A DNA stretch of 64,000 bases, from the NCBI GenBank assembly GCA_030068145.1, contig JAPJBO010000187.1, positions 238,482 through 302,481 of the forward strand. Reading direction: 5' to 3'. The position numbers were made by a program, and so were the translations under genes. Source of the DNA: Diplonema papillatum (taxonomy: Eukaryota; Euglenozoa; Diplonemea; Diplonemida; Diplonemidae). The notes under the pieces are model-generated. The model was given only the letters and a program-made list of their open reading frames with translations. It was not told where the DNA came from and made no database searches. Positions 1-64,000 of this stretch are shown here, piece by piece (positions within the stretch are counted from its first letter, which is position 1; each line of letters starts with the position of its first letter).

Positions 1-1
1 A

Positions 2-427
2 GGACCTTTGAATGGAAAAGACCTGCTCGACGAGGTTTTGTACTTCTTCAAGGCGAACATGTTCTTCCAGCAGTATACAGTTCGAGGAGCAGCTGACAGG
101 ACGCTGCTCTACCTCACCCTTTACGTACATGAGCTCCTCCGAATATGCCAGGGGAAAGCCATCGACGAAGCTAAAAGGTCGCTACTAGAACACAAACAGC
201 GGTCTTTCCAACACCCGGGAGACAAAGGCTTTCCGCTCACCGGCTTCCTCCACAAACCGAAGGACTCTGAAGAAGCCGACGAATGGAAGGCGTACATGAA
301 GCAATGTCGTGACGAACTGCAAAGCCGTGTCCTCGATCTTATCTACCAGCATCCGACGCCAGAAAAGCACCCAGACAAGTATTGGTCCATGTTTTGCAAA
401 AGAAAGTTTCTCGGGAAACAACTGTGA
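2..427 (+). CDS. ARPC3: Arp2/3 complex subunit 3 (p21-Arc), 3' part
   Basis: This is the C-terminal part of ARPC3, a structural subunit of the Arp2/3 complex, which nucleates branched actin filaments in the cytoplasm. The frame is open from the window edge, so the true start (or an upstream exon) lies outside. About 141 codons are seen, against roughly 175 in the usual family member. Family signatures are the early segment DEVLYFFKANMFF, then ADRTLLYLTLYVHELL, the GFPLTGF turn, and the ending YWSMFCKRKFLGKQL, which matches the normal C-terminus of p21-Arc. The stop is TGA at 425-427. No intron is visible in this part. Confidence in the family is high. It is the only cytoskeletal gene in the window and shows no link to its neighbours. 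Confidence 0.92.
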   Translation, partial: GPLNGKDLLDEVLYFFKANMFFQQYTVRGAADRTLLYLTLYVHELLRICQGKAIDEAKRSLLEHKQRSFQHPGDKGFPLTGFLHKPKDSEEADEWKAYMKQCRDELQSRVLDLIYQHPTPEKHPDKYWSMFCKRKFLGKQL

Positions 428-1123
428 CAACACGGCCACGATTTTTGGGCTGATCGTAGACAGAACGGCATGGCACATACCAAACAGCTTCTGTGCATAT
501 TTTAAGCGGAATGAACTCATCTGCCATGTGGTGCAAGAGAAGTTTAGTCCGAAGGACAGCTTAACGAAGGCTTTGCCTTCGTAAGACAGTCGCAGCGACG
601 GTGGAAGCGCGGACTGAAGAGAAGATTGATTCGCTTGATTGTCTTCTTCCCCACCCCCTTTTTGACCGTGTGCTGCCCCGTGTGCTTGCCGGTTTTCCCC
701 GCGTTTGCAATGACTCATTTGAGTGGCGAGTCTCCGTCCTGCTCCGTCTGGCTTGGTAGTCTCCGTCCTGCCGCCGATCCAACGCAATACCGACATGGAT
801 CTCCCTATCTTTTGAGGAACGGAAACGTGCGACGGGGAAGCGCGGATTCGGCGTAGCTTCGAGAAGCGAGCATTCCGTATCGTCGAAAAGCGCGGAGTTC
901 TAAGTGAATTTGTAATGTCCGCATATAGTGCCAGGTTGTACCCTATCTGCGGCAGCTCCGTCTATTGTGACAGTGCAACAAACTGACAAACCGATTCTGA
1001 TTGCGCTCAAAGCTATACCCAGAAGGAATCCAAGTCATTCCTGCTGTTCCAATGCAATATCTCAATTGCTGTTTGGATGCAGTGCAACTAGGCGCACCAA
1101 CAGAAAAGGAACACGCCACCAAA
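428..1123. other. intergenic, no gene seen
   Basis: This holds the 3' flank of ARPC3 and the 5' flank of the next gene. Short open frames on both strands look like chance: no domain motifs and no repeats. I see no recognisable promoter box. Confidence 0.5.
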
Positions 1124-2060
1124 ATGCAAGGCTACCCGTCGAACCCGTACGCCAGCTCGGGCTACCCGGGGGGCTCGTCGAATCCGTATGCGGCAAACCA
1201 AGGCGACAACCCCTACGCCAACACAGGGGCACCAGGGTATCCGCCCGCATTCAGCCAACCAGGACCGCCCGGTTTCGCCCCTCCAGGTAGCGACCCGTAC
1301 AGCCAAGGTGGCGAGGAGTTCGTTCTAGTTGATGAGTTTGGCAACGAGACCCCGATTTCGCGAGACGAAGCGATGGTCGCCGGCGGCGAAGGTGCGCAAT
1401 ACCAGAAGGAGGTCCCGACCAACAGCAACGTCGGCGCCCAGGACAGGGGAATTGGAAAGATCTTGATCGGCGCAGCCGCAGCTGGAATGGCAGTATGTCT
1501 TCGTTTAGCGCTGAATTGTTTTTGTTACCAGCCGAGCAGCGTGGGCATTGTCCTCCCTACCCTTGCCATGGGCTCAAGAGGGGGTTCAACCTTCGGGAGA
1601 AGCAGCTCACCACGAGGGGCTGCCCCCAGGCGGACTCTACCCTGGCGGATTCCACTTAGGGTCTCGTCGATCGTCGATGTTTATGTGAAAAAAAAACAGT
1701 ATTTGTAACCGAGCTCTCCGCGGACAACGGAACACATCCATCCCGACTCCTTTCCCTCACAACACCTCACGCGTTGCTTTGAAACGACTTGAAGAACCCC
1801 CACAGCTGTACCTCATAAAGGGCGTCATCAAGAAGAAGAGGCCGTCGCATGCCATGTACAGCGGAGCACCACACGGCAGCTACGGTGCCCCCAGCGGATA
1901 CCCTGCGCAGCACTACGGAGCTCCTGGTGGTTATCCCGCCCAATCCGGGTACGGTGCCCCTTCTGGCTACCCCGCCCCTTCTGGATATCCCGCCCAGTCC
2001 GGATACCCGGGCGCTCCAAACTACGGCAGGCGTGACATGGGAGGTGGTGACGCGGTCTAA
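1124..2060 (+). CDS. two-exon Gly/Tyr/Pro-rich protein with one membrane segment
   Basis: I infer a gene of two exons, 1124-1492 and 1806-2060, with a phase-0 intron (G|GTATGT donor at 1493, CCCACAG acceptor ending at 1805), giving 207 residues. The start ATG is preceded by CACCAAA. Residues 1-60 are rich in NPYA and GYPG motifs. An acidic stretch, EEFVLVDEFGNETP, follows. Joining the exons rebuilds a hydrophobic segment, ILIGAAAAGMALYLIKG (about 113-129), followed by KKKR, as in a membrane anchor. The tail is GYGAPSGYPAQ-like repeats. The hydrophobic segment and the shared composition across the junction are the main support for the splice. Function is unknown; Tyr/Gly/Pro-rich tails of this kind occur on membrane and vesicle-associated proteins. 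It could be two unrelated ORFs, but that would leave the hydrophobic half-segments unexplained. Confidence 0.62.
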
Positions 2061-2797
2061 ATCCCACTTCTTAGTTTTTTTCCGCCCACAGTGGACCCTC
2101 TAGCCTTCCCCTCCCCCACATGTGAACCCCTGCCCACCCCCCCGCTAACTACAAACCTCGTTCCCTCTCTTGCGTGCGGCTGAAAGCTAGCTAGCTAGGA
2201 GAAACAACCCACTACCTGTGTTGTTCGTACGTGCACTTCCGCACCTCCTCTGTACACAAATTCCCTCAGTGGGGTGCTGCAAGTGCGCACTCCTCTTTTT
2301 CAAAACGCGTACTCTTTTTCTCTTGTTCTCGAAGTCGACGTCATTGCTGCTGTTGCGCTCGGCATGAGGCCGCCTTGCGTCACTCGTGTGTGAAATTACT
2401 TAGCGAACCGACGTCGGGCCATCTGTTGCACGGTGCAGTGACGCTCGGTTGCTGCTGTGATGGTTGGGGTTTCTTTCTCTTCCACTGCGGACATTCTGAG
2501 TGCATTTTTCCTAGCCCAGCAACTCATTTTTCTTCTCACGTACACAAATACCCTCCCAGGGAGAGAGTTTGAGCAGTATCTGCCCAAACTAAGATTCCCC
2601 CCCCCTCAACACTCTCCCGCGCCCCGTTTTCTCGCGTGTTATCGCTCACGGTTTCGACGGCAAAAAAAAAAAAAAAACGGTGCCGAGCGATTCACTCATC
2701 TGTGTCTCCTGGCTTTGCTTTGCAACGCGGTAAGGCATACAAATTCTAGGCTCTTGACTGAAGCGAATATCTGCGATACTTGCCTTGTTTTCACTGT
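2061..2797. other. intergenic, no gene seen
   Basis: This is the 3' flank of the two-exon gene. It is C/T-rich to about 2160, has a GCTAGCTAGCTAGGAG run near 2186 (a similar run recurs near 21830), and an A15 tract near 2661. No coding signature is seen. Confidence 0.5.
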
Positions 2798-3176
2798 CAC
2801 TCATTCCACGAAAAAGTGTCATAAAAACGACCTTTTTTGGCTTTCTGCCGATTTTTGCCATCTGTAGGTGCGAAAATGGTCAGTTTCAAGATTTCGACGA
2901 CGATTGAATCCGCCGAGGACAGGGCTTTCCGAATATCTGGTCGGGTAAAAATTTTGACCGACCCCTCCCCCATAAATTGAGGCCGGGTCTCCAAAAAATG
3001 TCTGAAAATCAACTTTTTTTTTTTTTTTCCTCGGCATGCAGGAACAAGTCAGATTTGACTCGCCATAGAATTCTACGGGGGTGCCGATACGGTCCCATGA
3101 CAGAACTACGCGATTCCTCAAAAAATTGGCGGAAAATCCCAAAATTGTGCCTCCTCCTGGCGGAAACGACGAATAA

Positions 3177-3290
3177 TTTTTGTGTCTAACAAATGCAATT
3201 TGTCAAGAACAAAAACAGATCGATGGCAGCGTACTATCCTCACTCCCGTTAGATGAACAAAACAGGTTTGAAGGAAGTGCGCACAAGCAA
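3177..3290 (+). repeat. 114-bp segment shared with the start of the YR retroelement
   Basis: Starting at TTTTTGTGTCTAAC, this segment is almost identical to 44428-44540, which precedes the gag-like ORF of the tyrosine-recombinase element. It is either a solo terminal piece of that element inside family V or evidence of recombination between the two. Confidence 0.75.
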
Positions 3291-3302
3291 AAAAAAAAAC
3301 AC

Positions 3303-3374
3303 CCGAAGTGGGACTCGAACCGGCGATCAAAAGAGTCATGGTTGAGTGCACTGGCGGCTATGCTACTTGTGCCA
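3303..3374 (-). other. tRNA-like sequence
   Basis: The reverse strand has a good B-box-like GGTTCGAGTCCC and an A-box-like TAGCATAGCCGC with tRNA-like spacing. Acceptor pairing is poor, so a working tRNA is unlikely. A SINE head or decayed tRNA fits better. Confidence 0.4.
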
Positions 3375-3424
3375 AAAATCCGAAAATATTTTTCTCTTCT
3401 TTCCTCGCGAACCAACAAAATGGT

Positions 3425-3450
3425 CGCTGGTTCGATTCCTCGCGGCGTCG
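3425..3450 (+). other. B-box-like T arm, isolated
   Basis: GCTGGTTCGATTCCTCGC matches a T-arm/B-box core. No convincing A box lies upstream, so this is a partial tRNA-like remnant. Confidence 0.3.
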
Positions 3451-3591
3451 AGCGTTTTGGAGCTCGTAGTGCGTGTTCTGCTACAGTGGTGGTGCAGCGG
3501 GGGCCAAACCGCAGATTTCCTGATGGGTCACGCGAACTTCCGGAAGGATCGTTCGAATACAGAAAATGAAATCGCCCGCGTTTTTTTCGCC

Positions 3592-3650
3592 CGTGGTCTA
3601 ACGGGTAGCACGCCCACTTGTGGTTCTGGGGGTACTTGGCTCCGAGGAGT
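3592..3650 (+). other. tRNA-like sequence with GTG-type loop
   Basis: CCGTGGTCTAACGGGTAGC resembles a D arm/A box. It is followed by an anticodon-like loop TTGTGGT between short CCCA/TGGG pairs. The expected T arm is poor (GGTACTTGGCTCC), so this is a degenerate tRNA-like unit. Confidence 0.35.
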
Positions 3651-3864
3651 GTTTTTTTTGAGGACCGAGAACTGGCCCAAAAACGTCTAAAGTGCCATCT
3701 GGGGGTCAGATTTCTGGCTATATCGAGTTCCAAAAGGGTGCCGATACTTGCCGTGGATAGCTCTTGCCATCCCAAAAAAAAAATCCGAATTTTGCTCAAA
3801 ATTTGACCTAAACATGGCGGAAATGAGGAAGCAAAATCTATGACACGTTTTCGTGGAATGAGTG

Positions 3865-4364
3865 CTGTGCTATTTTTTTTCTTTTTGCCGCAGGGAGGAC
3901 AAACGGAAATACTCGACTCCGGATGGAAGGGAGGAAATATCATACTTCGCAGTCGGTCTGACTCAGACGAGATTTCCGGGGTCCGCCGCCTTTTTCGTAC
4001 TTTTTGAAAAAGTACGAAAAGTCAGACAGCCGTCTGACTCGGACCGAGTCAGAAAAAAGTACGAGAAAAGTACGAAAAAAGACAGACGGGATTTCCGTTG
4101 GGTATTCCTGGTCCTGGGCTGTGTGCAGGTTCGCCAGGGTTCGCCGGCGAGCTCGCCAGAGATACATGAGCGTTGGCGAACTCTGGCGAACTAAGCCAAA
4201 GAACGTTGAGAGTTGTCTGAAACGATGGAGCACAAGTTTCCGCCACACATGCAGCAAATAGGTCGTGGGGTAGACGACTCCTAATAAAAAGTGAGCACCG
4301 AAGAAATTCCCGTGTAGTGTCGCGTTCCAGGTGTGATAGAGTCTGCCGTCAACCACTGGTCAAC
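3865..4364. other. palindrome-rich noncoding stretch
   Basis: Two inverted-repeat clusters occur: about 3947-4085, built on GTCTGACTC and AAAAAGTACGAAAAG, and about 4119-4190, built on TTCGCCAG/CTGGCGAA. No gene is seen. Confidence 0.5.
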
Positions 4365-4516
4365 GACCGGACATGGCTAACCATAACCCATAACGACAGC
4401 GTGCACCAAATATACAACCCGTATCCATATAGCCCTTTCTTGCTCTAAGAGAACCCATTCACGAACGGTCACACGGAGACCCTAAACCCCCGAATTTCAA
4501 GCGAACGTTAACTCTA
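4365..4516 (+). repeat. relic of Penelope-like terminal repeat
   Basis: This is about 85% similar by eye to the reverse complement of the 350-bp terminal repeat at 12952-13301, including CATAACCCATAACGA and CACACGGAGACCCTAAA. It is oriented as if an element were transcribed on the plus strand, as is the coding relic at 5390-6272. Confidence 0.8.
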
Positions 4517-5389
4517 AAAAGCGCGGAAAACGTTGCTCTACAGGCGTATCTGCCGTCCCGAGCAAAACGGCGCCAACAAGAAGGAACAATCAGACTACCG
4601 ATGTTTTTATTTCGGGATCCTTTTTTTTGTTTGCTGTGCGTCTGGATCAGCGGTTAGGTCAGGACTTTATCGAATCCACGCCCGCGTGGGAAATACTCGC
4701 CGTTCGTTGCCGAAATATCTTGCAGGGAACTCATTCGCTGGGCCTAAATGAACGTCGGAAAGGTCCGTGCAGTGAACACGCGTGTCATGCTTCGTGCCTT
4801 TTTTTATTTCGCGCCACTGTCTTCCAGTTTCTGCCCCCGTCTTTTTCCGGAGTGGGGTAAACACGCAGTCTTTTCCCCTCAAGGTTTATTGTCGCAACCG
4901 AATCCCCGTGCGATCGGGCGGCGCCCACAGCACACAGGACCAAGCGTCCACACGGCATTCGACAATCGAACGTGCACACACTCAGCTTACCACACGAACA
5001 TATTAGTTTACCACACAACGCAAGCGCTCTCTCCGGTAGTTCATGTCAGTTGACCTCGGCCGGGTAACTGCCGAGGGCAAGCGCGGAGGAGATTTTTCTC
5101 GCCTTCGATGAACAGGACCCTGGGTTCTCGGCCCGACGCTGCAGCGTGAGCTGGGCAGTGGACGGGCGAAAGGTGCGCGCTGCTGGGTGGGGCGGCAACC
5201 GAGGGGCACGACGTCGACGATGGCGACGACTTCACGTTCCTTGACCCGGTGCGATGGAGAACGATGGTCCCGACACCATCGATCGCTGTATCACACTTGA
5301 GCCAATGAGGGCACACGAAACGTGTATCACTCATTTCCACGAAAAACTTCACTCTAAAAAGCCCATTCAGACAGGTACGTCCCCACGAT
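4517..5389. other. noncoding, between two Penelope-like relics
   Basis: No gene is recognised. By position it may be the decayed leader of the plus-strand Penelope-like relic, but I could not align it to the intact leader. Confidence 0.4.
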
Positions 5390-6272
5390 CAACCACAACA
5401 GACGCTAAACCAACCGCGCCGCACTACAGCTACGCACTTACATCACAGGCCAGACCAAATTGCAACCCCACACACCCACCCTACCATCCCCATCAGACAA
5501 CCGGCGTATACCGAAGCAACATGTTAGTTTTCCATACGTCTTCCCACGCGAACTTTATCACACACCACCCGTACAAAGAAGCGAACCGGCATCCACAACG
5601 CGACAAGACTCACGGCCGCCGGGGCTAGCAACAGACCGCTGCAACACACACCAACCCTATCAGACAAACGCCACACACCGAAAGGGCATAGATCTCCAGA
5701 CGTTAACCCAGGCGTGCCTCACCAAACTGCTTCTTCAGGAAGACGCGATCCTACACACTCACAACATCGCCAGCCCGACTACCGCCGACGTCGAGCACCA
5801 AACCGCAGCCACGCATACCAACGCTACCAACCCCATCTGACATCCGCTGCACACCGAAAAAGCCTACTAGATCTGCGGGCGTCGTCCCACTCGAATCGTA
5901 TCACGCTTCTTCCGCAGCAGAGAGACACCAGACGACATACACGCCGTATTGTCAAATTCCAGTGCCGCCGACGCCGCACACCGAACTGCGGCCACTCACA
6001 CCAACTTTACCATCGCCATCAGATGACCGCTGCACACCTAAAGGGCCTCCCAGTCCTTACGTCTTCCACGCGAACTTTATCGTACACCGCCCGCAGCAGC
6101 AGTACACGAGCCTACTTACGCACCGTATCACCAGGCCCCACCGCTGACGATGCTGACCACGCAGACACCCAAACAAACCAGAACCCCCACACAATACCGT
6201 AACACCACACCCTCACCCATCATCCACGAAATAGACAACACCACACCGACCTCCAGCACCATCTCAGAAGCT
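5390..6272 (+). pseudogene. Penelope-like element relic, Pro/Ser/Thr-rich N-terminal region
   Basis: The frames here match the second N-terminal repeat region of the intact polyprotein, encoded on the minus strand at about 18.5-19.4 kb. Shared signatures include HTPTL.SP, FPYVFPRELY, DPTHSQ and TQYRNTTPSP, in the same order. The reading frame changes several times and there are internal stops, so no protein is made. Orientation is opposite to the intact element. It ends abruptly near 6272, before GIY-YIG and RT, which are missing. With the terminal-repeat relic at 4365 it forms an old, truncated copy. Confidence 0.82.
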
Positions 6273-7289
6273 TAGTCCAACGATCGGTCTCAGAGCGGCA
6301 AAAGAAAGTTGGTAGGGAATCCAAGACAAAAACGAAGCTAATAGCCTGCACAACAACACGGGGGGTGAAAAAGTTTGGGGGCACAAAAAAAAAAACAAGT
6401 CCCAAACAGGTTTTTGAATTCCTCACCAAAAGTGAGGTTAGCGGGAGCATTGCCGATGGCCCTCAAAAGTTACCGCAGTTTTTGTTCCAATTTTTTAAAA
6501 TTCAAAAACCCCAATTTTTTTCCGGATTTTTTTTTTTGGCCATTTCCAAAAAGACACAAGGTTTTGACCCTGCATGTTATAAAGGGTGGGTGGACCTACT
6601 ATCCAGGGGGACCTATTATCCTAGGATAATAGGTCGACTGGTTTTGGATAAATTTAACTGGTAGTTTAATGTCAGCTACTTTCGTGTAAAGCTGAGCCAA
6701 CTCACCTACCCCCCCCTGAAAGCGACGTGAGCTCGATTACACTCGATTACGCGTCGATTACACTCGATGCATGCAGATTATCGCCACAGATTCTTTGCAT
6801 TCTAATCCAAACGATTACACTCGAATACGATCGATTACAATCGATCAGCTTTTGGTGAATTGGGGGGGTACTGTAACAATTGATTAAACACACAGCACTC
6901 AGCCAATCCTGATTAGCTGATGCAACGTGTCTATTATCGAGCCTTCTTCTGGGGCTAAAGATGCTGATAGCACGATCATCGAATATCGAACAAAAAGAAG
7001 CATATTCGTCTGAAAAAAGGATGTAGCCAGGCAGTGCAGCAGGGGACGAGGAAGTTCGGACTGACTTGTGGAAGCAGGTTGTCGAGTGCATAGGGGCTCG
7101 GGTACCCGTTTTCCCGTATTAGCAACCTTTGCAATTTAGCGCAGCTAATACTCGAGCCTTTTGGCATTCCCTGCGGGGCAGTTCCAGGCGATAGGGCAAG
7201 CGCTTGGCAGACACCCTGTCCTCGAAGATGTCAAGTTTCTGTTTGTGGGTTCGATCACCCTGGCGACAACAAGGCGGTTGAAAACGGAG
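6273..7289. other. noncoding with short simple repeats
   Basis: No gene is seen. A segment starting AAAAAGACACAAGG at about 6548-6576 recurs at about 25305-25333. A self-complementary block GGACCTATTATCC/GGATAATAGGTC lies near 6607-6640 and has a relative near 48157. GATTACACTCGA-type short repeats run from 6735 to 6850. Confidence 0.45.
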
Positions 7290-7480
7290 GCTAATCTCAC
7301 CTTTAGGCACTGCAATGTCACGCATGCCATTGTCAGACGCTACCGTCTGGCATTGCGCAATTCGTGCCATAGTCGTTGGGGGTATTGACAAGGGGGTTCA
7401 GTGGACTCTCATCTGTTGGCTCCTCGTTACTGCCCACGTAGGTTCCGGGAGGTCTGCTTGGCTGCACGCGGCTTGATCCG
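7290..7480 (-). repeat. LINE 3'-UTR-like copy
   Basis: It parallels 7960-8110 (CACGCATGC, GGTATTGACAAGGG, the CGTAGGTTCC to CTGCTTGGCTG block), which is the untranslated tail of the RNase H-bearing LINE family. It is too decayed to show ends. Confidence 0.5.
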
Positions 7481-7666
7481 AAAAGGCGAAGGGGGGCAGT
7501 GCTCAGTTTCCGTGCGGCACTGCGGCTTCATGTTCGTGCTCTGCGCAGAGCCGAGTAGGTTGGTATATGCAGCGAACTTTTTGCAGTGACGTGCTGTGTG
7601 TTCACACTGAAGTGTCCGAATCGGTCGAGTGATCATCACGCACTGTCTCAGCATAACTGGGTGTTG

Positions 7667-7712
7667 GATACGTGATGCTCGTTCTCGGGTCCGAGAACGA
7701 GCATCACGTATC
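7667..7712. repeat. perfect 46-bp palindrome
   Basis: Two 22-nt arms (7667-7688 and 7691-7712) are exact reverse complements around a 2-nt centre. It lies in noncoding DNA between LINE relics. Confidence 0.95.
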
Positions 7713-7918
7713 GCGAGTTGAATCGCATGGTTCTGAAGAAGGATTTCCCGATCAATGGATCTTCAACAACAGCGACTGATCTTGAGAACTTGCCCTCCCG
7801 GACCGGGCCCACGTCCCCCCAGGATTCCTTCGCAATGAAGCGACAACGGTCCCAGAACCGTGAGTCGAACCAAAAAGAGTTTCCCTTCAACCATGTGAGC
7901 CAGTAACTACAGTAGTGG

Positions 7919-8447
7919 TATGGACAGAGTGAGCCAATGCCTCTCATCTCACCTTTAAGACACGGCTGTGCCACGCATGCTCTTGACAGAAGCTAGCATC
8001 CGGCATTGTGCATGCGTGTTACCGTCGTTGGTATTGACAAGGGACTTCATCGGTCGCTCGAGTGAGCTTCGCTACTTCACCGCCGTAGGTTCCCCTGCCC
8101 TGGGAGGCCTGCTTGGCTGTCCTTGGATTGTGCTTCCATGTCGATGCTGCTTCGTTTTTGGACTTCTTCCGGTTTCGCACGATCATTGACGATTCCCAAC
8201 GCCCGGTCTTCCCTTGGCACGGCTCGCGTCCCGTCTCTGTAGTCCGTCTCTCGCGCTTCACTTCGTGTTTCCATCGGGCCTGCTTGCGTTGCCATTCCGA
8301 TGAGTAGTTCCTGTGGGCCGAACCTGCCGTACGAGGTGGCAGCTTTGCGGAGTCGCCTGCGGCACGGCGCGCACCTTTTCACCGGCCTTCCTCGCTGTCT
8401 GCTCTCGTGCGTGGGGCCTTGTGTTCAGCGGCCGTGATCCCGCCTCT
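7919..8447 (-). mobile_element. 5'-truncated LINE tail with 19-bp target-site duplication
   Basis: The insert is bracketed by CCAGTAACTACAGTAGTGG at 7900-7918 and again at 8448-8466. On the reverse strand two frames encode AREQTARKAGEKVRAVPQA and LRKAATSYGRFGPQ. These match the extreme C-terminus of the RNase H LINE at 29.4-32.2 kb (AREQTAKKASDKVRAIPQAG, LRKAAT). The left part is 3' UTR. Truncation at the 5' end and the duplication are typical of target-primed reverse transcription. No A tail is visible at the 3' end. Confidence 0.75.
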
Positions 8448-8466
8448 CCAGTAACTACAGTAGTGG

Positions 8467-9122
8467 GCAGGACCTTCGCCACAGGCTTCGGCACATCCGG
8501 AAAGAGAAGTTCCGGGTAGAAGAATTCTGCGCAAGCAGTGAGGCAAATTCAGTGCAAGCCATTCTCCTTGAAACGATGCGACCTTATTAAGGTTGGCCGT
8601 GCAGGAAAGTTCGTGACAAGGAGGTGGCTAAAGTCTGATGTGGTGGTGGTGGTGGTGGGGAAGACTCGTCTGCCAGCTGTGAATTTCTCAAAAGACATCC
8701 AAATTCACTCACGGGGCAAAGCTGAGGCCAAAATGTGACGGGAAAGTCTCGAATCGAACGTCTTGTGTAATGCTTTGTGTAATTTTGTGTAATTTTTTGT
8801 GTAATTTTGTGTAATGCTTTGTGTAATTTTGTGTAATTTTGTGTACACAATGTGTTATTTTGTGTACACAAAAGCCACACTGCTCTATCTTCGTCTTCGG
8901 GGCATAGCCAAACACGGGACCGCTCTGCGCAAGGTAGGGCCAGGAAATATCCCGAAACTCCCCGAATTTCCCCGAAACTCCCCGATACTCCCCGATATTT
9001 TCGTCTGGACCAGGTGGGTAGTGGTTAAAAAGGGGGGGGCAGTGGTTAAAAAAAGGGGCGTAGTAAAAAAATGGAGTGAAGAATTTGGGACTCCAGTGAA
9101 ATAGAAGGTAAATTTCCCTTTT
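8467..9122. other. noncoding with tandem microrepeats
   Basis: No gene is seen. It holds a GTG-repeat run at about 8639-8658, GTGTAATTTT-type tandem repeats at 8763-8866 and CCCGAAACTCC-type repeats at 8950-8998. Confidence 0.6.
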
Positions 9123-10865
9123 AGGGTAGGCGGTTTTTTTTTTTTTTTGGCCCATGTCCGCGCGCGCGTAAATTTTTGGGAACCCCCGGAAAAAAAAAAA
9201 CTTTTGCCAAAAAAAAACTTTTGGGATCTGTGCATTGGAACCGGTCGTGAGAGCGACTGCAGGCGTAGTCACGAGCGTGTCCGGCTCGCGAAAAGTCGAA
9301 AACCTGTTCATCACACCGATACTTCACGGCGATGCAAATCGCGTAGACTTTGTTTACCTCAGTGTGTATTGACTTTGAAGCTGACTATGCCCGGTGCTGG
9401 GTTGGTGCGCTGGGCAAGCAATATCGTGCTACTTTGACGTTGGTGTCAATCTAAACAGCAAGATTTGCGTAGCTCCTGCTGGACGCAGTCGAAGCACGCG
9501 GGATACAAGCACAGCCTCAGCCTCGAAAGTGTGCGCGGTTTTACCGGCAAGGCATGTCGGGAGGTTTTGCCACTGTGGTGCGATTATCACACAGAACCAG
9601 TCCGGGGCAGTGCACGCGTCTATGCCTTCCGACGCCTCAAGCAGCTACTAGTATCTGAGACTCGACTGAGGAGGCATGAAAAGGACGCGGGGCAAGCGAT
9701 GCGTTCACGGTGCTTGCGACTTAGTGCACTTGACCGGCGGCAATGCCTTGTGCCGCGGTATATTTGCGAAGAAAACGGCACTCGTCGCCTGACAGTCTAG
9801 ACCGCACATCCCTGAGCATAACTGCCTTCGTTGCACACGGCGTCTAACCAATTGCCGTGTGCTAGAAGCACCTGCCCTCCGTGCGGATGTCGAGACATCA
9901 ATGGTCTCTTTCGATGTGGGTGAGGTACATCTTGTGAGTCCGGCGCCGTTTGCTACGCATCAGAAGGTGGCCACTGGCTAAAGCTTGCTGACAGGAGGGT
10001 CGGCAGAGTACCGACAAACTCCGTTTACACCAAGCAGGGCATCTTTGTGTACTCGGGTAATATTGACAAAGCCACTACACCCGAAGTGACGGTGTCGACG
10101 TCCGCCTTTGGGGGTTTCAACAGCAGACCGCCGCAGAAGCCGCGAGAGCAACCATCCTTGCACAAGGTGGAGGAAAGCAGAAGTTGAAGTTCACCATACT
10201 ATCTGCGGGTAGCTGGCGCTTATTCTCGCCGATGGAAATGCCACCGACCAGCCGTCAGTAGGCTCTCGCACGGTGGTTCGGTAGGACCGTGACATCGCAA
10301 TGGGGCATGTCAGAAGAGAGATAAGAGATTGACGGACACCCGCGCAATCGACAGTCCTCTGGGTCACTGCTTTATTGTTCGCAGCGTACCCAGCGAACCG
10401 CGATCTCGAGTTCAAACCCGAGTGTTTTTTCTCCTGTGGCATCGTCTATCATCTGCAGCCTCCGACTATGGAAGGTTTTGTCAAAACGCACCCCGCGCGG
10501 CGTTCAGGACTGTTGAACTCTAGACTGCCACCGCAACCCCTCGGACACATCAAGTTCATCTTCACACTCACCTTTGAGCTCATCGTCCAGAAATTCTACC
10601 AACAACGGGCACAAAAGTGCCAACAGCGGACTGGCCAGTAGTATAGCCGGCACATATGGTGTGACATCCAGTAGCAGAAAGTCTTGTGGCAAAAGTTTTT
10701 TTTTTTGGTAAATTTCCCTTATATCCCGCACCGGGATATAAGGGCACCAAATTTGTTTTGAACCGGGATATAAGGGCACCAAATTTGTTTTGGACCTAAG
10801 ATACTGGGGCCAAAAAATTCGAAAAAAGTTCGAAAAAAGTTCGAAAAAGGTTCGAAAAAAGTTCG

Positions 10866-11346
10866 GAGACGGTCCCAGGGGCGGTGGACCTCCTGCTCGC
10901 GATCGTGAGAAGGTCGATACTGCCGAAGGGAACCCGCGTGCAGTGTAGACGGTGTTGCGAGCTGGCGACCGCAGAACACGTGCTGCTTGCCGACGACGAC
11001 ACACACAACGAAGTGTCGGACATCCGAAGCGCCACAACGCGTCGCCCGCCGGTGGTAAAAGAGCTCCTTGAAGACTTTGCGCTGAAGCACGGGCCGGCGG
11101 TACTACACGTCGCGAGACGCGTGAAAGCCCTGTGCGATGACCCGCTCGCCGCCCGATGGTCGACGCTGATCACGACGTATTCGGTCTAAGAAGCCCGGCA
11201 CCGAAATAGCCGATATGAGAAATGTGGACACTATCGAGAGCTTTGGTTTTATCTTTGCGAGCGGGACACCTAGAGGGCGAACGAGGCGGGACTACGAATT
11301 CTTCTTTTCTTATAGAGACGGCGCGAGACAAAAAAAAAAAAAAAAA
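10866..11346 (+). pseudogene. 5'-truncated LINE tail inside Y1
   Basis: The frame at 10884-11189 encodes a short piece with LPKGTRVQCRRC and ATAEHVLLAD, the layout of a zinc-knuckle region near the C-terminus of LINE polymerases, though the last Cys is missing. A 3' UTR of about 140 bp and an A-rich tail (about A18 near 11330) follow. The matching position of Y2 lacks this sequence, which supports an insertion. Confidence 0.6.
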
Positions 11347-12654
11347 GACGTTAACCCAAACAACTTCCGCCGGTAGAGAAATCTTGCCTAAAGGAATCAA
11401 CTGCCTTCGGGTAGGCTAGTCTGACACTAGTTGTCGTCGGGAAAAAAAAAAAAGTTCGAAAAAAGTTCGGATTTGGTCATTGTTTTGTCAGAATTTTGGT
11501 CCAATCCAAAATTTGGGTCAAAATTTGGTCGAGTTTTTGGACAGTCTTGGGCGGTCCACCGAACCCACACAGAAGTATGTCGAAAGCCAACACTGATGCA
11601 GCCGAACTTAAGCCGGGGTACCTGGCTTTAGAAAACCCCCCAGGTGACAGCAAACCTGCCCCCAGAGCAAACTGGAACTGGTCTTAGTTTGTACTTTCTA
11701 GCTTTCATTCGATACGTTTGCAGTAGTCCCGCAAATACACCCAGCAGATCAAAGAAAGGAGGAAAGGTGGAAATGCAGATCAAACGGGAGTAGAATGTGC
11801 GCACGCTTATCCGTCTCTTGACTTACTATGCCGTGTTCTGAAAGCTGTCGAGGGGCCCCTCCATAGGTTCTCGCATGATCCGCTCGCCTTTGTAACACTA
11901 TCCGTTTGTAGTAAGCTTCGCAATTGTGTTCTTGCAATATCTAACCGAATGGTGGGTGGCGGATTTCCGCGCTCGTGCGCAAGACACAATTATGCTGCTT
12001 TTGCAGTGCAAGCTGAACCCGGTTCGCGACTTCGGTCGCGGTAAAGTGTTACAAAGTCTTCAGCTTTCAGATCCGGATACGCGTATGCAACAGATAGTTA
12101 GAGGTCACTTGAAGGATACCCGTGTGCAGCGTTCGAAAGAGTTTGCGTATCTGGAGTCTTATTTTTTTGGGGGGAAGACCCTTTTGACCCTGTATTTTTG
12201 AGAAGAATTGTGAAACAGCCCGAAGATATTCGATTCCTGATATCGTCCAGCGTAATGGTTGTCCAGAATACTGACCGTGAGAAAGGGTTTCAAGTACATG
12301 CTGTCTGAGTGCGCGACCCAGTTTCCCAATAGCCACCGCGTGCCTTCTGTGCCAGGGGTCGAATACGTTTACTTGCTGACCGGTGCTAACGTTGTAGAAG
12401 GCCCACCTATCACCTGAGTTCACCTCCACAAGGTTCGTTTCGTTACGGCAACTCATGATCACTTCGGTGTACTTGTCTCTTCTCTCCGTACATTGTTCCA
12501 CGTCCGGAAGGTCCTTGCGTTCAGTTCGCGCTTCCTGTGGACTCAAAGACAGTTGATGATCAGGAGGGAATCAGCCATTCTTGCTGTTAACCTACCGTCC
12601 TCCCCGGTTCTGGGTTCGGTTTCGGGTTCGGTTTCAAAACCGACCCCAAAACCG

Positions 12655-12830
12655 AACCCTTCCATAATTTGGGACCCAAATTCTGGACCCAAATTCTGGA
12701 CCACCCAAATTTTGAGCCCAAATTTTGGACCCAAATCTTGGACCCAAATTTTGGACCCAAATTTTGGACCCAAATTTTGGACCCAAAATTTTGACCCAAA
12801 TTTCAGACCCAAATTTTGGACCTGCCCTAA
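12655..12830. repeat. 14-bp tandem repeat
   Basis: About 12 imperfect units of TTTTGGACCCAAAT. Long open frames through it on the minus strand are a by-product of the period. Confidence 0.9.
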
Positions 12831-12951
12831 AAACCCGGTTCAAAACAAATTTGGTGCCCTTATATCCCGAACCGGGATATAAGGGCACAAATTTGTTTTG
12901 ACCGGGATATAAGGGCATTACACCTTTTTTTTTCTGAAAAGTTTTTTTTTT

Positions 12952-13301
12952 AGAGTTAAAGTTCGCTTGAAATACCGGGGTTTTAGGGTCTCCGTGTGAC
13001 CGTTCATGAATGGGTTCTCTTAGAGCAAGAAAGGGCTTTATGGTTACGGATTGTATATTTAGTGCATGCTTTCGTTATGGGTTATGGCTAGCCATATCCG
13101 GGACTGTTTGTGACCGACACCAAGTACATTCCTTCGTGGAGTGTAATCTTGGGCCCCCCACGTTCTACAAGTTGAGCAGGGGTTGCCTTGTAGCCCGTAC
13201 CGGTCTGTTGTCCGCGTTTTAATGTATTTTCTCGTAGAGTAGTGCTTGGGTTTCGCGACACTTGCGGTGCTTCACGTGGTGCGGGTTGCTTCCGCCCTAA
13301 T
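12952..13301 (-). repeat. terminal repeat, 3' copy of the Penelope-like element
   Basis: This is the 350-bp direct repeat partner of 22850-23199. By analogy with other Penelope-like elements it should carry promoter and processing signals. I searched for a hammerhead ribozyme core (CTGATGA with GAAA) on both strands and found none. Confidence 0.9.
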
Positions 13302-13383
13302 ATAAGGTTTTTTTTGGGTAGATTTGCTGGGTAAAACTGTTCGTTGCTCGCCACAGTTAAGGCACTACCCGTGGTTAGTGAGG

Positions 13384-16300
13384 TTATTCGTCTGATGTAG
13401 TCGTCGTTGCTGTGCGTCGTTTACAGTGCTTCTTTTTGCACCAGGGCTTATGGTGGCGTAGACTTTTGAAGCGTGGTTTCCCCACGGTTCGTCCGTCGCT
13501 GTGGCAGTAGGGACATCTATCTCGTTTCTGGGTGGTGCTTCGCAGCGTTGTTTCTGTTTGTGACTTAGTTCTGGGTGGTTTCTTCTTGCAGTAACGTAGG
13601 TGCGTCCGTAATCCTTGTTTTCCCTTCAGTTTGAGGCCGGTTGTTGTTGTGCGTGTGTGGCAGTGGGGACATCGTAAGTCGTCTTCACTGCTGGTCTCTG
13701 TTTCCGCGGTGGTACTGGAGGTCTGTGACGTGCCTGGTGTTGTGGGTGTTCGTGTGGGGGGTGTGCTGTCGTGTCGTTGTGTGGGTGTGTCGGTAGATGT
13801 CTCGTCTCCGCGCATAGCTCTAAGTATGCTTTGAGTCGAGTCCGGCTCTTGTGTTGTGGTTCTGGGCGTGGCAGGCTTTGGGGGTTCATAGTGGTTGTGG
13901 TATGATGGGTCAATGGGTGGAGGGACACCTGTCTGTGGGTTGTCTTTGAGCTGGTAGACGCAGAGGTATACTTCGTTGTCGGTGTAGTTTTGCGTCGAAG
14001 TGGAGTGCGTCTGTAGTCCGTCGAAGCGAGTCCAACGTTGGTTAGCGTCGATATCGTTGAGGGCGTGGATGACGTAGTGCCCGGCGTTGTTGTGGCCGGA
14101 GTGTACTGCTACGGCTTTGAGTATGAGTGGTGTGTTTTGTCCTGGAAGCGTGATAGAGTGGTCGGCGCGTATAGCGGTACGGTTCGTCGCTTGGCGTCTA
14201 CGGGCTCTTTGAAGCTGGATCAACAGCATTGAATTAATGCGGTGAAATGTTGTTGTTGCGAGGGTGGTATCGGTGATTTTGCAGACTTCGCATCTGTAGT
14301 CGGCGGCGGGGCCAGGTTTGATGTGATTGTTCAGGCACCGTTGGATCGAGTTGTCGATTGGAGGTAGGAAGGTTATGTCGTGGTCTTCGGGTGGGTTGGT
14401 TTTGTTGTGGTTGCAGTTTTTACAAGTAGTTGTCGTCGTCGTCGTATGTCGTAGACCGTTGAAAGCGTCAGGGCGATGTTGTTGGCAAGTTTGGTGTGCG
14501 AGGTTTTCGTCAAGAAGTGCTGTGGTGATGGCTCTTAAAACTTCCCCGAGGTCGCATTGCTGCCCGTTGCCGAACGGTCCGTCGATGTTGGCGAAAACGT
14601 GCAGCAGAGTTGCTTGCGTCCGCTTTCCTGTCACCCAAGCGTGTACGGCTGCCGTGCATTCGCCTTTCGTGTGTGTTGGGCAGTCGTGGTATGTGACTAC
14701 TTGTTGTGCCATGTCTGTGGCGGCGATCAAATTAAGGGCCGCTTGCAGAAAACAGGAGTTTGTGGTGGTGTATCTCGTGAGTTTAGACATGGTCCTCGCT
14801 CCGGCGGCTGCGATTGCTGCTGCTAAGGTGATGGTTGCAGCTAGGTTGGCTACTCGGTGCTTCAAGGTGAACTGAGGTTGTGGTTGTGAAAGGAGGTTTG
14901 TTGGTCTTTCCTCGTGTTCATGGATTGTTGTGGAGTGGCTGTCTGTCGTTGAGTCGAGATCCTCCGGTGTTACTGGCAGTTCGGCTGGTTTGAAGTTAAG
15001 GGGTTGGTGTCTTCCGGCGAAATCTGGCTCTTTCATGCGCGGTTTGCCGTTCTTGAAACGCGCAATGCTGTACCCTAGGAACGGTTTTAACTGGCTGTGT
15101 AGTCGTGGTAGGGTTCGGAACTCCTCCGTCAGCCAAGCTTGCCAAGGGGGGTAGAGAACTCTGGGGTGGTGCCCCCGTTCGAGCATCGCGTATACGTTGC
15201 GCTGGATCTCGACGCGAAGGTCCTGCCAGTGGTTGGTCTGTCGAATTGCCCTGATGAGAGACCCTTTGAAAATGCCGCTGGCCTGTGATTTGGGGGCGGT
15301 GGTCTGGTAGTGTGTGAAACGTGTGCCGAAGGTTTTTGGGTGTACGCTTAGTCTTATGTGTGGCGGGTGTGGTGCTGCGGGTCGTTCAATACGTATACGT
15401 ATTCCAAGGAAGACGATGTCGTCGCGTGCTGCTGTCGTCTCCTTGTACTCCATACGATAGAGTGATTGAGGTGGTGGTTTGCAGTCCCATTGGAGGAAGT
15501 CATCAATGAAACGCCATGTGTCGACGTGGGCTTTGGCTTCGTCGACTTTGCCTTCTGCGAGCAGTCCGTCTATGTACTCGGACTCCACACTGTAGCAATA
15601 CAAGTTGGCCAGGTCCGAACTTGCATTGCCTCCCATCGGAATACCTTCCGTTTGGCGTAGTATGGTTTCGTCTTGCTCGATGTAGGCATTGTCGATGACA
15701 AAGTTGAGGAGGGCTTTGAGCTCTTCTTTTGTATAGTTTCGGCTGGTGTTGTTCGCCCCTTTGCCGAAACTAAAAGTCTTTTTGCCCTGTTGCTTAGCTC
15801 CTCGGGTGAGGTGGTTGTTGCCGTGCTTCTCCTCGTATTCATAAGCTTCGTCGACAGCTGAACCAACCCTGCGCTTGAGATCTGCGTGCGGTAGGTTGGT
15901 GTACATTGTCGTGAAGTCGTGGTCGGTGGGTGTTTTGTATCTCAGATGGGTTTGACGCTGTTTGACGTTGAGGGCTATGTCGTCGGGGCTCTCGGTGAAG
16001 AAGACCTTCTTTATTCCCGTCTGTCGTTGGTTCCGTCGGTCCTTTTCCTTTATCGTCCGCATAATCGCCTTCAGCAGACCGGACAGCTCTAGGTGGGCGT
16101 TCGTAGTAGTTGCTTTCGGTTTCTGCTTGCGCGCAGCTGCCTTGTTGTCTTTCCTTACGATGTCTGTCGCTACGCCCGCGATCCACCGGAAACTCGGTTC
16201 GGCTTTATGCAATTTGAGACTGCCGTAGAGGTATGGTAGTCCGCCTTGTGCTTGTAATTTGAAAGGCTCGAGCTGCTGCTTGTGTTGTTGTTGAAGCTGC

Positions 16301-19300
16301 GTCTTCGTTATATTTTCCTTCTTGTATGTGGCGCTGGTTTGTATTTGCTCCCGTAGTGTGTTTGTGTAGTACGCCTTGCAACAAAACCCGAAGTCGTGTG
16401 TGGTTTTGTCTACGGGCAGTATCACCAAGTCTTGTTTGAGTCTCTTGAGTTCTTGCGATGCGATACGGCTCAAAGTTTCTTCGTCAGATGGTGGTAAGGT
16501 GGCTAGGCGTCCCGAAAGTTCGTCCTTCAACGCGGTTCCAAAAGCGGTAGCGTTTGGTTCCGACGGGTAGTATTTTTCTACGTATTCGTCTATGGAAGTG
16601 TGTAGTCCCTCTTCGAGTGCGTGATGGTCCTGGTAGCAGCGGTATTTTCGTCCGCGTTTGATACACTCAGTGAGGCCTTTGTCTTGTGTTATATCGAAAA
16701 GGTGCCCGATCGCGTGTCCTTGAATGTTCTTGTCGCCGCGGTAGTGTCGGCACGCGCATTGATCGGGTGGACCGAGTGCGAGGTCTGGCAGGCTTTTACT
16801 GACTTCTGTGACGTTCTGGACCCGTAGGAACAGGGGTGGGTTTAGTCGGAACGTTGTCTTGGTACGATCTAGAGTGCGTCGGTTAGGGCATGCTTCGCGT
16901 ATTTGTGGTTGTTGGAGTAGGTCGTTGAGGTGGAGTCGGTGTATGTGGTCGCTTCCGTGTGTGATGATCAGTCGTGCTGGTGCGCCGTCATTCTTCTCGA
17001 CTTTCGACAACGTGACTTCGCTGAGCCTATCCTTCAAATGGGTTTCCAACGTGATGACGTTCTTCGGTAGGTTACTAGTTGGTGCGTTCGATGCTATCCA
17101 GTTGAGCAGACGTCGTGCCCTCGGCCGTCCCATCGAGCTGAAATCGTATTTAAAGAGGTCTTTGTCGTTGAGCGAGAGGAGATGGTGGAGTTGTTTGCGT
17201 ATGGAGTAAGCGCGGCCTTCGGTGGTCTGGTTGATGAGTAGTTGGCCGTCCGTTATCCATGCCCAAACGGTGCTGGACGGTGCACTCGGAGGTCGGAAAC
17301 GTTCTTGGTTTGACTTCTTGTTGCGACTGCGGTGCTGTCCTGTGTTGCTTCTCATGTATCGTTGCGCGTTGTAGACGGTGTTGAGGTGCGAAATCCAGAA
17401 GTTTTCTCGCGGGAGGGCTTGACGTCTGAAGTCTTCCGTCGAGGCGTCGTCGGCAATTTTGATCTTAATTAGGGGGACGGTGAAGAGCGGGTAGTTTCTT
17501 TTCAACATCGCGGACGCTACGGGTGTGCCGTTACGTCTAGCGTACCAATGTGAATCTAAACGCTCGCGCGCGGTGTGTTTGGTCTGGCCGACGTAGCGAG
17601 GGTTACCGCGTTCGTCTACCAGTGCATACACGACTCCTTTGTCGGCATAACTTGCTTTGTCTGCGTCGCAGTGTTTCCATCCTTTTGCCAGTTTGCGATG
17701 ATACTTGGCGAGAAACGTCTTCTCGGCTTCTTTTCGTCGTGCTTCGTACTCACTCCAAAACTGTTTTCCGTAGTTGAATTTGGCTTTCGTTCGAAAGCAT
17801 GTCAGGAAAGGGTTCTTGTGAAACTCCGGCCTTCGTGCGTCCTGTGAATTTATCGCGTTCTGGACGATTGTGTGCTTCTGGAAATCCTTTTTGCTGGGTG
17901 AGTTGGTGGAATTAGCGGGGATGTCTTCTGGTGTACTTTGTGTGTGTTCCGTTGCATTAGTCGTAGGTCGGTAGTGCCAGTTGCTGTAGGTCGCTTGTCG
18001 TTGTGATGGAGTGTGGTTGGGTTGTTGTAGGTTAGTGTCTGTGGTGACATGGGTGTAGGTCTCCCGAGTTCGGGTGTGCGGCAGTTTATGGCGGTGGCTA
18101 TCGCGTACGAAGGGTGTGAGGACAGGCGGTGGCGAAGGTGTTGGGTGTTCGGTTGTCCTTTGTATACTTTCTTTGTATGTGTCGCGCCCGGGCATGGTGT
18201 TGTTAGTCGGTATGTGTTTGAGTGCGTCGCTTTGGTGTGAGCTAAGTTCGGCGGATGGCGGTGTGGGTTTTGCTAGCGGGTGTGTTTGGTGGGACGGCGT
18301 CGAGTTTGGAGGTGTAGTCTGATGCGTCCTGTGTGTCATCGCTTCCTGGTAAGTGGGTAAAGGGGATGCGTCGTGAGTAGTATGGTTTGACATGCGGCGT
18401 GCGAATGTAGGTGTGATCGGCGTGTCGGTAGCGAGTGTCGTACTGCTCGTGGAGTTGGGGGCAAGAGGTTTTGTTTGTGAGTGGTCGTGAAAATCGTTGG
18501 ATTGTGCTTCTGAGATGGTGCTGGAGGTCGGTGTGGTGTTGTCTATTTCGTGTATGATGGGTGAGGGTGTGGTGTTACGGTATTGTGTGGGGGTTCTGGT
18601 TTGTTTAGGTGTCTGCGTGCTCAGCATCGTTGGCGGTGGTACCTGGTGATATGGTGCGTAAGTAGGCTCGTGTACTGCTGCGGGCGGTGTACGATAAAGT
18701 TCGCGTGGGAAGACGTAAGGACTGGGAGGCCCTTTAGGTATGCAGCGGTCATCTGATGGCGATGGTAAAGATGTAGTGGGTGGCTGCAGTCCGGTGTGCG
18801 GCGTCGGCGGCAGTGGAATTTGACAATACGGCGTGTATGACGCCTGGTGTCTTGCTGTGGCGTAAGCGTGATTCAATTCGAGTGGGACGACGCCTTCAGC
18901 TTTAGTAGGCTTTTTCGGTGTGCAGCGGATGTCATATGGGGATGGTAGCGTTGGTATGTGTGGCTGCGGTTTGGTGCTCGACGTCGGCGGTAGTCGGGAC
19001 TGGCGACGCTGTGAGTGTGTAGGATCGCGTCTTGCTGCAGAAGCAGTTTGGTGCGGCACGACTGGGTTAACGTCTGGCGATCTATGCCCTTTCGGTGTGT
19101 GGCGTTTGTCTGATAGGGTTGGAGTTTGTTGCTGCGGTCTGTTGTCAGCCGGCGGCCGTGCGTCTTGTCGAAACTTTGTGGTTGCCGGTTCGCGTCTTTG
19201 TACGGGTGGTGTGCGATAAAGTTCGCGTGGGAAGACGTATGGAAAACTAACATGCTGCTTCGGTGTACGCCGGTTGGCTGATGGAGATGCTAGGGTGGGT

Positions 19301-21669
19301 GTGTGGGGTTGCAATTTGGTCTGGCCTGTGATGTAAGTGCGAGTAGTTGTAGCTGCGGTGCGGCGCGGTTGGTTTAGCGTCTGTTGTGGTGACCACTGGT
19401 GAGCCGTCGGGGAACCGGATGCGTCGCTCGTAATAGTCGGCGGTGTTGGATTGATCGTGGGGAAGTACCTGTCTGAACGGGCTGCGACGTCGCTGTACGA
19501 GGTCGGTGTCGAACGATTAGTTGACGGTGTTTGGGGTGTGGGTTGCTTCGATTGTCGGTATGGTCGGGGGATGAAGAACTCCGGAGTTCGTACAGGTGAG
19601 AGTCTGTGCATGATCGGTTTGCAGTTCGAACTTCGCGGACTTGGTGAAAAGAAAGAGTCTGCCGGAAAGGAGGGTAGCGGTGGGTTGGCCGTCGGGACGT
19701 ACCAGTCGGCGGGGGTTGCGGTGTCCTTGCTTGTTGGTGGTGCGAGCCGTGGCGATGGTCTTCGCGGTATATAGAGGTCCGTCGGTGTTGTTGGAAAACT
19801 GTGCATGTGTGACTTTGGCGAACTGTACGTGGTGCGCCGTGCCGGAGAGTATGATGATTCGGAGGGTGACAGTGGGTTGGCTGTAGGGACGTACCTATCA
19901 GCGGAGGTTGCCGCGTCTTCGTATGTTGTTGGTGCGAACCGTGGCGACGGTCTTCGTGGTATATAAAGGTCCGTCGGTGTTGTCGGCAAGCTGTGCATGT
20001 GCGACTTTGGTGGGCCGGACGCGGTGCGACGCGTCGGGGAGTATGAAGATTCGGCGGGTGACAGTGGGTTGGCTGTAGGGACGTACCAATCGGCGGGGGT
20101 TGTCGCGTCTTTGTATGTTGTTGGTGCGAACCGTGGCGACGGTCTTCGCGGTATATAGAGGTCCGTCGGTGTTGTCGGCAAACTGTGCATGTGCGACTTT
20201 GGTGGGCCGGACGCGGTGCGACGCGTCGTGGAGTATGAAGATTCGGTGGGTGACAGTCGGTTGGCTGTAGGGACGTACCAATCAGCAGGGGTCGCGTCTT
20301 TGTATGTTGTTGGTGCGAACCGTGGCGACGGTCTTCGCGGTATATTGAGGTCCGTCGGTGTTGTCGGCAAACTGTGCATGTGCGTCTTTGGTGGGCCGGA
20401 CGCGGTGCGACTCGTCGTGGAGTGTGAAGATTCGGCGGGTGACAGTGGGTTGGCTGTAGGGACGTACCAATCAGAGGGGGTTGCCGCGTCTTTGTATGTT
20501 GTTGGTGCGAACCGTGGCGACGGTCTTCGCGGTATATAGAGGTCCGTCGGTGTGGTCAGCAGACTGTGCAAGTGCGTCTTTGGTGGGCCGTACGCGGTGC
20601 GATGCGTCGTGGAGTGTGAAGATTCGGTGGGTGACAGTGGGTTGGCTGTAGGGACGTACCAATCATTGGGGGTTGCCGCGTCTTTGTATGTTGTTGGTGC
20701 GAACCGTGGCGACGGTCTTCGCGGTATATAGCGGTCCGTCGGTGTTGTCGGCAGAATGTGCATGTGCGTCTTTGGTGGGCCGTACGCGGTGCGACGCGTC
20801 GTGGAGTGTGAAGATTCGGCGGGTGGCAGTGGGTTGGCTGTAGGGACGTACCATTCAGCGGGGGTTGCCGCGTCTTTGTATGTTGCTGGCACGAAACGTG
20901 GCGACTGTCTTCGCGGTATATAGTGGTCCGTCGGTGTTGTCGGCAGACAATCAGCGGGTGTTGCGGCGTCTCTGCTTGTAGCTGGAGCGAAACGTGGAGA
21001 CGGGCTTTGCGGTATATAGAGGTCCGTCGGAGTTGTCGACAAGCTGTGCATGTGCGCCTTCGGGCAAGCTTTGGGCGAAGGAATAGTATTGGTGTGATGT
21101 CGGTGGCGTCGTGGGGGACGGTCTGCCGTCGCTCGAGCACGGTTGGGCTTCCCGACAGAGTGCACGCGTGCAACCGGGTCGGCGCCGTGCTCTCGAGCGA
21201 GGTGATGTCCAGGGGTGTTGCTTTGCGTTTTGTCGTTTGTAGCAAACTTGTTGTAGCGGCTCTTCGGTAGGTTTTTAGATGGATATAGTCGGTCACGGTT
21301 GGGGCAGCCACTAGGACTGGAGAGTGAGTTGGAGGGAGTGGGAGGGAGGGGGTGACGTGAAAAGCTCATTCGTGGAGAATGAACGTTAAACGCCGCGATG
21401 TTTCTTATCGCTGTAAGGAACTCAGGGTCCGGGCCCACATGTGCCGTGCCATGTGGGTAGTTTCGCATTTTGCATGCTAACGTAGCAGGTGTGTTATTTA
21501 TGGAGAAGGAACACCCCAACTCGCCACTGAGTGGCCCGAGTTGGATGACGATACGTTGTACGCCAATTTTTTTCTCCTTCGAAGTAGAAAAAGAGAGCAT
21601 GGTGTTGGGAACCTCAGTACGGTCTTGTGATCGGCCCTCGCTACTGCCGTCTTTTGGCTCAGGTTTCAA
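13384..21669 (-). CDS. Penelope-like polyprotein: repeats, GIY-YIG, RT, USP-like deubiquitinase, zinc fingers
   Basis: A single 2761-codon ORF. Residues about 1-1330 are Pro/Ser/Thr-rich with tandem 64-residue units (about 200-676). A GIY-YIG nuclease follows (VVYAL with Tyr1348, RYVGQT with Tyr1359). A CxC/H..H motif (QCACRHYRGD..GHAIGH) lies near 1637. The RT has SLKLHK, motif A DFTTMYTNLP (Asp1918), GIPMGGNASSDLANL and RFIDDF (Asp2056-2057), all Penelope-type. Residues about 2295-2580 resemble ubiquitin-specific proteases: Cys box NSCFLQAALNL (Cys2306), QQCDLGEVL, two CxxC pairs, LLIQLQR, His box AGHYVIHA (His2531) and WTRFDG (Asp2550). The end has two C2H2-type fingers (about 2666 and 2716). 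GIY-YIG upstream of RT matches the Naiad/Chlamys group as I know it. The USP-like domain is the surprise; its role (protein stability or chromatin) is inference. The stop is TAA at 13384-13386. Confidence 0.9.
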   Translation of the reverse strand: MKPEPKDGSSEGRSQDRTEVPNTMLSFSTSKEKKIGVQRIVIQLGPLSGELGCSFSINNTPATLACKMRNYPHGTAHVGPDPEFLTAIRNIAAFNVHSPRMSFSRHPLPPTPSNSLSSPSGCPNRDRLYPSKNLPKSRYNKFATNDKTQSNTPGHHLAREHGADPVARVHSVGKPNRARATADRPPRRHRHHTNTIPSPKACPKAHMHSLSTTPTDLYIPQSPSPRFAPATSRDAATPADCLPTTPTDHYIPRRQSPRFVPATYKDAATPAEWYVPTANPLPPAESSHSTTRRTAYGPPKTHMHILPTTPTDRYIPRRPSPRFAPTTYKDAATPNDWYVPTANPLSPTESSHSTTHRTAYGPPKTHLHSLLTTPTDLYIPRRPSPRFAPTTYKDAATPSDWYVPTANPLSPAESSHSTTSRTASGPPKTHMHSLPTTPTDLNIPRRPSPRFAPTTYKDATPADWYVPTANRLSPTESSYSTTRRTASGPPKSHMHSLPTTPTDLYIPRRPSPRFAPTTYKDATTPADWYVPTANPLSPAESSYSPTRRTASGPPKSHMHSLPTTPTDLYIPRRPSPRFAPTTYEDAATSADRYVPTANPLSPSESSYSPARRTTYSSPKSHMHSFPTTPTDLYIPRRPSPRLAPPTSKDTATPADWYVPTANPPLPSFPADSFFSPSPRSSNCKPIMHRLSPVRTPEFFIPRPYRQSKQPTPQTPSTNRSTPTSYSDVAARSDRYFPTINPTPPTITSDASGSPTAHQWSPQQTLNQPRRTAATTTRTYITGQTKLQPHTPTLASPSANRRTPKQHVSFPYVFPRELYRTPPVQRREPATTKFRQDARPPADNRPQQQTPTLSDKRHTPKGHRSPDVNPVVPHQTASAARRDPTHSQRRQSRLPPTSSTKPQPHIPTLPSPYDIRCTPKKPTKAEGVVPLELNHAYATARHQASYTPYCQIPLPPTPHTGLQPPTTSLPSPSDDRCIPKGPPSPYVFPRELYRTPPAAVHEPTYAPYHQVPPPTMLSTQTPKQTRTPTQYRNTTPSPIIHEIDNTTPTSSTISEAQSNDFHDHSQTKPLAPNSTSSTTLATDTPITPTFARRMSNHTTHDASPLPTYQEAMTHRTHQTTPPNSTPSHQTHPLAKPTPPSAELSSHQSDALKHIPTNNTMPGRDTYKESIQRTTEHPTPSPPPVLTPFVRDSHRHKLPHTRTRETYTHVTTDTNLQQPNHTPSQRQATYSNWHYRPTTNATEHTQSTPEDIPANSTNSPSKKDFQKHTIVQNAINSQDARRPEFHKNPFLTCFRTKAKFNYGKQFWSEYEARRKEAEKTFLAKYHRKLAKGWKHCDADKASYADKGVVYALVDERGNPRYVGQTKHTARERLDSHWYARRNGTPVASAMLKRNYPLFTVPLIKIKIADDASTEDFRRQALPRENFWISHLNTVYNAQRYMRSNTGQHRSRNKKSNQERFRPPSAPSSTVWAWITDGQLLINQTTEGRAYSIRKQLHHLLSLNDKDLFKYDFSSMGRPRARRLLNWIASNAPTSNLPKNVITLETHLKDRLSEVTLSKVEKNDGAPARLIITHGSDHIHRLHLNDLLQQPQIREACPNRRTLDRTKTTFRLNPPLFLRVQNVTEVSKSLPDLALGPPDQCACRHYRGDKNIQGHAIGHLFDITQDKGLTECIKRGRKYRCYQDHHALEEGLHTSIDEYVEKYYPSEPNATAFGTALKDELSGRLATLPPSDEETLSRIASQELKRLKQDLVILPVDKTTHDFGFCCKAYYTNTLREQIQTSATYKKENITKTQLQQQHKQQLEPFKLQAQGGLPYLYGSLKLHKAEPSFRWIAGVATDIVRKDNKAAARKQKPKATTTNAHLELSGLLKAIMRTIKEKDRRNQRQTGIKKVFFTESPDDIALNVKQRQTHLRYKTPTDHDFTTMYTNLPHADLKRRVGSAVDEAYEYEEKHGNNHLTRGAKQQGKKTFSFGKGANNTSRNYTKEELKALLNFVIDNAYIEQDETILRQTEGIPMGGNASSDLANLYCYSVESEYIDGLLAEGKVDEAKAHVDTWRFIDDFLQWDCKPPPQSLYRMEYKETTAARDDIVFLGIRIRIERPAAPHPPHIRLSVHPKTFGTRFTHYQTTAPKSQASGIFKGSLIRAIRQTNHWQDLRVEIQRNVYAMLERGHHPRVLYPPWQAWLTEEFRTLPRLHSQLKPFLGYSIARFKNGKPRMKEPDFAGRHQPLNFKPAELPVTPEDLDSTTDSHSTTIHEHEERPTNLLSQPQPQFTLKHRVANLAATITLAAAIAAAGARTMSKLTRYTTTNSCFLQAALNLIAATDMAQQVVTYHDCPTHTKGECTAAVHAWVTGKRTQATLLHVFANIDGPFGNGQQCDLGEVLRAITTALLDENLAHQTCQQHRPDAFNGLRHTTTTTTTCKNCNHNKTNPPEDHDITFLPPIDNSIQRCLNNHIKPGPAADYRCEVCKITDTTLATTTFHRINSMLLIQLQRARRRQATNRTAIRADHSITLPGQNTPLILKAVAVHSGHNNAGHYVIHALNDIDANQRWTRFDGLQTHSTSTQNYTDNEVYLCVYQLKDNPQTGVPPPIDPSYHNHYEPPKPATPRTTTQEPDSTQSILRAMRGDETSTDTPTQRHDSTPPTRTPTTPGTSQTSSTTAETETSSEDDLRCPHCHTRTTTTGLKLKGKQGLRTHLRYCKKKPPRTKSQTETTLRSTTQKRDRCPYCHSDGRTVGKPRFKSLRHHKPWCKKKHCKRRTATTTTSDE
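19640..21070 (-). repeat. 192-bp in-frame tandem repeat in the Penelope-like ORF
   Basis: About seven full units and partial ones encode the pattern PTTPTDLYIPRRPSPRFAP..YKDAATPADWYVPTANPLSP..SS. Units differ by a few residues and occasional single-codon gaps, always in frame. This suggests selection on the protein and unequal exchange. Confidence 0.92.
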
Positions 21670-22268
21670 ACGTTAGGAACGAGGGGCTTGCTGTCATGCT
21701 CAGGGGAGGTTGAGGGAGGAATGGGCAGAAGCTTGGAAGCTGTATCAGGCGAACCATCGGTCCGTGTCCTCAACGGGTGCAGAGGCGCCGGGACCTCGCT
21801 AGCTGCTTTTGTTGGGTTAGCTTCCTGGAGAGCTAGCTAGGAGAAACGGGAAGTTGTCCGAAGGTCTGCTACAAGATTGCGGGCTGTTGTTGGTAATTGA
21901 GGCGATAGAGGGCGTAGGTGAAGAGTTGGAGTTGTGTGCGGGAGGTAATCGTGGGAGCGACGGGATGGTTTTGATAGGTGAAGTTGATGCTGTCGTCGAG
22001 TACGTGTTCGTAAGGAGCCGGTGTATGTTGAGTCGTCGAGGTTAGTGTAAGTCGATGATTTGAAGCTGAATCTGACTGAGTTGGAACGTGTTAATGCAAT
22101 CGTCGGGCGAAGTGTCTGCGATGACAGCGAAAGGTTGTTGAGGGTGTTGCGTCGTCGTTGCATTGTGTCTGCCGTCAAGAATGAGTTTGGAATGGATCGT
22201 CATGTTGAAGGTATTGTGCGTAGTGGTGCGAGTAGTGTACTGTTGTGGTTCTGTACGTGTGGCCGCTG

Positions 22269-22774
22269 TTAGTTGTTGTGCGTGCGTCGGGAAGGCCTTG
22301 CGTGTGGTGGCAGCGGGCGTCGTATATCTAAGGTCGGTGAGCGCACGGTTGCGTTTAAGTAAGGGAAGAAAGTTTGAGGTGTCGTATGCGGTTTGTCGTG
22401 AAGAATGCCGAAAAACGATGCGGATTGCAATTGGAATAGGTCGGCGTGCGTGCGTTGTAGGATGATGTCAGCCGGAGGTAGGCGTGGGTCCGTTATGAAA
22501 GCGTCGTTGCTTGAAGTTTAAAGGTAAGTGCGGGTGCTTGGGACGGCGTGATGTTGTGAGCAAGATAAACGTCTAGTGTGGGGATCGCAGCTGCTGTCGT
22601 GCTTGTAAAGCTTGTTGCCAGACTCGGCGAAAGCGGAGGTGGCGGGTGTTGTAGCGTAGTGTTAGAAAGATCAGTCAGCTGGATGTTTGAGAACTGCTGG
22701 CTAAACGGGCTGTCTTGGTGTAGCAGGTCCACTAGCTTCGGCAGTGTTTCTTTGAAAAAGATGTGTACAGGCAT
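22269..22774 (-). CDS. possible small first ORF of the Penelope-like element (with a frameshift)
   Basis: In the leader between the 5' terminal repeat and the large ORF, an ATG frame runs from 22774 to 22493 (93 codons, beginning MPVHIFFKETLPKLVDLLHQ). A +1 frame then stays open to 22269 with coding-like content (ADIILQRTHADLFQLQ). A one-base shift would join them into about 168 codons. No domain is recognised. The first part is amphipathic and could be helical. It may be a decayed ORF1 or leader noise. A further 113-codon frame at 21837-22178 is Ser/Thr-rich and even less certain. Confidence 0.35.
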
Positions 22775-22849
22775 AGGGGCCGAGGTCCCTTTTGCTTGAC
22801 CTAGCTCATAGGTAGCATCGTATGTGCCACAGTGCTAAGTACTTTTTTT

Positions 22850-23199
22850 AGAGTTAAAGTTCGCTTGAAATACCGGGGTTTTAGGGTCTCCGTGTGACCG
22901 TTCATGAATGGGTTCTCTTAGAGCAAGAAAGGGCTTTATGGTTACGGATTGTATATTTAGTGCATGCTTTCGTTATGGGTTATGGCTAGCCATATCCGGG
23001 ACTGTTTGTGACCGACACCAAGTACATTCCTTCGTGGAGTGTAATCTTGGGCCCCCCACGTTCTACAAGTTGAGCAGGGGTTGCCTTGTAGCCCGTACCG
23101 GTCTGTTGTCCGCGTTTTAATGTATTTTCTCGTAGAGTAGTGCTTGGGTTTCGCGACACTTGCGGTGCTTCACGTGGTGCGGGTTGCTTCCGCCCTAAT
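22850..23199 (-). repeat. terminal repeat, 5' copy of the Penelope-like element
   Basis: This is the upstream copy relative to the minus-strand ORF, so the place to expect the promoter. Relics of the same repeat occur at 4365-4516, 25140-25215 and 39086-39333. Confidence 0.9.
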
Positions 23200-23291
23200 C
23201 TACGTTTTTTTTTTTTTTTTTTGCGCGCGCGCGTGTAAATTTCTGTGGGCCGACGGACATGGGCCAAAAAAAAAAAAAAACCGCCTACCCT

Positions 23292-23689
23292 TATTGGGAA
23301 AAATAAATTCCCTCTGGTGGAAATGGCTTGAGGAGCGTGACGATATGTTTCGTTTATTTTTTGACAGGATTCCGTTGTGTTTGCACAGGCCCGACAAATA
23401 AACGAATTTATTTTTTCCGATCTCGGAATTTATTTTGCGCCGCCAGCTATTTTCGGTCGAAACAAATAAATGAAATTTATTGTCCCTAGGGAAATAAAAT
23501 CGTTTTTTTTTCCGACTGAAAATAGCTGGCGGCGCAAAATAGGGTCGTAGGGGAGACCCCTCGCAAATTTTTTTTTCCGCTCGTGGCTCGGGGTTGCAAA
23601 CCCCCCCTCGGGCCTCCCTCGGGACTAAAACCGACACCTCGGCAAAATAAACGGAAATTATCTTGCCGAATAAATGCTTAATATCCCGC
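23292..23689. other. AT-rich noncoding stretch with inverted repeats
   Basis: No gene is seen. GGCGGCGCAAAATA and TATTTTGCGCCGCC at about 23436-23550 form an inverted pair around AAATAAA-rich DNA, suggesting the remnant of a small inverted-repeat element. Confidence 0.45.
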
Positions 23690-24708
23690 CCCTAACAAAT
23701 ATGTGCCCTTATATCCCGGTTCAAAACAAATTTGGTGCCCTTATATCCCGGCTCAAAACAAATATGTGCCCTTATATCCCGAACCGGGATATAAGGGCAC
23801 CAAATTTGTTTTGGACCCAAGATACTGGGGCCAAAAAAATCGGGAAAAAATCGAAAAAAGTTCGAAAAAAGTTCGAAAAAAGTTCGAAAAAAGTTCGAAA
23901 AAAGTTCGAAAAAAGTTCGAAAAAAGTTCGAAAAAAGTTCGAAAAAAGTTCGAAAAAAGTTCGAAAAACATCGAAAAAAATCGAAAAAAGTTCGAAAAAA
24001 GTTCGAAAAAAGTTCGAGAAAAGTTAGTTCGAATTTGGTCATTTTTTGGTCAGAATTTTGGTCCAGTTCAAAATTTGGGTCTAAATTTGGTCGAGTTGTT
24101 GGACAGCCTTGGGCGGTCCACCGAACCCACACAGAAGTATGTCGAAAGCCAAAACCCCCCAGGTGACAGCAAACCTGCCCCCAGAGCAAACTGGAACTGG
24201 TCTTAGTTTGTACTTTCTAGCGTTCATTCGATACGTTTGCAGTAGTCCCGCAAATACCCCCAGCAGATCAAAGAAAGGGGGAAAGGTGGAAAATGCAGAT
24301 CAAACGGGAGTAGAATGCACGCTTATCCGTCTCTTGACTTACTATGCCGTGTTCTGAAAGCTGTCGAGGGGCCCCTCCATAGGTTCTCGCATGATTCGCT
24401 CGCCTTTGTAATACTATCCGTTTGTAGTAAGCTTCGCAATTGTGTTCTTGCAATATCTAACCGAATGGTGGGTGGCGGATTTCCGCGCTCGTGCGCAAGA
24501 CACAATTATGCTGCTTTTGCAGTGCAAGCTGAACCCGGTTCGCGACTTCGGTCGCGGTAAAGTGTTACAAAGTCTTCAGCTTTCAGATCCGGATTCGCGT
24601 ATGCAACAGATAGTTAGAGGTCACTTGAAGGATACCCGTGTGCAGCGTTCGAAAGAGTTTGCGTATCTGGAGTCTTGTTTTTTTGGGGGGAAGGCCCTTT
24701 TGACAACG
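23690..24708. repeat. repeat block Y2
   Basis: Second copy of block Y. It begins with TTATATCCC/GGGATATAAG pairs. At 23845-24025 it has about 16 tandem units of TTCGAAAAAAG, many more than in Y1. It then continues through the 500-bp stretch shared with 11680-12190. It lacks the LINE tail found in Y1. Confidence 0.75.
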
Positions 24709-25072
24709 CATGGCTCACAGAAGAATTCTGCAACCTGCCACGACTCCACAGCCAGCTCAAGCCGTTCCTTGGATTCTGCATAGCCCGGCACAAAACACGC
24801 CAACCACGCATCAACGAACCGGAGTACGCCGGCAAACACAGGCCAACCAACTTCTTCCCAGCCCACTTACCGAGCGAATCACCATCCTCCGTTGACTCTC
24901 CATCACAACCCACACACGAATTAACCGTCACGGCCAAAAACTCTTCGAGCACATGGACACGCACCTCGGCGACGGAGAACAACACGACCTAGAAGAAGCC
25001 TTGCTTCAACTACTCGCTGCGATAGCGAACGAAAACGAAGAACACCGCACGCCAACCAAATTGCGTTAGGGG
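24703..25072 (+). pseudogene. Penelope-like relic ending soon after the RT
   Basis: The frame WLTEEFCNLPRLHSQLKPFL through EPEYAGKHRPTNF matches the post-RT region of the intact polyprotein (WLTEEFRTLPRLHSQLKPFL, EPDFAGRHQPLNF). After a frameshift near 24940, a second frame reads EHMDTHLGDGEQHDLEEALL and stops at 25070-25072. The intact element has its USP-like domain at this point. A terminal-repeat-like end follows at 25140-25215, so the copy seems to reach its own 3' end without that domain. The upstream RT is missing. Confidence 0.75.
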
Positions 25073-25139
25073 ACTTCACAAGGTTTCACAACGGAGTGAC
25101 ACGACACCCGAAACGAGCTGCACCCTCTCACTTTTCTCA

Positions 25140-25215
25140 ACACCCCGCCATACTCAAGCCTCTACGGTCAACCGGAGACTTTAAAATACCGACCTTCTAA
25201 TCCACAAATAACGCT
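25140..25215 (+). repeat. terminal-repeat end relic (Penelope-like)
   Basis: CAACCGGAGACTTTAAAATACCG followed by AATAACGC matches the end block of the relic at 39086-39333. A third copy of only the end block lies at about 25625-25668. Confidence 0.65.
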
Positions 25216-26426
25216 AAAAACTGCGGTGATTTTTGATGAAGTTGAGCAATTTTTTTTTCCAAAATTTTTTCTTGGGCTCTGTCGGCCCCGCGGCAGCGTT
25301 TACCAAAAAGACACAAGGTTTTGACCCTGCATGGTATGCACACACACACACACACACATACAAGCAAGCTTTTTAGCGACGAAGGTGCTGGACTCCCCCG
25401 TTCTGTGGATAGCCACTGCACCCCAGTACTTGTATCGTCCACCCTGTCGATCACATGCTACTGCACCAGTCTTCCTGAGGCTCGCTGTGCTCACCACAAA
25501 ATTAATTGCTGGAAAGACGTGGAACCGGGCTTACACAGCTCTCCGTATGACCCGAGCACCCTGTACACCATTGCAATGTCGGTACTCTCGTTCTCGTTGC
25601 AGGTCAGTTCGAAGACAGTGCAACTGGAGACCCTGAAACACCGAACTCTAAACCTCAATAAACGCGCGAACATGGCCTGCAGCAAGTTCCTGTGTAGGCC
25701 CAGTTTGCAAGGCATGCTCTATTTATTTTTGCCAGGGGCCTCTGCGTACTGATTTTCAGTACGTATTTAGCTCCAAGACAAAAGAGCTGCGTAAGCCCTG
25801 GTTGACTACCAATTCTAATTGAATTTGGGATCCGAATTTGGACGTTGACTACCACTTCTAATTGATTTTGTAGTGTACTGTTACATGTCGTGTTGCCAAG
25901 AAGACCGCACTGTCCGCCCTGCCGTCGCAGATAACCGCCAAGCGACACTCGCCTTCTTCGCATGGCTTTTTCGCTTCCCGAAGGCCAGTCGACAACTACA
26001 AGTTGGCTCGCATCAAAGTTGCCACAGTCGCTGTGGACTACAAAACGGCTAGCAAATCTTGCTGTGTGGCACTACCTTCCATGAGCAACACCCTCCTGCA
26101 CGTGTCACATTTCGTCCGAACACCCCACGCCCTCAACACAGTGTCGGTCTGAGCTCCACACGCACCAAGTGCCACGAGGACCCTGAAAAGTGCTCTGTAC
26201 ATTTGGTAGGATTTTACGTGGCACTACTTCCCTGCTGGGTATGTCCCCAAAAAAAAAAACAGCTTACAAGTGCGTCGTGTAGTGCGCACAAACAACATGC
26301 ACGTCGGATTGACTCATTTAAAACGATTCCATGCGTCCTCCGAAGAGGGTATTACCTGTGGCCTTTACACCTCTACTATTACATGCGCACCAGCGTCGAC
26401 GGGGTGGTGAAAAACGGGAAAGAGTC
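25216..26426. other. noncoding, 5' flank of the methyltransferase-like gene
   Basis: It holds a CA-type microsatellite at about 25336-25361 and a reverse-oriented piece of the 48-bp satellite found at 39400 (GTTGACTACCAATTCTAATTG at about 25802). Several short frames show no domain or codon signal. I see no convincing promoter box. Confidence 0.45.
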
Positions 26427-27320
26427 ATGCAATGCGTGGCTTTCGGAATAGTCGGTTGTGCGGTGGGGTATTGTGTGGGAAGGCAGAGCAGGAAGAAAGA
26501 AATCGAAGAGGAGGATGCAGGGTGGAGTCGGAGCGTAGACACATACGTGCCGAACATGAAGCACGTGTCGCGAAGGCTAGCAAAGGACGCCGGGGCCGGA
26601 ACCTATCCGAAGCGGGACGTCGTGTGCAGCGATGCGATGGAGTGGATGAGGCAGGTGGGTGTCATCCGCGGGTGCGTGATCTCTGGACTGCCGGACGTTT
26701 CAGAAATGTTAGAACTCGGAGATGCGGGCTACGCGGCCTGGTTTTCTGAAGCGGTTACACAGATTGTAACCCGTCTCGACGATGGCATGATAGCATGTTT
26801 CCACCAGACGGACACCCGCATCAACCGTATCGACACTTTAAGCAAAGCGGAGCTCGTGTTCCGAGCCGTTCGCGAGAGCAAAGCAAACGTGACCCTCTTA
26901 TGGCACAAAGTAGCCTTAGCGACACCGTGCGGGGTTTGCAAAGTCGGCAGGCCATCGTTTACTCACATGATCTGCTACGTGAAAGGACCAGCGGATCCCG
27001 TGCGTGTGAATCGGTGCAACCGGCTCCTCAAAGTCCCTGACTGCATGGACCGAGGTACACTCCTGTGGTCGCGCGGCATGGGTGTGATCGCAGCAATGAA
27101 GACGATCGAGTACATCAAGTGCTACCTGGACACGTCTGATGTGACCATCGTTGACCCCTTTTGCGGCCACGGCACCATCCCGGCCGTTGCCAACACACTC
27201 GGTCTGCCATCCATAGGCATCGACCTCTCCACGAAGTGCTGCAAAGCCACCACCAAGGCAACGACGGACGATCTTCTAGTAGATCGAAAGCGACTGATAT
27301 CTGCAAGATACGACGCGTGA
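26427..27320 (+). CDS. permuted SAM-dependent methyltransferase-like protein with N-terminal anchor
   Basis: A 297-codon gene. I chose the second in-frame ATG (26427) because it begins MQCVAFGIVGCAVGYCVG, a hydrophobic segment followed by RKK, as in a signal anchor; the ATG at 26331 would add 32 residues without features. The body has SGLPDVSEM near 90, then WFSEAV, CFHQTDTR, TLLWHKVAL, RPSFTHMICY, WSRGMGV, and near 242 the glycine-rich VDPFCGHGT with GIDLSTK. The SAM-binding loop therefore comes last and an LPD motif stands where DPPY would be, a permuted order like N4/N6 DNA methylases. From memory, uncharacterised bacterial and protist proteins share this pattern. Substrate is unknown. No intron, no neighbours of related function. 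Confidence 0.78.
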   Translation: MQCVAFGIVGCAVGYCVGRQSRKKEIEEEDAGWSRSVDTYVPNMKHVSRRLAKDAGAGTYPKRDVVCSDAMEWMRQVGVIRGCVISGLPDVSEMLELGDAGYAAWFSEAVTQIVTRLDDGMIACFHQTDTRINRIDTLSKAELVFRAVRESKANVTLLWHKVALATPCGVCKVGRPSFTHMICYVKGPADPVRVNRCNRLLKVPDCMDRGTLLWSRGMGVIAAMKTIEYIKCYLDTSDVTIVDPFCGHGTIPAVANTLGLPSIGIDLSTKCCKATTKATTDDLLVDRKRLISARYDA

Positions 27321-29410
27321 CGCTACGTCCACCAATTTGACACTTTACATCAAGATGCAGCTTGCATTTCCCCGTCTCTGCAGCGAAACGACGGAGAGGT
27401 GACAACTTGCCAATAGCTCACGAAATCGAAGGAAAACAGCGGCCGAAGACAGCGAAGTGAGCACAAGCGCCAGGTCACCTGAGCGGCTAATTCAAACCCT
27501 TCGCCACATATCCTGGAACGGCTAAGTGGCAACTCTTGTCTCATCTGCAAGCACCTGGCCCCAACAGCATGGCGTTTGGGGAAAATGCATCCTCCTCTGA
27601 GTCTGCAAGTCGCCTGGAAGTCGCCAAGTCCACATTGGTCATCGTCCAGGCATTTGGAACTTCGCCGTAGGCTACCTTGAAGGGTACGCTGAACCGCGAC
27701 TTTTGCGGTTGGTGCAACTTGGAGTTACAGTACTGTAAGTTCCACAGGTCATTGTCCATAGGTTCGTGTGTCTGAGAGGTTGCCAGCTTCTTCAGAGTTG
27801 TGTGTGCCTGCTGGTAGGGCATTTGGTGACTTGACCCAAGGCGCACCTCCTGGAATGTGCGACCAGTTAGCTCCAGAAGTTTCGGCGGCGCCGAAGCTTT
27901 ACCAGCTTCGGCTGACACCATTTGCGCACTTAACCATGGTTGAGAAGACGACTGAAAGCACAGACACGAAGATAGCTCAAAGCATTTGCAAAATAACACG
28001 AAAAGCCTCTAGGCAAAAACCCGTTTTCACATTTCTTTCATGTTGTTGAGGTTGTACGCGGTCAAAAGGCCCAGAAGGAACCCGACACACTTGCTGAGAT
28101 GTGCACCAGAGGAATATCGGACTCTTCGCGCTTTCGCTTTCTTTCTGTCGGTTGTGCTAAGGAGGTTGTAAGGAGGGTGTTACCAGCTCTGCCGTTATGA
28201 TCATCACCACAATCGGAAAGGTTCTCACTTGACTGTGAGTCAGTCTCCACAATTCTGTTTCCAGTTCTGACTCTGCGGGTGGCGGAGGCGGGCACCTAAG
28301 GCGGACTATCATCAGCGCGGAACCTGAGTGTCTGCAGACAGGACAGCGGTGCGAGTCTGGTTTGTCAGGCGGCTGTTTGACCACCCGTGCTACCAGAGCA
28401 CATGCGAACCCGTCACGGGGAGGCCCTACAACCGTGTCTGAGAAATCAGTTAAAATACTCGAGGGCTGCCTTGTGCTTACTTCGAAGGAGGCTAAAGAAA
28501 CAATACAACTACAAAGTGGGTCTTTTTTGTTGAACGCTTACGCCCGCCACTGAACCCGGATTCACCTGTGTTTCGTGTGGGCTACAGCACATTTGCCTCC
28601 TGTGATCTTTTGCAGCTGGCAGCCTCCTCAAGTATTTCCTACAAAGCAGGTGCTTATACAAAAATACTCGAGGGGCTGGCTAGAGGGGGAGAAACAATGC
28701 AAATACAAAGCGGGTCTTTTTTGTTGAACGCGTACGCATCAGGACCCCCAGGGACCACGCAGTGGCTACACCAAATCTAAAGGCGGAGCTGGTCCTCCGC
28801 TTGAGACGACCAGACGCCCTCTGGCGTGTCGTCCTCTCTGGCTAGCACCCCGCGGTGTACGGGTCGGCTCTCTGTTTATCAGTCGGTACCCACTCGGCAC
28901 TGATGACAAGGCCTACTACGGAGGCAGGCCATCTCGACAGCTCGCAGGGCGTTTCTTAACACCGTGCGAGAACTCGGATGCATCTACCAACTGTAGCTTG
29001 GACTCCTGGGCAGTTGTTGAGGCATACCCTGCAGCCTGCGGATTCGGAGGGCCTCAAGGCGAACCAGCAGTTGCTGGAAAACCTGCAGGACCTGCCTTTG
29101 AGTCCTGGGACACAGGGAGGAGTCTGAACAGGATGCGTCTTGTGCATGTGCGCAGGTTCAACCATCATCTGACTCTTCTGTTTGCGGTTGCAACCTTCGG
29201 TACCACGAGTTTGCCATTCTTATGTCAAACTCTCCAATTCCCTCTTGGGTTTTGGTTTGGGCAAGAAGTATTCCCGCCATCTCCCGATGACCTTCCCACT
29301 GCTGTCCACGCTGCAGCAGTCACCGCTCTTGCACCCGAGTTTAGCCTTCGATGATTGGAAGCCGCATCGGAAACAGTGGGTCAACCCATCCCGGAATTCT
29401 GAATCGTGCA
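27321..29410. other. intergenic, no gene seen
   Basis: Two direct repeats of about 90 bp occur at about 28455-28550 and 28660-28740 (AAATACTCGAGGG, ACAAAG.GGGTCTTTTTTGTTGAACGC.TACGC). Frames near 27541-27999 (minus) and 28998-29354 (plus) are open but featureless. Self-complementary GC-rich stretches lie at 28785-28860. Confidence 0.45.
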
Positions 29411-29414
29411 CCCG

Positions 29415-29941
29415 GTTGAAAGGAGTGTCCTTCGCTTCGATCGCCTCCCTCACGACATAATGTTCAGACTGGCGACAAAGGGGTCCTGAGAGCGCGAAGA
29501 GGAGTATACTCTGCCATCAGGAGACACTTTAAAACCGCGGGCGGAATAGGGGAAGCCTTCAACGCAGCAAACGGCATTTTGCAGGGGTGTCCCTTGAGTG
29601 TCTTGCTGCTGAATGCGCTTGTTGCAGTATGGATCCGAGCGGTAGAGGTACTCGGAAGCGAGGAAGAAGTTGTACGTGCATTGGCCTTCCTGGACGACAC
29701 CCAGGCCATGACGAGCGACAAGAAACAGTTCAAAGCGGCCACACAGACAACAACACGATTCGCGAATGCGGCAGACTTGGGAGTCGGAGCCGCCAAGTCC
29801 TACTGGTACACAACGTGTGAAAGCCGTGAGAGGGCGGTGAAAGTGCAAGGGAAGACGATAGAGAGACAGCAGGCTTTCGACGTGACGATGCTTTCGGTAA
29901 GTCAAGGATCGCCGAAGCCGAGCAAGCGCATAAAGGGGTGA
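29415..29941 (+). pseudogene. LINE reverse transcriptase fragment
   Basis: A 5'-truncated RT core. It opens with SVLRFDRLPHDIMFRLATKG (motif A region with FD), shifts frame, then reads FNAANGILQGCPLSVLLLNA (motif B) and AFLDDT (motif C, FLDD in place of YxDD), ending at a stop. At least one frameshift and the missing 5' half make it non-functional. The same element continues at 30045 in another frame. Confidence 0.8.
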
Positions 29942-30044
29942 CACGAAAAGGCACAAGCCATCGCCCGCCGGGCTCGACACCTCCCCGTACCGATGGAAGA
30001 AAGGGAGCGATACGTGGCCGCTGCAGCAACGACCAAAGCGCTGT

Positions 30045-32180
30045 ATGGAACCGCCGTGTGGCAGCCACCTAAGAAGTACGATGAGAGCAACAATGGCGGG
30101 GATCTGGTCCGGAAGCCCACGCCGGAACGGCGCAATAGTGCTGAATGTGTTGTGCCGCGGACACCGGCTGGACCCGGCTTCTGTCGTTTTGCATCGGCGC
30201 TCGCTCGGGCAGCAATTAGGCAGACGACCACGGCGATTGGCAGAGGAGGTACGAGCAATAAGGCGCGAAAGAGAGGAGCGCGGAGAAATCAACGCGAAGA
30301 AGAAGGGGCCGGTAGCCCTGTTCCAGGAGGCTGTCGAAGAGGTAGGCTGGACGTGGACTGAGCTTGGACGTCTACGAGACCCGGCGCAACCGGAGGAATG
30401 GAACCTCTTCTGCGACACCGACGCAGAAGACAGGGGCGCAAAGAGGCGGGCGGCAGTTGCGAGAGACGAGTTTCAGCACGCGGTGAGGGAGGCCGTCCGC
30501 ACCAGCAGATATGCGAAGATCGTGCGAGGACAATTCGAGGGGATTATCCACGGCATCGACGGTCCGGCGACACGACGATTGTTGACGGAAGGAGGGCTGA
30601 CCGGATACCAGCAAGGGCTGGTGCGCGCAGTCATCACTAACGCTGTTTTGACGGGAAAGCGGCTTGGGCACGATGTCTGCAAGTACTGCGACGCGGGGGT
30701 ACCGGAAGACGAGCACCACATGTGGTGGGACTGCACGAGGTGGACAGCAATCAGGAATGAGTACCCGCACCTCGTCGCCAGTCTTCCGAACATGCCGAAA
30801 TGTCTCGCTCTCTGTGGCGTCGTGCCGAAACAGGCGCAACACGACCAAGCGGCGGACATGGCAGGGTCGATTCAGCTAATGTGTGCGCGCATTCTGCTCG
30901 ACCGACAGAAGGTGGAAGGATTAGTTGAGAAGGATTGTCGGAGAAAGGAGTTTTCTGTCGACACCTACCCGTGGGGATGGTGCCCGAAACCACCGACTGC
31001 TGTGTACCCCATCGATGTGCAGGGAGCCCGGCCAAGCACCACAGCGTGGCCCGACTCGCAAGAGATGCTCGTAGCGATGGCAAAATGGAGCTCCTCGAAG
31101 CGATGGGCGGAGCAAGGAGGCGACGCCTCTGCGACGTTCTTTGAACTCGCAATTGACTTCGAGCTTTTTAGCGGCCTGACGCTGACGCCGCTCAAAACTC
31201 GGCGTCGAGAGAAACGCAACACGGAAGAAAGAGAGAAACAGTGGCTGGCGAGGGACGAACTGCCCGAACCGCTGACAGCAGTCTTCTTCGACGGCGGCTC
31301 GCGGAACAACGGGACGCGTGGGGCCGTTTCGGGTGCAGGAGCCGTATACTACCTCGCGGGGAAGAAACAATGGGAGATTTGTGCCCCGATCGAAGAGCGA
31401 GCGACAAACAACGTCGCGGAGTACACGGCTCTGATCAAGGCACTGCACCGACTCCAAGACCAGCCAGGGCTGAGCGGAGAGCTGGTTGTTCGGGGGGACA
31501 GCGGACTTGTCGTTGACCAGATGACAGGAAACGCGCGCTGTTCCGAAGCTCTGCGACCGTACAAGACGAGGGCGCAGGCAGAGGTGGCGGAACTGCGGCA
31601 GAAAGGCATCGACATCAAGTTGGAGCACGTGCCGCGCGAGCAGAATATCGACGCCGATGCTCTATCGAATCGCGCGATGGATGAAGTCCAGAGACGAGCG
31701 ACAGCCGAGTATCGGGACTCGGCGACCGCGAAATCGTACGCGATGAAGAGCGCGATGCGACGGCTGACGAGTATCGTGCAGACGCCGATCCACCCGGCGC
31801 TTGAGATGCAAGTCAATGTCCTGACGTCTCTCGGAGGCGGAAACATGGCCGGACTCAACAAGAGGCCACAAATGGCGAGCCAGCAGGCGTTTGAAGCCGT
31901 GATGCGCGCCTACGAAGCCACCGCACGAGAGCAGACGGCGAAGAAGGCCAGCGACAAGGTGCGAGCCATACCGCAGGCTGGGCTCCGCAAAGCTGCAACA
32001 CTGAATGGCAGTTTTCGACCGCAGACGCATTACCCGTCGGGATGGGAGCGCAAGCAGGCTCGATGGAAGCACGAAGTCAAGCAGGAGAGACGAACTGCGC
32101 AGACTGAGCGCAAGACGTGCACCAAGGGCAGACCAGGACCGCGCCCACCCGGCCCCGCCCGGCCCTCTTCGATGGCATGA
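30045..32180 (+). pseudogene. LINE 3' region: zinc knuckle plus archaeal-type RNase H
   Basis: A 711-codon open frame continuing the LINE above after a frame change. A knuckle CKYCDAGVPEDEHHMWWDC lies near 212. An RNase HI domain follows with FFDGGSRNN (Asp416), NNVAEYTAL (Glu459), VRGDSGLV (Asp485) and HVPREQNIDADALSN (Asp538), so all four catalytic acids are present. The TNNVAEY and HVPREQN wording is that of archaeal/bacterial type-1b RNase H, and its place downstream of the knuckle resembles plant L1 and related protist LINEs. The last 100 residues (AREQTAKKASDKVRAIPQAG) recur in at least three other LINE tails in the window. Because the RT is broken upstream the copy is dead, although this part reads through. 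Confidence 0.82.
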
Positions 32181-32495
32181 TTCTGGTTCCGACCCTCCAC
32201 GGGTCACACAACGATCGCGCCGTCCCGCCGGCTCTTTCCGGCTACTCGCGTCCTCCGCATCGCGGCGTGCCTATCGGCGCAAGCGAGAAAGCGAAGACTC
32301 CGATTCCTTTTCGGGTTATGAGATCGTGAGCAACTGCCAACAACAGTTGCAGCCGACTAGAGTTGCGCCGCGCCGAAAGCGCGGAAAAAGTGACCCTTCT
32401 GGCGTCACGTAGCGAAAAGCTGGCATAGTGTGGTACTCGTTTGCATGCAAATGGCTCCCCACTAACGCAACAAGACAACGAAAAGTTGCGAAAAG
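32181..32495. other. 3' flank of the RNase H LINE
   Basis: GC-rich and without a gene, presumably LINE 3' UTR. I see no A tail or target duplication here. Confidence 0.4.
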
Positions 32496-33049
32496 TTGTG
32501 TGGTGCGCGTGCGGGGGAAGAGGCGGCGGGATCGGAAGGTTCGGCGAGCTCTCCCGCGTCAACGACGGCGTCGTCGACGACGTCGACCGCATCAGATGCG
32601 TCCGGTAGCTTCGACGAGCAGGCTGACGAAGACGGAGGCTTCTCCACGGGTGAGCGGCGCCCGCCGCCGGACCGGTGTTGCAGGGACTGTGACCGCCACG
32701 CCCACGACACGGCGGATCACTTGTGGTGGGAGTGCCCTGCGTACGACGAGATTCGCCGCCGCCCCTGCTTTGCTGAGCTCATGCGGGCGGACCGTGCGCG
32801 GTGGCCGTCTTGTACGCGCGTGCACGGGGTAATCGTGGAAGGCGCGCCGGTCGACGCGGCGGCCTTGCACCATTTCATGGCGTCGGTGTACGTGGCGCGC
32901 GAAGAGTGTGAATGTGGCCGTCTGGCAGCGGTACAGCCGATCCACCCCTGGAGGGCGGCAACGTCGCGGCCGGTGGTCCGACACCTGTTTGACTTCGGGC
33001 GCCTACCGGATGAGCCGCCGAAGTGGCCGAACCCACGCCAACCCAACAA
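32496..33049 (+). pseudogene. second LINE C-terminal fragment
   Basis: The frame carries a zinc knuckle CCRDCDRHAHDTADHLWWEC, the same layout as in the LINE above but clearly diverged, so another family or a distant copy. There is no RT upstream. Its 3' end runs directly into a Penelope-like relic. Confidence 0.65.
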
Positions 33050-33388
33050 ATTCTCGAAGAAATGCGTGGCCTAGAGCCTACTCCGGGCCACACGCCCGAA
33101 ACGGAGGCACTCCAATGTCCGAACTGCCACACACGAACGACGAAAACTGGCACTGCAATAAAAGGCATCCACGGCCTGAGCATCCACCTGCGTTTTTGCA
33201 AGAAGAAACTACGACGCACACCACCACGCCACAGCACCACGCCTGCAAGCTCAGCCGGCAAAAGGGAGATTTGCCCGTACTGTCACAGCGACGGACAGAC
33301 ACCGAACAAACCACAATTCACAAGCCTACGACACCACAAACCGTGGTGCAAAACTAAACACCGCAAACCAGGAGCTACGACCAGATAA
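33050..33388 (+). pseudogene. Penelope-like relic: C-terminal zinc fingers and 3' flank
   Basis: The frame has CPNCHTRTTKTG..IKG..GLSIHLRFCKKK and CPYCHSDGQTPNKPQF..LRHHKPWCKTKH, matching both C-terminal fingers of the intact polyprotein with the Cys and His residues kept. The stop and the following CCTTAACTG.GGA..ACAA.CAG block also match the intact 3' flank (33389-33460). Everything upstream of the fingers is absent. Confidence 0.85.
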
Positions 33389-33587
33389 CCAGCCACGATG
33401 CCGGAGTGCATTCAGAGTACCTTAACTGCGGAGGACAACAAGCAGTCGCCACTTACGCAAGAAAGAATTTTTTTCGGAAAAACCCATATCGGACACACTT
33501 AAGTCGGGAAATTATTTATCGGAAACTGTTACCGATAAATAATTATTCGGACTTAACCATAAGGGAAGCACTTAAGTCGGGAAAATA

Positions 33588-33866
33588 TATAACGGAAGCT
33601 GCTTCCGTTATATATTTTTCCCAGCTTTCGTTATATATTTTTTCTGCTTCCGTTATATATTTTCCAGCTTCCGTTATATATTTTCCAGCTTCCGTTATAT
33701 ATTTTCCAGCTTCCGTTATATATTTTCCAGCTTCCGTTATATATTTTCCAGCTTCCGTTATATATTTTCCAGCTTCCGTTATATATTTTCCAGCTTCCGT
33801 TATATATTTTCCAGCTTCCGCTATATATTTTCCAGCTTCCGCTATATATTTTCCAGCTTCCGTTAT
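33588..33866. repeat. 21-bp satellite in the left arm
   Basis: About 13 units of CAGCTTCCGTTATATATTTTC, with some units CGCTATA. Open frames through it are artefacts of the 21-bp period. Confidence 0.95.
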
Positions 33867-34155
33867 ATATGCTATGTTCTGATAAAGATTGGAGTGTTTC
33901 CATAAGTCACCACACAGAAATGCAGGCCCAAAGTCACCGGAGAAAGCCTAACTAGATAACGAAGAAAGCCTAACTAGAGAAACAAAAGAGGAACAGCAAC
34001 AAGATGGAAAGGCAACGAGACGCATCTGGAAACCCCCGACAGCAAAATCAGCAGCAGCTTCCGCACCAGCTGCCGCAGCAACTTCCGCATCAGCATCACC
34101 AGGCACCGAACCACCCGCAGCAGTTCCAGCACCAGCAGCAACTTCCGCATCAGCT

Positions 34156-34611
34156 TTACCAGGCACACAACGGAACGATGTTCCGGTGGGCGTCCTTGCA
34201 GCAGGCCACTAAGGCCACACCCCCGAAACCACCATGCAGCGCGGTTCCATCCAAGAAGATCTGGGGTAGAGCCCCGGCAAGAGCCCTCTTTGAGCTGGCG
34301 AGGGCCAGGAAGGCGCACTTGAAGTGCACCGGTTCGCTGTCGTTGTCTGGGGGACCAGGGGTTACACTCCACACGCTCCCCGGGTTTGCGTCTGCAATGG
34401 CACGCAAATAGGGCCGCACAAGCCCGTATTCGCGGGCGAATTCTTCCATTTCCACCCGCTGCGCCTTCTGCTGCAGGCGCTGCACTGCAGTATACGAGAG
34501 CGACGTCTCGTGGTCTGCCTGCAGCGTCTTTCGGGCAGAGGCTACCCCATGTGAGGTGCTAAGCAACGATGTGTGTTGCTTCCAAACGGCCCCCGTTACC
34601 CCGCGTGTCAC
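34156..34611 (-). pseudogene. MULE transposase, N-terminal catalytic fragment
   Basis: The frame contains EFAREYGLVRPYLRAIADAN, PGSVWSVTPG, HFKCAFLALASSKRAL, then PQIFLDGTALHGGFGGVAL and AHRNIVPLCAW. This is the start of a Mutator-like transposase, with DGT carrying the first catalytic Asp of the DDE triad. The frame is cut at 34156, where the inverted left arm begins, so the remaining DDE residues and zinc knuckle are missing. The element is therefore a deletion derivative needing a transposase from elsewhere. Confidence 0.8.
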
Positions 34612-34851
34612 TACCTTGGCGTACCCCGCGTACGCTCACTACCTTGACCTGGTGCCCAACCTCAATAGACTCTTTCTTCGCCATAACTCCAGCTGCACGC
34701 CGCATCACAACACCTCACCTTCCATTGACCTCGAACTTCGCTAGAGAAGACCTTCTTAAAGAATCTCCCTGTTTTGCTCGCGTGGCTGAGGAGAGCCCCC
34801 TGCAGTCTTCCCACTTCGCGAAGCAATCCTCACTTTTCACCCCGCCCATCG

Positions 34852-35445
34852 TCACGTCTTCTGCTTCCGCTGCTGCGACCTGCTGCCCTGGGCTGCTCCT
34901 TCTGCTTGCGGTGCGTCCCGATGCTGTGCTTGCAGCCCGGCAGCTGGTGGGGCTGCTTCTTCTGCTCGTGGTGCGTCCCGATGCTGCGCCTGCACCTCCC
35001 TGGCCGCTGGTGGGGCTGCTCTTTCTGCCCGTGGTGCGGCCTGATGCTGTGCTGCTCGCACGTGCCCAGAGGCTGCGCCTCGCGGTGCGTCTGGATGCGG
35101 GTTGTATGGTGCGTCCATATAGGCACCCGGACCGTAGGAGGGCACTGGGTTGTAGTAACCCGGATAACCCGCCGGGTAGGAGTACGGACTGTGCTGGTAC
35201 TGCACAGTCTGGGGCTGAAAATGCTGCTGGTGCTGAAGCTGCTGCTGCTGGTGCTGGTGCGGCTGGTGGTGCTGCGGGTGCTGAAACTGCTGCGGGTGGT
35301 ACTGTGCCTGGTGAAGCTGGTGCGGAAGTTGCTGCTGGTGCTGAAACTGCTGCGGGTGCTGAAACTGCGGAAGTTGCAGCTGGTGCGGAAGCTGCTGCTG
35401 ATTTTGCTGTCGGGGGTTTCCAGATGCGTCTCGTTGCCTTTCCAT
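34852..35445 (-). CDS. Gln/His-rich N-terminal ORF of the Mutator-like element
   Basis: A 197-codon frame starting MERQRDASGNPRQQNQQQLP, with QFQHPQQ and HQPHQHQQQQ stretches, then a YPAGYPGYYNP segment and Ala/Arg-rich repeats (RAEEAAPPAA, QAQHRDAP). Its first 50 or so codons recur inverted in the left arm (34004-34155, plus strand), so the start of this ORF lies inside the terminal repeat. It sits upstream of the transposase fragment on the same strand and could be its first exon; I did not find a clear splice pair. Low-complexity composition means coding status is uncertain. Confidence 0.45.
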   Translation of the reverse strand: MERQRDASGNPRQQNQQQLPHQLQLPQFQHPQQFQHQQQLPHQLHQAQYHPQQFQHPQHHQPHQHQQQQLQHQQHFQPQTVQYQHSPYSYPAGYPGYYNPVPSYGPGAYMDAPYNPHPDAPRGAASGHVRAAQHQAAPRAERAAPPAAREVQAQHRDAPRAEEAAPPAAGLQAQHRDAPQAEGAAQGSRSQQRKQKT

Positions 35446-35578
35446 CCTGTTGCTGTTCCTCTTTTGTTTCTCTAGTTAGGCTTTCTTCGTTATCTAGTTA
35501 GGCTTTCTCCGGTGACTTTGGGCCTGCATTTCTGTGTGGTGACTTATGGAAACACTCCAATATTTATCAGAACATAGC

Positions 35579-36081
35579 ATATATAACGGAAGCTGGAAAA
35601 TATATAGCGGAAGCTGGAAAATATATAACGGAAGCTGGAAAATATATAACGGAAGCTGGAAAATATATAGCGGAAGCTGGAAAATATATAACGGAAGCTG
35701 GAAAATATATAGCGGAAGCTGGAAAATATATAACGGAAGCTGGAAAATATATAACGGAAGCTGGAAAATATATAACGGAAGCTGGAAAATATATAACGGA
35801 AGCTGGAAAATATATAACGGAAGCTGGAAAATATATAACGGAAGCTGGAAAATATATAACGGAAGCTGGAAAATATATAACGGAAGCTGGAAAATATATA
35901 GCGGAAGCTGGAAAATATATAACGGAAGCTGGAAAATATATAACGGGAGCTGGAAAATATATAACGGAAGCTGGAAAATATATAACGGAAGCTGGAAAAT
36001 AAATAACGGAAGCTGGGAAAAATATATAACGGAAGCTTGAAAATATATAACGGAAGCAGAAAATATATAACGGAAGCAGAA
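35579..36081. repeat. 21-bp satellite in the right arm (inverted)
   Basis: About 24 units of GAAAATATATAACGGAAGCTG, the reverse complement of the left-arm satellite. It is roughly twice as long as the left array. Confidence 0.95.
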
Positions 36082-37276
36082 AAATATATAAGGGTAGGCG
36101 GTTTTTTTTTTTTGGCCCATGTCCGCGCGCGCGTAAATTTTTGGAACCCCCCGGAAAAAAAAAACTTTTGCAAAAAAAAAACTTTTGGGATCTGTGCATT
36201 GGAACCGGTCGTGAGAGCGACTGCAGGCGTAGTCACGAGCGTGTCCGGCTCGGGAAAAGTCGAAAACCTGTTCATCACACCGATACTTCACGGCGATGCA
36301 TATCGCGTAGACGTTGTTTACCTCAGTGTGTATTGACTTTGAGGCCGACTATGCCCGGTGCTGGGTTGGTGCGCTGGGCAAGCAATATCGTGATACTTTG
36401 ACGTTGGTGCCAATCTAAACAGCAAGATTTGCGTAGCTTTAGCCAGCTCCTGCTGGACGCAGTCGAAGCACGCGGGATACAAGCACAGCCTCAGCCTCGA
36501 AACCGTGCGCGGTTTTACCGGCAAGGCATGTCGGGGGGTTTTTTTGCCGCTGTGGTGCGATTATCACACAGAACCAGTCCGCGGGCAGTGCACGCGTCTA
36601 TGCCTTCCGACGCCTGGAGCAGCTACTAGTAGGGACGTATCTGAGACTCGACTGAGGAGGCATTAAAAGGACGCAGGGCAAGCGATGCGTTCGCGGTGCT
36701 TGCGACATAGTGCTTTGCACTTGACCGGCGGCAATGCTTGTGCCGAGGTATATTTGCGAAGAAAACGGCACTCGGACCGTGACATCGCAATGGGGCATGT
36801 CAGAAGAGAGATACAAGATTGACGGACACCCGCACAATCGACAGTCCTCTGGTTCACTGCTTTATCGTTCGCGGCGTACCCGGCGAACCGCGATCTCGAG
36901 TTTAAACCCGAGTGTTTTTTCTCCTGTGGCATCGTCTATCCTCTGCAGCCTTCGACTATGGAACTGTTGAACTCTAGACTGCCACCGCAACCCCTCGGAC
37001 ACATCAAGCTCACCACATTCATCTTTGAGCTCATCGTCCAGGAATTCCACCAACAAAAGTGCCAACAGCGGACCGGCCAGTAGTATAGCCGGTACATACG
37101 GTGTGAAGCGGTAGGTAGAGCCGGTTCATACGGTGTGAAGCGGTAGGTAGAGCCGGTACATACGGTGTGAAGCGGTGTGTAGCCGGCATACGGTGTGAAG
37201 CGGTGTGTAGCCGGTACATACGGTGCGACATCCAGTAGCAGAGAGTCTTGTGGCAAAAGTTTTTTTTTTCTGAAAA

Positions 37277-38700
37277 TGGTGTGATCCATATGCCCGGTGC
37301 AAACCCGGCACAAACCCGGAAAAACTCAAGGGGGGTCCGATTTTTTATTTTGCACTAGAGGGTGCTCCAGAGGGCAAGCCCGGTTGTGCTTGACGCAACG
37401 GACTACAACCGACCACCAGCCAGCAATTGCCTCAAACTCCCCCGATACTACGGGAACCGAGGAGCCTAGTACAAGCAGATTAACCCTCTGCCCTCGCTGT
37501 TTCCAAATGAAGCATCAATTCCAAATTCATGTGTCATGCTGGCTCTTGCCGGATGCTAGCGAGCGAGCTTCGTTACTTCACCACCGCGCCGTAGCCTCCA
37601 TTGTGCCCTGGGTTCCATGATTGGCTGTTCTCGGCCGGTGTGCCCGAGTCGGTGTTTCCTCGTCTTTACACTTCTTCTTCGATTGTTTAACCCCAACGTC
37701 CGGGTCTGCCACTGGTGCGGCCCCGTTTTTCCGCTCCTCTGTCCCATCTGCTTCACCTCATGCTTCCATCCGGGCCTGCCTGCGCTTCCAGTCCGCTGGG
37801 TATTGTTCCTGGGGGTGAATTTTCCATTTCGGGTCGCCGTTTTCGAGCGACCTGCCTGGGGTACGGCACGCTCTCTCGCTTGCCATCTTGCCTGCTCGCA
37901 GAAAGCTGCATTTGCGGCATCATCGTCTGCATCGATGTTCTGCATCCGCGGTACTTTTCAGTCGACAACTACTGCTCCCGACACATTGAGCTAATGCTAA
38001 CTCCACTGCAGAACGAGTGGTGACCTGCCTCTGCTAATTGCGTGACGCTTGTTTGCATGCAGTTGCGCGTCCACGAACGCCACGCACCCATGCTCGGTAG
38101 CCATTCCTCCCAGCTGCCGGGGCTGTTGGTACCCGCATTTTGGAGTGCATCGAAACCCCTGCAGAGCTCAAACAGCGGCTTGGTCAGCCACAGTTTGAAA
38201 GGATGCGGAACCAAAGGTAGCAGTCTGCTCAGGCCATCTTTAGCCATCCGACAGCACCTTCTAGGCGAGAGGGAAAACCGGTTGTACTTGATGGGCGGGG
38301 AACCCGCCCGTCCGAACCGCTTGTTGCCGACTTCTGTTCCGATGGCACAGCCGAGCGGGTTGAGCGTGGGAACTTCTGTCCCTCGTTCTGAATCGATGGA
38401 GATGCTTGCTTCTCTTTCCGTTTTCCAAGCTACGGAAGGGGCCTCAAACCGACAAAATATACACGATACCGAAGCCCGTAGGCTGATTATGACAGAAGGG
38501 CGAGGGACCGCAAAGTGCGGGACAAACCCCCACGAGCACCAGACGATCATGAAACGTGGCAAAATCCACCGCGAAGCCTGAAATCTCCACGACCAAGGGT
38601 GCTAGCGGGTGCTGGGGAGAGAAAAATAAAAAACCCGGACCCCCCCCCCCCGGTACAAACCCGGCACAAACCCGGAAAAACTCCAGGGTGGATCACACCA
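37277..38700. mobile_element. TGGTGTGATCC TIR element (copy 1) with 5-bp target duplication
   Basis: Ends TGGTGTGATCCA and TGGATCACACCA are flanked by GAAAA on both sides (37272-37276, 38701-38705). Just inside lie blocks of CCCGGCACAAACCCGGAAAA, each palindromic with the other end. There is no transposase; it carries a LINE tail. Copy 2 (54196-56440) is the same element in opposite orientation with an extra insertion. Confidence 0.85.
37556..37968 (-). pseudogene. RNase H LINE tail inside the TGGTGTGATCC element
   Basis: On the reverse strand the frame starts with MQNIDADD, like the last RNase H motif (EQNIDAD). It continues EQARWQARERAVPQAG and RPGWKHEVKQ, matching EQTAKKASDKVRAIPQAG and ARWKHEVKQ of the LINE at 30-32 kb. 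Stops and shifts make it dead. The LINE 3' UTR block CGAGCTTCGTTACTTCACC follows at 37560-37590. Confidence 0.7.
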
Positions 38701-39085
38701 GAAAAGTTTTTATTTTGCGCGCGCGCGCGTAAATTTCTGTGGGCCGACGGACATGGGCCAAAAAAAAAAAAAAACCGCCTACCCTTTAACAACAAAATTA
38801 TTTATCGGTAACAAAAATTGTTTATCGGTAACAGGAAATTGTTTATCGGTAACAAAAAATTACTTATCGGTAACGTTCCGATAAGTAATTTCCCGACTTA
38901 AGTGTGTCCCGTACGGTTAGTCCTCAATTTTTTTTTAGCCGCAAACAGTTCACACATAAACTACAGCTAGGTCTACAACCAGTTGCTGAGTTTTCACCAC
39001 TACTACTGCACCTGCTGTTGCCAAACCTTCTCTTTCTACTACCCGACCCTCCCCACCGCACGTCCTCCTCAACCTAAAAGAAAGT

Positions 39086-39333
39086 AAAAACGCATATTAC
39101 AGACCGATACGAGCTGCATGGCAACCCCTGCTCAACATGCATGCGCGTGGGGGGCCCAAGGCTAAATTCAAAGCGAATTTCTTCTTGGTGTCGGTCGCAA
39201 CACTTACAAACATGGCTAGCCGTAGTTAAAGTGTATAAGCATACCTACTACCCTCATACCACCCGCCTCACAGCCTCAATGGTCAACCGGAGACCCTAAA
39301 ACACCGAACCTCTAAACCACAATAAACGCTGGA
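39086..39333 (+). repeat. diverged Penelope-like terminal repeat
   Basis: It aligns along most of the reverse complement of the 350-bp repeat: GGCAACCCCTGCTCAACAT, GTGGGGGGCCCAAG, TTGGTGTCGGTC, ATGGCTAGCC, CCGGAGACCCTAAAA. No coding remnant adjoins it, so it may be a solo terminal repeat of an older subfamily. Confidence 0.75.
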
Positions 39334-39399
39334 AAATCACAATTTTATTCACGTGCGGAATTCCGAACGTTCCGCATGCGGAACGCAAGGCCTAAGCCA

Positions 39400-39640
39400 A
39401 CGTCTAATGTCGGATCGAAATTTAATTATAATTGGTAGTCAACGGCTAAAATTTAATTAGAATTGATAGGCAACGTCCAGTTTCGGATCCCAAATTTGAT
39501 TACAATTGGTAGTCAACGTCCAATTTCCGATTCTGAATTTAATTAGAATCGCATAGCGTCGGCTCCCAAATTGAATTAGACTTGGTAGTCAACGTCCAAT
39601 TTCGGATCTCAAATTTAATTAGACCTGGTAGTCAACGTCT
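39400..39640. repeat. satellite of about 48 bp
   Basis: Roughly five diverged units of the pattern AATTAGAATTGGTAGTCAACGTCCAA..TCGGATC. The same unit occurs in reverse orientation near 25800-25870. Confidence 0.8.
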
Positions 39641-39956
39641 CGCCACCCCCCACCCTTTGGCCCTCCCGCCCCTGGCCCTCCTCCCTCCTCTTCCCCCGCC
39701 TCCTTTTTACTCATCCTGCCCCATGGCTTCGCCCCTTGGCCCTCCTGCCTCGGCTCCCCCCTTTATCCTACCCCTGCCTTGGCTCACCCCTTGCGCTGAT
39801 CCCGGTTGGTAGTGACCCGGCCCTACCCCAAGCCCCAGCCCAAAATTAATTCAATTTTTTTTTTTCGCGCTCGGGGTGGCCCCGAGCCCCAGACCCATAT
39901 ATAAATCACTGGCGTCCTAGCGCGCGGAAAATTTTGGGAAGCCGTGGAAAAAAAAA
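39641..39956. other. pyrimidine-rich noncoding stretch
   Basis: C/T-rich with CCCTTGGCCCTCC-like repetition, then an AT run. No gene is seen. Confidence 0.5.
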
Positions 39957-41579
39957 TACCGTATTTCTAAAAATGTTGGCCGGAAATAAACCTGGCGCCC
40001 CCCCAAAAACCGGGCAAAACCGCCAGGTTTATTTCCGGCCAACATTTTTTGGGTACTTAGCAGATTTCCCCCCCTCAACCTCCCACCCCACCCCGCACAT
40101 CCAGGATGGCTGCAACCTTCGCGCACACCGTCCTCCTCCCCTGGAACGCAACGCACGCGGAAGATAACCCGCCTCCCCGAAGCCAATATCTGGCTTTCTT
40201 TGTGATGCTAGAATCGCTCGCCGTCCCTACTCGGTACCCAGCTGGTGGTGGACATGAGGCTTGCGGAGTCGTGTCTTGACGAACGTCTGACATGTCCCGG
40301 TCTGTGCATCCTTCTCTGTTCGCAGCTGTCTCGGCGCACAACACAGTTGGGGCATGGCGTACGCTTGTGCAACATGTTGGTGGGAATGCGAGAGCAGGAC
40401 AAAGGAAGAAGTTCCTCTTTGATATGTTGAGTGTGCTGCACAGCCGCTGTTGGATCCGGGGTGCTCCTCCCAGAAGCCAAGTCCAGAACTTCTTTGATTG
40501 GAGGTGGCAGCAACCCACGTGGAACCATCTCGTGCTAAACCCTCGTTAACATTTCCCTGTAACATTTCCCTGCTCTCATCTCTCGGTGCAAAGAAGTCAC
40601 TGCAAGCACCAAGTATCCTGCTGAGAATCGCTCCCTTCTCAACGAGGTGCACAGCACGTGGTCGTCGCGGCACCGCCTCCATATGCTTGACCTGAAGTCG
40701 TGATGAGGTACTTTGCTGGTTTGTAGACATTCAAGTGTACCGGACCCCCGTCTTGCCTACCTTGCCGATGCTGTTGCGAATCTTCTTGGTCTTCTTCGTG
40801 CGGCTGGTCATCCTCAAATTACCCAACCGTAGCCCTGAAAACCGTAGGCTGAAAAGCGACAGTTCGGGAGCAGGAATTCTTGGAATACAGGAGCTGAAGG
40901 AAATGAGGAACAGCGGGTCGCAGGATACCAGTCTTGTGGTGAAGGAAAGTAGCACAGATGGCCAAATACCGTGTTCCCGGCCACTTCCGTAGGTCCAAAG
41001 TACCCCTTTTCGAAAGTCTTTTCCCTGGAGAGTATTAGGCATGCAATATTTTTTGATCGATCAACGCAATCGCTCGCGGGAGCGAGGTCGGGCACAGTCG
41101 CTGGTGGGTCCTTCCACCGTGGCAAAAGGCGGCAGAGCCGACGAAACTCGAGTCGACCATGAGCATCATCACGGTAAGTCGGCAACGACGTGGCTCCTCA
41201 ACCGGATTCCCGCTCTTACTCTCCAAGACCAAAGCTCCACTTGGACGTGCTTTTGGGTGGCTTGGGATGGCCCTGGGAGGCTAAGAAGTCGTCGGTGATG
41301 GCGATCATGACGGCCCGTGTATCTAAGCCGTCGGCGATCCCAGCAAACCCTTGCGCTATCCCTGTAGCGCGGGAGAACAGCTTCCGGTGAAGGCCCTGCC
41401 TGACTAGGTGTAGTATGAAATCTGCTAAGTACAACTTGCTTTTACCAAAAAAATGTTGGTTGGAAAAAATGTTGGCCGGAAATAAACCTGGCGCCCCCCC
41501 AAAACCGCCAGGTTTCTTTCCGGCCAACATTTTTTCCGGCCAACTTTTTAGGGGGGCCAACATTTTTAGAAATACGGTA
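39957..41579. mobile_element. TIR element with hairpin-bearing ends (family W)
   Basis: Both ends read TACCGTATTTCTAAAAATGTTGG inward, and both contain an internal palindrome of about 26-bp arms (GGCCGGAAATAAACCTGGCG and its complement) before a shared GTACTTAGCAGATTTC. The interior has only featureless frames; the longest is 167 codons on the minus strand at 40227-40730. It is a non-autonomous inverted-repeat element of unknown superfamily. Confidence 0.75.
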
Positions 41580-41659
41580 GTTGAAAAGTTGAAAGCAATG
41601 GAAACAAAAATATTTTTTCTTTTTTGCTGCTCCATACACTCGTCTAGTTCGGTTTGTTC

Positions 41660-42368
41660 GAGGCATTAAGGTCTACAGTCGCGAAACGCGCTGTAGCAAT
41701 AATGACCTTTTTGCGGAACAGTTCCCGAGGATCGAAGTTGAGTTGCAGAGAAAGCAGCTCCGCTTCGCTGGGCACTGCCTGAGGGCGGACCAGCCAGCAT
41801 CGAGCGTGCTTCTTGCAACGACACGTCGAAAGAAGAAACGCGGTCGACCTCCGCTTTCTTATCTCGATGTGCTCCAACGCGACCTCCTCATGTCGAACAC
41901 TGAGGAGATCCGGGAGCTGATGGCAGACAGGGTAGCATGGGACGCGAAGGTCCAGCGGGTGGTGGAGGCCACCAGGCAGAGAACCGTGCGGCCGCCGCGG
42001 AAGACGCGGAAAGGCATGAAGGCACGTGGGACCGGATCCGGACGACCCCGGAAGCGTGATCTCGCAGGCTGCGCGGCGCATGCGCAAGGTTAATGCGCTG
42101 AAGTACATCGACCAACTCATTTGTGCGGCACCGACCTGCCACGTTCAAGCTTGCTCCGACCACTGCACCCTCTGCCGACACTCGCTAGCCGTCGACGCTC
42201 ATGACGGCAGCCCCATCCTGAAGTGCAAATACTGCCGACGCGTCACTGCTGCTGTGTGCGCTCGGATTGGCGCCGCTCAAGCGGCCACCTTATGTCACTC
42301 CTTTGTAAGATTGCTCCGTTCTTCTCCCTGACTTGTTCCCGGATTAGGATGACACATACTACTACTAC
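41660..42368 (+). pseudogene. LINE C-terminal end and 3' UTR (RTE/CR1-like)
   Basis: The frame at about 41716-42090 has LRFAGHCLRADQPASSVLLA and RGRPPLSYLDVLQRDL, the usual wording at the end of RTE/CR1-type LINE polymerases, after the RT. The 3' part ends in a TACTACTAC run near 42357. A second copy of this 3' end lies at about 50940-51105 (CACATACTACTACTAC). The RT itself is absent (5' truncation). Confidence 0.75.
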
Positions 42369-42703
42369 TACGGTCTCCACCAGGCGTTACTTTTTTGCTG
42401 TGGGAAGGGCACAACAGGGTGCCATGGGGGACTCCAGATGGTCACTGAAGTCCGCACTTCGGCTGCGGAAACACCGAACCCCGCTCGTGGGGCCAACAAC
42501 GACACGTCAGCGGAACGCCGGATTAGAAGCTCGCTGCGAATCTGTACTTTGTTTTGACCCCCTGACCTAACTGTTGCTGCAGCACCACGAAAGCTGTGAC
42601 ACCGACCGAGAACAAACCGGAGAACCCGCCCCGCCTGCCGAGCCTTCTCGGGTGAGAGAAAGTACAGCCTTCAGCAGTTTCACCTTGACTAAGTGAGTGT
42701 TGC
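42369..42703. other. noncoding spacer
   Basis: No gene or repeat is recognised. Confidence 0.4.
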
Positions 42704-44330
42704 ATGCTGATGCAAAAACAGGGCACAAGCAAAGGGAGGACACTGCCGTGTTTTTGCGCCATCGATGTTGAGATTGGTGCAGTGAAGGATCGACACCTCC
42801 TTGAGATCAACGACCTGTCGTTGTCCTTCATGGAGATGTTTCAGCAGATCATAAAAGACCGTCACCTCCAGACGCCTGCCGAGTATGATGATGATGTGGT
42901 GGTGTCGGCTAGGGCTGATAGCAGGAGTGTGTGGAGAGATATTGCTGTGCAGGCCATGGACTCCGTGCAGTACCGGGAGGTTCGGTACGTTGTGAAGCAA
43001 AAGTTCCCGTAGCTCGAACACCTGTCAACGCCTTCGACCTGCTGATGAAAAGAGCCAAGCCCGCGTGAAGCCGCTGCAGGGTGAAACGAAGTCGTGGATA
43101 GTGTTGTTCAACAGGCTAGTCCAGGACTACCCCATAGAATTCGACAGGGCCCTCCTGGTCGATGAAAAAGGGCATCCGTTCAAGTGGCCAAGACCCTTCT
43201 CAAACTTGATGGGCTCCCACTTTCTGTGCAGCTGTTGCAGTAGTATGAGGGCACCAACAAGGTGATTGCCCAGCGCCGTACCGCCGACATCCCCCGGTGC
43301 ACCCTTCAGAACCTGCAAGAACAAGAAAGTAGCCTGAGAAATGTGTTGGCCTTGCCGTGGGTCGCAGAGCTGAGGTATTCTCAGCATCCACTGCACGAAA
43401 CTGCAGGAAGTGAGAGATGTGGAGATGTGGTGCGCACCCGTATCGTCGCAGCAAGCGCAAAACCAACAGCGCACTGAGCAACGCAGTGCGGGAGTTCCAT
43501 CCAGAAACCCTGTTTGCGACTGGGAGCAGTCCATCGTGAAAGCGGAGGGCAATTCGCCGTTTTCATTGGATACCGTGCCCGGCCTCTCTGACGATCGCCG
43601 TGCTCGGTTCAAGCAGATCCAAGGGGTAAAGACGAGATTTCCCTTCGGTATCCACAAATACAACGCTGGGGGGCAAGCGCTTGGTATTCAAGCTGCCACC
43701 GAGCGACCGCCGCCTACAGGAGGATGTCGTCAAGGCGTTCAAGTCGTGCATCGGGACGGGGAAAAGGTTCCACACCCGGGCCACGAGGATGAAATTCGTC
43801 GAGGTCTGGAAGTCATCTGGGGTTCCGCGTACCATCCTCAAGACGATGTACATGTTCGTGACTGGAGATGTGAACCCCCTGCGCACACCAACCGAAAGCC
43901 ACCTGGCTGAACTCCTCACAACTGATTTCACCCCAGTGAGGTTGCATTCCGAAGCTCGTCAAAAGAGTCCAAATACGACGGCTACATGGGCCGCGTTCTT
44001 GAGAAGTGCGGTACTGTCGTGGACGAGAGGCGTCATGGAAAGTTTCACGCCTCACGTTTGAGGCCCCCGCAAGCATCCGGCTTCTCATGGAAGAAGTGCA
44101 GAAGCGGCTTCCGGCCGATGCCCACGTCCCGTCCGAAACGTGGGTACGATGCCGAGTACGCCGAACAACACGGTTGCTCCCAGGCAATCGCAAGGCCCAC
44201 GACTAGACGCCTGCTCAGCAGCTCTACGCTGAAGGCTCACCTGGTCCCTCCGTACAACAAAAAATCTGAGCACACGCAGACGACGGTTATTTCCCAGTGC
44301 AAAAAGTCGCCGAAGAATCAAAAGTGAGGG
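42704..44330 (+). pseudogene. unidentified decayed coding region
   Basis: Successive frames show coding-like composition: 42704-43012 (EINDLSLSFMEMFQQIIKDR), 43410-43680 (NPVCDWEQSIVKAEGNSPFS), 43681-43960 (VVKAFKSCIGTGKRFHTRAT, KFVEVWKSSGVPRTILKTMY) and 43986-44327. They change frame between blocks, and no family is recognised. This could be one broken gene of about 500 codons, perhaps from a mobile element just upstream of the YR retroelement. I am unsure that the blocks belong together. Confidence 0.35.
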
Positions 44331-44567
44331 GCGCGTACCCCTCCGGGCCCCCACCCCCCGACCGCTTGCCACCAAGACCACCCCCCTCCACAGGAACCCA
44401 CAGGCCAGGTGACTTGCCTTACTATTTTTTTTGTGTCTAACAAATGCAATTTGTCAAGAACAAAAACAGATCGATGGCAGCGTACTATCCTCACTCCCGT
44501 TAGATGAACAAAACAGGTTTGAAGGAAGTACGCACAAACAGAAGACGAAAGCTGATGAAAGAACAAC

Positions 44568-45473
44568 TTGTTCGATCCCTCATGCGACACCGTGCACGCC
44601 GAGGGTGCCAATTGTTACCGGTGTGGTAACAAAGGCGATCAGACCTGCCTGAAGAGCAGGCTGACAAACAAGCAGGTGGTTGACCGGCTTGGCCTCCCGG
44701 AGGCAAAAAACGCTTGGGTGTGCCCCCCTTGCGCCTGGGCGATAAGCGGTGGTGCGCTGCTTATCGACCCTGATCGCCGAGTGGCTGATCAGCAAGAAGA
44801 CCTCGACGACAAGGAACTTCTTGGCGCAGAGTCGATGGCTGTGCCACCATCGGCTCTCGCCAGTTCGGACACGGCGGTACGGGCGTTGGCTCTGCAGATG
44901 CAGCATCAGCAGGCGGCGTATGCAGCGCTGCAAGAAGAGGTCCTGGTTTTGCGATCTCAAACGGACTCTCTTAGGGTGCCGTTTGACATCGACCTGCGCC
45001 GCGTGTGTGAGTGGGTGCCTTTCCTGGGCTATCCCTCATCTGTGGATGAGATACTCAACCGCCTTCGGCACAGGTACGGGCCTTTCCCGGAGAGGCCAGA
45101 AACCGACGGATCGGGACGCAGCCACGAGTTGCGTGTGCTGTGGGGGGTGCTCAGTCACTCTCGCAACGAGAAAGAGGTCTGGACCCGAGACCGCTTGCCG
45201 TTCCTCCACCAGCTGATGGTCCGGATGGAAGCTCTCCGGATCGGTCGGGAGTCGAATGAGCACTCGTCAGTGGCGACGGCCCTGACGATCTCATACGAAT
45301 CGTACCTGCACGGCGTGCGGTGGGACGAGTTGACCGACAAGGTGGTACTAATGGCCGTGAAAGCCACTTCGGACTCGGACCGCGTCCAGGACGCGTCAAA
45401 GAAGGTAGAGAGGGGAGGAAACGTGCCCTTCCTACCCCCAGCTCGTTGCCAAAAAAGTTCGCAAAGAGGGTGA
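44568..45473 (+). pseudogene. gag-like protein of the YR retroelement
   Basis: A 301-codon frame. Near residue 16 it has a two-part Cys cluster (NCYRCGNKGDQTC, then VCPPCAW), suggesting zinc binding. Residues about 100-135 (VRALALQMQHQQAAYAALQE) could form a coiled coil. The rest is alpha-helical in character without a known domain. It is first in the element and on the same strand as YR, which is the gag position. It seems open to its natural stop, though the true start may be upstream. It is marked a pseudogene because the rest of the element is broken. Confidence 0.6.
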
Positions 45474-45506
45474 CTGCCGGACCCCTCCCAGTGCCCGGAG
45501 GACCCT

Positions 45507-46431
45507 GTGTACTTGTGGCGGGCGCACATCGCGGCAACGCAGACGCGAAAGCCGACGCTGATCGAGCCCGCAGCTATCCCGACTTTGCTGCAGAGCACCC
45601 GAGGTACAATGGCCTCCGCGTTCAAAAAACGCACAATGCCCGCCTTCATCTCCGTGATCCGGAGGGCGGAAGAGTTTCACCAACTAGTTTAGCGTCACAA
45701 CCCGGAACTCACCCGCGAGGAGTGTTTCCTCATGTGGCTCCAAACCCTGAGGTCTTCGGACCAGATCTCGGTGGTTTTGGCAAGGCAGTACATGACGTAC
45801 TACCACATGTCGCTGAAAAGTCCGTCGAGGCTTACAGCCGAGCTCTGAAACTGAAGTGCAATCGGTTTCAACAGCACGAAGCGAAGATGGGAAGGTACCC
45901 AGTGTCAGGACCATCGCAATGGCTACGTTGAGAACGGAGCCAATCTTCGCCGCAGCCCTTGCCCTACAGCTGGCTCTGGGTGCCCGTTGGGTGGACTTGG
46001 AACTGCTCGAGCGCCAACATGTGCAGTTGGATCGCCTCGATGTGCCACCGGGCACTTTCATGGTGCCAATGGTGGGAGGGAAGACGGGCCCCGAGTCCGA
46101 GGGACAGTCTCTTCTGTTGCCGAAGAGCGGACACCTGTCCGCTGTCTTCCTCCAGTGGCTGCAGGTGATTCCTGCCGAGCCAACCCTGAGAATCTTCGAA
46201 GGTCTGACCTACGAGCGCTACAATGCGTTCACGCAGACGAGACTGGGCGTCTCGACTCGCTTTGTTCGCCATGCGGCACTGAATTCGGTGGCCAGCATTC
46301 TGGGCGAGCAAGCAGCAAAGGCGCTGGGAAGACACCGCACGATAAGTTCGTCGCGAAACTACATCTCCCGCGCGTTCTGGGGTCCTACCCAGAAATCGCT
46401 CGATGCGACCCGCACCGTGCAGCGGATCTGA
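45507..46431 (+). pseudogene. tyrosine recombinase of the YR retroelement
   Basis: Frame 45507-45692 and its continuation past a stop (EECFLMWLQTLRSSDQISVV) look like the core-binding domain. The catalytic domain is at 45856-46431. It has Arg I in LGARWVDLELL, then GGKTGP with the beta-hairpin Lys, box II RFVRHAAL (Arg II present, the usual first His replaced by Arg), then LGRHRTISSSRNYI with the late His and the nucleophile Tyr. An internal stop near 45690 and a frame change separate the domains. The gene ends TGATG, overlapping the RT start. Confidence 0.7.
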
Positions 46432-47148
46432 TGAAGCGCCTCTGGTCGGTACTGCAGTACTACGACTACGATTGGTCGTGGTGGGAATGGGGCTCGGGGG
46501 CGCCACAGTCAGCGTTGAATACGGAACTTCTGCTCGCAGACTTCCCGCGCCTATGCGAGAACGTTCGCTGGATTGATCCGAGTTTTTTGAAAAGCGTCGT
46601 CTCTCTCGAGCCTTCGATCGGCCCGCCGAACATGCGCTTGCAGCCGTTGCTTAACCAACTCATCACCGGTCATGTCGCCGAGGGGGCTACATGGCCTTCT
46701 GCGTGCCTAAGAAGGCTGCCGGTCGTCTCCGCTTTATTCTGGCGACTAACCGCCTGAACGACGCCATAAAACATCTACCCTTGCCTGCGTGCAAGTTCCC
46801 CTCGTACAGGGATATTGTCGACACCATCTTGCAGGGCCGCTTCGCTAGGCAGTACGATTTCAAGAGCTGGTTTTTCCAGTTCTTACTGCCCGAAGGGAAA
46901 CCAGACCATTCTTCGCCTTCCGAGTCGGAAGTGCTGTCTACTGGATGCGCCGCTTAGCTATGGGTTACCGTCCTGCTCCGCAGTTGGGGCAAAGTGTAGC
47001 GAGCGCTCTAGCGACGGAGGTTACTCGTTCGTCAGAGACTTCGTCTATTGTTTGGTTGGACAACGTAGTGTTCGTGGGAAACACGGCCGCCGCACTAGAG
47101 TTAGCCTCGTCGCGATTCGAGGCTCTTTGCGCCGATACTCCGCAGTGA
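46431..47148 (+). pseudogene. reverse transcriptase, 5' part, of the YR retroelement
   Basis: It starts at the ATG overlapping the YR stop (TGATG at 46429-46433): MKRLWSVLQYYDYDWSWWEW, then NMRLQPLLNQLITGHVAEGA. It shifts frame near 46685 to GRLRFILATNRLNDAIKHLP and FARQYDFKSWFFQFLL (motif A, Asp in YDFKSW). It shifts again near 46945 to MGYRPAPQLGQSVASALA (motif B) and IVWLDNVVF (motif C, LDN in place of DD). This wording is that of DIRS-type RTs. At least two frameshifts and the altered motif C make it inactive. Confidence 0.75.
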
Positions 47149-47149
47149 T

Positions 47150-48021
47150 CGGTGAGTGCTCCGCCGAAGCTGAAACGTCATTGGGCGCCTTGGGTTTGGA
47201 GTTTAATCTTGTGGATAAACAATGGCGCATGAATGGAGATTGGGTGGCCAAGGTTGTCTCGGTAGTCGACCAGATAGATGTCCACGGGGCATTCGAACGG
47301 CGCCTGTGGTGGCGGCTGGCTGGCATGATTTTGTGGAGGGTACACGCCCTGAGGAAGCCACTTTTTCGCATAGCCTCCCTTCTGCGCTGGATGTCGGCAA
47401 CAAGTTCAGGCCATTGCCTCAGCAAGGATCCCGGATTCTGGAAGCAGCGTGTAGGCGTCCCGGGCGAGGTTCAGCAAACTTTTCCGTGCCGAATTTGCAG
47501 AACTTGTGGTCAATCCTTGGGCGAAGTGGGTGCCACCCCCGACGCGTGTTCTTACCGCGTTCACCGACGCTAGCCTTCGCGGTTGGTGTTTCATCTTGGG
47601 GAACGACCCTCGATACGGTCCGACTCCACTAGAGTACAGCGGATGCGACATCGCCGTGCTGGAGATGTACGCACTTTTGCGTCTGATACGCTGTGTCTTC
47701 GGGGAGGGGAGGAATGGCGAGACCAAGCTAGTCGTTGGTGTGGATACCGCGGTAATCGGTGCTTGGAACAAGAGGTTCTCGCACACTATTCCTCTTTCCG
47801 ACATGTTATGTGCAGCATACGCTCTGGTGGAGGCCGTCGGGTCAGTGGTTTCATTGTTCTACGTGTCGAAAAACAACCCGGCCGACGCTTACACTCGGAT
47901 CTTCGGAGCCGCCGATCCGACGTTCGCCTCGTTTTCCGTAGCTAAGCAGGTAGGCGCGGAATCCTACCCATATGTCGCTTTCTTAGCCGCCGTGTTTACT
48001 GGGAATGTTTTACCGGGCTAA
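47150..48021 (+). pseudogene. RT thumb and RNase H of the YR retroelement
   Basis: The first part reads GALGLEFNLVDKQWRMNGDW, the RT thumb/connection wording. A frameshift before 47506 leads to the RNase H: LTAFTDASLRGWCFILG (first Asp), VLEMYALLRLI (Glu), VVGVDTAVIGAWNK (Asp) and YVSKNNPADAYTR (last Asp). The closing stop is TAA at 48019-48021. The RNase H domain itself looks unbroken. Confidence 0.75.
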
Positions 48022-48740
48022 GAGTGGCCCACACATGATAAAGGGGGGGCGGAATCATTTTGCCCAAATTTTCCGTCGCGCCTTCGGCGCGATGTTGCTA
48101 CAAATAACGCTAAAAATGTTGTTGTAAGCACGGCGGTGCAGGTGCACCAAAACCGTGGACCTATTATCATTAGGAAAATAGGTCCCCAGGTCCACCCCTT
48201 CAGCTGCCTGACGAGACTGCCTGTTTACGATTTTGACTGTTTTTGGAGCGCGTCCCAATAATATTATGGCGCCCAACCCCAGAAGCATTCGGAAACCCCC
48301 GAAAAGCTTGATCCAGACTGGTTGAAAAACGCCCGCAAAATGTGTCGCCAAACTGACGGGGTGACCATAATTGACCCATAAAGGACCCAAGAAGACCCCT
48401 CTTTTTGCCGAATGTGTCGGCTCCGCCCCAAGATGCCGTACATCGGCAAAAACGGCACCGAATCACCGCCCAAAACCACGCCATAGTAACAGTCTAAATC
48501 TGCAAACCCGGGAAGCCTTCAAACTAATACCCTGGCAGGAAAGGTAAAATAAAAAAATAGACTCCTGAGTTCTGCCGGGGTCTGGATCACACCAATACGA
48601 CAACTTTGTAAAACCCCGACATGTAATTTTATTTAAAATGACCAAGCGTTTACTACTGGACGGCAGTCGTTCCACAGGCAGCAAGCGGTAGGGGAGGGCG
48701 GGAGAGCAGGAGGCAACAGGGGGATCCTGGGCACAGGAAA
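48022..48740. other. noncoding, 5' flank of ALG8
   Basis: No gene is seen. It contains GGACCTATTATC/GAAAATAGGTCC self-complementary DNA near 48157-48190, which has a relative near 6607. No clear promoter box is visible. Confidence 0.5.
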
Positions 48741-50360
48741 ATGTACCACTTCTACCCCGTCGTGCCCTATGCGATGCTCCTCGTCGCTGTCAAGCTGTTG
48801 GCAACGTACTGCTATCGGAGTACTGATTTCGAAGTGCACCGAAACTGGCTGGCCGTGACCAGCAAAAGCGATGTTGCCGAGTGGTACGTGGAGAACACAA
48901 GTCAATGGACCCTCGACTACCCACCGAACTTTGCCTACTTCGAGCGCGGTTTGGCCTATGTTGCCGACTGGGTCGACCCGGCGATGACGGAAGTTGACAA
49001 CCTGTGCTATGCTTCAGAGGCGACCGTCATCTTCCAGAGGGTGACCGTCGTTCTCGGCGATGTCTTCCTCCTCTTCTCGGCCTATGCGCTGTTCAGTGTC
49101 TTAGTTCCGAGAGAGTCGGCTGTATGGGGCGCGGTGACGCAGCTCGTTTTCCACCCAGGGCTGCTGATCGTTGACTCCATTCATTTTCAGTACAACAGTT
49201 TCCTCTACGCGCTGCTGCTCATCAGCTTCTGGTTCGTTTCGCAAAAGCAGCTCGTTGCCGCTGGGATTGTCTTCGCGGTTCTCGTCTGCTTCAAACACAT
49301 CTTCCTGTACATCGCTCCGGCATACCTGATTTTTATGCTCAAGCGCTTCGTGTTCGCAAGCAACAACCCCGTCGCCGCATTTGCGACCGTCGGCACTGCC
49401 GTAGCCGCAACGGTTTTGTTGTGTTTTGCGCCGTTTCTTCACCAGATGGACGTGGTGCTCGCACGCATGTTCCCCTGGGGCCGCGGGTTGACTCATGCCT
49501 ATTGGGCACCGAATGTGTACGCTCTGTACAACACGGCAGACGTGCTCCTGCAAAAGATCATGCGGGTAGAGGCTGAAAGAGCGACCTGCGTGAACACACG
49601 CGGCTTGGTGGACAACTACGTGCCCGGTGAGCCGACACATGCGGTGCTCCCGTCGATCACGCCGAAAGTGAGTCTGGCATTGACGGCTGGCGGGCTTCTG
49701 TTCATGTCCTACGGGTATTGGAAACTTCGCGGGAACGGCATGCTGTGGAGATTCGCGCAAGGGAAGCACTGGGATGGTATCTACCTTGTTTACGAATTGG
49801 CGTTGCTGTGCGCAACGAGCAGCATCGTCTTCTTCACGTTTTCGTGGCACGTGCATGAGAAGGCGATTCTGATGGTATCGATCCCGCTGATGGTCCTGGT
49901 CCAGTGCGTTCCGCCGAGCCTGTCGGAAGTTATCAACAACGTCACACAAGCAGGAACCCTGTCCCTTTACCCGCTCCTCTTCGAACCAGCGGAACTCCCT
50001 TTCAAAGTCTGCCTCACGCTCGCCCTGTTCTTCGTTTACCCCCTAACGTACCCGACCCCGATCCCTCTCGAAGCATTGCAGACCACAATCCCGAAAGCCG
50101 ACTCGCAGCTGTACGCACATTTGCCCCATCTTTTCGTCGATCGGTTCCTTCTTGGTCTCACCGTGGCGGCGGCCTTGTATCAGTCCGTTCACGCATTTCT
50201 ACCGTGGGGTGGCGTGTATCCGTTTCTACCGCTTATCGCACTGTCCGCAACAGCAGCTGCCAGCCTGCTCCTCTCGTTTGCGCGGCTCGTGCACTTCTGC
50301 TCGACCGTGTGCTGTGGGTGGCTTTTGCATTGCTCGGTCTTGGCGCATTGTCCAACCTAA
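48741..50360 (+). CDS. ALG8: dolichyl-P-Glc:Glc1Man9GlcNAc2-PP-dolichol alpha-1,3-glucosyltransferase
   Basis: A 539-codon intronless gene, near the usual 520-580 of the family. ALG8 is an ER multi-pass GT-C enzyme of the ALG6/ALG8 family; it adds the second glucose to the lipid-linked oligosaccharide for N-glycosylation. Family wording runs the full length: STDFEVHRNWLAVT (27-40), WTLDYPPNFAYFE with Asp59 in the DYPP motif, HFQYNSFLYALLL, RGLTHAYWAPNVYALYN, and FSWHVHEKAILMVSIPLM. The HAYWAPN motif marks ALG8 rather than ALG6. Several long hydrophobic stretches are membrane segments. The start is right for the family, since only a short N-terminal helix precedes STDFEVHRNW. The last 40 residues are Cys/Leu-rich and less conserved, so a spliced or slightly different C-terminus is possible. 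Its presence argues against a trypanosomatid, which lack this step. Confidence 0.93.
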   Translation: MYHFYPVVPYAMLLVAVKLLATYCYRSTDFEVHRNWLAVTSKSDVAEWYVENTSQWTLDYPPNFAYFERGLAYVADWVDPAMTEVDNLCYASEATVIFQRVTVVLGDVFLLFSAYALFSVLVPRESAVWGAVTQLVFHPGLLIVDSIHFQYNSFLYALLLISFWFVSQKQLVAAGIVFAVLVCFKHIFLYIAPAYLIFMLKRFVFASNNPVAAFATVGTAVAATVLLCFAPFLHQMDVVLARMFPWGRGLTHAYWAPNVYALYNTADVLLQKIMRVEAERATCVNTRGLVDNYVPGEPTHAVLPSITPKVSLALTAGGLLFMSYGYWKLRGNGMLWRFAQGKHWDGIYLVYELALLCATSSIVFFTFSWHVHEKAILMVSIPLMVLVQCVPPSLSEVINNVTQAGTLSLYPLLFEPAELPFKVCLTLALFFVYPLTYPTPIPLEALQTTIPKADSQLYAHLPHLFVDRFLLGLTVAAALYQSVHAFLPWGGVYPFLPLIALSATAAASLLLSFARLVHFCSTVCCGWLLHCSVLAHCPT

Positions 50361-51756
50361 TGCGGGTTGCAATCGTGCTGTTTGGCTTTTGCACTGCTGT
50401 CCGGTCTTTGTGTCCGGATTTTGGCGTGCTCACTCCTGACGCATTGCCCGTGCTCTTTACAATCACTGTTCCTGCCTGTGCTGTGTCTAGCTTCTGCATT
50501 ACTTGGCCTAGCCTTTGCATTGCCAACCTCGTGATGCGTTTTACAGTTGCCACAAAAATGCTACAGATTCTTCTCGTTTCCTCGACCTGAGCACTTTGCT
50601 GGGTCGCATTTTGGCGCCGAGTTTTCACTTCGTGCGTGAAAAAATTGAAGTGCCGACTTCTGGGGGATTAGCTACTGTTAGATTCGGACCGCCGTCCGAA
50701 TCTGACAAGCCAAAACAGATAAGAAGCGAAAATCAAGCGAACTTTCACTCCAAATATATCGGTAGAGCCGACGCCCAGCGAGACTAGAGGCACCCGTTAA
50801 AGTTCGGGCGAAGCTAAGTTCTGGTGAAACAAAGTTCGGACGATGCTTCTTTAGCTCGAGTGATGCTAAGTTCTGGTGAAGCAAAGCTATGTTCTTGTGA
50901 TGCTCAGTTCGGGCAATGCCAAGTTCGTATGTTTTTTTACTGCTAACCGAGTGACGAAGGTGGCCACCTGCAACGCGCGTTCACTGCTGCAGTGTGTACT
51001 CGGACCGCCGCCCAGGCGGCTACCTAAAGTCACTCGTTTGTTTGTGTAGAGTCTCCGTTCTCTTCCAGACTTGCTTTGGACTACGACACATACTACTACT
51101 ACCAACGATTTAAAAGCTACAGTTTCTGCACTTTATTGGCTGCTCAACTGGGCCGGTAAAGCACGCAGACATCCAGGGAAAACCGAGGGGAACCTAACGA
51201 GAGAAAACCAAAATAAAGGGACTTTAAAGTTATCGACACAGCGCGCAGGCAATACAATGGAACGACCCGTACCAATGCGCAGCGTGCACGGGCGACGACC
51301 AATCTTGACCGTCTGGAAGGAGGCCGACCATTTGGACGAACGACACCAGTCGGACACAGCTCTGGACGGGCTACGAGCAACCTGCGCACATGTAGAGTGA
51401 CATGAGAGGGCAGCGACGAACGCGAATTTTAAAGGATATTTTTATCCGAGACTAGAGGTATGCTAATAGCTCTATCGAGCCAACCGTGCACTATCTGGCG
51501 ATGGTGGCATGAGCCACGGTTGGAGTTCTGCTCCATGCACAGGAAGATTCCGTCCTTTACATCTGAATGACACCTCAACACAAAAACAAGTTGTCGACAA
51601 CTAACAAGTAAAAAAATAAAACAAAACTACGCACTTCTTCTTTCCTAGTTTGACAAAAGGAACAAAAGAACGACTTGCCCGTACGAGTAAATGCAGTTCT
51701 CGCCCCCTGCATGTCTTCCGTAGTTGCTTACTCAAAAAAAAAACAAAATATATATA
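50361..51756. other. noncoding with tandem repeats and a LINE 3' end
   Basis: Imperfect units of GATGCTAAGTTCTGGTGAAG type run from about 50800 to 50930. At about 50940-51105 lies a second copy of the LINE 3' end seen at 42240-42368, ending CACATACTACTACTAC. Positions 51655-51750 duplicate 56883-56985, the start of the GC-rich LINE. No gene is seen. Confidence 0.55.
51655..51750 (+). repeat. duplicate of the leader of the GC-rich LINE
   Basis: AGGAACAAAAGAACGACTTG through CTTCCGTAGTTGCTTACTC matches 56893-56983 with one or two changes. It is followed directly by family Z rather than by LINE coding sequence. Confidence 0.85.
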
Positions 51757-52083
51757 TGAGACGATGCCAAACCCCCCCCCTTTGCACTAATAAAATATTT
51801 TTTGACGTCACTCCATACTGGCCCCGAACCCCCATCTGTGTGGCCCAAAACGGGTCCCAAACGGTTTTTGACGGGCTGAGTCGAGGTAAAGGGGTCTCTG
51901 AAGGCCCACGAATGGGCCCAGGTGGGCCCAGGTGGGCCCCGGAGCGGGCTCTCAGTGCGAGGGGGTGTGCCCCCAAAATGGGGTCATTTTCAAAGCCTCG
52001 CCACTACTCAAGCTAGTCAAACACCTTCTGGCCTCCAGCGGGAAACCCAGACTACACAACGACTACACGAGCACTCTGGCGAC

Positions 52084-52446
52084 AATGGCTTTCTGCTCAA
52101 AAAGCGAGTCCACGTCATAAAGTTCAAGTTTGTTGCCAAGGTTTCGGACAACCTGCCACTGGGCGAGTCAGATACTGACTGCTCAAGGTGTTCAGACGAC
52201 ATTGGCTCAAGTGCTTCCAGTGATGAACAGGAGACCGTGGCCGAGAAGATGCAGAAAAAGAGGACAAAGAAGAAAGAGATGTTTGCCAAGATGGCAGACC
52301 AGGAAATAAAAAACAGGGCCCGGGGAAAACATCCACCCAAGGAGAAGCCATCAGCAAAAGCCCAGGCCAAACCGCGTCCAAAGACATCCAAGTCCAGTGA
52401 ACGGAGTTCAGATGCAGCCCCTCCAAGCAAGCGTCAGAAAAAGTGA
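52084..52446 (+). CDS. Lys-rich ORF in the first Z unit
   Basis: The open frame enters from the terminal block without its own ATG, so the start is undetermined and may need splicing or a start inside the repeat. The protein is highly charged: VIKFKFVAKVSDNLPLGESD, an acidic Ser stretch with DTDCSRCSDD, then Lys-rich KMQKKRTKKKEMFAKM and the end PPSKRQKK, which looks like a nuclear localisation signal. No domain is known to me. It could be a captured host fragment or a DNA-binding accessory protein of the element. Confidence 0.4.
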   Translation, partial: NGFLLKKRVHVIKFKFVAKVSDNLPLGESDTDCSRCSDDIGSSASSDEQETVAEKMQKKRTKKKEMFAKMADQEIKNRARGKHPPKEKPSAKAQAKPRPKTSKSSERSSDAAPPSKRQKK

Positions 52447-53230
52447 AGTCGCCATCTCCACCTCTTGGTTCTTTTGCATTTTTCCACCTTATATTCTGCG
52501 TTTTCCTGGTAAGCACTGTGTTCTCAAAAGCGGGTGAAGCCGTATTCTAGGCAGGGCGCACTTGCACACCGCACATTCTAAGCGTGTGCCTGCCCACTGC
52601 TGGCGCTGCGCACATGGGGCTAACTGTGACCCCCGAGAGCATTCTTCGGCTGCAAGAGGACCCGCTGGTGGCTATCTACGGCGGAACACAGCCGATCTTG
52701 TCGTTTTGAAGTCTGGGATAAAAAAAATTTTGATGTCACCCCATACTGGTCCCGAAACCCCACTTGTGTGGCCCAAAACGGTTCCCAAACGGTTTTTGGC
52801 GGGCTGAGTCGAGGTAAAGGGGTCTCTGAAGGCCCACGAATAGGCCCAGGTGGGCCCAGGTGGGCCCCGGAGCGGGCACTCAGTGCGAGGGGGGGTGCCC
52901 CCAAAATGGGGTCATTTTCAAAGCCTCGCCACTTCTCAAGCTAGTCAAACACCTTCTGGCCTCCAGCGGGAAACCCAGACTACACAACGACAAGATCGGC
53001 TGTGTTCCGCTGTAGATAGCCACCAGCGGGTCCTCTTGAAGCCGAAGAATGTTCTCAGGGGTCTCAGATAGCCCTACTTGGCCACCCCGCCTGCAGCGCC
53101 TGCGGTGGGCAGGCACACCTTGTAAATAGAGTGGGTGCAGCAGGTGCACCCTGCCTAGAATCCGGCTTTACCAGCAATACGAATTAAGAATACAGGTTGA
53201 CCCAGGAAAACGGAAACTAAGAGAGGGAAA

Positions 53231-53575
53231 ATGCCAAAGATCACGGGTCTGGAGTTCGTGGAGTCATCGGTGAGAGCAATGCAGAAGTTGTCGCCGTTTC
53301 ATGAGGAAACGAGACGTGGTCAGTCCATGCAGAGACGACTCGTAGCCAGCAGGACCTTTTGCGAAAAGGTCTCTGGTGAGGACCTGATCGGTTTCTTTCT
53401 CGCCCTAATGACAGAGGAGGAGAACGTTGACATCTGGAAGCGCCTTTCTGGTAGGCTTTCAGAAGCCTTCAACAGCCTTGACGACGAGGCGAGCCGGCGA
53501 CGCATCGTGAGCGGTTTGGACTGGGCACGTGCCCGGTACAGGGCTGTTGGAATGGTCGTGGGTGACAATCTCTGA
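53231..53575 (+). CDS. small helical ORF in the second Z unit
   Basis: A complete 114-codon ORF with ATG start (context GGGAAAATGCC) and TGA stop, lying between inverted copies of block R. The product (MPKITGLEFVESSVRAMQKL to AVGMVVGDNL) has alternating charged and hydrophobic residues typical of a helical bundle. It shows no catalytic motif. I do not recognise a family. Either a captured host exon or an element protein; its intact state in an otherwise noncoding element is notable. Confidence 0.5.
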   Translation: MPKITGLEFVESSVRAMQKLSPFHEETRRGQSMQRRLVASRTFCEKVSGEDLIGFFLALMTEEENVDIWKRLSGRLSEAFNSLDDEASRRRIVSGLDWARARYRAVGMVVGDNL

Positions 53576-54566
53576 AAGAACCGGGGAAAGGCTGCCGAGA
53601 TTGGCGTTGGCGGGGGGGCCCACAGTCCTCATCTTGGTTCTTTTGAATTTTTCCACCTTATATTCTGCGTTTTCCTTGTAAGCACTGTGTTCTCAAAAGC
53701 GGGTGAAGCCGGATTCTAGGCAGGGTGCACTTGCATACCACACATTCTGAGCGTGTGCCTGCCCACTGCTGGCGCTGCACACATGGGGCTAACTGTGACC
53801 CCCGAGAGCATTCTTCGGCTTCAAGAGGACCCGCTGGTGGCTATCTACGGCTGAACACAGCCGATCTTGTCGTTTTGAAGTCTGGGTTTCCCGCTGGAGG
53901 CCAGAAAGTGTTTGACTAGCTTGAATAGTGGCGAGGCCCGAAAATGACCCCATTTTGGGGGGCTCTCCCCCTCGCGCTGAGTGCCCGCTCCGGGGCCCAC
54001 CTGGGCCCACCTGGGCCCATTCGTGGACCTTCGGAGACCCCTTTACCTCGACTCAGCCCGTCAAAAACCGTTTGGGACCCGTTTTGGGCCACACAGACGG
54101 GGGTTCGGGGCCAGTATGGGGTGACGTCAAAATGATATTTATTAGTGCAAAGGGGGGGGGTTTGGCATCGTCTCATATATATATATATATATATATGGTG
54201 TGATCCACCCTGGAGTTTTTCCGGGTTTGTGCCGGGTTTGTGCCGGGTTTGTACCGGGGGGGGGGGTCCGGGTTTTTTATTTTTTGTCTCCCCAGCACCC
54301 GCTAGCACCCTTGGTCGTGGAGATTTCAGGCTTCGCGGTGGATTTTGCCACGTTTCATGATCGTCTGGTGCTCGTGGGAGTTTGTCCCGCTCTTTGCGGT
54401 CCCTCGCCCTTCTGTTATGTTCAGCCTATGGGCTTCGGTATCGTGAATATTTTGTCGGTTTGAGGCCCCTTCTGTAGCTTGGAAAACGGAAAGAGAAGCA
54501 GCATCTCCATCGGATCAGAACGAGGGACAGAAGTTCCCACGCTCAACCCGCTCCGGAACAGAAGTC

Positions 54567-55165
54567 TGACGCGTTGCGGCGGCTGCGCCAATGCCTCCGT
54601 GTGCTGCCGGAGTGGCCACCACCGGGCGGGAGACCGGCCGGACGACGCCGACGACGAGAACGAGGCACCTGCACCTCCGGCGGGACCTCAACCGGCACCG
54701 GCAGCGCCCCGACGCGGGCTCCGACGCAAACGCGGGGAGACGAGCGAGGAATCCTCCGGCTCCGGCCAGGGAGACTCACCAACGATCGATCGCGCTGCGC
54801 CGCTACGGCGGCGTGCTGCGGAGGACCCTTCCGTCCCACGCACCCCCCCAGCGCGGCGGCGCCGACGCACTCAACTGCCAACGCCGCAACTCCGGGCCAA
54901 CACCCCCGCCCGACGAACGCCGCCCAATGCGCAGCCCCCGGCTGCGTCCATCCGACGCGCGAACCGACGCAAACGCGAGGAAACGAGCGAAGGGTCGTCC
55001 AACGATGGCTCCGGCCGGGAGGCCACAATGACACCCACTCGTAGGCCGCCTCCGCGGCGACGTAACAGACGCGTTCCATCTGCTGTGACGTAGACACGGA
55101 GTGTGCATAGTGCGTTGCTCAGGGTAGTCGAAGGCCTGACAATCACACTAATGCAACAAATTTAC
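54567..55165. mobile_element. 599-bp insertion with 10-bp target duplication
   Basis: AACAGAAGTC occurs at 54557-54566 and 55166-55175. Copy 1 of the host element has the site once and uninterrupted. The insert is GC-rich and keeps a plus-strand frame open through it to 55093, encoding a Pro/Arg-rich sequence with the repeats RGLRRKRGETSEESS, RTPPARRRRRTQLPTP and ANRRKREETSEGSS. Class unknown. Confidence 0.8.
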
Positions 55166-55559
55166 AACAGAAGTCGGCAACAAGCGGTTCGGACGGGCGG
55201 GTTCCCCGCCCATCAAGTACAACCGGTTTTCCCTCGCCTAGAAGGTGCTGTCGGATGGCTTAAGATGGCCTGAGCAGACTGCTACCTTTGGTTCCGCATC
55301 CTTTCAAACTGTGGCTGACCAAGCCGCTGTTTGAGCTCTGCAGGGGTTTTGATGCACTCCGAAATGCGGGTACCAACAACCCCGGCAGCTGGGAGGAATG
55401 GCTACCGAGCATGGGTGCGTGGCGTTCGTGGACGCGCAACTGCGTGCAAACAAGCGTCACGCAATTAGCAGAGACAGGTCACCACTCGTTCTGCAGTGGA
55501 GTTAGCATTAGCTCAATGTGTCGGGAGCAGTAGTTGTCGACTGAAAAGTAAGCACGTAC

Positions 55560-55945
55560 CGCGGATGCAGAACATCGATGCAGACGATGAGTGCCGCAAA
55601 TGCAGGGAATTCGAGGCCGTTCTACGAGCAGGCAAGATGGCAAGCGAGAGAGCGTGCCGTGCCTCAGGCAGGTCACTCGAAAACGGGGACCCGAAATGGA
55701 AGATTCACCCCCAGGAACAATACCCAGCGGACTGGAAGCGCAGGCAGGCCCGGATGGAAGCATGGGGTGAAGCAGAAGAGACAGAGGAGCGGAGAAACGG
55801 GGCCGCACCAGTGGCAGACCCGGACGTTGGGGTTAAACAATTGAAGAAGAAGTGTAAAGACGAGGAAACACCGACTCGGGCATACCGGCCGAGAACAGCC
55901 AATCATGGAACCCAGGGCACAAGGGAGGCTACGGCGCGGTGGTGA
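55560..55945 (+). pseudogene. RNase H LINE tail in copy 2
   Basis: The frame reads HVPRMQNIDADDE, then YPADWKRRQARMEAW, matching HVPREQNIDAD and YPSGWERKQARWKHE of the LINE at 30-32 kb; the intervening block is shifted. This is the same insertion as at 37556-37968, so it predates the split of the two TIR copies. Confidence 0.75.
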
Positions 55946-56451
55946 AGTAACGCTCGCTCGCTAGCATCCGGCAAGAGCCAGCATGACACACGAATTTGGA
56001 AATGATGCTTCATTTGGAAACAGCGAGGGCAGAGGGTTAATCTGCTTGTACTAGGCTCCTCGGTTCCCGTAGTATCGGGGGAGTTTGAGGCAATTGCTGG
56101 CTGGTGGTCGGTTGTAGTCCGTTGCGTCAAGCACAACCGGGCTTGCCCTCTGGAGGCTTTGGAAAATAGTGGTTCCTGTCTGTCAGAGATGTGCATTCAG
56201 CGCTGCAATGGCAAAGCATTCTGGGTACCTTCTGCGGTGGACCTACACTTTCGGTGCCGCCTTACATATTAATTGGTGTTGGTTTTTACTCGACAGGACC
56301 CTGGTGCAGTCTGTTTAGCTTGATTGCAGCGATCACCTGCCATAACCTGAAGGGGTGGTGCAAAATAAAAAATCGGACCCCCCTTGAGTTTTTCCGGGGT
56401 TGTGCCGGGTTTGTTTGCACCGGGCATATGGATCACACCAATAATATATAT

Positions 56452-56760
56452 CACCCATTCCACGAAAAAGTGTCACAGATTTTCCGTCTGAAAAGCAGCC
56501 CGTTTTGGGTCAAAATTTTGGAATTTTTGGGAAATTTTTTTTGGGATGGAAAGAGCTATCCCTGGCGATTATGGGCAAGCAATCAGCTCGCGTGGCGACC
56601 AAAATCTGGCGTGCAGATGGACAAAAGGTCGGTTTTGGGGCTGTTTCAAAAACCCAAAAAAAACGATTTCCGGCGGGAATCGAACCACCGACCCTCAAAC
56701 CCCTGTGTGGGTGTGGTAACCTCTGGACCATGGGCTAAAAAAGCGGCTTGTTCACACAGT
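56452..56760. mobile_element. family V fragment (copy 2)
   Basis: CATTCCACGAAAAAGTGTCA begins an end that matches the reverse complement of the right end of copy 1, including GGGATGG.AAGAGCTATCC. No second inverted end is found. Confidence 0.65.
56664..56735 (-). other. tRNA-like sequence in family V copy 2
   Basis: The reverse strand has an A-box-like ATGGTCCAGAGGTTACC and a good B box GGTTCGATTCCC with a closable T stem. Anticodon-arm pairing is ambiguous, so likely a tRNA-derived module rather than a functional tRNA. Confidence 0.45.
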
Positions 56761-57045
56761 ACTTGTACTGCTAGCGGAAATTGCTCCGCAGTAAAGGATG
56801 GCTTCCATACTTGATTGTATGGTCTCCCAACCATCCCCATCAGGGGACCTCAGAGGAGTGGAGTAAGGTGCCCTGGTGGCCCGAACTAAAAAAAAAACAA
56901 AAGGAACAAAAGAACGACTTGCCCGTACAAGTAAATGCAGTTCTCGCCCCCTGCATGTCTTCCGTAGTTGCTTACTCAAAAACAAAAAAAACAAAAAAAA
57001 CGCGAAATCGTTGAGAAAAGCACACACACACACACCAACACACGC

Positions 57046-60000
57046 ATGGCCGCCCCCGACCCGGGGGGTGGCGGGCCCCCCGCTCCGGCGGGCGGGGCCG
57101 GGACGGCTGCTGCCGCCCTCGGAGCAGGGACGGGCAGCCGGGAGCTGGCCGCTGCCTTCTCGGCAGGGGCAGCGGCCCTGTCGACGGCCGGGTGGCCGGG
57201 GTTCGCGTGCCCCGCCGCCGCGACACGGACACCGACGGACGCCGCTGCGTTCGCCGCGTCTCTCCGGGCCGCCCCCCGGACGTTCGCTGAGGCGGTCGCG
57301 CGGGGAGAGGACGCTTCCGCCGCCGCCGCTGTCGATGCCGCCGTCGATGCCGCCGTCCCGACGTTCGCCGAGGCGCTGAGGCAGGGAAGACGCGCTCCCG
57401 CCGCAGCCGCAGTCGCCGCAGCCGCAGCCGCCGACACCCGTGTGAACACGGCGCAGCCCGCAGGCCGGAAGGAGGAAGTCTGTCGGAACTTCAACTTCCG
57501 GCGCGCAGGCTGTCGTCGTAGCCAGTGCCGGTACGAGCACCGGTTGCTCCCCATTTGCCCTGCCTTCAAGCAGGGTAGATGCCGGAACACCCGGTGCCCG
57601 GACCGGCACCAGCGCGCGGGGGAGGTACGCCCCTTTTTTTCAAACAACAAACCCACAGCGCCGTTTGCGAACCGCTCGTACCACCCCCCCCCTTTGCGAA
57701 CCAAACAAACACACACAGCACAGACAACCGGGCCGAGGCCTGCACGCTCCAGCAAGGGTGTGCAGGCCACGGCGCTACACGCCGTCGACGAGCTCCCGGA
57801 GGGACCGCAGCTTCCCGCGGTTCTGGACGCTTGGGCGAGAGTCCGCCGGGCGCAGGCGGAGGCGGAGGCGCTGGAGGAAGAACACCTCCAGTGGTTTCGC
57901 AGCTGGGCCGCCACGCCGGTGGTGGCCCTCTGTGGCCTTTGCGGGCGGTTGAGCGCCTCCGCCGGCGAGGCCGCTCAGCACGCCTCCCAGCACCGCAGGG
58001 AGACCGCGAGTCGGGGCTACGACGAGCTCGTCGTAGCCCACGTCGCCGAGATGGACGCATCTCTCGGCGAGATGCAGGAGATCTTGCGGGGGCTCGCCCC
58101 ACAAGAGGAGGCCGAGAGGGCACTGGTGCCGAGCGCACCGCGGGCGGCGAGGGTGCCCCACCAGGGGTTTGCGTTCCTCCCGCCGCCGGTAGCCCCTGGG
58201 CCAAAGGAGCCGGCCGGAAGGGACGCTGGGATGCGTGAGGCATCCGAGGCCCCCCAGGCCGGCGATCTGCCGGTGGGGCGCCGCCTCTTTGACGAGGAGG
58301 TGGACTTCCCGAGGTCGTCGGCGGCGTCCTCGCCGGCGACTCCTCGGGACGTCGAGCTAGTCCCGGCGGGGCGTCCCAGGGCGCAGTCGTTGCCGGCAAG
58401 CAGGGAGGGCGACCAGGCCCAGGCTGACCCCGTTGCCGTCCAGGCAGAACCCGCCGCCGCCGGGTGCGAGGCCGTTCAGGCCGACCTCGTCGCCGCTTGT
58501 GGCGAGGTCGACCTGGCTGACCCCGCAGACGCCAGGGGCGAGGCCGTCCAGGCCGACCTCGTCGCCGCTTGTGGCGAGGTCGGCCTGGCCGACCCCGCAG
58601 CCGCCGGGTGCGAGGCCGTCCAGGCCGACCTCGTCGCCGCTTGTGGCGAGGTCGACCTGGCCGACCCCGCAGTCGCCAGGTGCGAGGCCAGCCAGGCTGA
58701 CCCCGCCGCCGCTGGGGGCGAGGTCGATCGGGCTGAACCTGCCGCCGCGGCCGCCGCCGGGTGCGAGGCCGTCCGGGCCGACCCCGTCGCCGCTAGTGGC
58801 GAGGTCGACCAGGCCGACCGAGCAGCGGCCGCCCAGGCCGAACCCGCGGCCGCCGGAGGCGAGGGAGTCCGGGCCGACCACGTCGCGGCTGGCGGCGAGG
58901 CCGGCCCGGCCGCCCTCGCAGGCGCCGCCCAAGCCAGCTCGGCACGGGACAGGCGGCATAGCCGGAAGTTCAGGCACGGGGTGGACCTGAGCGCCCTGCG
59001 AGGGAGCTCGGAGGCGAACCCCTTTCCGGATTCCGAGTCCGGGACTGGCTCTGGACCGGGCGAGGACGGGTCGGATTCGGGCTCCGAGTCGGACGACGAA
59101 CTGGCTCAAGAGGGGGCGGGTGCTCCGCGGGCCGACGGGGGGGACAAGGGAGGCCCCGACCCCGGAGACGGGGGCGCGGGGGCGGGCGCAGCGCCGCCGA
59201 GCCAGCCGTCGGCCGAAGCGCCAGCAGCGGAGGGAGGGTCCGATCAGCGAGAACCCCCGGGAGGAGGCTGCCGGGAAGGAGCCCAGCAACCGGGCCAGGC
59301 CGAGGCGCCGGCCGGGGGCTCTGAAGCCCACCAGGGGCAGGGGGCCAAGCGCCCCGCATCGCGGTCCCCGGTCGGTACGCCGGCGGCCGTGCGCCGCAGA
59401 CGGCCGGGAGGCCCCGAGGAAGGGTGGGAGACCCCCCCGTCCGGGCTCACCTGGGGGTACGTGCCGTCGGAGCCCAGCTTCCTGTCGGAGGGGGCCGAGG
59501 CGATGGATGGGGGCTTCCTTCGGCCGGGTTCGCCGGCGCCCGGGCCGAGCCAGCCGGCGCAGGGTTCGGAGCAAGCCTCGGCCTCTGAGCAGCGAGACGT
59601 CAGCGGCGGATCCGGCACCCCCGCTCCGGGGGTCGGATCACCGGAACCGCAGCAGCGACCCCCGGTAGACGCGGCGAGCCAACGCCTTCTGGAGAGGGTG
59701 TGCGGGGCCACGCTTGGGACTCCGGCGACTGGAGCCAAGCGCCCCGCGTCACGATCGCCCGTCGGGACGCCGGCCCCGGTGAGGCAGAAGCCCGACACGG
59801 GCCTGGGGAGGGGCGCGGGCCTGGTCGCCTCAGTGCGAGCCATCGCCGCGCGGGTGAAGGACAGGTTGGCGCAGCCCGGCCAGGGGAGGGGAGCGGCCAT
59901 GGAGAGCCAACCCCCGGGTCCCCCGCAGTCCAGCTGGCCACTTACGCCCGTCCTGTTCCCGGACAGCGTGAGGGTGGCGCACGCGGCCGGGATAGCAAGC

Positions 60001-63000
60001 CCGGACCCGGAGATTCACGTCTCCTTGGGAAGGGGCGGCGACGACCCGTGCGACGACGGGGACGTCCCCCGGCACCCGGGCCCACGAAGGAGGGGCCGAC
60101 AGGCTCACTGGGCGGCCACAGGGATGGATGACTCCGCCGCCGCACAGGTCGTTTCCTCCGGGCGCGGAGGAGACGACCTGTGTTGCGACGGGGACATCCA
60201 CCCCAATCCCGGGCCGCCAGGGGAGCCGCCCGCGGCCCCGCCCGTAGTAATTCCTGTCGTGCCACCGGTACCTCCGCCACCGGTTAGGGCTCAGCCGGCC
60301 GGGCCGCAAGGAGGAGCGGCGGTCTGCATCTGCAGGGATGCGGCGGGACCCGGGGAGCGGAGGGGCAGGCATTGCAGTTGGTGCCCCCGCTCCCGGGCCT
60401 ACCAAGGTCGAGTGGCCGCTGGGCTGGAGCCAGTGCGGAGGCCCCCGCCCCCCCCGGCCCCGGGGGGGCAGGCGGCCCCAGGGGGGGAGGCGGCCCCGGG
60501 GAGATGGTTTCAGGGGGCGGCGCTCCCGTTCACCTTTGCCCAGGTAGCCGCGGCCAATGTGCCCACCCTGAACAGGGTCCCCACAACGGCGAAACCGCAG
60601 GTCGCCGCCCTGTTTGAGACTGTGCTCCGGGGGGCATCTGACGACGCGGGGTGGCTGCGGGTATATGCCTTCGCCCCGCTCATCTTGGCGGCCACCACTC
60701 GGGGAGGACGCAGAGCGGTGACAGAGGCCCTCCGCCGCCGGGTCAGACTCTGGAGGGACGGCCTGTTCGGGACGCTCTGGTCGGAGGCCTTGGCCATCAC
60801 GGCTGGGAAGGCTCAAGGTCGCGCGCGCCGGCGTGCCTACCCGGTCGAGGACAACGACCACAGGGTCGAGCTCCAGACGGCGGTCAGGTCAGTGGATGAC
60901 CTGGACGCCCCCACCGTGCGCCAGGTCATCAAGCGGGCGCGGGACCGGTGTTACTCGCGGGCGGTGTCGGCGCTTTCGGCAGCGCAGACGGCCCCGCCAG
61001 ACGAGGCCACCATGGCGCAGCTCAGGGCCCTCCACCCGGCTGCCGAGGAGTGGCAAGGCGACCCGGCGATGCAGGGCCTGAACGTGGCACGGCCCTCGCC
61101 GAGTGCGGTTCGGAGACTGCTGAAGAAGATGCCGAAGGGCACGGCGGCCGGCCCCTCCGGGCTCTCTGCGCAGCACCTGCTGGACCTCTGGGACAGCTCC
61201 GGCTCCTTCAAGGAGGCTGTGGCAGACGCGGTATGGGCCCTCTCGTCCGGGAGGGTTTCGGCGGCGGCCAGGCCATACCTCTACGGGGCCAAGCTGGTCC
61301 CACTGGTGAAAAGAGGGGGCGGCATCCGACCCATCGCCTGCGGCGAGATTCTGCGGAGGGTGGCCGGAAAGGTCCTCGCGTCCGACCGGGTGGTAAAGGA
61401 GCTCGGGCAAAGCGTGCTCCTGCGAAGCGGGCAGGTCGGTGTCGGGGTGAAGGCCGGAGCGGACGCGGGAATTCTCGCCGTCCGTAGGGTGGCGGCCATG
61501 TACCGCAGGGAAGGCGGGGCGGGCAAGGGCATCCTCCAGATCGACCTGGCGAACGCATTCAACTCCCTGCAGAGGGAGGCGATCATTCAAAGCGCCAGCA
61601 GGCATGCCCCCCAGGTCTTGGCGTACACCATGGCGGCATACGGGAAGCACTCCATACTGCAAGTTGGAGACCAAACGCTCACTTCCGAGCGTGGGGTGCA
61701 ACAGGGGGACCCCTTGGGGCCTCTCCTCTTCAGCCTGGCGCTGCAGGACGTCATCGCGCCGCCGCCGCCGCCGGCCGAGGCTGCGGCAGCGCCACAGGTC
61801 GGCCCGGCAGTCCAGCCGGCGCCGGAAGAGGCCCCGGGGGCGGGCGCTCAGGCTCCGCGGCCGGAGGAGCCCGCGGACCCCGCAGGAGCCGTGGAAGGCG
61901 GAGAGGGCCCTCCTGAGCAGGGGCCACCGCCACCGCACGAGCCGGGGCCAGCGCAACCGCCACCCGAGGACCCAGCCCACGGGGGCCCGGCGGAGCCCGG
62001 AGAGCCGGCCCTCGCGCTCCCGGGCCCGATTCCGCCGGCGCCGGTGGCCCAGATACCGCGAGGCGCCCCCGAGGATCCGGAGGGCGCCGGGCCAGTAGCA
62101 CAGGAGCCGGCACCTCAGGAGCAGCCGGAGGCCGCGCCCAACCACTCAGCGCTGAGCCGGGCCAGCCTCGAGCTCCTGACGTTCTACCTCGACGACGGGG
62201 TAACGGGCGGGGAACTCGACTCGATCGCGCGATGGCTGTGCGAGTTCGAGCGGCGAGCCGCAGCAGTCGGTCTGAGCCTCAATAGGGGCAAGTGCAGACT
62301 GGCGATTGCCCCGGGTGCCGAGGTACCGGCGGGCCTAGACGGCATCGAGACGTGCTCCCTCGACGAGATCGAGCACCTGGGTGTGCCGTGCGGATCGCCG
62401 GAGAAGATCCGCGCGTTCGTTGAGCGGGTGGCACAGGGCGCCGAGAGGAAGCTGAGGGTGATCGCGTCCCTACCTGACGCGCACGTGGCGCTCACGCTGA
62501 CGAAGTTCTGTGCCGGCTTCGTTGGAGTGGTGCACCTCATGCGCGCGACAGGGCCCGTCTTCGACTACGCGGGCATCGACCGCGTCACCCAGTCCTGTCT
62601 CGCGACGATCACCGGGATCGAAACCGATGACGCGTCGTGGACACAGGCGTCACTCCCCGTCAGGATGGGCGGCCTCGGCCTCCACAGCTGTGCGGACGTG
62701 AGCGGGATTGCCCACATCGCCGCGGCGCTGGACGGGGGGCCGCATCTCCCCGCCCTCGTGGCCCCGGCCCTGCTGCCACACCTCACGTGGCAGCAGGACG
62801 ACACCGTCCAAGCGTCCCTCGTCGACCCGCGCCTTGCAACCTATGAATCCGTCCTGGAGAAGATCCAGGACGTCATGCAGGCACGAGCCGAGTACGAGGG
62901 GCGAGGACAGAAGGCATGGTCGTCCGCCTTGGCCACCGAGAAGAGGAAGAACCTTCTCGAGTCGCTGACGGAGGAGCTCGGCCACTCCGGCCAACTGCAG

Positions 63001-63789
63001 GGTCAGGCCCTGACCCGGGCTCAAGACCGGATCCGGGCGCGGATCCAAAGCGGCTCCGGCAAGCACGCTTCGGCGTGGTTGTACGGCAACCCTGAGGCGG
63101 ATACCACAATGTGGTTGTCTCCGGCCGAGCTGGCGGTGGCAGTCCGGCTTCGGTTGGGGCTTCCAATTGCGGCCGCGCCGGGGGAGTGCCGCCTTTGCGG
63201 GCACGGTGCGACCGACGTCAACGGATCGCACGCCCAGACGTGTTTCGGCAGCGGCCGCCGAACGCGCCTTCACAACGCGCTGCGTGACATCGTCGCCGAC
63301 TTCGCTCGACGAGGACTGCTCGGTCCTTCCATCGAGCGAGCCGTGTTCGCTAACGCGCGGCGCAAGCGCCCGGACATCAGCTACGTCCGGGATGGCACCA
63401 CCGTCCTACTTGACGTCGCTGTCACGTACCCCCTACAACTCTCGCAGCCGCACTACGCAGCCCGGGCGGCGGCGGAGCCAGGGGGCGCAGCAGCCGCGTA
63501 CGCTGTAGCCGTCAAGGAGCGTGTCTACAACGCAATCATTGCCAATGAGCCAGACCCGCGGGAATGGAAGGCGGTGCCGCTAGTTGTAGACACGTTCGGG
63601 GCCTGGTGCCCAGGAGCAATCACGGAGCTGCGGCACATTGCCCGCGCCAACGCCCTCCGTGAAGACCGGACCGTTTCGGCCGCCTGCCAGGACCTCTTCC
63701 ACCGCTTGAGCTTTTCTATAGCCCGAGGGGTGGCAAGGATCGTCATTGCATCTGGTGGGGCGCGACCGGACGAAGCGGATCCACCCTGA
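57046..63789 (+). CDS. LINE polyprotein: CCCH fingers, 2A-like motifs, RT, restriction-like endonuclease
   Basis: 2247 codons from the ATG at 57046 (GCATGG context); an in-frame ATG at 56968 precedes a low-complexity CACA stretch and is less likely. Numbering here counts from 56968. Two CCCH fingers (CRNFNFRRAGCRRSQCRYEH, CPAFKQGRCRNTRCPDRH) lie near 170-210 and a C2H2 finger (CGLCGRL..QHASQH) near 320. Ala/Asp/Glu 24-residue repeats follow, then 2A-like DVPRHPGP and DIHPNPGP (Pro1039, Pro1083). RT motifs are LQIDLANAFN (Asp1526), GVQQGDPLGP (near 1581) and FYLDDG (Asp1742-1743), with a Pro-rich insert of about 130 residues between the last two. The C-terminus has CRLCGHGATDVNGSHAQTC (2074) and a nuclease core with RPD (Asp2136), LLDVAV (Asp2149) and Lys2183, as in R2-like RLE LINEs. 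All catalytic residues are present. Confidence 0.9.
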   Translation: MAAPDPGGGGPPAPAGGAGTAAAALGAGTGSRELAAAFSAGAAALSTAGWPGFACPAAATRTPTDAAAFAASLRAAPRTFAEAVARGEDASAAAAVDAAVDAAVPTFAEALRQGRRAPAAAAVAAAAAADTRVNTAQPAGRKEEVCRNFNFRRAGCRRSQCRYEHRLLPICPAFKQGRCRNTRCPDRHQRAGEVRPFFSNNKPTAPFANRSYHPPPLRTKQTHTAQTTGPRPARSSKGVQATALHAVDELPEGPQLPAVLDAWARVRRAQAEAEALEEEHLQWFRSWAATPVVALCGLCGRLSASAGEAAQHASQHRRETASRGYDELVVAHVAEMDASLGEMQEILRGLAPQEEAERALVPSAPRAARVPHQGFAFLPPPVAPGPKEPAGRDAGMREASEAPQAGDLPVGRRLFDEEVDFPRSSAASSPATPRDVELVPAGRPRAQSLPASREGDQAQADPVAVQAEPAAAGCEAVQADLVAACGEVDLADPADARGEAVQADLVAACGEVGLADPAAAGCEAVQADLVAACGEVDLADPAVARCEASQADPAAAGGEVDRAEPAAAAAAGCEAVRADPVAASGEVDQADRAAAAQAEPAAAGGEGVRADHVAAGGEAGPAALAGAAQASSARDRRHSRKFRHGVDLSALRGSSEANPFPDSESGTGSGPGEDGSDSGSESDDELAQEGAGAPRADGGDKGGPDPGDGGAGAGAAPPSQPSAEAPAAEGGSDQREPPGGGCREGAQQPGQAEAPAGGSEAHQGQGAKRPASRSPVGTPAAVRRRRPGGPEEGWETPPSGLTWGYVPSEPSFLSEGAEAMDGGFLRPGSPAPGPSQPAQGSEQASASEQRDVSGGSGTPAPGVGSPEPQQRPPVDAASQRLLERVCGATLGTPATGAKRPASRSPVGTPAPVRQKPDTGLGRGAGLVASVRAIAARVKDRLAQPGQGRGAAMESQPPGPPQSSWPLTPVLFPDSVRVAHAAGIASPDPEIHVSLGRGGDDPCDDGDVPRHPGPRRRGRQAHWAATGMDDSAAAQVVSSGRGGDDLCCDGDIHPNPGPPGEPPAAPPVVIPVVPPVPPPPVRAQPAGPQGGAAVCICRDAAGPGERRGRHCSWCPRSRAYQGRVAAGLEPVRRPPPPPAPGGQAAPGGEAAPGRWFQGAALPFTFAQVAAANVPTLNRVPTTAKPQVAALFETVLRGASDDAGWLRVYAFAPLILAATTRGGRRAVTEALRRRVRLWRDGLFGTLWSEALAITAGKAQGRARRRAYPVEDNDHRVELQTAVRSVDDLDAPTVRQVIKRARDRCYSRAVSALSAAQTAPPDEATMAQLRALHPAAEEWQGDPAMQGLNVARPSPSAVRRLLKKMPKGTAAGPSGLSAQHLLDLWDSSGSFKEAVADAVWALSSGRVSAAARPYLYGAKLVPLVKRGGGIRPIACGEILRRVAGKVLASDRVVKELGQSVLLRSGQVGVGVKAGADAGILAVRRVAAMYRREGGAGKGILQIDLANAFNSLQREAIIQSASRHAPQVLAYTMAAYGKHSILQVGDQTLTSERGVQQGDPLGPLLFSLALQDVIAPPPPPAEAAAAPQVGPAVQPAPEEAPGAGAQAPRPEEPADPAGAVEGGEGPPEQGPPPPHEPGPAQPPPEDPAHGGPAEPGEPALALPGPIPPAPVAQIPRGAPEDPEGAGPVAQEPAPQEQPEAAPNHSALSRASLELLTFYLDDGVTGGELDSIARWLCEFERRAAAVGLSLNRGKCRLAIAPGAEVPAGLDGIETCSLDEIEHLGVPCGSPEKIRAFVERVAQGAERKLRVIASLPDAHVALTLTKFCAGFVGVVHLMRATGPVFDYAGIDRVTQSCLATITGIETDDASWTQASLPVRMGGLGLHSCADVSGIAHIAAALDGGPHLPALVAPALLPHLTWQQDDTVQASLVDPRLATYESVLEKIQDVMQARAEYEGRGQKAWSSALATEKRKNLLESLTEELGHSGQLQGQALTRAQDRIRARIQSGSGKHASAWLYGNPEADTTMWLSPAELAVAVRLRLGLPIAAAPGECRLCGHGATDVNGSHAQTCFGSGRRTRLHNALRDIVADFARRGLLGPSIERAVFANARRKRPDISYVRDGTTVLLDVAVTYPLQLSQPHYAARAAAEPGGAAAAYAVAVKERVYNAIIANEPDPREWKAVPLVVDTFGAWCPGAITELRHIARANALREDRTVSAACQDLFHRLSFSIARGVARIVIASGGARPDEADPP
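58440..58900 (+). repeat. 72-bp in-frame repeats in the LINE ORF
   Basis: Three near-identical units of the 24-residue pattern GCEAVQADLVAACGEVDLAD, then degenerate units. Some units look identical at the DNA level, so recently amplified. Confidence 0.85.
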
Positions 63790-64000
63790 TGCAGGGGGTA
63801 GAGTCACTGCATCGCGGGTTTTTTTACCGGGTCGGACCTGTTAGCAGTCACGCGCAGGCCAGTCCCGTGTCGCTGTGAGACAGGCGTTCACAGTGTGCTG
63901 AAGAAGCATTTCTTTGGACTACCGCTCCGGAAGCAACCGGATACCGGCAGCCCCGCTGTACCAACATGGCAAGTACAGTGTCCCGCGCTCCAAAAAAAAA
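63790..64000 (+). other. LINE 3' UTR and A tail
   Basis: GC-rich UTR with a GGGTTTTTTTACCGGG motif near 63818, ending CCGCGCTCC followed by A9 at 63992-64000. The window stops here. Confidence 0.7.

Follow-up and report, generated by a model that had tools for sequence, protein, structure and literature searches.

The genome of Diplonema papillatum contains a probable Penelope-like element (PLE) whose single open reading frame (ORF) joins a reverse transcriptase (RT), in frame, to a predicted USP-type deubiquitinase. Related elements appear from their sequences to hold a USP, an OTU, or a Josephin peptidase at the same position behind the RT. The element lies in a 64-kb stretch of genomic DNA, referred to here as the window.

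An uninterrupted ORF between terminal repeats

The ORF is open over its whole length in the window (Table 1). Counted from TTG, it is the intact 2761-residue ORF of the original prediction, and it lies on the minus strand; its first ATG is codon 24, which gives a protein of 2738 residues. Pro/Thr-rich tandem repeats are followed by a GIY-YIG motif, the RT, the USP, and two zinc-finger-like motifs, so the domain positions bear out the earlier placement of the USP after the RT and ahead of the zinc fingers at the C terminus. That prediction made no mention of the direct repeats at the ends of the element, of a GIY-YIG motif N-terminal to the RT, or of decayed copies in the neighborhood. A motif resembling the C-terminal zinc finger of the window protein (P0001) also ends P0008, P0009, P0017, P0020, P0023, and P0040 (7 of the 38 PLE RT proteins described below, P0001 included).

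Table 1. Positions of the element, its domains, and its decayed copies in the window
Feature	Positions	Strand	Basis
Whole Penelope-like element, ~10.3 kb, inside two direct terminal repeats	12939..23213	-	self-BLAST; repeats
Terminal direct repeat (pseudo-LTR), upstream, 377 bp	22837..23213	-	98.7% identity to 12939-13315
Terminal direct repeat (pseudo-LTR), downstream, 377 bp	12939..13315	-	98.7% identity to 22837-23213
Single ORF, 2761 codons from TTG	13384..21669	-	ORF reading
Pro/Thr-rich N-terminal part, about seven 192-bp (64-residue) tandem repeats	19669..21063	-	repeat analysis
GIY-YIG endonuclease core, residues 1344-1383 (GVVYALV...YVGQT...R)	17521..17640	-	motif; Pfam below cut-off
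Reverse transcriptase, residues 1691-2215; DFTTMY, GIPMGGNAS, RFIDD	15025..16599	-	alignment, trees, profile
USP (peptidase C19) domain, residues 2290-2575	13945..14802	-	Pfam, conserved residues, fold list
Two C-terminal zinc-finger-like motifs, residues 2667-2694 and 2719-2744	13438..13671	-	pattern
Second copy, decayed: RT end and USP piece with QHDLEEAL box	24618..25066	+	
Related decayed copy, C-terminal zinc-finger part	33014..33385	+	

Several other features of the window were noted. The N-terminal part of a further copy (5361-6284, plus strand) and a terminal-repeat piece (4367-4520) each show about 91% likeness at the DNA level. Outside the element, on both flanks, lie direct repeats that are 92 to 98% alike (11448-12188 and 24006-24704), near short arrays of a AAAAAAGTTCG unit; these repeats may mark an outer element or else a duplication of the target. 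Between pieces of the decayed PLE copy, an ORF at 26331-27320 (plus strand) has a short C-terminal DNA methylase match (N6_N4_Mtase, 28.0 bits against 26.7, profile end only). At 30045-32180 (plus strand), an ORF of 711 residues contains an RNase H domain and may represent another retroelement that entered the decayed copy. An intronless ALG6/ALG8 glucosyltransferase gene at 48741-50360 (plus strand; E value of 3e-119) is an ordinary host gene.

The domain behind the RT has the sequence and predicted fold of a USP

Pfam family UCH (PF00443) matches residues 2302 to 2572 (E value of 2e-11; 44.4 bits, where the cut-off is 23.9); with the C-terminal half alone, the E value is 6e-12. The interval originally proposed, 13930-14775, corresponds to about residues 2299 to 2580. 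All parts of the USP layout claimed for this interval were found at their residues: the catalytic positions Cys2306 (14752-14754), His2531 (14077-14079), and Asp2550 (14020-14022); the QDxxEFL-type box QQCDLGEVL, with D2373 and E2376; the zinc-site cysteines in CxxC pairs 2416/2419 and 2460/2463; and LLIQLQR. The UCH score, far above what chance would give, and the retained triad and zinc cysteines confirm, at the level of sequence, the USP-type deubiquitinase-like domain in the PLE polyprotein. A fold check suggested with the original prediction gave a papain-like USP fold, with USP12/46 at the top of the fold list, followed by SAGA Ubp8 and USP1. Yeast Ubp8 heads the sequence list (E value of 4e-4).

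An alignment of seven USP domains contains 16 invariant columns, including the catalytic Cys, His, and Asp, the D/E box, and the four zinc cysteines. The domain most similar to that of the window in this joint alignment comes from P0003 (46% identity), whose annotation is that of a SLACS-type retroelement protein; the others show 23, 20, 19, 20, and 16%. By pairwise alignment, the USPs of the PLE rows are 20 to 28% identical to the window USP. Departures from the common pattern were also seen. In P0029 the key residues are retained, although Asp2550 is replaced by Asn and position 2378 is Ile. P0036 retains the Cys, His, and Asp but deviates at N2304, L2378, and G2530 and at one of the aligned zinc cysteines. 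Profile coverage of P0033 starts at the second zinc pair; those cysteines and the His box are kept, and YYCALSAVLQ at residue 1795 was read by eye as a Cys box. The linker has diverged more rapidly than the USP in P0008/P0009 (29% versus 60% identity) and P0010/P0015 (41% versus 68%), two of the three pairs compared; in the third, P0010/P0029, the USP shows no excess conservation (40% for the linker, 35% for the USP).

The element is probably Penelope-like

Assignment of the element to the PLEs rests on its architecture, its repeats, and the related GIY-YIG and RT proteins P0024 and P0042, which together make membership probable. Its pair of direct repeats fits the pseudo-LTRs described for Penelope-like elements (PMC11167929, PMC3846280). 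GIY-YIG scores are below the Pfam cut-off in P0001 (16.4 bits versus 22.6) and P0007, at the cut-off in P0009, and above it in P0006 (23.8 bits) and P0008 (23.0 bits); a GIY-YIG pattern precedes the RT in 10 of the 38 PLE RT proteins, and many of the rest are truncated. The window RT aligns with its relatives through the RT motifs. Pfam RVT_1 has no match in P0001 at an E value of ≤1, named PLEs were absent from the matches of two RT-based protein searches, and the RT sequence found only two weak and meaningless matches in the PDB. A SLACS/R2-type LINE was rejected as the identity of the element: the window RT matches none of P0002 to P0005 at an E value of ≤1e-3, and neither does the PLE RT profile at ≤0.01.

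Rfam yielded no hammerhead ribozyme at the gathering score in the 64-kb window, and its two matches inside the element at an E value of ≤5 are from other families; the hammerhead core pattern occurs 6 times, against 4.8 expected. Hammerhead ribozymes are common in PLE repeats and are not required. In a check for target-site duplication, the longest word common to both flanks was a poly-T run. A viral origin of the RT or the USP is not supported: 44 and 25 pattern-matching stretches, respectively, were found in viral contigs and none was confirmed, and no phage record matched the window USP.

Related proteins carry a USP, an OTU, or a Josephin domain

Protein searches were performed with the USP region, with the GIY-YIG and RT region, and with an alignment spanning the RT to the C terminus. 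They returned 3 proteins (all from D. papillatum), 19 proteins, and 30 proteins at an E value of ≤1e-10, respectively; both RT searches scored the candidates with the most shared words, within a limit on candidate length. The total, with the window's own, is 38 PLE RT proteins (P0001 and P0006 to P0042). Every match with an organism name is diplonemid (P0016 by its label), and identity to the window protein is at most 58%. The record of P0016 is labeled Rhum, which we take to be Rhynchopus humris. A search for the RT-plus-USP architecture had been proposed with the original prediction, and the fusion indeed recurs in other D. papillatum proteins, in a probable Rhynchopus transcript, and in other records.

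By a cut-off set after the table had been seen, the C-terminal end of the RT is missing in 8 of the 38, which are truncated or chimeric models (P0018, P0019, P0022, P0026, P0027, P0028, P0031, and P0035). In six of the 30 with a full RT end (P0024, P0037, P0038, P0039, P0041, and P0042), the protein finishes no more than 28 residues past the RT, and there is no peptidase. Among the remaining 24, a USP profile built from seven domains, including six of the proteins that it matches, matched 17; OTU and Josephin profiles, each built from the very pair that it matches, accounted for two proteins apiece, and the independent labels for these are from Pfam. The other three have no peptidase profile match: P0020, in which the model jumps from the RT to the zinc finger, P0030, and P0032. 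The USP profile is matched over most of its length in eight of the 17 (P0001, P0008, P0009, P0010, P0015, P0016, P0029, and P0036) and in part in nine, down to 18 residues (P0006). Many of the 17 are nearly identical members of a single D. papillatum family (P0010 to P0014, P0025, and P0034), so the number of independent lineages is much smaller: about seven carry a USP on the tree. Several D. papillatum models (P0012 to P0014 and P0018) are chimeras with host genes.

P0040 scores 28.9 bits for OTU against a Pfam cut-off of 23.3 and has a PDB match to OTUD1 at 7.3e-06. The cut-out domain of P0017 scores 20.9 bits against the same cut-off; its whole protein has no Pfam OTU match at an E value of ≤10, and its OTU piece matched no OTU in the PDB. 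Pfam Josephin scores are 41.9 bits for P0023 and 24.4 for P0021, against a cut-off of 26. The P0023 piece matched no Josephin in the PDB, so its label is based on Pfam and on residues read by eye, a Q-x4-C with a His and an Asp. Residues 664 to 861 of P0030, a poor model, lie behind a PLE RT and show the order H...D...Q-x5-C, like C48 (Ulp1-type) peptidases.

Peptidase types alternate within one RT clade

On an RT tree of 23 rows, a branch with support of 100/99 separates 17 rows from 6 that end directly after the RT and have no peptidase. Sixteen of the 17 have a C-terminal peptidase directed at ubiquitin or a ubiquitin-like protein, whole or broken, and P0032 has none that is recognizable. 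We scored 11 as USP (with P0006 from an 18-residue remnant and P0007 from a fragment), two as OTU, two as Josephin, and P0030 as C48-like by motif only, leaving P0032 unscored. The USP and OTU rows group together with support of 91/97; a tree that gathers all USP rows in one clade and leaves OTU outside it is not rejected (p-AU of 0.22). The two Josephin lineages, P0021/P0032 and P0023, are separate on the tree, and a single Josephin clade including P0032, a group named after the tree had been seen, has a p-AU of 0.017. Parsimony requires at least 4 changes of state, a count that does not distinguish gain from loss, leaves out P0032, and treats P0006 and P0007 as USP. Given the p-AU of 0.22 and the post hoc Josephin group, we claim no swaps above this minimum. 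Long branches (P0024, P0042, P0033, and P0023), odd composition in some rows, and a program warning that P0024 and P0042 may be falsely joined make the placement of single rows unsure.

The window USP resembles that of a SLACS-like LINE model

The USP of the window element scores 268.7 bits against that of P0003, whereas the other PLE USPs tested reach at most 27.7 bits against that of the window in either search direction. This similarity, set against the 16 to 23% identity to other PLE USPs, suggests exchange of USPs between PLEs and SLACS-like LINEs. The SLACS-like D. papillatum proteins P0003 to P0005 have the USP subfamily in common with the window element, but their RT is LINE type, matches RVT_1, and is unmatched by the PLE RT profile. 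RT identity between P0003 and P0005 is 62%, compared with 88% for the N-terminal halves of their USPs, a pattern that also fits transfer of USPs across element classes. All three are gene models in which false joining is possible, and the LINE-USP fusion is known from annotation. Following the USP, residues ~2143 to 2324 of P0003 include WGWAALNWLAV, which by eye resembles the Cys box of a papain-like enzyme with its Cys missing; an approximate query sequence for this region had no Pfam match. The window has an R2/SLACS-like ORF of its own (P0002; 56968-63789, plus strand; 2273 residues; GC content of 0.60 to 0.76), with an RVT_1 match (E value of 1.8e-08), cysteine-rich finger motifs seen by eye, and no peptidase match, Pfam UCH included.

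The USPs of P0008 and P0010 are closer to solved USPs than to other PLE groups (48.8 bits against human USP12 versus ≤36.8, and 42.6 bits against a USP15 construct versus ≤25.9; PLE-group scores are from either search direction), which hints at separate captures of the USP in two of four groups. Those of P0016 (34.1 versus 36.8 bits) and P0001 (23.2 versus 27.7 bits) are not nearer a solved USP.

Discussion

Chlamys-type PLEs of green algae and their relatives resemble the window element in having an N-terminal GIY-YIG ahead of the RT in one ORF and terminal direct repeats; the window element differs in its C-terminal USP and zinc fingers, and no hammerhead ribozyme was found in it. Peptidases directed at ubiquitin are already known in transposons, and the RT-fused USP in a PLE is the addition made here; the literature matches listed, which are mostly open access, included no PLE carrying a USP, an OTU, or a Josephin domain. 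In Ginger1 DNA transposons, a C-terminal OTU or Ulp1 peptidase is interchangeable within one group, but these elements encode a DDE transposase, and neither USP nor Josephin is seen in them in the accessible part of the source (PMC2836005). Trichomonas vaginalis XP_001314237.1 joins transposase_11 to a C19 peptidase; there, too, the enzyme is a DNA transposase, and in the same part of that source a single protein is named and no slot swapping is described (PMC2836005). The Ulp1-like protease domains of NeSL and Utopia non-LTR elements, cysteine peptidases of a ubiquitin-like-directed family within a retrotransposon ORF, lie instead N-terminal to a LINE RT with a restriction-like endonuclease (PMC4640811). 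Helentrons have an OTU-like cysteine peptidase in their polyprotein but are rolling-circle DNA transposons (PMC6431247). The D. papillatum genome paper reports that up to ~2500 gene models carry a retroelement-protein annotation, and "penelope" and "ubiquitin" are absent from its main text as accessible (PMC10161547).

We slightly favor, at a little better than even, an active USP that acts in cis to protect the RT/RNA complex. USP, OTU, and Josephin peptidases have ubiquitin removal in common and not sequence. Since the RT clade keeps one of them at one position, deubiquitination is most likely what is needed. Action on the element's own complex is the simplest reading because USP and RT are on one chain. 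The USP, carried along with the RT, would be catalytically active on ubiquitin rather than a ubiquitin-like protein and would take ubiquitin or its chains off the element's own RT/RNA complex, which could then evade host turnover long enough for reverse transcription into a new site. Contrary evidence comes from the P0010/P0029 linker comparison, the absence of a recognizable peptidase from P0032 within the clade, the Asn at 2550 in P0029, the departures in P0036, the failures of the OTU label in P0017, and the decay of the second window copy.

The main rival, possible but clearly less probable, is an active USP whose substrate is at the target site, where histones or repair factors would be deubiquitinated for target-primed reverse transcription or repair of its product. 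The USP12/46, SAGA Ubp8, and USP1 order of the fold list and the yeast Ubp8 at the top of the sequence list point this way, as do the putative nucleic-acid-binding zinc fingers after the peptidase in P0001, P0008, P0009, P0017, P0023, and P0040. A repair role was likewise proposed for the OTU and Ulp1 of Ginger1 by Bao et al. in 2010 (PMC2836005). However, a substrate is not readable from fold neighbors, and the presence of OTU or Josephin in place of USP would speak against one very specific mono-ubiquitinated residue.

That the USP is a passenger, a captured host domain that serves only for binding or is under no selection, is improbable. PLEs may capture host DNA (PMC3846280), 9 of 17 USP-bearing proteins match the profile partially, and the second copy in the window is broken; but the active-site and zinc residues are invariant among domains as diverged as the PLE USPs, and the linker diverges faster than the USP in most of the pairs compared. 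Still more doubtful is processing of the element's own polyprotein in the manner of retroviral or viral papain-like proteases. The great length of the polyprotein would suit it, but USPs require folded ubiquitin with a Gly-Gly end, and Pfam at an E value of ≤1 reports UCH and GIY-YIG only in the ORF; the lack of a ubiquitin-like domain among these matches makes processing unlikely. To our knowledge, other PLEs function without a protease. An artifact of assembly, gene prediction, or chance nested insertion was rejected: some relatives are chimeric with host genes and the LINE-USP models are annotation based, but the window fusion is one unbroken ORF between terminal repeats, and its domain order is seen again in a transcript and in further records.

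There is an even chance of a broader pattern: one protist PLE clade with a dedicated slot behind the RT, obligatorily filled by a ubiquitin-deconjugating peptidase from at least three unrelated families (USP, OTU, and Josephin, with a C48 type perhaps a fourth) through repeated capture and exchange with SLACS-like LINEs. If so, ubiquitin tagging of retroelement complexes would be an ancient defense against retrotransposition in these protists, and the deubiquitinase an essential counter-defense. The findings suggest that PLEs of this kind need to counter or rewire the host ubiquitin system in order to spread. The annotated proteins of D. papillatum include several such PLE families, and the organism can be cultured. 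It is also a model species (PMC10161547). PLEs rank among the least understood eukaryotic retroelements, and RT fusions to differing deubiquitinase families in one position are a natural experiment on the host activity that they oppose. They make it testable whether ubiquitin limits retrotransposition and whether an eraser of its own can be obligatory for a retroelement.
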